From NCBI GenBank assembly GCA_903821875.1, contig CAIJMU010000025.1, positions 1 through 35,914 of the forward strand: a DNA stretch of 35,914 bases, written 5' to 3'. Origin of the DNA: an uncultured Spirochaetota bacterium (GTDB lineage Bacteria; Spirochaetota; Spirochaetia; Treponematales; Rectinemataceae). Within the stretch, counting starts at the first letter, position 1. Each line of letters starts with the position of its first letter. This document shows, one piece after another, positions 1 to 35,914 of this stretch. The position numbers were made by a program, and so were the translations under genes. The notes beneath the pieces were generated by a model. The model worked only from the letters and a program-made list of their open reading frames with translations, ran no database searches and had not been told where the DNA came from.

Positions 1-604
1 CGCGGTCAAGGAATTCATTGATGAGGGCGAGCTTCTCGTTGATGGAAACTTCTTCGTAGAGGTCGATGATCCTCTCCGAGGTCACGTTAGTCACAAGAGA
101 CGTAAAGGTCTTGAGGAGGTCCCAGATCCCGATTTCTTCCCAGAGGGATTCCTCCTCGGCAAAGGGCAGCGGGCGCTGCATCTTCTTGCGCTCGAGGGAC
201 CATTCGACCTCCATCTCCTTTTTTTCCATGAGCTCGGTGAGCTTCTTGAACTTCTGGTACTCGATGAGCTTCTCGATCAGTTCCCTGCGCGGATCCTCGA
301 TCTCGTCGCCGAGATCGACCTGGACCGGGAGCAGCATCTTTGATTTTATATACAGCAGTGTCGCGGCCATCATATAGAACTCGGTGAGATCCTCAAGATC
401 GACCTTTTCCTCTGAGTCAAGGTAGCCAAGGAACTGCTCGGTGATGGATGCGACGGGTATGTCGTAGACTGAAACCTCGTTCTGCTTGATGAGGTAGAGG
501 AGGAGGTCGAGGGGGCCCTCGAAATCGGAGAGGCGGTATTTCCGGCCCTGGCTTTCGCGGCTTGCGCCCGCTTCGCCTTCGACCCCTTCCATCGCTTCAG
601 TCAT
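1..604 (-). CDS. scpA: Segregation and condensation protein A, ScpA (3' end outside window)
   Basis: ScpA is the kleisin subunit that bridges SMC heads and, with ScpB, forms the condensin-like complex that compacts and separates the chromosome. The reading frame is open from an ATG at 604 to the window edge, giving about 201 N-terminal residues. The kleisin signature is clear: YRLSDFEGPLDLLLYLIKQN near residues 23-42, then DIPVASITEQFL and the helix with FYMMAATLLYIKSKMLLP, followed by a charged EYQKFKKL segment. The C-terminal winged-helix part lies beyond the window. The gene follows folK with a gap of about 70 bases. The start is uncertain: neither ATG 604 nor an in-frame GTG at 631 has a strong ribosome binding site. 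Family identity is very likely. Confidence 0.93.
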   Translation of the reverse strand, partial: MTEAMEGVEGEAGASRESQGRKYRLSDFEGPLDLLLYLIKQNEVSVYDIPVASITEQFLGYLDSEEKVDLEDLTEFYMMAATLLYIKSKMLLPVQVDLGDEIEDPRRELIEKLIEYQKFKKLTELMEKKEMEVEWSLERKKMQRPLPFAEEESLWEEIGIWDLLKTFTSLVTNVTSERIIDLYEEVSINEKLALINEFLDR

Positions 605-675
605 GCAGGTACCGCCGATCGGAATTTCCACCAGCCCTGGATCCGGAAAAGCCAGAGGCATTCCCGAGTCCAGAC

Positions 676-1185
676 CTAGAGGTGGAGGCGATCATAGTCG
701 TGGGGGAAGGCTGGGTAAATACCCTGGGGGCCGAGGGCTGCCAGGGTAGCCATCAAGGGAATCTGCGAAACTGGATGAACAAGCCCAGCATCGAGCTCAA
801 GCAGGGGCAGCAACACGAATTTCCGGTCGCGGAGACCCGGATGCGGAAGCGACAGCCGTTCCGTTTCCACTACCCGCTCGCCGTAGAGAAGGATATCGAT
901 ATCGAGCCGGCGCGGTCCCTTGAGAAGTTCCTTGCTCCGATCCCGGCCGAAGCGCGCTTCTATTCCTGAGGTGAAATCGAGGAGAGCTTCTGGCTCGAGG
1001 TCGGTCCAGGCTTCGGCTACAAGATTGAAGAAGGCTGGCTGCTCCAGGACATAGCGGGCTTCCGACTCCCAGACAGAGGAGGATCGGAGCCGGACAAGAC
1101 CCTGACCCAAGGCTCGGAGGGCATCCGAGAGGATAACCCTCGACTCGCCCTGGTTGGAGCCTAGTCCGAGGAAGATGCGTTCCAC
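676..1185 (-). CDS. folK: 2-amino-4-hydroxy-6-hydroxymethyldihydropteridine pyrophosphokinase (HPPK)
   Basis: FolK transfers pyrophosphate from ATP to 6-hydroxymethyl-7,8-dihydropterin in cytoplasmic folate synthesis, the step before dihydropteroate synthase. The 169-residue product has the family motifs: GLGSNQG at residues 7-13, the RRLDIDILLYG block at 92-102 with the two magnesium-binding Asp at 95 and 97, and LPHPGL followed by FVLLPLLEL. Length is normal for a single-domain HPPK. The start is a GTG at 1185, five bases after the recA stop, with no good ribosome binding site, so translation is probably coupled to recA. No other folate gene is seen nearby. Confidence 0.93.
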   Translation of the reverse strand: MERIFLGLGSNQGESRVILSDALRALGQGLVRLRSSSVWESEARYVLEQPAFFNLVAEAWTDLEPEALLDFTSGIEARFGRDRSKELLKGPRRLDIDILLYGERVVETERLSLPHPGLRDRKFVLLPLLELDAGLVHPVSQIPLMATLAALGPQGIYPAFPHDYDRLHL

Positions 1186-1190
1186 AGCCG

Positions 1191-2390
1191 CTAGAACAGA
1201 CCGTCATCGGCCGCTGTGCCCGATTTGGCACGGCCAGCAGGAGCAACCTTGATTTCGGCGGCAGTTGGAAGGCCGGCCTTGGTCGATGGCGCAGGAGTAG
1301 CCTTGGCTGCAGGGACAGGGGCGGCTGCCGCAGGAACCGGCTGTGCCTCAGGCACAGGGGGATCAAACATCCGGGAGCGGACTGTCTTTTCGATCTTGAT
1401 GGCAATCTCAGGATTCTGCTCGAGGAAGGTCTTGGCGTTCTCGCGTCCCTGGCCGATCTTCTCGTCGCCGAAGGCGTACCAGGCTCCCTTCTTGTCGATG
1501 ATGTCATATTTCACAGCCGCGTCGATGAGGGAACCAGAGGCTGAAATCCCCTTCCTGAACATGATCTCGAGTTCGACTTTCCTGAATGGGGGAGCGACCT
1601 TGTTCTTGACGACCTTCACGCGTACGCGATTGCCTATGGCCTCTTCCTCGCCCTTTTCGATCGTTTCGATCTTGCGGACTTCAAGACGGACCGTGGCATA
1701 GAACTTGAGGGCGTTTCCGCCTGTAGTAGTTTCCGGATTCCCGAACATGACACCGATCTTCATGCGTATCTGGTTGATGAACACGAGGATGGTCTTGGAT
1801 TTTGAGAGGGTTCCCGTGAGCTTGCGGAGGGCCTGGCTCATGAGACGGGCCTGGAGGCCGACATGGGCGTCACCCATGTCACCTTCGATCTCGGCCTGGG
1901 GCGTAAGCGCCGCGACGGAATCGATGACTATGATATCGACCGCGCCTGAGCGGACGAGAGACTCGGTGATCTCCAGCGCCTGTTCGCCATTGTCAGGCTG
2001 GGATACCCAGAGCTCGTCGATGTTGACACCGAGGTTTTTTGCGTAGACAGGGTCCAAGGCGTGCTCGGCGTCGATGAAAGCAGCTATGCCACCCTTTTTC
2101 TGGGCCTCTGCTATTGCGTGGAGGGCCAGGGTAGTCTTGCCCGAGGACTCAGGGCCGTAGATCTCGATAACACGGCCACGCGGGTATCCCCCGACTCCGA
2201 GGGCTTCATCGAGGAGGATCGAGCCGGAGGGTACGGCGTCTATGCCGACAGCATTTTCGCGCCCCCCTAGCTTCATGAGGGAACCAAGGCCGAACTGCTT
2301 TTCGATCTGGAGCCTGGCTGCATCCAGGGCCTTGATTTTTTCGGCGGCATCGACTGGCATCTCTTGAGAATGCGAAACTTCCTTCTTCAT
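1191..2390 (-). CDS. recA: Recombinase RecA
   Basis: RecA forms the filament on single-stranded DNA that carries out strand exchange and recombinational repair. The 399-residue product has Walker A GPESSGKT at 79-86, the DNA-binding loop region [17 protein letters not shown], and the usual C-terminal domain. It is longer than most RecA proteins (about 350 residues). The extra is a C-terminal tail of roughly 55 residues from about residue 345, rich in Pro and Ala and ending in an acidic DDGLF. The ATG at 2390 is preceded by AGGA about five bases upstream. It is the first gene after a 218-base gap with a likely promoter, and folK and scpA follow closely, so these three are probably cotranscribed. 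Confidence 0.98.
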
Positions 2391-2557
2391 CGTGATTCCT
2401 CCATTGCACAGGCGATCAGCGACTGGATCGACCCATCAAGACTTCCTGACAGTACGCCCATGTCTGGGGGCTGCGATTCACAAAATCCGAAAAAATCATC
2501 AGGAAACCCATTTTCCAGCAAAAACTGCGCCTTAGGAAGGCCCTATCGATGCTGTCT

Positions 2558-2607
2558 GGGTAAAACTACCCTACATCAGTATACCCTTTTAGAGCCGGAG
2601 GCTACAA
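2558..2607 (-). promoter_or_regulatory. Probable recA promoter with a palindrome near the start site
   Basis: On the minus strand TTGTAG (2607-2602) is followed after 18 bases by TATACT (2583-2578), a reasonable sigma-70-type pair. Just downstream, at 2571-2558, is GGGTAGTTTTACCC, a palindrome with five-base arms that would cover the transcription start. It could be an operator. It matches neither the E. coli nor the Bacillus LexA box, and no regulator is proposed. The remainder of the 2391-2608 gap shows no gene. Confidence 0.5.
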
Positions 2608-2608
2608 C

Positions 2609-3964
2609 TCATGTCTTCCTGAAGACCTCGAGCGGCAGGATCCTGGCTGCACGGAGTGCAGGCAGGGCCGAGGCAAGGAGGCAGAGCAGGGTGGCAAGGA
2701 CCCCGACCGCAAGGATCGCCCACGGATCCAGGTTGACTGGAATAGTTTCAAGATAATAGGCGGGATCGAGGAGCTTCGGCTGCACGGGCGGAGCGTTTCC
2801 TCCGAGCAGGGCGGGAAGCCGAATGATGATACCCAGCATCTTCTCGAGCAGCGAAATGATTCCATTGACCTGCCAGGCTAGCAGGCTGCCAACCGCACAG
2901 CCGAAGAGGCTCCCCGCAAGGCCCGTGATGCCTCCAGCCTGGACGAAGACCGAAAGGATGAAGGGAGTAGTCGCTCCGCAGCTCTTCATGATCGCGATGT
3001 CCCGGGAACGCTCGATCGTGAGCATCGATATCGCAGAACCGACATTGACCGCTGCCACCACTACAGTCAGCCCCATGACGACCAGGAGGAGGGAGCGCGT
3101 CATGGCGAAGGACTCGAAAAGGTTCCGCTCAAGGTCCTTCCAGCTCAGGACCCGCCACAGGAAATGCTTGGCTTCGCCTTCGGAGACTTCCTGGAGGGCT
3201 GCAGCAATGTGTGGACGGAGGTCCTCGGCAATTCCATAGGGTTCCTCGGTCTTGATTCCTATGAAATCCTGCCTGGACTGCAGCGGGAGGATCCGCGCCG
3301 CGTTCTCGACCGAGATGAATGCCCATGAACGGTCAAGATCGCGATAGCCAGCGGAAACAATTCCGGAAACGCGGAACAGGCTCGCCTTTGGGGCAGTATC
3401 TCCTCCCGCACCCGTGACGAGGCTGAGACTATCCCCGACCTTGACGCCGAGGGTGGATGCGAGTTCGTCCCCGAGCACCACGCGGCGGGACTCGACCGAA
3501 AAAAAACCGTCGACGATGCGGAGATAGCCTGCGACCCCTGGATCCCCTGCCCAGCCCCCGTCGACACCTCGCACCATGGCTGGACTGGCAGTACTGCCAT
3601 GGACTACGAGGGCGGCACCGCGCAGTTCCCTGAAGGCTCCTCGGATCCCTGGAATTTTCCTGAGGGTTTCAGCCAGGAGAGGAGTGTCGTGTGGACCGAA
3701 CGATGATGCCTGCAGGTGGTACGAGAAGGTCTCGAGGTAGCGGGAGGTAATGCCCTCGATCATGCCATCGGCAACCACGAGAACAAGGATGAAGGGGACG
3801 AGGGAAAGGCCGATACCGAAGATGGCGCCGCGGAGCGAGAGGGTTTCCTCCCCCATCTTCTGCGTCCGCCCGCCTCTGCGCCTGCCTTTCCCGCGCCGCT
3901 TCGGTGCGATCGCAGAGGAGCCGACGATGCGTAGCGCGGCGAAAGCGGCATTGGCTACCTTCAT
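2609..3964 (-). CDS. lolC: Lipoprotein-releasing system permease, LolC/LolE (FtsX/MacB family)
   Basis: This is an inner-membrane permease of the LolCDE type, which extracts outer-membrane lipoproteins from the inner membrane and hands them to a carrier. The 451-residue product has the LolC/E layout: a cytoplasmic N-terminus unusually rich in Lys/Arg (about 22-36), one membrane segment at about 48-66, a large periplasmic domain, and three C-terminal membrane segments (from about 290). The FtsX region contains VNVGSAISMLTIERSRDIAIMKS. It overlaps lolD by four bases (ATGA at 3961-3964), so translation is coupled. Which paralogue is LolC and which LolE cannot be decided by eye; the symbol follows gene order only. 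Confidence 0.85.
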   Translation of the reverse strand: MKVANAAFAALRIVGSSAIAPKRRGKGRRRGGRTQKMGEETLSLRGAIFGIGLSLVPFILVLVVADGMIEGITSRYLETFSYHLQASSFGPHDTPLLAETLRKIPGIRGAFRELRGAALVVHGSTASPAMVRGVDGGWAGDPGVAGYLRIVDGFFSVESRRVVLGDELASTLGVKVGDSLSLVTGAGGDTAPKASLFRVSGIVSAGYRDLDRSWAFISVENAARILPLQSRQDFIGIKTEEPYGIAEDLRPHIAAALQEVSEGEAKHFLWRVLSWKDLERNLFESFAMTRSLLLVVMGLTVVVAAVNVGSAISMLTIERSRDIAIMKSCGATTPFILSVFVQAGGITGLAGSLFGCAVGSLLAWQVNGIISLLEKMLGIIIRLPALLGGNAPPVQPKLLDPAYYLETIPVNLDPWAILAVGVLATLLCLLASALPALRAARILPLEVFRKT

Positions 3965-4656
3965 CCGGCGTCGCCGCCTTCTGCTGCGAGTTTTCCGCCT
4001 GACATCAGAAGCCGCCGGTCAGCCCGGGTAGCCAGGCCGGCGTCGTGGGTGGCGACGATGATTGTCGTACCGAAACGCCGAGGCAGGCCAAACAGGAGTT
4101 CCCGCACCGCCTCCCCATTGACCGCGTCGAGGTTTCCCGTAGGCTCGTCTGCAAGAACCAATTGTGGTGAATTGATGAGGGCACGGGCAATGGCCGTACG
4201 TTGTCGTTCGCCTCCCGAAAGCTTGGCGGGGATGTGGTGAAGCCGGTCTCCGAGACCGAGTTCCCCGAGGATGGCTGTGGCCTTTTTCAGGGAAGGAACC
4301 CGTGGCTCGCCCCGCATCATGGCGGGGAGCGCGACATTCTCGACGGCGCTGAAATCGCGGATGAGGTAGTGGAACTGGAAGACAAAGCCCACAAAGCCTG
4401 ATCGATAGGCCGAAAGTTCCCTCTCTCCGAGGCCCTCGACCTGCCATGAGCCGGCGCGGATCTCACCCGAGTCGGCCCGGTCGAGTCCCCCAAGGATGGA
4501 CAGGAGGGTGCTCTTCCCGCTTCCACTCGCACCCATGATGGCAAGCGACTCCCTGGCTGCGACTTCGAGATCGAGGCCGACGAGGACAGCGAGGTCCTCG
4601 GCCTCGGTACGGAAATGCTTCGAAAGTCCCCGTACGGAAAGGAGCTGGTCATTCAT
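3961..4656 (-). CDS. lolD: Lipoprotein-releasing system ATP-binding protein LolD
   Basis: This is the ATPase of the LolCDE lipoprotein-release complex. With the start at ATG 4656 it has 231 residues. Walker A GASGSGKST is at 42-50, the ABC signature is LSGGERQRTAIARAL, Walker B is LVLADEPTGNLD and the switch histidine is in VATHD. The LADEPTGNLD form is typical of the LolD/MacB/FtsE branch. A longer frame reaching 4695 exists, but its extra 13 residues lie inside lolE and MNDQLLSVRGLSK is a natural N-terminus. The gene overlaps lolE by 8 bases and lolC by 4 bases, and it sits between the two permeases as expected for one complex. Confidence 0.95.
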   Translation of the reverse strand: MNDQLLSVRGLSKHFRTEAEDLAVLVGLDLEVAARESLAIMGASGSGKSTLLSILGGLDRADSGEIRAGSWQVEGLGERELSAYRSGFVGFVFQFHYLIRDFSAVENVALPAMMRGEPRVPSLKKATAILGELGLGDRLHHIPAKLSGGERQRTAIARALINSPQLVLADEPTGNLDAVNGEAVRELLFGLPRRFGTTIIVATHDAGLATRADRRLLMSGGKLAAEGGDAG

Positions 4657-5938
4657 TTCTGAGTATCTCCGAAGGCAACCTGCGTGCCGATTCATGGGAT
4701 GCCGACATGGAAGCGATGACTGCCGATGCGAGCGCTACAGCCGCGATTCCTATCGTTTCAGGCCAGAACACCGCGACGGGAACCGACTGCAGATAAAACA
4801 CAGACCCGACGGTCCCTGCCCCCTCGCCTCCCCCGAGGCCCGAGAACAGCCCCCCCACAAAGGCTGCGACCGTCGACGCAGAGGAGATCACCGCATTGAT
4901 GTTGAATACAATCGCGAGGCCGATGGCGAGGCCGACCGCCGCACCGCGAGTGCCGGTGACCAGACCGTTCCGCACGAAGATACCCCGTAGGTCCTCCGTC
5001 CGCGCTCCGAGCGCCCGAAGGACAGCGATGTCCTCGCCCCGCATCGCCACAATGCGCCGCATGGCATGATGGATGTTGACCGCAACGACCAGGAAGACAA
5101 GTCCTATCAAGAGCAACATCATCACCTTCTCCGTCCGGAGGGCACCGAAAAAAGAACGGTTATACTCACGCCATGATTCGACGCGGTACCCGCTGGCGGG
5201 GAGGAATCCCGCGAGGGCGGGAAAGGAAGCCGCGAAATCGGCGTCCCGATCCTGATGGCGCAGCTTGACGCCGAGCACGAGTTCGCCCACCGGCCTACCC
5301 TCGGCGCCGACGAACAGGGACTCTGGTGCGAGCGCCAGGGCGGAGTCGAACTGGTAGTAGCCGGACTTGAAAATGGAGCCGACTGTCAGCGAAAGCTCCC
5401 GGATGCCGATGCCATCGTCCTCGTTTCCGGTAGGCAGCACGATGTTCGCGCGCTCCGACTCCCCCAGCCCGAGCTGCCGCCCCAATTCAGAACCAATACA
5501 GATGCTATTTTCCGCCAGGGATGCGGAGCCGACCCCGAGCTCCCGTGCAAAACCCGGATCGAGCTTCTCGAAACCCTGTGGCAAAAGGAGTAGCCGGACA
5601 GGGAGGTTGCGACCGTTTTCGGCGGCCAGGAGGGCGGTAATCTCGCGGAAGGGCAGGACACTCCTGACCCCGGGCATCGAGCGGAGGCTGTCGAGCGCAG
5701 CTGCGGGAGGCACAGCATCGATCGGTAGCGTGATGCGGGCGTGGAAACTCGAGACCTCGAGGAGGGCCTGCATGTAGCCGGTCTGGAAGCCATTCATCAC
5801 GGCCATGACGACCACGAGCGTCGCGACTCCGGCGGCAATCCCGAAGGAAGCCAGCCAGGGAGACGAGGCGCCGGCAAGCCGCGAGCGCGAGGAAAACCAA
5901 CGCCCCGACACCAGGGATATCCATCCTTGCTGGCTCAC
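4649..5938 (-). CDS. lolE: Lipoprotein-releasing system permease, LolE/LolC (FtsX/MacB family)
   Basis: This is the second permease of the Lol complex. The 429-residue product starts with a cytoplasmic stretch, then a membrane segment at about 28-50 (the FGIAAGVATLVVVMAVMNGF region), a periplasmic domain of about 210 residues, and three C-terminal membrane segments. The FtsX-family part reads VNIHHAMRRIVAMRGEDIAVLRALGA, the coupling region next to the ATPase. The start ATG overlaps the stop of the upstream gene by four bases (5935-5938), and its own stop overlaps lolD. Sequence similarity to the other permease in this cluster is modest, consistent with a heterodimeric transporter. Confidence 0.87.
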   Translation of the reverse strand: MSQQGWISLVSGRWFSSRSRLAGASSPWLASFGIAAGVATLVVVMAVMNGFQTGYMQALLEVSSFHARITLPIDAVPPAAALDSLRSMPGVRSVLPFREITALLAAENGRNLPVRLLLLPQGFEKLDPGFARELGVGSASLAENSICIGSELGRQLGLGESERANIVLPTGNEDDGIGIRELSLTVGSIFKSGYYQFDSALALAPESLFVGAEGRPVGELVLGVKLRHQDRDADFAASFPALAGFLPASGYRVESWREYNRSFFGALRTEKVMMLLLIGLVFLVVAVNIHHAMRRIVAMRGEDIAVLRALGARTEDLRGIFVRNGLVTGTRGAAVGLAIGLAIVFNINAVISSASTVAAFVGGLFSGLGGGEGAGTVGSVFYLQSVPVAVFWPETIGIAAVALASAVIASMSASHESARRLPSEILRNE

Positions 5939-7053
5939 TGGAAACTACGCTCCCTCGAGACCTCTCCGTCCTCGACAAACTCTTCGCGGACCTTCACGCC
6001 GTTGACAAACCAGGCGCGTACGAAGGGGGCACCCTGGTCCCAGGTCTCCTCCATGCGGCCACCCGTGGCGTCGACAACCGCGACATAGAGGACCTCATTG
6101 CCGATTCGGTGCTCCTCGCGTGTCCCGCCCTCGGGAGCGTCATAGGAAAACCTGCTTGTCTCGATGGGGATGGGGAAGGTCCGCGAGTCGGTGAGCAGCC
6201 GTCCCTGGGCATCCCAGGTGAAGGCATGGACTTCCTCGCGCTTGCCCTTTCTGGAGAGTTCGATCGCCGACGCAAAACCGCCAGGGCCAAAGGTCGTAAG
6301 GGTCCTGAGACCGGACGCAAGGTCCTCCTCCGTGGAGCTGGCGAGCGCACCAGTGGCGGCATAGGCATAACGTATGACTGAAAGGTCCTTTTTCGCGTCC
6401 GCGCGCCGCACTGTCGCAACCCTGCCTGATGAATCGAAGCGCTCGACGCGGAGGATGGATGATCCCTTGCTCCGGTTCCAGGCGAGCCGGGGCACCGTCG
6501 CCCCTGGTATGGCGCCATCGCTCGTTTCGCCATACCAGCCCGAGAGCTCGACCGACACGAGCCTGCCCCTCGGATCGTAGCGGTATTTCCTGGAGCCGAG
6601 GCTGGCGCCGTCCCCCCCGAAACGTTCAATTGTTACAAGTTTGCCCGAAGCGTAGGTGCAGGCCTCGCGCCAGGAAAGCACGACCGCCCCATCGACGAGG
6701 ACCCAGGCTTTTTCCTCGAGCGATTCCTGCCGTGGGCCGTAGCTGGTTTCGGATACGAGGTTTCCGTTCCGGAACACCCGCTCGCTGTAGCCTCCACCGC
6801 CCGGGGTCTGCACCTTCTCCCTCCGCTCGACGAGGGAACCAGCATGGTAGAGGTTCCGGATCTCCGAGCCAGTTTTGACCTCGATGGAAAGCCAGTAATC
6901 GGGGAGCGGCCTGGCCTTGGGACTCTCCGGATCTGGCATCCGCTCGGAGGCGAAGCCCGCTGCGTCTGAACGGTACCACGATGGCTCGCCATGGACCGCC
7001 AGGCCAGGAAAGACAAGCGCCAGGGCAAGGGCCAAGGCGCGGACAAGCCTCAT
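5935..7053 (-). CDS. Secreted protein with YD/RHS-like repeats, function unknown
   Basis: The 372-residue product starts with a clear Sec signal (MRLVRALALALALVFPGLA, cleavage probably near residue 22) and has no lipobox cysteine, so it is probably periplasmic or surface-exposed. The mature part contains short strands of the YD/RHS type: YRYDPRGRLVSVEL, IRYAYAATGALASS, FTWDAQGRLLTDS and SYDAPEGGTREE. These usually build an extended beta sheet. It lacks the core domains of RHS toxins and is too short to be one. It overlaps ftsY by four bases upstream and lolE by four bases downstream, so it is made in step with the lipoprotein-release machinery. A role in envelope biogenesis is a guess from position only. 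Confidence 0.7.
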   Translation of the reverse strand: MRLVRALALALALVFPGLAVHGEPSWYRSDAAGFASERMPDPESPKARPLPDYWLSIEVKTGSEIRNLYHAGSLVERREKVQTPGGGGYSERVFRNGNLVSETSYGPRQESLEEKAWVLVDGAVVLSWREACTYASGKLVTIERFGGDGASLGSRKYRYDPRGRLVSVELSGWYGETSDGAIPGATVPRLAWNRSKGSSILRVERFDSSGRVATVRRADAKKDLSVIRYAYAATGALASSTEEDLASGLRTLTTFGPGGFASAIELSRKGKREEVHAFTWDAQGRLLTDSRTFPIPIETSRFSYDAPEGGTREEHRIGNEVLYVAVVDATGGRMEETWDQGAPFVRAWFVNGVKVREEFVEDGEVSRERSFQ

Positions 7054-7925
7054 TGGGTCGTGCCGACGAACTCGTCGAGGAAGCTGTCGAGGGTGAAGGG
7101 GACGAAGTCATCGTGTCCCTCCCCTGTCCCGACATAGGCAGTGGGAATGCCCAGGTTTCGTGCGATGGCGAGCACCAGTCCTCCGCGTGCCGAGGAATCG
7201 TACTTGGTCAATATCAGACCATCGACGGGCACTGCTGACGAAAAGGCCTCCGCCTGTCGAAGGCCGTTCTGGCCGGTCGTGGCATCGATGACCAGGAGAT
7301 GGCGCAGCACTGCGCCAGGGGTCCTGGCCGAGACGACCTTGGCTATCTTGCCGAGTTCGCGGACGAGGTCGCTGCGCGTGTGCATTCGCCCGGCGGTGTC
7401 CGCTATTACGACACGGGCCTCGGAGGCAATCGCAGCCGAAATCGCGTCGTGGATGACTGCTGCCGAGTCCGAGCCCTGGGCCTGGGCCACGACCTTTACC
7501 CCCAGTCGCCCGCCGTGGAGCCTGAGCTGGTCGATGGCTGCAGCCCTGAATGTGTCTCCGGCTGCAAGCACGATGCGCTCGGCACCCACAATCGGGATAA
7601 AGCGCCTGGCAAGCCTGGCTGCGCTTGTGGTCTTCCCCACCCCGTTCACGCCCAGGAGAAGGTAGACAGTCATCAGCCCTGGATCGGGGTCGAGCCTCGC
7701 CTCCTTGCCGTAGCCTCTCAGGATGGCCTTGAGCTCGGCCCGTATTGCCGCCTCCCCATGGGCTGCGCTTGCCTGGCTGCGTTTCCGGAGCTCGGCACTT
7801 GCTTCCATGGCGAGGACGCCGCCCAGGTCCCCCTCGACCAGGAGGTCACTGAGTTCGTCGAAGAATCCGGAATCCCGTGACCCTCCAATGCCGAAGAGCG
7901 CTTTCAGTCGATCCGCGAAACCCAT
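7050..7925 (-). CDS. ftsY: Signal recognition particle receptor FtsY
   Basis: FtsY is the GTPase receptor that docks SRP-ribosome complexes at the inner membrane. The 291-residue product has a short helical N domain and a complete G domain: GVNGVGKT at 92-99, DTFRAAAIDQL, DTAGRMHT, and TKYDSSARGG in place of the more usual TKLDGTAKGG, followed by the C-terminal GEGHDDFVPF. The acidic A domain of E. coli FtsY is absent, as in many bacteria. The frame extends back to 8096, but those 57 residues overlap the previous gene and are not FtsY-like. MGFADRLKALFG at 7925 is the natural start, seven bases after the upstream stop. Confidence 0.96.
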   Translation of the reverse strand: MGFADRLKALFGIGGSRDSGFFDELSDLLVEGDLGGVLAMEASAELRKRSQASAAHGEAAIRAELKAILRGYGKEARLDPDPGLMTVYLLLGVNGVGKTTSAARLARRFIPIVGAERIVLAAGDTFRAAAIDQLRLHGGRLGVKVVAQAQGSDSAAVIHDAISAAIASEARVVIADTAGRMHTRSDLVRELGKIAKVVSARTPGAVLRHLLVIDATTGQNGLRQAEAFSSAVPVDGLILTKYDSSARGGLVLAIARNLGIPTAYVGTGEGHDDFVPFTLDSFLDEFVGTTQ

Positions 7926-7932
7926 GGCTATC

Positions 7933-9360
7933 CTACCTGACCGTGCCGACAAATTCGGCGAGCTTGAAGGCTCCGTTGACAAAGCAGCTGGCTGTTGCCA
8001 GGGCTGCCCCCCAATAGGCTGCACCCGCGACGATCCGCTGGGTAAAAAAGGTCCCTCCAGGATTTCGCAGGTCCGCGTCCGCATAGAGGGTGTCATAGCC
8101 CTTGAGGAAATTGGTGAGGGGCATCCCGATAGCTACAAGCCCGAGCGAAAAATAGAAACTGTCCTTCGCTTTTTCGGCCCTTCCCGCCGGTCCCAGCCCA
8201 TCTATCCTGATGAGCTGGGCAGCCAGCTGTTGCGTCCCCGAGGCTGGAATGACGGTCATGCTGGATTCATGCCCCTGGGCACGGACAATGGCTATCTTCC
8301 GGATTCCTACCAATGGTATGGCGCCAGGATCGGCGATATCCTTGCCTTGGATGGAGGCCTTCGCTTCGGAAGGGGAGAGCTTCAATGAAGCCGACCCATA
8401 GGCTTGCGGCTTGAGCACAAGGCCCAGTTTTCCGGTGCTCCCCGGGGTGATGGTAGCGCTACCCTCGGCTATCTCGTGGCCTGGAGACCAGGCTCGGGCG
8501 TAGATGGTTTTCTCGGCAAAGCCGAACATGACGGCAGGCCGGTCTTCGAAGAGTATTCCATCGACGAGCACCGTGGCATCGGGTGGATCGATCTCGATGA
8601 CCAGCCTTCCCACGGGACTGGCAGCCAGGACATCGGCCAGTTTCAGCGCGAAAGTGTCAGCAAGAGGGCCTGGATCTCCTGGATTTGCATAGCTCTTCCA
8701 TTCGAAGACTTTTCTGCCGATGGCGGCATCATAGCCTTCGAGCTTCACCTCCACATAGCTGCGCACCGACCGGACTCGACCTGAAACCACAAGATCCACG
8801 GACTGTTTTCTTCCGGCGAGAAGAGGAGGCAGGCCTCCCAGGTCGAAGAGACTCCCCTGCCCCGGCATCTGGACCACTTTGATGGTCGAGACAGCCGCAT
8901 CCGGTATCGCTGCCGGCACTGATGGAGTGGCGGAGATCGATTCGAGCGCCTTCCTTGCATCCAGGATGGCATCGTTGGCTTTTTTCACCCTTTCGAGGCG
9001 GTCGAACCAGACGATGGAAGGATCCAGGTCGAGGGCCGCAGACTCATCCAGCTTGCGAAACAGGACATCGCCAGCCTGAAAGCGCTTACCGAGTACCGTA
9101 CGCTCCCCCACCTCCGCAGCGTGGGTCGCCATTTCGAGACGGGGAGGCGGATTGTCGAGGGCGGCGAGGATAAGGAGGGGGAGCCGGGTGAGGAAGGGCC
9201 TGGCCTCGGGGGCGACACCCTCGTCAATGAGGGCAGTGAGGGCAAACTTGTAGGTAGGAGGGGTTGCTGCCGGTTGAGCAGCCTGGGCCCCCAACGTAGC
9301 TGTCCCAATGAAGGCGGCCACTACGAGGGCTGAAATGCGTTTGCGGAGGCGAGGCACCAT
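7933..9360 (-). CDS. Exported PEGA-domain protein, function unknown
   Basis: The 475-residue product begins with a signal peptide (MVPRLRKRISALVVAAFIG, cleavage near AQA27). The middle has an alpha/beta segment (VDLVVSGRVRSVRSYVEVKLEGYD) that resembles the periplasmic part of some secretion or TolB/CsgG-like proteins. This is followed by a PEGA domain (LVIEIDPPDATVLVDGILFEDRPA) and a weaker second copy (ASLKLSPSEAKASIQGKDI). The C-terminus has two hydrophobic stretches, near FYFSLGLVAIGMPLTNFL and VAGAAYWGAALATASC, that may be membrane segments. The ATG at 9360 shares one base with the prfB stop (TGATG), which indicates coupling. A longer frame to 9408 lies inside prfB and is rejected. PEGA proteins are often surface or cell-wall associated; the exact role is unknown. 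Confidence 0.75.
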   Translation of the reverse strand: MVPRLRKRISALVVAAFIGTATLGAQAAQPAATPPTYKFALTALIDEGVAPEARPFLTRLPLLILAALDNPPPRLEMATHAAEVGERTVLGKRFQAGDVLFRKLDESAALDLDPSIVWFDRLERVKKANDAILDARKALESISATPSVPAAIPDAAVSTIKVVQMPGQGSLFDLGGLPPLLAGRKQSVDLVVSGRVRSVRSYVEVKLEGYDAAIGRKVFEWKSYANPGDPGPLADTFALKLADVLAASPVGRLVIEIDPPDATVLVDGILFEDRPAVMFGFAEKTIYARAWSPGHEIAEGSATITPGSTGKLGLVLKPQAYGSASLKLSPSEAKASIQGKDIADPGAIPLVGIRKIAIVRAQGHESSMTVIPASGTQQLAAQLIRIDGLGPAGRAEKAKDSFYFSLGLVAIGMPLTNFLKGYDTLYADADLRNPGGTFFTQRIVAGAAYWGAALATASCFVNGAFKLAEFVGTVR

Positions 9361-10494
9361 CAGAGCTCGTCCTCCTCCTCCTGGGAGGAGATCGTCCCGC
9401 CCTGCCATTTCCAGCGCAGGTAGGTCTCTATAAAAGAGTCGATATCGCCTTCCATCACCGCCTGGACATTGCCCACGAAAAACTTGTTCCGGTGATCCTT
9501 GACCATGGTATAGGGCTGAAATACATAGGAGCGTATCTGGCTGCCCCAGGCGATCTCTTTTTTCTCCGAGGCGTACTTGGCGTTTTCCTTTTCTTTTTCC
9601 AGCCGGTAATGCTCGTAGAGCCTCGACTTGAGGACGCTCATCGCTACGTCCTTGTTTTTGTACTGGCTTCGCTCGTTCTGGCAGGTTACGACAATCCCCG
9701 TCGGAAGGTGGGTAAGCCGCACTGCCGAGTCGGTCTTGTTGACCTTCTGGCCGCCAGCGCCCCCAGCCCGATAGGTGTCGATGCGGAGGTCCTCAGGCTT
9801 GATGTCGAGGTCGATGGAATCGTCGAGGACCGGAAAGATGTACACCGAAGCAAAGGAGGTGTGGCGTCGTGCGTTGGCGTCGAAGGGCGAGATACGCACA
9901 AGGCGATGCACGCCGGATTCTCCCTTGAGGTAGCCATAGGCAAACTCGGCATCGACTTCAATGGTAGCGCTTTTTATACCGCCCTCGGACTCGAGCATGT
10001 CTATCATTTCATACTTGAAGCCGCGACGTTCTGCCCATCGCGTATACATTCGGAGGAGCATCGAAGCCCAGTCACAGGCTTCAGTGCCCCCCTGACCTGC
10101 ATGGATGGTAAGGAAGGCACAGGAGCGATCGGCCTCCCCTGACAGCAACTCAAGCACGACAGCCTTGTCGAATCTGACGCGGAGGCCCGCGTGCGTGGAG
10201 CGGAGGTCAGCCTCGAAGGAGTCGTCGTTCTCCGCTCGGGCCATCCGATAGACCTCTTCGAGGGCATCGACTTCGCTCCGCAGGTTGGTCCAGGTGCCAA
10301 TCCGGTCACGAAGGAACTTGATCTCTGTCATGAGCTTCCCGGCCTTGGCGGAGTCAGCCCAGAAATCAGGGGCGGATGAGGCTGCCTCTTTTTCCTCGAT
10401 CTTCCTGCTTATCGCCGCGACGTCAAAGCCGCCCCCAGATGTCGAGGATTTCCTTCTGCAGTTCGTTGATGGGCGACTGGAGGTCTTCCAGCAT
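9360..10494 (-). CDS. prfB: Peptide chain release factor 2, expressed by programmed +1 frameshift
   Basis: RF2 ends translation at UGA and UAA. The gene is in two frames. The first runs from ATG 10494 for 23 codons (MLEDLQSPINELQ to WGRL) and meets an in-frame TGA at 10425-10423. A +1 shift at CTT TGA C moves ribosomes to GAC at 10424 and a frame of 354 codons, for about 377 residues in total. The main frame has the peptidyl-transferase motif GGQ in RAGGAGGQKVNK and the RF2-type SPF tripeptide in VRISPFDANARR, which separates it from RF1. The ATG has an excellent ribosome binding site, AAGGAG six bases upstream. A single-frame annotation would give a wrong N-terminus. Confidence 0.96.
10422..10436 (-). 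promoter_or_regulatory. prfB programmed +1 frameshift site
   Basis: The minus strand reads GGGGGCGGCTTTGAC here. It has the classic parts of the RF2 autoregulatory site: a purine-rich Shine-Dalgarno-like GGGGG, a short spacer, the slippery CTT codon (10428-10426), and a UGA stop followed by C (10425-10422). When RF2 is scarce, termination at UGA is slow and ribosomes slip forward, making more RF2. The TGA is codon 24, close to its position (26) in E. coli. Confidence 0.93.
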
Positions 10495-10528
10495 GGCGTA
10501 CTCCTTGTTCGTGATCCCTGCGGACCTT

Positions 10529-10819
10529 TTACTCCCGGGTCCGGCCCGGATCGCGCACGATGATGCGCCGCCACTTGTTGTCCTTGAGGAGGGTGATCAC
10601 GAGGCTACCCTCGACGGGATACTGGTAAATGCGGACGGTATCGTAGCTGTCGGTTTGTTTGTCGATGTCGCGCTTGAGCGCTGCCAGATCCTTTTCCTTG
10701 ACAGTGGCGCTCTCGAAGCAGGATTTCTGGACCCTTTCAAAGCCGTATTGCGGCAGGAGGTTGTAGATCGAGGACCGGGCATCCTCGCTCCCCAGATCAA
10801 GTACTATTGATACAAACAT
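10529..10819 (-). CDS. Small Cas2-like protein, no CRISPR locus in the window
   Basis: The 96-residue product from ATG 10819 has the pattern of the Cas2/VapD ferredoxin-like fold. It starts with a hydrophobic strand ending in Asp (MFVSIVLDL, Asp8, matching the conserved YD of Cas2). A helix comes next, then the diagnostic YGFERVQKSCFES strand (compare Cas2 YG..VQ.SVFEG), a helix with LAALKRDIDKQ, and DTVRIYQYP (compare DSVRIYPLP). The frame can extend to 10855, but the added residues do not look like the family. A possible promoter overlaps this 5' region. No cas1, effector or repeat array is near; the gene stands 34 bases before prfB. It may be a domesticated Cas2 homologue or a VapD-type RNase; function unknown. 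Confidence 0.6.
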   Translation of the reverse strand: MFVSIVLDLGSEDARSSIYNLLPQYGFERVQKSCFESATVKEKDLAALKRDIDKQTDSYDTVRIYQYPVEGSLVITLLKDNKWRRIIVRDPGRTRE

Positions 10820-10826
10820 GGCCCTG

Positions 10827-10855
10827 AATCTATCCCGAAAGTGCACGAACGTCAA
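10827..10855 (-). promoter_or_regulatory. Possible promoter for the Cas2-like gene and prfB operon
   Basis: On the minus strand TTGACG (10855-10850), a 17-base spacer and TAGATT (10832-10827) form a sigma-70-type pair. Transcription would start at or very near the ATG at 10819, so either the message is leaderless or nearly so, or this is not the true promoter. No Shine-Dalgarno sequence is visible before that ATG, which fits a leaderless message but does not prove it. Confidence 0.35.
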
Positions 10856-10900
10856 TTCAAGCCAGGATCGGGAACTGCTGCCTTACCTTCAAGACGCGGG

Positions 10901-10928
10901 TTCCTGGATGGCTTTCGCCTTCCAGGAA
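10901..10928 (-). terminator. Strong hairpin after potD, possible terminator without U-tract
   Basis: Arms TTCCTGGA (10901-10908) and TCCAGGAA (10921-10928) pair perfectly. Inside, after a single mismatch, a GGC/GCC stem closes a four-base loop, read as GAAA (a GNRA tetraloop) on the minus strand. It lies 24 bases after the potD stop and ahead of the Cas2-like gene. There is no run of U after it, so it may protect the 3' end or need a factor for termination. Confidence 0.55.
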
Positions 10929-10951
10929 AGCCGCCCGACAGCAGAAGCCGG

Positions 10952-12034
10952 TCAGAGTCCTACCCGGATCTCCTGCCAGATGTTGTTGTATTTCTCGAGG
11001 TCTGCGCCAAGGTCATCCTTGGTCTCGCACTTGGCCAGGTCCTCGACCTTGTACCACATGTCACCCTTCTTGAGGCTCCGCGCCGCGACGTTCACCGTCG
11101 AGGGGAATCCGAAGGCATCGACGAATTCAGCATAATTGGCGGGTTTATGGATCCAGTCTATGAACTTGAGGGCCAGATCCTGGCTCTTCGAGCCCTTCAG
11201 CATGACCATCGAATCGATGTACATCGGCCCACCCTCCGCAGGAATGAAGAAATCGACATCACTGCGTTTGGCAGCATCATATTCCGCGAAGACGCTTTCG
11301 GCGTAACCCTGGACGACCCAGGCGTCGCCTGATGCGAAGTTCTTGGCGAAGGCCTCGGCATCGAACTTGAGAAGGTTCGGTTTCCAGCCCTCGTTGATAA
11401 GCTTCTCTGCCGCCGCGAGCTCCGTGTCCTTGACTGAGTTGACCGAGTACCCGAGGTGGGCGAGAGCGTCTCCCATGACCTCACGCATGTCGTCAAGCAT
11501 GATCATCTTGCCAGCGAGATCCTTGCGTCCAAAGATCGCCCAGCTCTTCTCGTAGTCCTTCACCCTGGTCTTGTTGACCGCGATGCCGGCGGCTCCCATG
11601 TAGTAGGGGATCGAGTACTTGTTGCCCGGGTCGTAGGCGCAGCGGGCAAGAACGGAGGGATCGATATTGCCGAAATTGGAGAGCTTCGAATGGTCGATCG
11701 GAGCGAGCATGCCCTCCTTCATCATGATCGAGACATAGTCTCCGGAGGGGAAGGCGATATCGTAGCTTGAGCCACCGGCCTTGAGCTTCGCGAACATCTC
11801 CTCGTTCGACGCAAAGGTATCGTAGACAACCTCGGCGTTGTACTGCTTCTCGAAGCTCTTGATGACCGAATCCGGCGTGTAGTAGGTCCAGTTGAAGATG
11901 AACAGCTTCTTCTTCGCCCCCTGGTCTCCCGACTTGGCGCAGCCAGCGAGGGCCAGGAGGAGGACGATCGTGACCGCAAGGGCTGCCACTCGTGGTAAGG
12001 CGCGGGTCGCGCGGGACGCTGAGAAAGCATTCAT
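10952..12034 (-). CDS. potD: Spermidine/putrescine-binding lipoprotein PotD
   Basis: PotD is the substrate-binding part of the polyamine ABC importer. The 360-residue product has a lipoprotein signal with lipobox LALAGC and lipid-bearing Cys32, so it is tethered to a membrane. The mature domain opens with LFIFNWTYYTPDSVIKSFEK and then has YDIAFPSGDYVSIM and SIPYYMGAAGIAVNK, the usual marks of the PotD/PotF family. A GGGAGGG ribosome binding site lies about seven bases before the ATG. The gene is the last of the potABCD operon, 70 bases after potC. Whether it prefers spermidine or putrescine cannot be told by eye. Confidence 0.93.
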   Translation of the reverse strand: MNAFSASRATRALPRVAALAVTIVLLLALAGCAKSGDQGAKKKLFIFNWTYYTPDSVIKSFEKQYNAEVVYDTFASNEEMFAKLKAGGSSYDIAFPSGDYVSIMMKEGMLAPIDHSKLSNFGNIDPSVLARCAYDPGNKYSIPYYMGAAGIAVNKTRVKDYEKSWAIFGRKDLAGKMIMLDDMREVMGDALAHLGYSVNSVKDTELAAAEKLINEGWKPNLLKFDAEAFAKNFASGDAWVVQGYAESVFAEYDAAKRSDVDFFIPAEGGPMYIDSMVMLKGSKSQDLALKFIDWIHKPANYAEFVDAFGFPSTVNVAARSLKKGDMWYKVEDLAKCETKDDLGADLEKYNNIWQEIRVGL

Positions 12035-12104
12035 TTTGAAGCCCTCCCTGATCTGGAATGGGGCAACCGAGGGTCGTCCCTTGCGATACCGAACAGCACC
12101 GGCC

Positions 12105-12893
12105 TCAGGCGCCGGCGGCGAAGGCCTTGAGGAAACGGCGGGAAGGATACACGAGGAGGACTGTTCCCACCACCATGACGACGGAAAGCGCGTTTATGAC
12201 CGGCGAGACGCCGAAACGGATCGCGGAATAGATGTAGAGCGGAAGCGTCGTCGAGCCGGGGCCGGCGACAAAGAAGGTAATCACGAAATCCTCGAGGGAG
12301 AGGGTCACCGCGGTCAGCCACCCGGACAGGATGCCGGGCACGATCATCGGCACTATGACCTTCAGCAGGGTCTGCATCTCGTTCGCCCCGAGGTCACGGG
12401 CTGCCTCGATGACCGAGGAATCGAATTCCTCGAGCCGGGCCGACACAAGGAGATAGACGAAGGGGATGTTGAAGGTCGTATGTGCTATGAGGATCGTGGC
12501 CATTCCTAGCTTGAGGCCGAGCCCTGCGAAGAACACCAGGAGCGACACGCCCATGACGATTTCCGGAAGTATCATGGGTACAAAGCTCATGGCCTGCACA
12601 TAGCCCTTGCCGAAAAATTTATAGCGGCTCGTGCCGACTGCTGCCAGGGTGCCGAGGAAGGTCGCGAGGCTGGCAGAGCCCAGGGCTATCGAGACGCTCT
12701 TTCCGAAGGCCTTCCAGAGCTGGTCCGACCCGAAAAAAAGCCTTTCGTACCAGACCAGCGAGAAGCCGGTGAAGGTGCCCCCCTTGGACGCATTGAAGGA
12801 ATACAGAAGCAGCACGAACAGCGGCATGAAAAGGAATACAACGACAGTCCAGAACACTGCGTCGCTGAAAGAAGGCACTTTCCGTCTGCTCAT
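12105..12893 (-). CDS. potC: Spermidine/putrescine ABC transporter permease PotC
   Basis: This is one of the two inner-membrane permeases of the polyamine importer. The 262-residue product has about six membrane segments and the cytoplasmic EAA loop (EAARDLGANEMQTLLKVIVP) that contacts the PotA ATPase. The start MSRRKVPSFSD is followed by the first membrane helix, with a positively charged N-terminus. The ATG overlaps the potB stop by four bases (12890-12893), showing translational coupling. Length and order match PotC rather than PotB. Confidence 0.93.
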   Translation of the reverse strand: MSRRKVPSFSDAVFWTVVVFLFMPLFVLLLYSFNASKGGTFTGFSLVWYERLFFGSDQLWKAFGKSVSIALGSASLATFLGTLAAVGTSRYKFFGKGYVQAMSFVPMILPEIVMGVSLLVFFAGLGLKLGMATILIAHTTFNIPFVYLLVSARLEEFDSSVIEAARDLGANEMQTLLKVIVPMIVPGILSGWLTAVTLSLEDFVITFFVAGPGSTTLPLYIYSAIRFGVSPVINALSVVMVVGTVLLVYPSRRFLKAFAAGA

Positions 12894-13783
12894 GGAAGTG
12901 CCTCGGCCTGAATGATGTAATCCAGGTCATCCTCGGCATCATCGACCTGGGGAGCGGCAGGCCTGCTCGAAGTGTAGGCGTAGACCAGGGCCCCGATGCC
13001 CGTAATCAGGGTCACTGCCATCGAGATCGACGCTGCGAGAGGCCAGTTGCGGGTCTTTGTTACCTGGTCGGCGATGATGTTGCCCAGCATGTAGGCATCT
13101 TTTCCTCCCACGAGGAGGGGGACGGCGTAGGCGCCAAAGATCGGAATGAAGGTGAAGAGCACGGCAGTGACGATCCCGCCCCTGATGTTGGGCAGGAGGA
13201 TCCTCACGATCGCAGTGAGCCGCGAGGCACCAAGGTCGCGGGCCGCCTCAAGGAGGGTAAAGTCGAATTTCTCGATGGTGGAGAACAGCGGGAGGATCGC
13301 ATAGGGGAGGTACATGTATACAAGCACAAGCACGACGGTCCCCTGGTTGTAGAGGAACTGCGCCGGAGTCGAAAGGATGCCGAGCCAGCGCAGCGCGTCG
13401 TTCAGGAAGCCCTCGCTGCCAAGGATGGCAATCCAGGCGTAGACCCTGACGAGAAAATTTGTCCAGAAAGGCACGATTATGAGGAAGAGCCTGAGCGACT
13501 GGTTTGAACTCCGGGCGATGGAGTAACTGGCAGGCAGCGCGATCAGGATCGTTATGCTGGTAGCCACCAGAGACACAAGGAGGGTCCTGAGTGCGACAGC
13601 CAGCAGGGTTCCTCCTCCCAGGGCATGCCAGGCCGCGAGGGAGAAGCCGGGTTCGACCCCGCCGTACAGGCCCTTCTTCAGGAATGAATACACAATTATG
13701 ATGAAAAGTGGAGCCGCGAAAAAAAGGGTCAGCCAGAGGCCCTGGGGCGCGGAGTACCAGGGCCCGTAATTGCGTTGCCTCAT
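12890..13783 (-). CDS. potB: Spermidine/putrescine ABC transporter permease PotB
   Basis: This is the partner permease of PotC. The 297-residue product has six predicted membrane segments, the EAA loop EAARDLGASRLTAIVRILLP, and a longer first periplasmic region, as is usual for PotB. A short acidic C-terminal extension (DDAEDDLDY) follows the last helix. The ATG begins at the base directly after the potA stop, with no gap, and the stop overlaps potC by four bases, so the three genes are tightly coupled. Confidence 0.93.
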   Translation of the reverse strand: MRQRNYGPWYSAPQGLWLTLFFAAPLFIIIVYSFLKKGLYGGVEPGFSLAAWHALGGGTLLAVALRTLLVSLVATSITILIALPASYSIARSSNQSLRLFLIIVPFWTNFLVRVYAWIAILGSEGFLNDALRWLGILSTPAQFLYNQGTVVLVLVYMYLPYAILPLFSTIEKFDFTLLEAARDLGASRLTAIVRILLPNIRGGIVTAVLFTFIPIFGAYAVPLLVGGKDAYMLGNIIADQVTKTRNWPLAASISMAVTLITGIGALVYAYTSSRPAAPQVDDAEDDLDYIIQAEALP

Positions 13784-14932
13784 CTACTCGTCCAGGCTGT
13801 CGCCGGAAACCACGGGGGCGATGCTCGTACCGGAAGCTTCCACCACAACCGCATCCCTGGCGCTCCAGGAGAGCCAGACCTCGTCCTTCCACTTGATATC
13901 AGGCACACCCTCGGACCATTGGGCATGCTGTCTGAAAACAACGAGGTGGCCACCCCCGGGCGTCCGCACGTAATACTTCGACTGGAAGCCGGAGTAGATC
14001 GGTTCGTCGACCATACCCTTGACGACGTTTCCCAAGGGGCCTGCCTCGGCTGGAGGAGCAAGGGAAATCCGTATCTTCTCCGGGCGCACGGCGACGCTGA
14101 CCCAGGAGCCTTCGGGGGCCTCGTTCCCGGCCTCGACCTTGATGGCGCCGATCCTCTCGTCCTGCACCAGCGAAATTCCGTTGGAAAAACTGACAACCTT
14201 TCCAGAAAACAGGTTCGTATCCCCTATGAAGCGGGCAACGAACTCGGCCTTGGGATTCTCGTATATGTCCTGGGGCGACCCCACCTGGAGGATCTTGCCG
14301 CCATCCATGACCGCAATCCTGTCGGAAACTGACAGGGCTTCGGCCTGGTCGTGGGTTACATAGATGAAGGTGATGCCAACCTCGTCATGGATGGAGTCGA
14401 GTTCGACGAGCATATGCTGGCGAAGCTTCGCATCAAGGGCTGAAAGCGGCTCGTCCAGGAGGAGGACCGAGGGCTCATTGATGAGGGCCCGGGCGATCGC
14501 AACCCTTTGCTTCTGCCCTCCGGAAAGTTGCGAGGGCTTCTTGTCCGCATGCTTCTCGAGCTGGACAAGGTCGAGGTGCCGCTTGACCAGCTCGCGAACC
14601 TTCTTGCCCGGCGTCTTCCGTATCCTGAGTGGAAACGCGACATTCTCAAAGACCGTCAGATGTGGAAAGAGGGCATAGCTCTGGAACACCGTATTGCATC
14701 TGCGCTTGTCTGGAGGGAGCCCGGTCACGTCCCTCCCATCGATGGATACCAGGCCGGAATCAGGATCCTCGAAGCCCGCTATCAGGCGCAGCAGGGTAGT
14801 CTTTCCGCAACCGGAGGGGCCAAGCAGGCTGAAGAACTCACCCTTTTTTATTTCCAGGGAAACATCCTTCAGCGCCTTGAAGTCGCCAAAGGACTTGGAA
14901 AGACCCGAGATACTAACGTTCGATCCAAGCAT
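13784..14932 (-). CDS. potA: Spermidine/putrescine ABC transporter ATP-binding protein PotA
   Basis: PotA is the ATPase that drives polyamine import. The 382-residue product has Walker A GPSGCGKTT at 38-46, ABC signature LSGGQ at 136-140, Walker B LLLDEP at 157-162 and the switch region YVTHDQAEAL. A C-terminal TOBE-type regulatory domain starts near residue 240. The overall form is that of the PotA/MalK/UgpC group; the PotB, PotC and PotD neighbours settle the substrate class. A GGGAGGAG element lies about ten bases upstream of the ATG. It is the first gene of its operon. Confidence 0.95.
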   Translation of the reverse strand: MLGSNVSISGLSKSFGDFKALKDVSLEIKKGEFFSLLGPSGCGKTTLLRLIAGFEDPDSGLVSIDGRDVTGLPPDKRRCNTVFQSYALFPHLTVFENVAFPLRIRKTPGKKVRELVKRHLDLVQLEKHADKKPSQLSGGQKQRVAIARALINEPSVLLLDEPLSALDAKLRQHMLVELDSIHDEVGITFIYVTHDQAEALSVSDRIAVMDGGKILQVGSPQDIYENPKAEFVARFIGDTNLFSGKVVSFSNGISLVQDERIGAIKVEAGNEAPEGSWVSVAVRPEKIRISLAPPAEAGPLGNVVKGMVDEPIYSGFQSKYYVRTPGGGHLVVFRQHAQWSEGVPDIKWKDEVWLSWSARDAVVVEASGTSIAPVVSGDSLDE

Positions 14933-14966
14933 CCCGCTTATTCTCCTCCCTCGTGCAATGTGGGAA

Positions 14967-14996
14967 GGTATAGAGAGAACGCCGGCTTTTCGTCAA
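14967..14996 (-). promoter_or_regulatory. Promoter of the potABCD operon
   Basis: TTGACG (14996-14991) and TATACC (14972-14967) are separated by 18 bases on the minus strand, within the 79-base gap between the antiporter stop and potA. Transcription would start about 28 bases before the potA ATG. No operator-like palindrome was seen. Confidence 0.65.
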
Positions 14997-15011
14997 CAAG
15001 AAAATGTGACA

Positions 15012-17531
15012 TCAGGAAATCGGCAGGGCGCGACGAAGCTCCTCGGGATCCTCTGCCTGGGCCAGCAAAAAGCCCAGCCCACGGTCCCGGAACAGGCGGG
15101 AAAGTTCGCCGAGGGTCGCAAGGTGGCGGCCTGGGGATAGCCCCTCCGGTTCGCAGAGGATGACGAGGACCTTCGCGGGTTCGGCCAGGCTACGGATGCG
15201 CCAGCCAGGAGACCTGCTGCCAAAATAGACCAAGGCCTCTTCAATGCCGCCGATGTGTGCATGGAGGAGGAGGACCCCTGGCTCAAGCTCTATTGGCTCG
15301 TGCTGGGCTATCTCGGAGAAAAGCCCAGTCAGGCGGGCCTGTTCCCTGCGGTCCTTTGCGAAATCAGCTGACAGGAGTCGCTTGATCGCCTCCGGCAGCT
15401 GGGATTCCTGCAGGCGGAGCCTGACCCGGCCGTTGTCCAGGGCCTGATTGAGGAGTCCCTGCGGGGAACCCTCGCCACCGCCGCCCTCGGCGACGGCGGG
15501 AGGATAGAGGATCATGAGGGGGCTTCCAGGAAAGGATGCAGCGAACTCGCCCGGCAGGATCTCGAAGGAGGGATGCCAGATGGGCTGGCCCTGGCGGCCG
15601 CTCAGTATCGCGTAACCCGTCGTCCGTCCGGCGGCACCCCTGCTTCTGCTTTTCGCGACGCGAGCAGCCGATTTCCAGGAGTCGAGTTCTTCTATCTCGA
15701 TGCTGCCCCTCGGCCTCGCGATGCCGGCAAGGGTCCGGGCGGCGGGTCCACCGGGCTTTTGCACATAGACTGTCAGCGTCGCGCCTGTCGCCGCCAGGAT
15801 CGGGGTAAGTGAGCCTGCGATGCGGGATGCATCGAGACGACCCTCGATACCAGGGGGAAGCACCAGGGCGAGCCTGTCGATGCCATTGAACCCGGGGCCG
15901 GGACGAGCGACGACGAGCAGCGAATCGGTGCCGTCGAGGATCGCTTCGTGGATTCCCGAGGCAAAAAGCGAACTCGGATGCGGGGCATTGTTCCAACCCA
16001 GGATGATGGCCCGCGCCGGACCCTGGGCAGCGGCCTTGAGGATGCCTTCGGCTACGGAGGGGGCCATGGCAATCGCCGGCTCGATGAGGCCCTCCGCGTC
16101 CCGGGCCTTGACCAGGGCCTGGGCGATAAGGTATTCGGCGCGCTCGAGCTCCCGCTCACTTTCAGGACTCTCGCAGACAACGAGCGCCCTGATCCTTTCG
16201 AAAGAAGCCTGCGCGCGGACATGGATGCCGATCCACAGGAGGCCCTGCGCCGTCGCGGGATTTGAGAGTGCGACGAGGATTTCCGCGCTGCTGCCTTCAC
16301 GCCTGTCCCTGCGGGGCTTGGTTTCCGATCCCGTGGAAACTGCAGGAAGCCTTCGCCTGGTCTCGATCGATTCAGCTCCTCCGAGAAACTCGAGAATCCA
16401 GGAGGCGGCGAAAGCCGCGACAAGGAATACGGATTCCTGTGGTCCCAGAATTCCGAGCCCTGCCACGAGGAGGATATACAAAAGGGTCGATGCCTCTGCC
16501 CCCGGCGCAGCCGCCATCGCAAAAAAATGGAACCAGCGGCCGAGAGGGATGAGGGGAAGCACTGAAAGTGCTGCCGCCAACCTCGGACCGACAACAAAGC
16601 AGCAGGCAAGGAGGGCCGCTCCGATGGACGAAATAGATGAAGGCAGCGCAGCGTGGCTCGCCAGAGCGAGGGGAGCCAGAGCCACGGCGATGCCGACCGG
16701 AACCACTGCGAGCGGAAGGAAAATGCTCCTCGCAGCAAAGCCCAGACGTTCATCGAGAACTGAACCCTGCGGCTCGTAGCGGCCCAGTGCGAGACCTGCG
16801 GCAAGAGCTCCAAGCGGTGGAGGGAGGCCTACGAGCCCGGCCAGGGCGGCAGCAGCAAAGCCGCAGCCGGCGAGTACGGAAAAGCCCAGATTGGCCGAAT
16901 CCTCCGTCCGCCCGAACCAGAGCGAGGGCAGAAGGGAGCAGATCCAGAAACTGGCACCTGCAGCCGCCAGGACCATGATGACAGCCACGACCGAATAACC
17001 TGCGTGCCCTGGGACCCGGCACGCCAGCAGGACCATGAAGGCCGAGAACCTGAGGACCTCCCCGAGATCATTGGCCCCCAGCAGCGAAAAGCCCTGCCGC
17101 CCAGCCATCCGCTCGAAGCGCGGGCCGAGCTGCCTCGGAAAGGGCGAGGCGGCAGAAAAAGCCACTCCGAGCAGCAGGGAATCCACAAAACCAAGTCCCA
17201 ATGCCCTGGTTCCGATGATCCATCCCAGCACCAGGGCTGATGCAAAACCGGCCCCTGCGAAGAGCCAAGCGACAGGATTCGCGCGAAGCACCCGCGTCAT
17301 TTCCACTTCGCAGCCGACCAGGAAAAAGACATAGGCCAGTCCGACCGAAGCGAGGGTTCTGAGGAGATCGGGGAAGACCCCGGGCAGGGTCAGGCCTGCG
17401 ACCATACCGATACCCAGCATGAGTACTGTTGCCGGGGCCCGGAGCCGTCGCCCCAGGGTCTGTGAAACCATGGCAGCCGCGAGCAGCACGAGGAGGAGGG
17501 GGAAGATCTCCCCGGACAGAAGGAACCGCAT
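15012..17531 (-). CDS. CPA2/Kef-type antiporter fused to Usp-like and PTS EIIA-like domains
   Basis: The 839-residue product has about 12 hydrophobic segments in residues 1-395, typical of sodium- or potassium-proton exchangers, with an ND pair (Asn154-Asp155, in LGANDLGEV) where ion-binding acids occur in this family. A charged linker (about 400-425) leads to two tandem segments resembling universal stress protein domains (about 425-545 and 550-680; for example DSLLVVARPGPGFNGIDRLALVL). The C-terminus (about 690-839) resembles a PTS EIIA type 2 (PtsN) domain: PGVLLLHAHIGGIEEAL places His757 at the phosphorylation site, and HLATLGELSRLFRD follows. The domain order suggests transport controlled by nucleotide and by PTS phosphorylation. 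No Shine-Dalgarno is visible before the ATG. The ion is unknown. Confidence 0.8.
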   Translation of the reverse strand: MRFLLSGEIFPLLLVLLAAAMVSQTLGRRLRAPATVLMLGIGMVAGLTLPGVFPDLLRTLASVGLAYVFFLVGCEVEMTRVLRANPVAWLFAGAGFASALVLGWIIGTRALGLGFVDSLLLGVAFSAASPFPRQLGPRFERMAGRQGFSLLGANDLGEVLRFSAFMVLLACRVPGHAGYSVVAVIMVLAAAGASFWICSLLPSLWFGRTEDSANLGFSVLAGCGFAAAALAGLVGLPPPLGALAAGLALGRYEPQGSVLDERLGFAARSIFLPLAVVPVGIAVALAPLALASHAALPSSISSIGAALLACCFVVGPRLAAALSVLPLIPLGRWFHFFAMAAAPGAEASTLLYILLVAGLGILGPQESVFLVAAFAASWILEFLGGAESIETRRRLPAVSTGSETKPRRDRREGSSAEILVALSNPATAQGLLWIGIHVRAQASFERIRALVVCESPESERELERAEYLIAQALVKARDAEGLIEPAIAMAPSVAEGILKAAAQGPARAIILGWNNAPHPSSLFASGIHEAILDGTDSLLVVARPGPGFNGIDRLALVLPPGIEGRLDASRIAGSLTPILAATGATLTVYVQKPGGPAARTLAGIARPRGSIEIEELDSWKSAARVAKSRSRGAAGRTTGYAILSGRQGQPIWHPSFEILPGEFAASFPGSPLMILYPPAVAEGGGGEGSPQGLLNQALDNGRVRLRLQESQLPEAIKRLLSADFAKDRREQARLTGLFSEIAQHEPIELEPGVLLLHAHIGGIEEALVYFGSRSPGWRIRSLAEPAKVLVILCEPEGLSPGRHLATLGELSRLFRDRGLGFLLAQAEDPEELRRALPIS

Positions 17532-17580
17532 TGCTACGAGAGTCTAGGGCGTGGAGGGGCGCGACTGCAAGCACAAGATG

Positions 17581-17612
17581 GCGGCGCTCCACTGCGAAGG
17601 ATGGAGCGCCGC
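17581..17612. terminator. Perfect 11-bp hairpin between aminotransferase and antiporter genes
   Basis: GCGGCGCTCCA (17581-17591) pairs with TGGAGCGCCGC (17602-17612) around a ten-base loop. On the plus strand it is followed by ATTTTTG, like an intrinsic terminator, but no plus-strand gene leads into it. On the minus strand it follows the aminotransferase stop by about 20 bases and has only a weak U-tract. It probably ends the aminotransferase message, and may also stop antisense transcription. Confidence 0.55.
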
Positions 17613-17632
17613 ATTTTTGAGTCAAGAAGGGC

Positions 17633-19024
17633 TCATGCCCTCACTTTCACCCTGCCTGCTTTCTGGGTGACCCTGTTTTCAGCCTGGGTCTTGGCGAGCC
17701 CTTCGGCGATGTCCTCGAAGGCTGAGATGTGCTTGTTGATATCAGCCTCGGTGTGTTGAACCGAAATGGTCCACTGCTCGTCCCACCAGTAGGGCTGGCA
17801 CATTACACCGCGATTGACCATCCCGAACCAGTACTGGCGCCAGAGATCCTCGTCGATGCCAAGCCAGTCGCGATAGTTGCGGATTTCCCTGGGATAGAAC
17901 ATCAGGGCCCCGTTCGCCCCAGCGGTGATCACATAGCCTTCGAGCCCGTGCTTTGCGACGGCCTTTTTATAGCCCTTTTCAAGCTTGGCGCTGAGCCTGT
18001 CAACGAGTTCGTAGTTTTCACGGGTCAGAACCTGAGTGAAGTTCGCGAGCCCGGCGGCCATCGACAGGGGGTTCGTGTTGTAGGTCCCACCATGGAAGAC
18101 CCTGCGTTGTGCGATGAGGTCCATGATGGCGCGGCTGGCTCCGAAGGCAGCCAAAGGCAGTCCCCCACCGATGGACTTGGCAAGGCAGACAATGTCAGGC
18201 TTCACAGCGAAGCGTTCGGTCGCGCCGCCCATGCCGAGCTTTGCCCCCGTTTTCACCTCATCGAAAATGAGGAGGGCGCCCGCTCTGGTAGCGATCTCCC
18301 GTAGTCCCTGGAGGAAGCCTGGCTCAGGCATGCACAGGCCCACGTTCATCATGATCGGTTCCAGGATAATGGCAGCGATCTGTCCCGGGAACTGCTCGAA
18401 GCGGCTGCGCACTCCTTCAAGGTCGTTGAAGGCGGAAATCACGACGTCCTCGACTGCCGACCTGGGCACGCCAAGTCCTCCGGGAACCGACACGGGCCGT
18501 CCCGCCTCGCCAAAATCAGGAGCGTGAGGCTTGACGCTGACCAAGGCTGTATCATGAAGCCCGTGATAGCTGCCCTCGAACTTGAGGACCTTGTCCCGGC
18601 CTGTAGCTGCCCGGGCAAGGCGCAGCGCAGCCATGGTCACTTCAGTGCCGCTGTTGCCAAACCGGAGCATTTCGAAGCCGAATCTAGCGCAGATCTTCTC
18701 CGCAAGCTGCCACTCGAGTTCGTGGGGCATCCCGTACAGGGTCCCCCGGCTGAGCTGGGCAGATACAGCGCTCATGATCGCCGGGTGACCATGGCCTGCC
18801 ATAAGGGCTCCGAAACAGAGGTTGTGGTCGATGTAATCATTTCCATCGAGGTCGCGGAAATGTGAACCGTGGGCTTCCTTCACGAAGAGGGGCCAGGGAT
18901 CATAGGAACGGTAATTGCTTGCGACTCCCAAGGGCAGGTGGCGAAGGTTCTTCTTATGGGCTTCCGCAGACCGGGACGTCCGCTTCGTGTACGTATCTAT
19001 CTCTGTCGATAGTCTTTGATTCAT
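17633..19024 (-). CDS. Class III PLP aminotransferase, glutamate-1-semialdehyde aminomutase-like
   Basis: The 463-residue product (ATG 19024, GGAG five bases upstream) is a fold-type I PLP enzyme close to HemL. It has FGNSGTEVTMAALRLARAATG for phosphate binding, FDEVKTG (Asp255, binding the pyridine nitrogen), and LAKSIGGGLPLAAFG with the PLP lysine at Lys283. Near the N-terminus it has the HemL-like DLDGNDYIDHNLCFGALMAGHGHP. It is longer than HemL (about 430 residues), and no other haem gene lies nearby, so the substrate may be another amino compound. The frame can begin 18 bases earlier, but the ribosome binding site favours 19024. A promoter and a leader of about 320 bases lie upstream. 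Confidence 0.82.
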   Translation of the reverse strand: MNQRLSTEIDTYTKRTSRSAEAHKKNLRHLPLGVASNYRSYDPWPLFVKEAHGSHFRDLDGNDYIDHNLCFGALMAGHGHPAIMSAVSAQLSRGTLYGMPHELEWQLAEKICARFGFEMLRFGNSGTEVTMAALRLARAATGRDKVLKFEGSYHGLHDTALVSVKPHAPDFGEAGRPVSVPGGLGVPRSAVEDVVISAFNDLEGVRSRFEQFPGQIAAIILEPIMMNVGLCMPEPGFLQGLREIATRAGALLIFDEVKTGAKLGMGGATERFAVKPDIVCLAKSIGGGLPLAAFGASRAIMDLIAQRRVFHGGTYNTNPLSMAAGLANFTQVLTRENYELVDRLSAKLEKGYKKAVAKHGLEGYVITAGANGALMFYPREIRNYRDWLGIDEDLWRQYWFGMVNRGVMCQPYWWDEQWTISVQHTEADINKHISAFEDIAEGLAKTQAENRVTQKAGRVKVRA

Positions 19025-19346
19025 GATGTCTCCAGGGATCAAGGCCGCTGGGGCCTGGGGAAACGGGCTCCCGGGGGCTATACCCGGGATACTGCTCGAA
19101 ACAGATCGCTGTTCGAGCTACCGCCATCCTGGACGTATGCAGATTTCCCAAGCTGAGGGCCAGCGGCCCCGAAGGCCGCAGACTAGCCTTCTGCGTGGGT
19201 TTTTGCTCCTTCCCTGGATGGACCCGGATACCCGGGGCGGAAACAGGGACTCGAGGAGGAACGAGGAGAGGGTGCCGCTTCGCGAAACCGATTCGGAATA
19301 GCGTCTCTCATTGAACATGGAATACTCCCAAGGCCAACGGCCTTAC
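19025..19346 (-). ncRNA. Structured 5' leader of the aminotransferase gene, candidate cis-regulatory RNA
   Basis: From the likely start near 19346 to the ATG there are about 320 untranslated bases with many hairpins. They are: AAGGCC/GGCCTT at 19330-19344, right at the 5' end; CGCAGA/TCTGCG at 19177-19195; GCGGCC/GGCCGC at 19163-19179; a ten-pair stem with a four-base loop and one bulge at 19094-19118; and TCCCGGG/CCCGGGA at 19069-19089, close to the ribosome binding site. The second and third share 19177-19179 and cannot form together, as in a switch. No known riboswitch consensus (T-box, glycine, lysine, cobalamin, TPP, FMN) was recognised. A 66-codon frame starting at 19318 lies inside and is probably chance. 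Confidence 0.45.
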
Positions 19347-19351
19347 CCTTC

Positions 19352-19379
19352 ATAGTAGCAGCATTCCGCGATCTGTCAA
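19352..19379 (-). promoter_or_regulatory. Promoter of the aminotransferase gene
   Basis: A perfect TTGACA -35 box (19379-19374), a 16-base spacer and TACTAT (19357-19352) make the best sigma-70-type promoter in the window. A palindromic AAGGCC-GTT-GGCCTT covers the likely start site, and three 15-base repeats lie directly upstream. Confidence 0.7.
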
Positions 19380-19380
19380 T

Positions 19381-19425
19381 CTTCTGTCTTATTGGCCTCT
19401 GCCTTATCGGCCTTTGTCCTATTGG
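19381..19425. repeat. Three tandem 15-bp imperfect repeats upstream of the promoter
   Basis: Plus-strand units CTTCTGTCTTATTGG, CCTCTGCCTTATCGG and CCTTTGTCCTATTGG follow each other without gaps. They end one base from the -35 box of the aminotransferase promoter, so they could be activator or repressor sites, or simply a small slippage array. The rest of this gap, 19426-19570, shows no gene or clear signal. Confidence 0.6.
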
Positions 19426-19570
19426 TATATTTTTATCGCATCGCAAGGAATCCGTCAGGGATCACAAGATGGAAAACATCGACAGCCGCCGTGCTTGTTC
19501 ATAGTTGCATCAATGTCATCCGAAGTGAAAGGCCCTGGTTTTCGCGACTCTCGGGCGCTGGGCCAGAGGG

Positions 19571-21253
19571 TCAGGACATGCCGATGATTGCCCTGACCCG
19601 CGCGATAACCACTTCCTCGATGTCCTGGGCTTCGGCCATGAGGGATGAAGCCTCCGCGCCCACACGCGCGTTAAAGGCCAGGTCCCGGATGCCTGCGAGG
19701 TTGATGAGTACGTTCAGGGAGGCGCCGATCGCCCCGGTCCGGGCCATCAGTGCACCGACACCGGCATCCGAAACCGAGTTGCTGTTGCCCTTGTCCGCAG
19801 CTTCCACACAGAGCCTCGCAGCCTCCACGCAGGCCCGGGCAGTCGCGAGGGGAACCTCGGCAGCGCGCTTGTTCGCCGCCTCGAGGGCCGCGTCGCGGGC
19901 TGCCTTCTCGGCATCAGTGGACTTTGGCATGCGGCTGGCTTCGAGGATGCCGTTGTAGGCGGAACTGTCCTCGTCGACGGCATCCAGGAGTCGCTCCTTG
20001 ACTGCCTGTGCCTTTGCCGCCATGGCGGAAAGGCCCTTCCAGTCGGACTCATAGCCTTTTTTACCGACCGTGAGATTCCCCACCATGGCGGCCAGAGCAG
20101 CGCCGAGGCTTCCAGCAAGGGCAGCCACCGAACCGCCACCCGGGGCAGGAGACTCGTTCGAGATCTCATCGACAAAGGCGGAGACCTTCATGCCTGCCAG
20201 GGGCTTCGGTCCCTGGCAGGCCCATTCCACGATCTTCTTAGAGGGATCGAAGTCGGCGACCGAGTCCAGCCCCATCGAGCGGACTGCAATCTCGACGAGT
20301 TCGAGCTGGCTCGCACCCTCACTCTTGCCGGTCCTGGCAAGAAAGTGACGCCCTGCATCGGTCAAGGGACCAAGGGGCACCATTCCGACAATCTCCGAAC
20401 CGGTCACGAGCATTCCGCGCCTCTCGGCCTCAGTCTTTACAGTCTCGAAGACCACATGGAGGGGCGTTGTGCGGTAGTTGACCAAATTGATTGAAACCTG
20501 GGCCTGCCGATAGCTGTCGATGTACCAGCCTATGGCGCGGACGTCCCGGAGAAGGCCAGGGACTTTTATTGTATTGCCAGCGGCGTCCTTCATCGTGCTG
20601 CCCTGCGGGTCCTTCGCTGCCCTACCCCCCTCCCTTACTGTCATTGCCACCTCATTGGCAAGCTTCTTGTCACGGGTGTTCAGGTTCACGTTATACGCGA
20701 TAAGAAACTCGCGGGCTCCGGTCACGGTGGCACCCCAGCGCGGGATGAACCTGGCAGGCCCGTAGTCAGGCTCCCATTCAGGCTTGCCCATTTTTTCGGG
20801 AAGCGCCTCGTATTCACCTGAGCGAATGTCCGCCAGATTCCGGCGCCCAGGGCGGGTTGCTGCGTATTCATACAAAAAGACAGGGACTCCCAATTCCTTG
20901 GATAGGGCTTCGCCAAAGCTCCGGGAGAGCTTGACGCACTCCTCCATCGAAATTCCGGAAACAGGCACGAAGGGGCACACATCAAGCGCACCCATCCGGG
21001 GATGGGCCCCAGAATGGGCTGTCATGTCAATCACGTTCCACGCCGCCCTGGCTGCAGCGAGGGCGGCGGCCAGTACAGGTTCTGGTTCGCCGACAAAGGT
21101 ATAGACAGTCCGGTTTGTATCGACGCCAGGATCGACATCGAGCAATGAAACTCCGGCGACGCCGCGCACAGCCTGGGCAATCGCCTCGACCCCCACCCTA
21201 TCCCTGCCGACAGAAAAATTGGGTACGCATTCCACTATCCTGCGATCGCTCAT
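19571..21253 (-). CDS. ftcD: Bifunctional glutamate formiminotransferase / formiminotetrahydrofolate cyclodeaminase
   Basis: FtcD moves the formimino group of N-formiminoglutamate (from histidine breakdown) to tetrahydrofolate, then releases ammonia to give methenyl-tetrahydrofolate. The 560-residue product carries both domains. Residues 1 to about 340 are the transferase, with VPNFSVGRD near the start and AHSGAHPRMGALDVCPFVPV, where His84 matches the catalytic histidine of the mammalian enzyme. Residues from about 355 are the cyclodeaminase, with NESPAPGGGSVAALAGSLGAALAAMV. The full fusion is common in animals and some bacteria, while many bacteria have separate proteins. GGAGG lies six bases before the ATG. 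No hut gene is seen within the window. Confidence 0.94.
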   Translation of the reverse strand: MSDRRIVECVPNFSVGRDRVGVEAIAQAVRGVAGVSLLDVDPGVDTNRTVYTFVGEPEPVLAAALAAARAAWNVIDMTAHSGAHPRMGALDVCPFVPVSGISMEECVKLSRSFGEALSKELGVPVFLYEYAATRPGRRNLADIRSGEYEALPEKMGKPEWEPDYGPARFIPRWGATVTGAREFLIAYNVNLNTRDKKLANEVAMTVREGGRAAKDPQGSTMKDAAGNTIKVPGLLRDVRAIGWYIDSYRQAQVSINLVNYRTTPLHVVFETVKTEAERRGMLVTGSEIVGMVPLGPLTDAGRHFLARTGKSEGASQLELVEIAVRSMGLDSVADFDPSKKIVEWACQGPKPLAGMKVSAFVDEISNESPAPGGGSVAALAGSLGAALAAMVGNLTVGKKGYESDWKGLSAMAAKAQAVKERLLDAVDEDSSAYNGILEASRMPKSTDAEKAARDAALEAANKRAAEVPLATARACVEAARLCVEAADKGNSNSVSDAGVGALMARTGAIGASLNVLINLAGIRDLAFNARVGAEASSLMAEAQDIEEVVIARVRAIIGMS

Positions 21254-21744
21254 TCTCTACCTCCAGAGTATCTGGTAAAATTAGCACGCCTGGCCACAAA
21301 TGAATATGCAGCCTGACCTTCTGTCCTGGGCCCAAATACCATAATGAAACGTCCTATTTATATTCCATCGGCCAGGAACGTACCTACACTCCTTGCCAAA
21401 CGAGCCAAGACAAGTGCGCGTTATGCGCATTTGGAATCTTGTCTGGCCTTAGGTCATGGCTGGAAAAAGCATTGGTCCTTTGGAGCCGGGAGAATTGCGG
21501 CTGACCTGAGAAGCTGCAGGGTTCGTCAATTTCAAACAATGGCGGGAATTGTATGCTTTCTTTAAACCCTCATATTCATTGGAGACTGGGTCTGATGTCC
21601 GGAATCCCTCGAAGAAATGAGGGTTTCCACCCTGAATTTGGGCTGAGAACCTCCAATGCAAATATGAATAGGGTATGCAATAGTTTCTCAGGTTTTTTCC
21701 TTCGGGCAGTTGCCGAGGAAGACGACGAGGGAATAGGAGTTGTC
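21254..21744. other. Intergenic region between divergent ftcD and the Ig-repeat operon, with inverted repeats
   Basis: This 491-base stretch holds no convincing gene. For ftcD, a weak extended -10 (TGCTAATTT, 21286-21278 on the minus strand) is the only candidate. No convincing promoter was found for the plus-strand operon. Structure is rich: a nested hairpin at 21408-21444 (AGACAAG/CTTGTCT outside TGCGC/GCGCA); a ten-base inverted repeat AAACCCTCAT/ATGAGGGTTT (21564-21573 and 21617-21626); and ATTGGAG/CTCCAAT plus TATTCAT/ATGAATA arms around it, reaching about 21670. A further stem (TTCCT near 21697 with AGGAA near 21716) lies about 25 bases before the start codon. Confidence 0.55.
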
Positions 21745-24700
21745 ATGTTGCAATCACCGAATAAGAGGCATGTCCTTGGGGGAGTTCTGGCCATTTTCTT
21801 GAGTGCGGCGATGTCCGGTCAGGCATTGCTCCTTGACTCCGTCGATTTTGCGATGACAGGGGGGCTCCCACTAGGCGGCTACAATGAGGTCGCGAAAGCT
21901 ACCCAAGGTTGGCAGTCTGGCCTCAATTTTGTCTATAATCTGGATCGCAGCTTTGGCAGCTTCATCAGTGTGGAAAACCTTTTTTGGTACCCTGCCCAGA
22001 GCTATCTCTCCTTTGGCACTGGAATTGGCGTCCTGGGAGGTCTCACATTCAGGACTGTCGTCCTGGCTATTCCCAAGGCTGGCGAGCTGAAACTCGGCTT
22101 TAGTCTGGGTTATGGCTTCATGGCGCATGTCGTCACGGGAACCTGGACCGGTTCGACATCAACAAGCGGATTCTTTGACCAGATGGGCCTGGCCGAGGGC
22201 GAGATAACCTGGTCCTTCGACCGAAGCCCGATCAACCTCTATATCAAGCCGCGCTACCTGTTCGCGTCGGAGCAAAAGGGGTTCAGCGCCCAGGAGCTAT
22301 CGATCGGCCTTGGCCTCCGGTATATCCTGCGCAAGGATTCGATGACCAAGCTGTTCCGTGCAGTGGAATCGGTAAGCATCACATCGGTTTCCCCGACGCT
22401 CGTTGAAGGACAGTCCTTTGCCTTTGCCGCCGCAGTCGTGCCCATAGACGCGACGAATCCCGCCATCCGTTGGACCGTCGATGATCAGAAGATCGCAACC
22501 ATCGACGATTCAGGGAACCTTCACGCGCTGAAATTCGGGGATACAACGATCAGGGTGAGGAGCGTGGACGGCGAAAAAACAAATACCGTCGATGTATCAG
22601 TCAAGCTCCCCCTGCGCCAGATCGCCGACATGACAGTTCCCAGCCTGGCCACAGGAAACACTCTGGCGTCCATCACCAATCCACTGACCCTGCCCAAAAC
22701 CGCGCTGGACGGCACCCCGATAAGCTGGAAGTCTTCGGACGCAGAAATCATTGCCGACGACGGCACGGTCACCAGGCCTGCTTTTTCCGATGGGGACAAG
22801 AACCTCACGCTGAAGCTCACCACCTCCCGCGATGGACAGAGCGAAAGCAAGGAGATCAGCTTTACGGTGAAGGCCCTTCCCAAGGACGCGGCCGCAGCCC
22901 TCGATGAGGATGCAAAGGCCCTTTCGGTCGGCTACGCACAGGGCGACAGCGAAAGCTCGGTGACCGCCAACGTGCAGCTGCCCGTCAAGCTTGGAGCAGG
23001 TTCATCAGTCGAATGGGCCTCGAATTCCGAAATCATCGTTGCCGACGGCAGCGTCGCGCGACCACCCTTCAAGACCGGCGACAGCACGGTAGTCCTGACG
23101 GCGAAGGTCAAGAAAGGCGAAGCATTCGTAGATCGGCAGTTCACCCTCATAGTCAAAGCGGCGCCCATGACCCCCATGGAGTTAGTCGAACTCGATGCCA
23201 CCGGGGTTGCGATCACCTACTCAGACGGCGATACCGTTGATACAGTCACCCAGAATGTCAGCATGACGACTGCCGGTGACAATGGTTCGGTCATCATCTG
23301 GTCGTCAGATGCCCCAGGACTCGTCAATTCCTTCGGCCTCGTTACCCGCCCTGTTGGCAAGGATGGCCTGGCGAAGCTTACCGCCAGTGTCAAGAACGGC
23401 AAGGAAGCATCCAAGGATGTTGTCTTCGCGCTCACAGTTCTTGACAATTCAGTCAATGTAGACGCAGCAGCCATAGCAATAACCTTCGCGAAGGGCGATT
23501 CCGAGCAATCCGTCACAAAAAAACTGGGACTCCCCCTCAAGGGAAAGAACGGAACCGCGATATCCTGGACTTCTTCCGACGAAAAGCTCCTGCATGTGGC
23601 TGATGGTTCGGTCGTGCGGATCAACGAGGAAGACGCCCCAGTCACGCTGACAGCCCAGGTGACAAAAAACAAGCTCGTGGCATCCCTTGAGGTCCAGGTT
23701 TCCCTTGCGGCAGCCAAGGCCGAACTCGACGCCGCGGCCCTCGCCATCGGCTTCGCCACCGACGACAGCGCCGACTATGTGTCAGCCAACCTGAGTCTCC
23801 CCGCCACGGGCGAGCGAGGCTCGGCCGTCACCTGGACAAGCCTCACGCCGGCACGCATTGCCGGCGACGGAAGCGTCGTTCCTCTCCTCAACAAGGACGA
23901 GAAGGTTACGCTCCGGGCAAGCCTCTCGAACGGCCCGAGCTCCGCGATACGCGACTTTGTGGTAACTGTAAAGGACGGGGCAGTAGCAGCCGACCTGGCA
24001 GCACTCGCCCTGGGCTTCGGCAGCGGGGACAGCGACACGTCAGTGACAAAAAACATCAGCCTGCCGCTCAAGGGAGCCAATGGGACCCTGATGAGCTGGA
24101 CGAGCTCGAACACGGCCCTCCTTCCGACCCCGACTGCCGCTACAGCCGCTGACAAGGCCAAGGATGCGGTGATAGTACGCAACAACGAGAATGATGAGGG
24201 AGTTGTCCTTTCGGTCAAAGTCACGAAGGGCAATCTTCGCGAACAGTCGAGGGACTTCACCCTCGTACTCGCAGCTGCCAAGGCCGAACTCGACGCCGCG
24301 GCCCTCGCCATCGGCTTCACGACCGACGACAGCGCCGACTATGTGTCAGCCAACCTGAGCCTCCCAGCCACTGGAGAGCGAGGTTCGACCGTCACCTGGA
24401 CCAGCCTCACGCCGGCGCGCGTCGGTAGCGACGGAAGCATTGTTCCTCCCCTCAACAAGGACGAGAAGGTTACGCTCCGGGCTGCCCTTTCCAGCGGCCC
24501 GAGTTCAGCAACGAGGGACTTCGCGGTAACTGTGAAAGACGGGGCTATCGCCGCAGACCTCGCAGCCATCGCCCTCGGATTCGGCAGCGGAGATACTGAA
24601 ATGGCGGTAACACAGAAGATCGTCCTGCCCCTCAAGGGAGCCAATGGAACCACGATCACCTGGACGAGCTCCAATACAGACCTGTTCGGGAACGACGGAA

Positions 24701-25824
24701 CCATCGTGAGGACCAACGAAGCAGATGAACCCGTAACCCTGGCAGTCAAGATTTCCAAGACAGGACTCAGGGACCAGGGCAAGGAATTCCAGCTCGTGCT
24801 CGCCGCGGCTAAAGCCGAGCTTGATTCCGCAGAAACGGAAATTGGCTACGCAAGCGACGACAGCGCAACCTTTGTTACCCAGAATCTCGTGCTACCTGGC
24901 ACGGGAATACGCGGATCGACGATCAACTGGTCCTCGCTCTCAGCCAAGGCGCTCAGCGATTCTGGAGTCCTCACTCCGCCTCTTGGCCAGGACGAGAAGG
25001 TGACGCTCCGTGCCACCCTGGTTAATGGCCCAAGCCGCGCGACACGCGATTTTACGGTGGTCGCCAAGGATTACTCGGTCTTTGCCGACCTGGCAAACCT
25101 TGCCTTGACCTTCTCCCCCAGCGATTCTGAAAACCATGTCACCGCAAAGCTGGGTCTTCCCGCCGCTGGCGCGAACAAGACTAAAATCACCTGGAGCGCT
25201 GACCAGCCCGACCTGGTCGCATCCAATGGCGACGTGAAACGCCCCGAGGGCAGGGATGTTAAAGTCACCCTCAAGGCTGTGATCAGCAAGGCAGACCGAA
25301 GCACCGAAAAGACCTTCACCGCGAATGTCATAGATGTGACGATGTTCAGGATAACGACAAGTATAGCAAAACAGATCGCCGACAAGAAGCTCCAGAACGT
25401 AAGCGTCATGGAGACACCCCAGGGTATTTCCATAACGGCTGGCGGATTGGCCTTCGGCGCAGATTCGGGTGACATCAACAAGGACGTCGCAGTCAAGCTG
25501 GATCTCCTGGGCGTCATACTCCAGAACCTCGACAAGAACGGCGATCTCCGTAATGCCAAGATCGTGATAGAGGGGCATTCGGCAGTGGGAAGCTCCGGAA
25601 AAACGGACAATTCCGATGCCCCGAAATCCGACATGACCGTGTCCAAACTGCGAGCCGAGGGAGTAATGAAGTATTTCATCAGCCGCAACTATGTTTCAGC
25701 AGCGGTGATTGCCTTTGTCGGCTACGGCAGCACGAGGCCGATCGCAGAAGCCAAGGACGCAAAGAACCGCCGTGTCGAGATCATCATCGTAAAGGACAAC
25801 GCTGTTGAGGAAGGTTCGAAATGA
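21745..25824 (+). CDS. Outer-membrane protein: beta-barrel, BIG2, ten aBig-type repeats, OmpA-like C-terminus
   Basis: The 1359-residue product starts at ATG 21745 (AGGAG five bases upstream) with a signal peptide (about 1-27). Residues 28-196 alternate aromatic and polar residues and end in LGLRYIL, as in a small outer-membrane barrel. A BIG2 Ig-like domain follows (207-290, with WTVDDQKIATIDDSG). Then come ten repeats of about 90 residues of the aBig_2 type, each with a GDS, an NLSLP strand, GSTITW and a VTLTA strand. Residues 1200-1352 are OmpA-like, with VGYGSTRP and NRRVEIII, likely for peptidoglycan contact. It probably anchors in the outer membrane and links it to the wall. A frame back to 21553 exists but lacks a signal peptide. 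The stop overlaps the next gene. Confidence 0.82.
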   Translation: MLQSPNKRHVLGGVLAIFLSAAMSGQALLLDSVDFAMTGGLPLGGYNEVAKATQGWQSGLNFVYNLDRSFGSFISVENLFWYPAQSYLSFGTGIGVLGGLTFRTVVLAIPKAGELKLGFSLGYGFMAHVVTGTWTGSTSTSGFFDQMGLAEGEITWSFDRSPINLYIKPRYLFASEQKGFSAQELSIGLGLRYILRKDSMTKLFRAVESVSITSVSPTLVEGQSFAFAAAVVPIDATNPAIRWTVDDQKIATIDDSGNLHALKFGDTTIRVRSVDGEKTNTVDVSVKLPLRQIADMTVPSLATGNTLASITNPLTLPKTALDGTPISWKSSDAEIIADDGTVTRPAFSDGDKNLTLKLTTSRDGQSESKEISFTVKALPKDAAAALDEDAKALSVGYAQGDSESSVTANVQLPVKLGAGSSVEWASNSEIIVADGSVARPPFKTGDSTVVLTAKVKKGEAFVDRQFTLIVKAAPMTPMELVELDATGVAITYSDGDTVDTVTQNVSMTTAGDNGSVIIWSSDAPGLVNSFGLVTRPVGKDGLAKLTASVKNGKEASKDVVFALTVLDNSVNVDAAAIAITFAKGDSEQSVTKKLGLPLKGKNGTAISWTSSDEKLLHVADGSVVRINEEDAPVTLTAQVTKNKLVASLEVQVSLAAAKAELDAAALAIGFATDDSADYVSANLSLPATGERGSAVTWTSLTPARIAGDGSVVPLLNKDEKVTLRASLSNGPSSAIRDFVVTVKDGAVAADLAALALGFGSGDSDTSVTKNISLPLKGANGTLMSWTSSNTALLPTPTAATAADKAKDAVIVRNNENDEGVVLSVKVTKGNLREQSRDFTLVLAAAKAELDAAALAIGFTTDDSADYVSANLSLPATGERGSTVTWTSLTPARVGSDGSIVPPLNKDEKVTLRAALSSGPSSATRDFAVTVKDGAIAADLAAIALGFGSGDTEMAVTQKIVLPLKGANGTTITWTSSNTDLFGNDGTIVRTNEADEPVTLAVKISKTGLRDQGKEFQLVLAAAKAELDSAETEIGYASDDSATFVTQNLVLPGTGIRGSTINWSSLSAKALSDSGVLTPPLGQDEKVTLRATLVNGPSRATRDFTVVAKDYSVFADLANLALTFSPSDSENHVTAKLGLPAAGANKTKITWSADQPDLVASNGDVKRPEGRDVKVTLKAVISKADRSTEKTFTANVIDVTMFRITTSIAKQIADKKLQNVSVMETPQGISITAGGLAFGADSGDINKDVAVKLDLLGVILQNLDKNGDLRNAKIVIEGHSAVGSSGKTDNSDAPKSDMTVSKLRAEGVMKYFISRNYVSAAVIAFVGYGSTRPIAEAKDAKNRRVEIIIVKDNAVEEGSK
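23713..25338 (+). repeat. Three tandem two-domain repeat units inside the OmpA/aBig gene
   Basis: Units begin at 23713, 24277 and 24808 with a phrase encoding AKAELD; the periods are 564 and 531 bases. Each unit codes for two aBig-type domains. The first two units share long near-identical DNA (for example CTATGTGTCAGCCAACCTGAG in both), so the duplication is recent. The 33-base difference is an insertion encoding a Pro/Thr/Ala-rich loop (TPTAATAADKAK) in the first unit. The third unit is more diverged. Confidence 0.8.
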
Positions 25825-28800
25825 GGAACAAAGGAAGAACGATGACGCGGCAATCGCTCGCGCTCGGCACCCTCGCCTTCCTGGCGGTTGGCTGCAGTGA
25901 CATGATCTATTCGCTCCGGCCACTGACGCTGGACACGAACAAGGCGACGGCGGCGGGGGAGCAGATCGAGTCGAACATTGCCTGGGCGAAAATGAATAAC
26001 AGGAACAATGTCTACGAAGATTTCCTGATGCCAGAGCTTTTGTCGGGATCCACGATCACCTGGACCTCGCCCGACGGTTCGGTCTCGACCAACGGGCCCG
26101 AGGCCCTGGTCGAAAGACCGACGAACGCAAACAAGTATGTAACCCTGACCGCCACGATCAGTTATGGGATTGCAACCGTCACCAAAACAATCAAAGTCGT
26201 AGTTAGGAAGATTCCTGCTGCTCCAGGAACCGATCCCGTGGTCGACCAGGGGATTGTCGACGAAGCCAAGGCATCCCTCGCCGCCGGGGGAAGCGCCTTC
26301 GGCTTCGCTCCTGGACAGGATTTTTTCTCGGCCACCAGTTCGATTGCCTTTCCGAGTACCGGCCCCGACGGCACGTCCATAGCCTGGGAAACAAGCGACC
26401 CTTCGGTCATCGGTCCTGATGGAACGCTGGTTCGCCCCCCTGCAGGGAGCGGCAGCAAGACGGTCATAGTTACCTCTAAGATCAGGCGCGGCAACGTGAT
26501 CGTTACTGAAACCTATACGATAATAGTACCCGAAGCCCCAGCCGTTCCCGCCGAAGCCGTCGCAGCTGACACAGCGAGTCTCTCGCCGGTCTTTGAAGGC
26601 AGCGACACCCTGAGCCATGTGACTGCTGATCTCGACCTTCCTGCCTTTGGGGCTTCCGGCTCGGTAATTAAATGGACTTCAAGCAATCCGACAGTACTCG
26701 GCTCCGACGGGCAGGTTACCAGGCCTACGGATGCCGCCGCTACAGTCATCCTCAGCGCAGAAATTACAAAGGACGGAGTCACGGAGACCAAGTCCTTTAC
26801 GGTGCTGGTCGCAGCCCTCCCTGCTGACCCCGTACTCGTACTCCGCAGAGATAAGACCAACCTCAATCCACTGTGGAAGGCAGGCGATTCGCCCGGGTCG
26901 GTGACTGGCCCCATGGAGCTTCCGACCTCAGGGCCAGGCGGCAGCACCATCACCTGGGTCGCAACACCTACTGGCGTCATCGACCCACTCACCGGTAACG
27001 TCATCAGGAGTTCGACCGATACACCCGTAACCCTCACAGCGACTATTAGCTATGGGAAAGCGCCCAACACCAAGACTGATACCAAGACCTTCGACGTTTC
27101 GGTCCTGAAAATCCCGACCGACCCAGCGGTAGCTGCAAAGGAAGACGCAGCAAGCATCGCGATCGGCTATCCCCAGGGGGATTCGCGCTTCAGCATCACC
27201 GATGACATCAAGCTCCCGACCATCGGCGACGATGGCTCGATTATCACATGGACTTCGTCCGCACCCGGCCTGATAGGAATCGGCGGAACGGTCACCAGGC
27301 CGAGCTACACTGCTGGCGACAAGACGGTCACGCTTACTGCCGTGGTCCAGAAGGGGAGCGAGACTGTAATCAGGACCTTCACCGTCATCGTGAGTGCGCT
27401 ACCAAAATCTGCAGCCGATGTGGTCGCGGCAGACAAGGCCAGCCTCGAAATCGGCTTTGTTCCTGGCGACACAGGAGGTACGGGAGGCAAGGTCACCGGA
27501 GCACTGAGCCTGCCGACCACTGGTCCTGCGGGAAGTACCATCACGTGGGTACAGACTAGCCCCACCCCCGCGACAACTCCGATCATCGACACCGATCCAG
27601 TAGGTGGACTCGGAGGCATCACCAAGCCGACAACGGCGACGACGGTTACCCTGACGGCGACGATCAGCTCCGGAACGGGGGCCGACCTAAAGACCGAGAC
27701 CAAGACTTTTACCTTTGCTGTTGAACCAGCGCCGACGGCTTCGGCCGATATCGTCGCTCAGGACGCGGCAGTCCTCGAACCGGTCTTTGGCACTGGGGAA
27801 ACCAGTACATCGGTGACAAAAAACATCAGCCTGCCGACGACCGGTGTCAACAACTCAACGATCACCTGGGCGGCCAGCCCCGCCGGTGTCATTGCGACAC
27901 CCTCGGGTACGGTCACAAGGCCGAGCCTTGCCAGCGGCGATGCCATAGTCGTCCTGACCGCCACTATCCTAAGCGGAACTGCGCCTAACGTCGTAAGTAC
28001 TACCAAGAACTTTACAGTCAAGGTAGAAGCCATCGATCCCTCGACGCCCGCAGAAAAGGCGCTCGCCGACAAGGCCGCTACAGTACTCGGCTTCGATAGT
28101 GGGGATGGAACCATCCCAACAGGTGGTACCTACCCCGTCGTCACCGGCCCCCTCACCCTTCCCGCCATCGGGCCCTATGGCTCGACCATCACCTGGGTGC
28201 AGACTACGCCAGCTACACCGGTCATTGTGTACACCGATCCAGGACTGCCGACGACCGGCTTTGTCAAACGGCCAGATGCCGACACGACAGTAGCCCTCAC
28301 GGCGACCATTACATCCGGTACGGGCGCTGACAAAAAGACCGAGACCAAGACGATCACTGTCACCGTAACTGCACCGAACCCGGTCTATACTCCCGCCCAG
28401 AAAATAGCCGAGGATGCCGTGATGGCAGCTCCGACCTTTGCAAGTAGCGATGGCACGAACGCTGTCACGAACAACTTCACGCTGCCGAGTGTGGGTCCCT
28501 ATGGCACGAGCATCAGCTGGGCAGTAAGCAAGACCGCGAGCAGCGACACGAAGGTGCTGGACTTGCCGACCAGCAATCCAACCGCGCCGGCACCCTGGGA
28601 CATCACAGTGACCAGGCCAGTAATTGGACAGGCTGATGTCTATGTCATCGTGACGCCGACCTATAGCAATGGCGGCACAACGAAGACCGGAGCGCCGATC
28701 TACCTCAAGGTCAAAGCCCTGGGATCGACGGGAACGGTGGCTCTGACCATCAATTTTACAGCGCCCAGTGCGCCAACCTTCAGCATTACACCGACTGCGG

Positions 28801-29030
28801 CAATCAAGCTGAACAAGTATGCAGCAGCGCCTGAGTCCATAGCTGTCGACGCTGCGAGCGGCTTTACGAGTTACCAATGGGTCGTCAATGGTGCGGTTGT
28901 TTCGACGACCGCCGCAGCAACGATCTCGAGCGTAGGGCTCCCCACAGGACCCAACAAGGCTGCCCTGTTCGCCATGAAAGATGGCGTTCTCTGGGAAGCA
29001 GATTTCACCTTCACGGTGGTGGAGGAATGA
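25821..29030 (+). CDS. Predicted lipoprotein with nine aBig-type Ig-like repeats
   Basis: The 1069-residue product has a lipoprotein signal (LGTLAFLAVGC, lipidated Cys25). Nine Ig-like units of about 95-115 residues follow, each with a strand ending in LPTTGP, then STITW, a TRP turn and a TLTATI strand, and closing with a Pro-ended linker such as VSALPKS. The last 100 residues are a different module (INFTAPSAPTFSI, SYQWVVNGAVVS, DGVLWEADFTFTV) that recurs in the next gene. Units 6 and 8 are closest to each other, again suggesting two-domain duplication. The start overlaps the previous stop (ATGA), with AGGAAGG upstream; ATG 25842 is an alternative. Likely a surface-exposed filamentous lipoprotein; ligand unknown. 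Confidence 0.8.
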   Translation: MRNKGRTMTRQSLALGTLAFLAVGCSDMIYSLRPLTLDTNKATAAGEQIESNIAWAKMNNRNNVYEDFLMPELLSGSTITWTSPDGSVSTNGPEALVERPTNANKYVTLTATISYGIATVTKTIKVVVRKIPAAPGTDPVVDQGIVDEAKASLAAGGSAFGFAPGQDFFSATSSIAFPSTGPDGTSIAWETSDPSVIGPDGTLVRPPAGSGSKTVIVTSKIRRGNVIVTETYTIIVPEAPAVPAEAVAADTASLSPVFEGSDTLSHVTADLDLPAFGASGSVIKWTSSNPTVLGSDGQVTRPTDAAATVILSAEITKDGVTETKSFTVLVAALPADPVLVLRRDKTNLNPLWKAGDSPGSVTGPMELPTSGPGGSTITWVATPTGVIDPLTGNVIRSSTDTPVTLTATISYGKAPNTKTDTKTFDVSVLKIPTDPAVAAKEDAASIAIGYPQGDSRFSITDDIKLPTIGDDGSIITWTSSAPGLIGIGGTVTRPSYTAGDKTVTLTAVVQKGSETVIRTFTVIVSALPKSAADVVAADKASLEIGFVPGDTGGTGGKVTGALSLPTTGPAGSTITWVQTSPTPATTPIIDTDPVGGLGGITKPTTATTVTLTATISSGTGADLKTETKTFTFAVEPAPTASADIVAQDAAVLEPVFGTGETSTSVTKNISLPTTGVNNSTITWAASPAGVIATPSGTVTRPSLASGDAIVVLTATILSGTAPNVVSTTKNFTVKVEAIDPSTPAEKALADKAATVLGFDSGDGTIPTGGTYPVVTGPLTLPAIGPYGSTITWVQTTPATPVIVYTDPGLPTTGFVKRPDADTTVALTATITSGTGADKKTETKTITVTVTAPNPVYTPAQKIAEDAVMAAPTFASSDGTNAVTNNFTLPSVGPYGTSISWAVSKTASSDTKVLDLPTSNPTAPAPWDITVTRPVIGQADVYVIVTPTYSNGGTTKTGAPIYLKVKALGSTGTVALTINFTAPSAPTFSITPTAAIKLNKYAAAPESIAVDAASGFTSYQWVVNGAVVSTTAAATISSVGLPTGPNKAALFAMKDGVLWEADFTFTVVEE

Positions 29031-32000
29031 GGAACATGAAACAGCGAAACAACCCTGGCATCACCGCGATCATCCTTGCAGCCTTTGCGCTTGGGGGATT
29101 TCTAGCGTCCTGTGCCGGCCCCTTTGGAGGCAGCAGTGCCTTGGGGGATACGACCCGGATCGACAACCAGGCGACCCTGCCGGGCATGGGAGCTATCAGG
29201 CTCATCCTCCCCGCAACGGGCGCTTCGCGTGGCACCATCATTCCAGCCATCCTCGCCAGCGCCCATCACTACAAGATTACCCTGACCCCAAGCACGGGTC
29301 CGGCCGAGGACTTTGAAAACGTGACGAGTAGCCCCTGGACCAACGCCAACGTTACGCCAGGGGATTACAGCCTGATCGTCGAAGCCTACAACTCCGCTTC
29401 GACAAAGAGCGGCAGCTCTGATTCGATTTCAATCACCGTAACCAGCGGTGTGACGACGACGACGAGCATCGCGATAGCAGCCACCGGCACCCAATCCATG
29501 ACGGGGACCGGGACCCTGGGCACGACCATTTCCTGGCCTGTCACTGCGGTCGATTCGGTGACCGTCACCCTCTACAAGCAATCCGAGTTCCTCCAAGCCG
29601 GAGCCACTGCGGTTCCCCTGGGAACGCTTACTCCCGATTACACGACCGGCAAGCTCCCCATCTCCACGAGCCTTCCGAGCGGGAACTACGTCATGGTGGT
29701 CCAGCTTTCGAAGGGCGGAGTGCTCTACCCGCCCCTCTACGAGGCTGTGCAGATCTATGATGGATCCACGAGCGATAGCACGGGTACGGGCACGGGCTCG
29801 ACCACCACAACGGGCCTCAGCGTCACGGCGACCGAACTCGGAACGGCGCCGACTGCGCCGACGGGGCTGTTTGCCACAAAGGCTGCCGACGGGAAGGTGA
29901 CACTCTACTGGACAGACGCTTCGAACACCGAAACCGGATTCAAGGTCTACAAGGATGGAGTGCTCCAGACCCCGAGCCTCTCGGCTCTGGCAACTTCCTG
30001 GACTGATACAAGTACGACAGCCGCAAGCACGGGATACACAGTGGCTTCGTACAACGGGCTCGGGGAAACGATCTCCACGGCACTCGCCCTCACGGCTGTA
30101 ACCGGAATCACGGTACCGACTTCCGTCACCGTGGCGGGCGACGCCACGCGCATTCCCGTAACCTTCGCACCGACTACTGCCACCTTCCAGGACATCACCT
30201 GGACTTCGAGCGATCCGACGATTGCGACAGTCGATGCCTCGGGCAATGTCACGCCACTCAAGCCAGGTTCGGTCACTCTCACGGCGACCCCGCGGGGCGG
30301 TGGCACGGCGAAGACCATCCCGGTCACCGTTCCGACCTCGCCGACCTATGTCGGACTCAAGTTCGAGCTGCCCGCTAGTTCCACTTCCCTCAAGGACAAT
30401 CTCGCCGGTACCACTCCCCTCATCAACAAAGGGACAAGCCCCACCGATGTCATCACCTTCATGCCGCCCGAGGGCGTGGATTCCTACACCTGGTCCATCG
30501 ACGGCGGTACCGACACTTCCGCAAACCCGGGGACGCTGAGTCTTGATTCTGGAACCTTGACCGGGGGAACCGTTTCGACAAGTCCCGCGGGTACTTCCCA
30601 CACTGTCACGATCACCGTATGGAAGGATGGAACCAAGTATACGAAGACCGAAACCTTCATAGTACAGAATGATTCAAGTCCGATCACCACGGCCCAGACA
30701 GCCACCACGATCGCAAGCATCCTCAATGCAGACGATAGCTCGTCCGGCACGACACCCAAGACCATCACGGGCGACCTGAACCTTCCGAGCACCGGTCCGG
30801 GTGGTACCACGATAACCTGGGCCATGAACCCCGTGACCTACACCGATCCCAGCCAGGGAACGATCCAGCTCGTGGACGCCCAGGGCCACGTGACCAGGCC
30901 GAGCACTACAGCACAAACAGTCACCCTCACCGCGACCTTTTCAGGCGAGCCGATATCCAATGGGGTACCGACCACGACCACCCAGACCTACCAGGTATCG
31001 GTAAAACCAATTAGTACGGATACCAGCACGACCTGCGTCGAGACCGATCTCGCCACCATCATTCCCATCAGGCTGAGCACCGGTGATGCCCTGCCGACTT
31101 CGAGTCCGACAGTCTCCGGCCCGCTCGATCTGCCGAGCACCGGACCCTCAGGCACGGACATCACCTGGACGGCAAGCCCGGCCGGGATATTGGCTCCCGA
31201 CGGCACCCTCACGCGACCGGCGGTCGATACCACGGTCACCCTCACCGCGAGCGTGAGCAAGGGAACGAATCCCGTCATCACCGAGACCGTAACGACGACA
31301 GTCACGGTGCTCGCCAGGCCGACAACGACGATCGCCCAGGTAACCGAGGACGCCAAGGTCCTCGAACCCGGCTATCCCGATGGCACGGGCCCGCTTGTTC
31401 TCGACAGGAATATCGAGCTTCCGACCACCGGTCCGAACGGTTCACCCATCACCTGGACCGTGCTCAAGGCGGACGGAACCCCAGCTTCCTATCCCTCAAC
31501 CTCTCCGATCGATCCCTCGACCGGCAAGGTAACACTCCCAACGACGGGCACCTCGGTGATTCTTGTCGCGACCATAGGCGACGGCACTCCGCAGGTCGTA
31601 AAAACCTTCGATGTCACGGTCAAGGCCAAGGATACGACTACGCCAGCGACCAGCGACTCTCTTGCCCTCGAAATCGGCTTCCAGCCGGGTGACAATCCAG
31701 GCACCGTCACCGGCAATCTGACCCTCCCGACTGCCGGACCCAATGGCTCCACCATCACCTGGGCGGCCAGCCCCACGGTCGCAGCCGGCGGGCCGATCAA
31801 CCCGAGTACGGGTACGGTGACAAGACCGACAACAACGGCGCCGACCGATACGACGGTAACCCTTACCGCCACCATCACGCCGCCGACGGGAACACCGGTA
31901 ACCAAGACCTATGTCGTCACGGTACCCAGCAAGCCCCAGGTCGACGTGACTACCGCAACCCTCACCACCACTCAAATCACGCAATTGGTCGATTTCCAGC

Positions 32001-33004
32001 CCGGTGAGGGAAGCGGGACTCCACCTAGCATCAAGACGCTTTTTGATCTGCCGACGCTTGGCCCCGATGGCACGACGATCACCTGGACCTTCCCGAATCC
32101 CACGGCCTACAGCCCGACATCGACGACCTCGGTGCTGACCATTCCGTCAGCTCCCGGCCTTACCCTTGGAAGCGGAGATCCGATTCCAGTTATCGTCACC
32201 AGGCCGACGGTGGATACAACCGTGACACTGACGGCTACTGTCATCAAGAACGGCGTACCCGTGGTTATCAGCTATCCGGTGCTGATACCTGCCAAACCAG
32301 CCACCGATACAGCCTGCGTGACCGAGGATGCCACGCCAAGCACTATTTTAAAGGAAATTGTACTTTCCCCGGGCGATACGACAAGCACGACGACAACAGG
32401 TGGCGTGACGACCACAACTACCACGGTTACAGGCAACTTTGTCCTGCCCAGCACGGGAGCCGATGGCTCGACCATAGCCTGGACACCGACCAACACAGAA
32501 AATCCCGATCAAACAAGCATCACAGTCTGCGGCTTTCCACCAAGCCCGGGAAGCTATAGCTCCGGTCTACCCATCATCGTCACCCGGCCTGCCGCGGACA
32601 CAGTTGTGACCTTCACGGGCACTGTCAGCAAGGGAACATCGCCAGTCGTAACCCAGCCGGTCATCATCAAGGTGACGGTGAAGGGAACGGCAGCGACCAG
32701 TTCAAATGGATCGCTAACTGCGACAGTGTCCTTCGCGAACCCGAGCCAGCCGACCTTTAGCCTGGATGGGAATAACTCAATCATCTATAAGAGTTCGGCT
32801 ACGCCGACCTCGCTCACAGTCACCGCGACCTCAACGTTTGCGTCCTATACCTGGAAAGTCGATGGAGTGACACAAACAGTTACGACCAAGACCATCACGG
32901 TAAATGCCTCTGATTACGCGATTGGAAAGCATAGAATCTGGCTCTCAATACTCTCGGGCACCTATGTATATGATGCCTATGTGACCTTCGAAGTCAGGTA
33001 CTAA
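29027..33004 (+). CDS. Predicted lipoprotein with Fn3, BIG2 and six aBig-type repeats
   Basis: The 1325-residue product has lipobox FLASC (Cys29), then a Thr/Ser-rich N-terminal domain related to that of the next gene. It continues with a fibronectin III-like domain (APTAPTGLFATKAADGKVTL onward) and a BIG2 domain (WTSSDPTIATVDASGNVTPL). A module with YTWSIDGG comes next, followed by six aBig-type repeats and a terminal copy of the same module (YTWKVDGV, ending FEVRY). Threonine is extremely common, including a run of Thr codons near 32395-32430. The ATG overlaps the previous stop; ATG 29036 is an alternative with similar support. A longer frame from 28877 lies inside the preceding gene and is rejected. 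Likely surface lipoprotein of unknown binding. Confidence 0.8.
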   Translation: MRNMKQRNNPGITAIILAAFALGGFLASCAGPFGGSSALGDTTRIDNQATLPGMGAIRLILPATGASRGTIIPAILASAHHYKITLTPSTGPAEDFENVTSSPWTNANVTPGDYSLIVEAYNSASTKSGSSDSISITVTSGVTTTTSIAIAATGTQSMTGTGTLGTTISWPVTAVDSVTVTLYKQSEFLQAGATAVPLGTLTPDYTTGKLPISTSLPSGNYVMVVQLSKGGVLYPPLYEAVQIYDGSTSDSTGTGTGSTTTTGLSVTATELGTAPTAPTGLFATKAADGKVTLYWTDASNTETGFKVYKDGVLQTPSLSALATSWTDTSTTAASTGYTVASYNGLGETISTALALTAVTGITVPTSVTVAGDATRIPVTFAPTTATFQDITWTSSDPTIATVDASGNVTPLKPGSVTLTATPRGGGTAKTIPVTVPTSPTYVGLKFELPASSTSLKDNLAGTTPLINKGTSPTDVITFMPPEGVDSYTWSIDGGTDTSANPGTLSLDSGTLTGGTVSTSPAGTSHTVTITVWKDGTKYTKTETFIVQNDSSPITTAQTATTIASILNADDSSSGTTPKTITGDLNLPSTGPGGTTITWAMNPVTYTDPSQGTIQLVDAQGHVTRPSTTAQTVTLTATFSGEPISNGVPTTTTQTYQVSVKPISTDTSTTCVETDLATIIPIRLSTGDALPTSSPTVSGPLDLPSTGPSGTDITWTASPAGILAPDGTLTRPAVDTTVTLTASVSKGTNPVITETVTTTVTVLARPTTTIAQVTEDAKVLEPGYPDGTGPLVLDRNIELPTTGPNGSPITWTVLKADGTPASYPSTSPIDPSTGKVTLPTTGTSVILVATIGDGTPQVVKTFDVTVKAKDTTTPATSDSLALEIGFQPGDNPGTVTGNLTLPTAGPNGSTITWAASPTVAAGGPINPSTGTVTRPTTTAPTDTTVTLTATITPPTGTPVTKTYVVTVPSKPQVDVTTATLTTTQITQLVDFQPGEGSGTPPSIKTLFDLPTLGPDGTTITWTFPNPTAYSPTSTTSVLTIPSAPGLTLGSGDPIPVIVTRPTVDTTVTLTATVIKNGVPVVISYPVLIPAKPATDTACVTEDATPSTILKEIVLSPGDTTSTTTTGGVTTTTTTVTGNFVLPSTGADGSTIAWTPTNTENPDQTSITVCGFPPSPGSYSSGLPIIVTRPAADTVVTFTGTVSKGTSPVVTQPVIIKVTVKGTAATSSNGSLTATVSFANPSQPTFSLDGNNSIIYKSSATPTSLTVTATSTFASYTWKVDGVTQTVTTKTITVNASDYAIGKHRIWLSILSGTYVYDAYVTFEVRY

Positions 33005-33011
33005 GGGGAAT

Positions 33012-35399
33012 ATGATGAATATGCACAACTCAAACCGATTCCCTCGCATCCTCGGACTTTTCGCTGTCGCGCTTATCGGCTTGCTATTCGCGAACGCCTG
33101 CACCCTGCTCAATGTTTGGGCAAAGCCCGGAACAGGAAATGTCGCGATCACGGTCGTAAACGAAAGCGCAAGCAGGACAATCGCGCCAACGGCACCGACT
33201 ATCGCATCCTACATGGTCCGGCTTTCCAGGACAGGCTCAGTCGACGTACTCGGCTACTCGACGACAAGCACGATTACGGCTTCTTCGGTTCCCACTGGTA
33301 CCTGGAATCTTGTGGTCGAGGCCTATCTCAACACCGGCTCTGTTGCCACGCCTCCCACGCAACTGCTCGGGAGAAGTAATGTGGTAAAGATCGATGTTGC
33401 CGCAGGTTCTACACCAAGCACCCAGACGGTCAGCTTTGCACCAACCGAGAACGGTACCGGTACGCTCAATGTCACCTTTAACTGGACCACGATCGATGCC
33501 GATTTTAGTTCGCTCAGCCTTGCCAGGCTTTCCGACAACAAGGACATCACGCTAGCAAGTGGCGTAACAAACGCAGCTGGCACTGCAAGCATGAATCTTT
33601 CCGGCGTCAGAAGCGCGATTTCAGATCCATATATCGTCAAACTTCGCCTCAAGAAAAACGGTGTCGATATGGCGCCCTTCGACGAAATTGCCTATGTCTG
33701 CGACAATCAGACCTCCTCGAAGACCATAACCATAGCCTCCGCAGATCTCGACTCGGCGCCAAGCGCGCCAACAGGGCTGACGGCTTCGATCACTGCAGGC
33801 AGTAACACAACCATCAATCTCTCCTGGACCAAGAGCGCCGTGAACGCTGCCAACTACATAGCGTACGTCGGTGGTACGGCACGCGATTCGACTCTTGCCG
33901 GCAACGCAAGCAGCTATTCGGTCACGAGCAGCACGACTGATACTAGTTTCGCAGTAGCGTCAAAGAACGCCTTTGGGACGAGCAGTCAGGCGACATACGC
34001 CATGGTTCGTGTCACGGGGATTGGTCTGAGTTCTAGCTCTGCGACTATTGGTGTCGGTGGAACAGCGAAACCAACGGCGACCCTGACCACATTAAGCGGT
34101 ACCGCGACCATAACCACCGTTGACTGGAGCAGCAACGACGCCACCAAAGCGACAGTCGACTCCACTGGCTTGATCACGGCAGTTGCTGCGGGTCCTGCCA
34201 CTATCACCGCCAAGGCCCGCGATGGCGGGACTACCGCAACGTTCGCCGCAACGGTAGTTTCGACTGGAAACATCAAGGGGCAGGTAGCCTTGCCCGACGC
34301 ATCGGCCCTTGCAGGCGTTACGGTGAGTGCAACAGCCGGAGTCGCTATATACAGTACGACTACAGCCGCCGACGGAAGCTTTACTCTAGCGGTGCCAGCT
34401 GGAACCTGGACCGTCAGTTTCAGTAAGTCGACGTACAACAGCACGAGCTATCCCGATATTTCGGTCACAGCCGGGGCTAATACAGTAATCGAATCGGTCA
34501 TGACCTGGCTTTCATCCGCAAGCGGCAACGCGGGCATCTCAGGCACGATCTTTGATGCGTCCACATCAGGAGCTAAGGTTGGCGGCGCAACCATCAATTT
34601 CCGCGCTGGCATCAATACTACTACTGGGACTATTGTGAAAACAGCAACCAGCTCCTCGACTGCGGGCACCACACTCGGTACCTATTCCTGGGATGGAAGG
34701 AATTCTTCGAGTGTTTACTCGCCTGGTGCTTATACCGCTGAAGTTATCAAAACCGGCTATGTTACCTTGTACTTCACCGTCAATGTCGTCCCGGGAAGCA
34801 GTACACGGAGCGGGCAAGACACGACTATGTCACAGACTATTTCCACCGGCAATGTGACACGTTTCGTCCTCACCTGGAATTCAAGTCCAGCGGATCTCGA
34901 TATCAAGGCAATGTTCCCGAGTGGAGCAACAACCAAGACCTTCCCCGATGGATATGCCGGCTACAGTGCAGCACCCTTTGGGTCTGTCGCGGATGTGAAT
35001 TCTGACTATGCCAAGATCGAAAGCGATTGCACTACTGGCAGTGGACCAGAAGCTGTATCCATAGGGCAACATAGCGGAATCTATGGAACCACCGGAAAGA
35101 CCATCACTATCGCTGCACTGAACTATAGCCATTGGGACTGGTTCTATGATGCATCCAATGGAGCTGCGAGTCCCAAGAACGGCACAGAGCCAATAGCAAT
35201 GAAAGCATCAGGGGCGAAACTTACCGTTTATCGCAGCAATAGCGCAGGCACGACGACTACCCTGATTGGAACCTTCTATGTTCCAGCCATCACGAGCGGC
35301 ACGACGAACAACGACACATGGAATATCTGCACGATGGATACATCCGGCACCCTCGTACTCGTCGGTACTATTACAGATTCTGGAGCTTATGTACCATGA
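33012..35399 (+). CDS. Predicted lipoprotein with Fn3, BIG2, carboxypeptidase-regulatory-like and YfaP-like domains
   Basis: The 795-residue product has lipobox FANAC (Cys30) and an N-terminal domain like that of the preceding gene. It has a fibronectin III-like domain (SAPSAPTGLTASI to ASKNAFGTSSQ) and a BIG2 domain (WSSNDATKATVDSTGLITAV). A carboxypeptidase-regulatory-like domain follows (NIKGQVALPDASALAGVTVS to SFTLAVPAGTWTVSFSK), then a second, looser one (ISGTIFDASTSGAKVGGATI). The C-terminal part has FVLTWNSSPADLDIKAMFP, like the YfaP/DUF2135 family. There are no aBig repeats. It starts seven bases after the previous stop, with GGGG just upstream; the adjacent ATG 33015 is equally possible. 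It ends the four-gene operon. It may cap or decorate the surface structure; this is inference. Confidence 0.78.
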   Translation: MMNMHNSNRFPRILGLFAVALIGLLFANACTLLNVWAKPGTGNVAITVVNESASRTIAPTAPTIASYMVRLSRTGSVDVLGYSTTSTITASSVPTGTWNLVVEAYLNTGSVATPPTQLLGRSNVVKIDVAAGSTPSTQTVSFAPTENGTGTLNVTFNWTTIDADFSSLSLARLSDNKDITLASGVTNAAGTASMNLSGVRSAISDPYIVKLRLKKNGVDMAPFDEIAYVCDNQTSSKTITIASADLDSAPSAPTGLTASITAGSNTTINLSWTKSAVNAANYIAYVGGTARDSTLAGNASSYSVTSSTTDTSFAVASKNAFGTSSQATYAMVRVTGIGLSSSSATIGVGGTAKPTATLTTLSGTATITTVDWSSNDATKATVDSTGLITAVAAGPATITAKARDGGTTATFAATVVSTGNIKGQVALPDASALAGVTVSATAGVAIYSTTTAADGSFTLAVPAGTWTVSFSKSTYNSTSYPDISVTAGANTVIESVMTWLSSASGNAGISGTIFDASTSGAKVGGATINFRAGINTTTGTIVKTATSSSTAGTTLGTYSWDGRNSSSVYSPGAYTAEVIKTGYVTLYFTVNVVPGSSTRSGQDTTMSQTISTGNVTRFVLTWNSSPADLDIKAMFPSGATTKTFPDGYAGYSAAPFGSVADVNSDYAKIESDCTTGSGPEAVSIGQHSGIYGTTGKTITIAALNYSHWDWFYDASNGAASPKNGTEPIAMKASGAKLTVYRSNSAGTTTTLIGTFYVPAITSGTTNNDTWNICTMDTSGTLVLVGTITDSGAYVP

Positions 35400-35637
35400 C
35401 AAGCCTTCGGGGTCAGACCCCCGGCTCCATCAGTTCCATCCAGAGCATATTCTTGCTCTGGATGGAACAGGGAGGGCGCAGCCACCTGGGTCTCCGCCGA
35501 ACTGAAACCAGAAATAATGATTGCCTTGATTAGGAAGGGGGCTCAGGCCTCCCTCCTCTCACCCTATGGTGGAGTCTGGTGACACCGAATAAGGGGACCA
35601 GCCCTGAGGGTCAGACCCCGCGAGCCTGGAACCTTCT
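35400..35637. repeat. Palindrome-rich, REP-like intergenic patch
   Basis: The short palindrome GGGGTCAGACCCC occurs at 35409-35421, and a near copy GGGTCAGACCCC at 35608-35619, bounding about 190 bases. Between them is a perfect 15-bp inverted repeat, GTTCCATCCAGAGCA (35433-35447) and TGCTCTGGATGGAAC (35454-35468), with a six-base loop. The hairpin follows the operon stop by 33 bases but has no U-tract. Palindromes of this GGGGTC form are often seen near REP-associated transposase genes, from general recollection, so this may be a REP/MITE-type remnant as well as the 3' end of the operon. No gene is seen in it. Confidence 0.6.
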
Positions 35638-35914
35638 TTAGGCCTTCTCCACTTCTTCGGGCGTCAAACCTGTGCCCTCCGCGATGATGGCAGAATCAAT
35701 TCCAAGTCCCTTGAGGCGTCGAGCAGTTTCCAAAGCTCCCTCTGCTTTGCCCTCGATCCTGCCATCGGCCAAACCCTCAGCCCGGTCGACGATGTGCCAG
35801 TCCTTGACTCGGCTGATCCAGTCCATGCGGCGGTCGTAGGCCCAGCGGGCGCGCTTCGATTTGTTGAACAGAGCCATCATGTTCGCCGCCTCCTGGATGT
35901 CCGAATCCAAGCCC
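35638..35914 (-). CDS. Rpn/PD-(D/E)XK transposase-family nuclease (C-terminal part only)
   Basis: The frame is open to the window edge, so only the last 91 or so residues are visible; the leucine codon at 35910 is internal. The C-terminus has the hallmark of the Rpn (recombination-promoting nuclease) family: a Glu/Gly/Lys-rich helix, EGLADGRIEGKAEGALETA, then a short helical tail, RRLKGLGIDSAIIAEGTGLT, ending EEVEKA. The catalytic PD-(D/E)XK domain would lie beyond the window. These genes are mobile-element-like and often multicopy in spirochaetes and Bacteroidetes. Its place next to a palindromic patch fits an accessory island edge. Confidence 0.8.
   Translation of the reverse strand, partial: GLDSDIQEAANMMALFNKSKRARWAYDRRMDWISRVKDWHIVDRAEGLADGRIEGKAEGALETARRLKGLGIDSAIIAEGTGLTPEEVEKA

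Follow-up and report, generated by a model that had tools for sequence, protein, structure and literature searches.

In Escherichia coli, unphosphorylated PtsN binds to and inhibits the K+/H+ antiporter YcgO (PMC11808508; review, PMC13104625). In that system, PtsN is a separate protein and YcgO is a CPA1 antiporter with RCK and CorC domains (PMC11808508). NapA and KefC, CPA2 exchangers in whose chains no Usp or EIIA domain was seen in our structure and profile matches, have D-D and Q-D, respectively, at the ion site. SLC4 transporters (band 3, AE2 and AE3) have another transporter fold and function and use an EIIA-like fold as their cytoplasmic domain, which is carried at the N terminus. This SLC4 domain is not known to carry the phosphorylated His.

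The gene described here lies in a 35,914-nucleotide stretch of DNA from an uncultured Spirochaetota bacterium (the whole stretch is hereafter called the window) and encodes a protein that joins an exchanger, a Usp-like pair and an EIIA-Ntr-like domain in one chain (Table 1). As in the PtsN-YcgO system, an EIIA-Ntr protein would control a cation/proton antiporter by its phosphorylation state. However, the EIIA domain is fused in this family, the exchanger is CPA2-like and accompanied by Usp domains, and the ion site is altered in the lineage of the window protein. No published account of a fused EIIA-antiporter was found in the literature searched, which was mostly outside subscription journals and was judged by titles and the openings of abstracts.

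Table 1. Features of the fusion gene and its product (positions in the window)
Feature	Position	Strand	Basis or remark
Whole ORF, 839 aa	15012..17531	-	CPA2-type exchanger fold, Usp-like pair and EIIA-Ntr-like domain
Membrane domain, residues 1-398, NapA/KefC-like fold	16338..17531	-	Pfam and AF2 model
Asn154-Asp155	17067..17072	-	Three residues upstream of the aligned ion site
Codon of Glu158	17058..17060	-	In the column of the ion-site Asp that the family conserves (TIITDT)
Codon of Arg317	16581..16583	-	Site of a Lys invariant in 65 canonical long forms
First Usp-like domain, residues ~414-545	15897..16292	-	AF2 secondary structure; Usp profile matches
Second Usp-like domain, residues ~546-682	15486..15896	-	AF2 model, with strands and helices in alternation
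EIIA-Ntr-like domain, residues ~690-839	15015..15464	-	Family profile, EIIA-only model and Foldseek
Codon of His757, predicted phospho-acceptor	15261..15263	-	Matches the His in PtsN GVAIPH
Codon of His803, second active-site His	15123..15125	-	Matches the His in PtsN HLEIL

Domain architecture of the fusion protein

All 839 codons of the ORF are free of stops, and the G+C contents at the three codon positions are 0.70/0.52/0.71. A whole-protein AlphaFold (AF2) model built from an 86-row alignment has a mean pLDDT of 84.7; this alignment includes intact relatives, which partly lend the model its fold. In the model, a helical membrane domain extends to approximately residue 398 and is followed by two domains in which strands alternate with helices; the pLDDT of the C-terminal domain is at least 90 for the most part. 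The preliminary description had proposed that an exchanger is followed by a Usp-like pair and an EIIA-like domain; the profiles and AlphaFold models confirm this order, and family profiles of the C-terminal half matched both EIIA (PtsN) and Usp (3loq) structures. The window protein is a genuine, well-supported fusion of known parts, and the fusion is widespread.

Pfam Usp gave no match in the window protein at E 0.1 and exceeded its cut-off in the relatives L040 (2e-10) and L055 (3.7e-12), and a profile of the Usp region (alignment A5, 46 of 138 regions) matched the solved Usp structures 3loq (1.5e-5), 4wny and 1mjh. The second domain did not yield a separate profile match. ATP-binding Usp proteins carry the nucleotide motif GxxGx9G[ST]. 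The window protein has GWNNAPHPSSLFASG where relatives such as L101 have GWKG...FGS, and its sole match to the pattern is located elsewhere, in the second Usp half. On this motif, an ATP-binding Usp was rejected for the window protein, and the description of the pair as nucleotide-binding has found no support. The pattern is matched by 30 of 142 Usp regions, several of them, in relatives, as GWxG...FG[ST]; therefore, the ancestor may have bound nucleotide.

The EIIA-Ntr-like domain and its histidines

In the window protein alone, PTS_EIIA_2 is matched at residues 701-836 with an E value of 0.0012, which is below the Pfam cut-off. A profile of 85 EIIA domains (alignment A4, from 97 domains) matched the PtsN structures 4gqx (E 5.7e-16), 2a0j (1.6e-13) and 1a6j (3.1e-10). 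A model of the EIIA domain alone has a pLDDT of 96.1, and its first Foldseek match is PtsN 3urr (E 3.0e-8, TM 0.75); the cytoplasmic domains of SLC4 proteins (band 3, AE2/AE3 and NDCBE) are also matched, at E values of 2.7e-5 and weaker. Thus, both fold and profile identify an EIIA-Ntr-like domain.

Like PtsN, this domain contains both active-site histidines. Among 101 C-terminal domains, a set that includes three duplicate loci, position 757 is His in 100 and position 803 is His in all 101, and these two are the only invariant columns of the 85-row EIIA alignment. Unlike PtsN, the domain is fused to a transporter and has Leu in place of Pro before the first His. The presence of Leu756 before His757 was described correctly in the preliminary account, which presented it as a departure from the usual Pro; it is not an oddity of the window protein, because the preceding residue is Leu in 68 of the 101 rows (Ile in 14, Val in 10, Pro in 8 and Ser in 1). 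The eight rows with Pro are Gemmatimonadetes or Gemmatimonadales records (L091, L097-L100, L105, L114 and L118), and L105 is the one row in which Asn replaces the phospho-acceptor His. A metal site formed by His757, His759 and His803 was also considered and is unlikely, position 759 being His in 56, Arg in 19, Leu in 8 and Tyr in 3 of 86 rows.

The membrane domain and its ion site

Na_H_Exchanger is matched at residues 19-374 of the window protein with an E value of 9.7e-14, over the Pfam cut-off. The structures closest to the membrane part are KefC and NapA: when this part of the model was compared alone, VIA-align gave Z 32.6 and an rmsd of 3.9 over 374 residues for NapA 5bz2, and Z 26.5 for KefC. 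The family profile of the exchanger matched the same two proteins (NapA, E 7.7e-38; KefC, E 2.4e-17). The protein also keeps a basic residue in TM10, Arg317 occupying the Lys column.

The conserved TM5 ion-binding Asp of CPA2 proteins has been replaced. In the family profile alignment, the T-D of GGTIITDT is aligned with D-D in NapA and with Q-D in KefC, and the residue of the window protein in the Asp column is Glu158, as judged by alignment rather than by structure-level residue mapping, so that T-D of the family corresponds to G-E here. The ion-site column was read from alignment A2, which comprises 91 long forms and the window protein minus six rows of the f3 family (L056, L058 and L063-L066) whose membrane part could not be aligned; L077, L095 and L122 (the same proteins as L008, L012 and L016) and all ORFs of L089, L117 and L143 had been dropped beforehand. 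The column contains Asp in 65 of the 86 rows, Glu in 3, Asn in 3, Arg in 3 and other residues in the remainder, and Glu is also found in L040 and L042. In the canonical long forms, Asp occupies this site in 62 of 65. The distance from the FS of TM4 to the ion-site column is 34 residues, ungapped, in the window protein, the 10 other members of its subclade and L007, a relative with T-D, which places Gly157-Glu158 at the ion site and Asn154-Asp155 three residues too early. The residues Asn154-Asp155, which had been taken for the ND ion pair of the exchanger, are present but are not homologous to the CPA ion site, and spacing and alignment rule them out as an ion pair.

Distribution of the family

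Of the genomes sampled, 31 of 296 from the phylum (E 1e-10) and 45 of 390 from the order (E 1e-6) contain a family match, in some cases lacking the EIIA end. Among the best 80 of 432 loci in the GTDB genome scan, long forms occur in Planctomycetota, Omnitrophota, Hydrogenedentota, Gemmatimonadetes, Lentisphaerae, Verrucomicrobia, Desulfobacteraceae, Fibrobacter and other records, and forms of approximately 690 aa without EIIA occur in Bacillaceae and Bacteroidota. The long form is intact in Alkalispirochaeta alkalica (L096), a culturable relative. No family match was found in G319, the one other genome of the genus that was searched. In L089 (3607-5916) and L117 (3473-5803), a second, EIIA-less exchanger with a D-D ion site is located directly upstream of the long form; each locus possibly encodes a pair of exchangers.

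Inverted conservation in the clade of the window protein

In the canonical long forms, the membrane part is the most conserved part of the protein. In a multiple alignment of 62 canonical rows (1881 pairs), identity was 51% in the membrane part versus 25% in the EIIA domain, with a median ratio of 2.07. In the subclade of the window protein (11 rows, 51 pairs), the corresponding values were 36% and 54%, with a ratio of 0.69 (pairs with EIIA identity >70% were left out here and in the pairwise comparison below). Pairwise alignments, for which 31 of the 62 canonical rows were used, gave TM/EIIA ratios of 1.88 (1.18-2.91; 462 pairs) for the canonical set versus 0.70 (0.53-0.90; 51 pairs) for the subclade, and the two ranges do not overlap. 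Among pairs matched at an EIIA identity of 35-55%, the 133 canonical ones have a membrane identity of 67.5% (46-86), and the 31 from the subclade have one of 33.4% (20-45). Across the whole clade, the EIIA and Usp domains are also better conserved than the membrane part. In the lineage of the window protein, constraint is inverted, the membrane part being less conserved than the EIIA domain.

Thirty membrane positions are invariant in the 65 canonical rows used for the ion site and invariant positions; the window protein keeps 17 of these and its subclade relatives 19-27, and 27 of 69 near-invariant positions are kept by the window protein. In a Usp-EIIA tree of 51 rows built by a quick method, the order-level clade that contains the window protein comprises 30 rows (support 99), and the ion-site Asp is kept in 4 of its 29 scoreable rows; the members with T-D are L041, L044, L048 and L051. 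At least 5 changes of this Asp are needed on the whole tree, two of which concern single rows outside the clade. The terminal branch of the window protein is long (1.32 changes per column).

In the f3 family, the aligned letters of the membrane part are unreliable, and the Pfam exchanger domain was undetected in all eight relatives, with the C-terminal region retained. EIIA Pfam matches were obtained in seven of the eight, mostly below the cut-off. One f3 protein, L063, has no Pfam match at 0.1, yet its His pair is kept by alignment.

Phosphotransferase proteins in the genomes

The presence of HPr and Enzyme I genes in the genome, which had been proposed as a check, could be verified. The genome of the window encodes Enzyme I (TIGR01417, 579.6 bits), one HPr with an adjoining HPr kinase, three HTH-EIIA proteins and one CNNM-CBS-EIIA protein. 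PF02378, the only EIIC family searched, gave no match. The phosphotransferase system of this genome looks like a regulatory PTS. Both kinds of evidence on which the preliminary description had staked its proposal, EIIA and Usp profile matches and PTS proteins in the genome, were found.

The CNNM-CBS protein (L004, region C52:28173-28568, 502 aa) has a C-terminal EIIA-Ntr-like domain with canonical GIAIPH and VHLKLL; it is the second case in this genome of an EIIA fused to a transporter-like protein. Two similar HTH_17-EIIA proteins, L001 (C24) and L003 (C145), are encoded near contig ends, and no HL motif was found in either.

Enzyme I was detected in 51 of 54 genomes with a long form versus 17 of 25 genomes sampled through a short form (Fisher p 0.0033, uncorrected for relatedness), and this association is confounded by phylogeny. 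These 79 genomes were chosen from 110, and 'short' refers to the sampled locus, so that a long form may be present elsewhere in the genome. One of the three long-form genomes without Enzyme I is of 1.3 Mb, and a completeness figure is given for none of the three. HPr was detected in 53 of the 54 long-form genomes.

Proposed function

By analogy, the best reading of the fused family is that the control exerted by PtsN on a K+/H+ antiporter operates here in cis. For the family in general, phosphate from PEP would reach the EIIA histidine via Enzyme I and HPr, and the phosphorylation state of the EIIA domain would be passed through the Usp pair and gate the exchanger in cis; phosphotransfer to the Leu-preceded histidine that corresponds to His757 is predicted for the family. 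In the lineage of the window protein, the ion-binding Asp has been replaced, the membrane part is weakly constrained and the EIIA His pair is fixed. The protein would therefore most likely work as a regulator or sensor that is anchored in the membrane and responds to the PTS, the selected function more probably residing in the Usp-EIIA half, held at the membrane. We put the probability of this reading, in which the family has a PTS-gated exchanger in cis and the window protein performs little or no ordinary antiport, at roughly one half; phosphorylation, gating and loss of transport are the parts of this best explanation that we infer. A more specific scenario is slightly less likely than not: in this spirochaete order, a transporter may have become a PTS receptor, in which the exchanger lost antiport, the EIIA-Ntr domain remained under strong selection, and a membrane-embedded phospho-acceptor reports the state of PEP or of the membrane to partners, with intact members elsewhere providing cis PtsN control of potassium/proton exchange.

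Several observations count against a loss of transport and would fit a working cation/proton antiporter with an altered ion site (Glu158 and Arg317) that is regulated in its activity through phosphorylation of His757. The predicted NapA/KefC-like fold is kept, Glu could substitute for Asp, Arg317 retains the positive charge of the Lys site, and four members of the same clade have T-D. Furthermore, PF00999 matches no other gene of this genome, an unexpected situation if the exchanger were dead and no other antiporter family took its place, and the faster evolution of the membrane part in the clade could reflect a new substrate rather than decay. However, the poor retention of invariant and near-invariant membrane positions, the repeated loss of Asp within the clade and the inverted constraint make this explanation rather unlikely. 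The notion of an ordinary antiporter with an ND ion site fails on Glu158, on the same Asp losses and on a membrane constraint much weaker than that of the EIIA domain. A plain decay of the gene towards a pseudogene would agree with the long terminal branch and with the lack of a match in G319, but is very improbable given the intact reading frame, its codon-position G+C pattern and the higher conservation of the EIIA and Usp domains across the clade.

Another explanation concerns the family as a whole, namely that the EIIA-like domain has lost, or never had, its phosphorylation and serves a transporter as a module for binding or dimerisation, as in SLC4. The replacement of Pro before the His in 93 of the 101 rows and the structural matches to the SLC4 cytoplasmic domains point in this direction. 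We nevertheless regard it as improbable, because both active-site histidines are nearly invariant over many phyla in a domain with a mean identity of 25% in the canonical set, and because nearly all of the long-form genomes encode Enzyme I and HPr.

For the reading that we prefer, a PTS-gated family in which the window protein has become a regulator or sensor, the surprising part appears to be the erosion of the exchanger while the PTS histidines are kept. In E. coli, PtsN is known to control potassium and proton traffic by interacting with a separate protein. With a natural fusion that occurs in many phyla, such control can be tested within a single polypeptide and is predicted to exist far beyond the proteobacteria, and a clade with an eroding exchanger and fixed PTS histidines raises the question of the role of an EIIA domain left without an exchanger to regulate.

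Genomic neighbourhood

Upstream of the ORF are aminotransferase and formiminotransferase-cyclodeaminase genes, and potABCD lies downstream. In 20 flanking regions from relatives, of which some are cut by contig ends, none of these genes was present; the neighbours therefore say little about function, and an operon with potABCD has no support. A promoter scan of 14800-17750 gave no promoter-like site. The loci of the relatives share a murB and cysS neighbourhood.

At 21553-33004 on the plus strand of the window, three giant ORFs (1423, 1069 and 1375 aa) are arranged in a row, the first of which contains ten aBig_2 repeats and an OmpA domain. In the loci of nine relatives, mutually similar large ORFs also lie close to the antiporter gene and are encoded on the opposite strand, and the one scanned, in L160, contains Ig-like and OmpA domains.

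Follow-up and report, generated by a model that had tools for sequence, protein, structure and literature searches.

A spirochete four-gene operon that appears to enlarge a recurrent pairing of an outer-membrane barrel with a lipoprotein

What kind of envelope structure would be built by four coupled genes, the first encoding a predicted outer-membrane barrel and the other three encoding long repeat lipoproteins? We addressed this question in an uncultured Spirochaetota bacterium, using as the window (the whole stretch of DNA analyzed) a complete contig, C25, of 35,914 bases from a draft genome of 4.68 Mb in 193 contigs. The first-pass annotation had described four plus-strand genes at 21745-35399, joined by overlaps or a 7-base gap and encoding 4548 residues in sum, and the open reading frames agreed exactly: the gene 1/2 and gene 2/3 junctions each overlap by 4 bases, and 7 bases separate genes 3 and 4 (Table 1). 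Every open reading frame on the opposite strand of the operon region is far shorter than genes 1 to 4. We took 21745, rather than the in-frame ATG at 21553, as the gene 1 start because its signal peptide begins at 21745, with AGGAG just upstream. Since the window is the entire contig, only about 0.5 kb of sequence lies between the operon and a contig end. Promoter and terminator scans returned promoter-like sites no more often than expected by chance. We found no tandem repeats at the DNA level, and the Ig repeats are therefore old at that level.

Two other features of the same contig were observed. A pair of LolC/LolE-type permease genes for lipoprotein release (2609-5938, minus strand), which fall below the NCBIfam cut-off, are probably housekeeping genes. 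A gene fusing glutamate formimidoyltransferase with methenyltetrahydrofolate cyclohydrolase (19571-21253, minus strand) is divergent from the operon.

Table 1. Positions of the operon genes, their domains, and the paralogous genes on contig C4 of the same genome
Feature	Position	Strand	Description	Basis
Gene 1 (W1)	21745..25824	+	1359 aa, barrel-Ig-OmpA tether	ORF, translation, Pfam
Gene 1 outer-membrane barrel, residues 29-198	21829..22338	+	Eight-stranded	Profiles A1/A2, AlphaFold, Foldseek
Gene 1 BIG2 domain	22360..22590	+		PF02368, E 8e-12
Gene 1 aBig_2 repeats	22645..25332	+	Ten repeats; probably periplasmic spacer	PF20578; topology inferred from barrel and OmpA end
Gene 1 OmpA domain, residues 1237-1342	25453..25770	+	Peptidoglycan-binding	PF00691, E 2e-10; motif survey
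Gene 2 (W2)	25821..29030	+	1069 aa, cognate aBig lipoprotein	ORF, Pfam (nine aBig_2 stretches)
Gene 2 mature N terminus	25893..25916	+	CSDMIYSL, barrel-partner motif	Motif survey of partner lipoproteins
Gene 2 C-terminal domain	28710..29027	+	About 105 aa, W-x-[VL]-[DN]-G type	BLAST
Gene 3 (W3)	29027..33004	+	1325-aa lipoprotein: N-terminal domain, BIG2, aBig_2 repeats, shared C-terminal domain	
Gene 4 (W4)	33012..35399	+	795-aa lipoprotein: N-terminal domain, BIG2, CarboxypepD_reg, tip domain	
Gene 4 tip region	34512..35396	+	Unnamed; likeness to YfaP seen by eye only	Relatives in 5 other genomes
C4 gene 1	L039	-	757 aa, barrel and FlgD-type Ig repeats	
C4 gene 2	L039	-	976 aa, aBig_2 lipoprotein	
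C4 gene 3	L039	-	799-aa lipoprotein, five Flg_new repeats	
C4 gene 4	L039	-	1332-aa lipoprotein, Flg_new repeats and long C-terminal region without Pfam match	

Pfam searches matched gene 1 to BIG2, ten aBig_2 repeats (E = 1e-194), and a terminal OmpA domain (E = 2e-10), and the 170 residues ahead of BIG2 form a barrel of an unnamed family with the motif GYGxxxH...[FY]xDQ, for which no Pfam entry matched. When the window barrel was aligned with eight relatives for AlphaFold, the model had eight strands, with a pLDDT of about 60-84 in the barrel and 58.6 overall, the BIG2 part being poorly modeled; a Sphaerochaeta-type relative also gave eight barrel strands, at an overall pLDDT of 86. The top PDB matches of the barrel models in Foldseek were NspA (TMt 0.78), OmpA, Ail, OprF, OmpX, and OmpW. 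Domain profiles and structure predictions thus show gene 1 as an outer-membrane barrel with a putative wall-binding end, in agreement with the barrel, ten aBig-type repeats, and OmpA-like terminus that had been proposed for it.

In OmpA-type eight-stranded barrels, both chain ends are periplasmic. Because of this topology, and because the OmpA domain is expected to bind the wall, the gene 1 stalk is most likely periplasmic, and the first-pass reading of a surface stalk is not supported. The combination of barrel, Ig chain, and OmpA domain also proved less unusual than had been supposed: proteins of about 550 aa in other families of the class join a barrel of this family (profile A2, below) to FlgD/CHU_C-type Ig and OmpA domains (L139, L141, L145, and L146), proteins of about 1400 aa with FlgD_ig and OmpA domains occur throughout the order, and one genome (G469) carries a reversed fusion, OmpA and then barrel, with a CSDM lipoprotein as the next gene. 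That barrel-OmpA fusions occur elsewhere is a further reason for placing the Ig chain of gene 1 in the periplasm. Taken with the models, gene 1 is most likely an OmpA-like wall tether that carries a barrel and has a periplasmic Ig stalk rather than a surface fiber. Laid straight, its eleven Ig-type domains would span an estimated 40 nm or so, which is long for a periplasm, so the chain may be bent; a deep periplasm around the flagella would be one possible reason for so long an arm.

We also observed that the OmpA domain of gene 1 has GHSA at the usual GHTD site, with the Asp replaced and the Arg kept. Across the OmpA domains collected from the class (L010-L037, L070-L079, L090, L121-L146, and window positions 25453-25770), the wall-binding Asp of GHTD is nearly always replaced (GHTA in 20, GHAN in 8, GHSA in 4, and others, with one GHAD) and the Arg is kept. 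Some spirochete walls contain ornithine in place of diaminopimelate, and replacement of the Asp may be linked to an ornithine-type wall.

Genes 2, 3, and 4 each begin with a lipoprotein signal peptide, with the Cys at residue 25, 29, and 30, respectively. Pfam assigned nine aBig_2 stretches to gene 2 (E = 3e-153), BIG2 and six aBig_2 repeats to gene 3 (E = 1e-56), and BIG2 and CarboxypepD_reg to gene 4, and genes 1, 2, and 3 passed the PF20578 (aBig_2) cut-off. Thus, the lipoprotein signals and the aBig and BIG2 modules expected in genes 2 to 4 were recovered, as were profile matches to PF20578, BIG2, and OmpA in the operon, whereas the predicted Fn3 and YfaP-like modules were not: Pfam called no Fn3 in the window genes (fn3 was called in a paralog, E = 8e-5), and DUF2135 (YfaP) matched neither gene 4, even at E = 10, nor the relatives of gene 4 at E = 0.01. 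The end domain of gene 4 sits behind CarboxypepD_reg in other Spirochaetia too, and its search against sequences of solved structures gave one weak match that we took as chance. The C-terminal domain of gene 2 is common to gene 3 and, by BLAST, has a weaker likeness to lipoprotein C termini on contig C51 of the same genome.

To what extent these genes belong together could be judged from their neighborhoods in other spirochetes. A barrel profile made from two close sequences (A1) found eight further genomes, and in all seven whose neighborhoods were read, a lipoprotein beginning CSDMM, CSDMI, CSNML, or similar lay directly downstream of the barrel. A second profile (A2), made from ten sequences with invariant Pro15, Gly28, Gly97, His101, Gln119, Pro142, and Gly163, detected the barrel family in 31 genera of the class; 54 of the 395 genomes sampled carried it. 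There were 55 distinct barrels, and 47 of the 54 that were testable had a lipoprotein directly downstream, typically after about 9 bases; the paired barrels fall into about ten families (f1, f3, f9, f13, f19, f21, f22, f63, f71, and f76) with a barrel identity near 20%. Where gene neighborhoods were complete, the next gene encoded a lipoprotein for 24 of 26 barrels versus 17 of 139 other genes (Fisher P = 8e-16, a value inflated by relatedness, yet the pairing spans families whose barrels are near 20% identical), and the two apparent misses were CSNF and CSDM lipoproteins overlooked by the detector. OmpA-fused barrels of families f74, f76, and f79 often had no lipoprotein directly downstream (L138, L139, L140, L143, and L146), and several of the OmpA-fused barrels without such a partner had one nearby on the other strand. 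As judged from sequence and gene order, the four-gene operon is an enlarged form of a barrel-lipoprotein pair that recurs across spirochetes. The earlier proposal of one coupled assembly, here of the cell envelope, is supported. Like the first-pass annotation, which recognized no described system in this gene set, we found none in the literature searched; the pair itself was not described in the open-access literature searched, and as subscription literature was outside that scope, a description may exist.

Two further observations concern individual barrel loci. In one genome (G092; L131:6375-7808, minus strand), a barrel of the family is joined directly to a module that is probably Lcl_C (its E value of 7e-5 misses the Pfam cut-off) and that takes the place of the downstream CSDM lipoprotein, an arrangement hard to reconcile with periplasmic barrel ends unless the module works inside. 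In Sphaerochaeta-type loci (L097, L155-L160, and L162), response-regulator-like and sensor-like membrane genes, identified by eye, usually lie upstream of the pair, so expression of the barrel and lipoprotein there may be regulated.

The operon as a whole is much rarer than the pair. We found the exact four-gene set in one genome only, the 193-contig draft, together with one paralogous operon there, and a whole-operon comparison (P0001 against 59 relatives) gave matches to OmpA and BIG2 only. The question of whether the genes are conserved together elsewhere therefore has a divided answer: the barrel-lipoprotein pair recurs and a paralogous operon exists, but the exact four genes occur only here. 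This collinear paralog, on contig C4, consists of four overlapping genes (Table 1), and the N-terminal regions of the lipoproteins match by rank, gene 3 with C4 gene 3 (E = 4e-13) and gene 4 with C4 gene 4 (E = 1e-10). By BLAST, C termini from C4, C11, and C51 form one related set. C4 also holds a shorter copy, a lone 199-aa barrel with 32% identity to that of gene 1 (E = 3e-25) and, after it, an aBig_2 lipoprotein cut off by the contig end, and pairs of an aBig lipoprotein with an N-domain lipoprotein occur twice on C51 and on C11. Use of aBig_2 as a guide to the operon was abandoned, as this domain is patchy across the order (25 of 197 genomes) and a poor predictor of synteny.

A second barrel type was found in the host genome: the 757-aa C4 protein and a 231-aa open reading frame on C16 share a small barrel (46% identical), and each is directly followed by an aBig lipoprotein starting CRSPYMPQP. 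These two cases from one genome suggest that the barrel type and the sequence after the Cys go together. Outside the host genome, a search for this second type gave no paired relative, and its weak matches were other small barrels without an adjoining lipoprotein.

Other lipoprotein loci were also noted. Contigs C11, C16, C51, C54, C80, C106, and C147 of the host genome (G000; L040-L047) encode many more aBig lipoproteins, mostly without a barrel; several start C[TSR]xxx...DTRTxxQKAL, and their exchangeable ends include FGE-sulfatase, NHL, Vps10-type, and kelch-like modules. In another genome of the same genus (G001; L077:4417-10266, minus strand), an operon of three lipoproteins has no barrel gene in front; its N-terminal domains resemble those of genes 3 and 4 by eye, with BIG2 in the first lipoprotein and FGE-sulfatase in the second. 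A third genome (G111; L065, L066, and L068) has an array of lipoproteins of about 900-1030 aa, six on its contig C1 and one on its C21, whose complete starts begin CEGPxGP and whose ends are near-identical, and which looks like a variable gene family.

The lipoproteins that follow barrels of the gene 1 family share a short mature start. CS[DN][MLF] was present in 42 of 47 partner lipoproteins, and Ser followed the Cys in 46 of 47; partner selection had favored CS[DN] candidates, but the outcome was no different in an earlier pass that applied no such preference. In the loci of more than 5 kb, CS[DN][MLFIV] began 28 lipoproteins, every one in a barrel locus and adjoining the barrel or a few genes from it, and the same start was found in none of the 72 other lipoproteins, these counts referring to the collected loci rather than to whole proteomes. 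Within the window, only gene 2 carries the motif; gene 3 starts CAGPFGG and gene 4 starts CTLLNVW. Conservation thus identifies the motif-bearing lipoprotein as the partner of the barrel. Beyond the first 30 residues, the partners formed about eleven groups that shared no detectable similarity with one another, in a set that included the window protein twice and two nonpartner lipoproteins. Their modules include Lcl_C, NHL, LRR_5, IgGFc_binding, VWA, FG-GAP, PKD, YDG/MBG, Flg_new, InlB, and Ig/cadherin, and by their domain matches the partner ectodomains are unrelated to one another and of extracellular or ligand-binding type. Because the short motif is kept while the remaining protein is exchanged, these data point to the motif acting together with the barrel, and they suggest that the pair is a dedicated means by which large modular proteins are held or displayed on the cell surface.

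Considering these findings together, we propose a model, to which we give somewhat better than an even chance of being right, where the operon encodes an expanded two-component outer-membrane unit composed of a barrel-wall tether, a docked cognate surface lipoprotein, and two added lipoproteins. Gene 1 would insert its eight-stranded OmpA-type barrel in the outer membrane, extend its BIG2 and aBig chain inward, and grip the wall with its OmpA domain. The segment of gene 2 after the lipid anchor would dock on or in this barrel, which would fix the gene 2 Ig stalk at the surface and probably help to expose it. From the module types of the partners, the lipoprotein would probably be oriented outward, with ligands or surfaces as its targets, possibly in an adhesive role. 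Because genes 3 and 4 are both without the motif, their place is a guess; they may extend the stalk or cap or tip it, with gene 4 as a probable ligand-binding end. A broader and more tentative proposal, which we think has less than an even chance of holding, is that spirochetes possess a display system in which an eight-stranded barrel recognizes one partner lipoprotein by the four to eight residues that immediately follow its lipid anchor. Different barrel types would read different codes (CS[DN]M or CRSPYMPQP), so any ectodomain could be mounted, and the window would represent the version whose barrel is bolted to the wall by a long Ig-OmpA arm.

An eight-stranded barrel would force the gene 1 stalk and OmpA end to the wall side, a geometry that would also suit an alternative where all four proteins are periplasmic and build a scaffold from outer membrane to wall, spacing or stiffening an envelope with periplasmic flagella, the lipoproteins lying on the inner leaflet beside the barrel. 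The three flagellin genes of the host genome are consistent with this alternative, as are the many spirochete lipoproteins that are periplasmic, as described for Treponema pallidum (PMC7521688). We nonetheless consider it unlikely, as partners elsewhere end in outside-binding modules (Lcl_C, LRR_5, IgGFc_binding, VWA, and InlB) and a periplasm could not easily accommodate chains of 1400-1950 residues. A second alternative starts from the abundance of aBig lipoproteins without a barrel in the host genome and from the patchiness of aBig_2 across the order: the locus could be an ordinary cluster of repeat lipoproteins, its barrel a small structural protein and its motif a local sorting signal spread by whole-cassette transfer. 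The absence of the motif from all 72 other lipoproteins of the loci, its occurrence with about ten barrel families near 20% identical, and its position ahead of unrelated ectodomains make this distinctly improbable. Least probable of all is a sensor in the manner of RcsF, whose lipidated start passes the OmpA barrel (PMC4942254), with the start outside, the chain threading the barrel, and the remainder periplasmic: the motif does occupy exactly the residues expected at or in the barrel, but no signaling partner is encoded nearby, the large and varied ectodomains resemble binding modules rather than a signaling domain, and folded repeats often follow the Cys after only a short linker.

Under the favored model of a barrel with a docked surface lipoprotein, the locus bears on how spirochetes select lipoproteins for the surface, a long-standing question for which no Slam-type machine was described in the spirochete literature examined. 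The barrel-lipoprotein pair, with its marker after the anchor, provides a concrete and testable candidate for such selection, and the motif offers a rule by which partner lipoproteins could be predicted from sequence in spirochetes, both environmental and cultured, including Sphaerochaeta and relatives.

Among known systems, the inverse autotransporters intimin and invasin resemble gene 1 in having a barrel and then a long Ig-type chain. Their barrel has 12 strands and their passenger is at the surface, and this type was ruled out because the gene 1 barrel has eight strands and its chain ends in an OmpA wall-binding domain. SusCD of Bacteroidota likewise consists of a barrel and a lipoprotein that are encoded together and function jointly; SusC is a 22-stranded TonB-dependent transporter, whereas no barrel of that type occurs here. 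Nearest in gene layout is Slam (DUF560, or type 11 secretion), where a barrel gene lies beside a dedicated lipoprotein gene, as in 47 of 54 cases here. Among Slam genes examined, 185 of 353 adjoin a lipoprotein gene; the Slam barrel has 14 strands and carries a TPR domain at its N terminus, and its lipoproteins share an eight-stranded soluble barrel fold (PMC5449769). In contrast, neither TPR nor DUF560 was matched here, the window barrel has eight strands, and the partner ectodomains are unrelated; a Slam reading was ruled out by strand number and domains. Nearest in barrel type is the OmpA-RcsF complex of enterobacteria, where a lipoprotein cooperates with an eight-stranded barrel of the OmpA type. 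RcsF acts as a small sensor of stress and its gene is not known to lie beside ompA, whereas the pair described here is co-encoded and has a large, modular lipoprotein. Finally, the OmpA/OprF family supplies the best fold matches and, like gene 1, has a small barrel followed by a C-terminal PF00691 domain; gene 1 differs in that its barrel belongs to a family without a Pfam entry and is separated from the wall-binding domain by about 1000 residues of BIG2 and aBig repeats.
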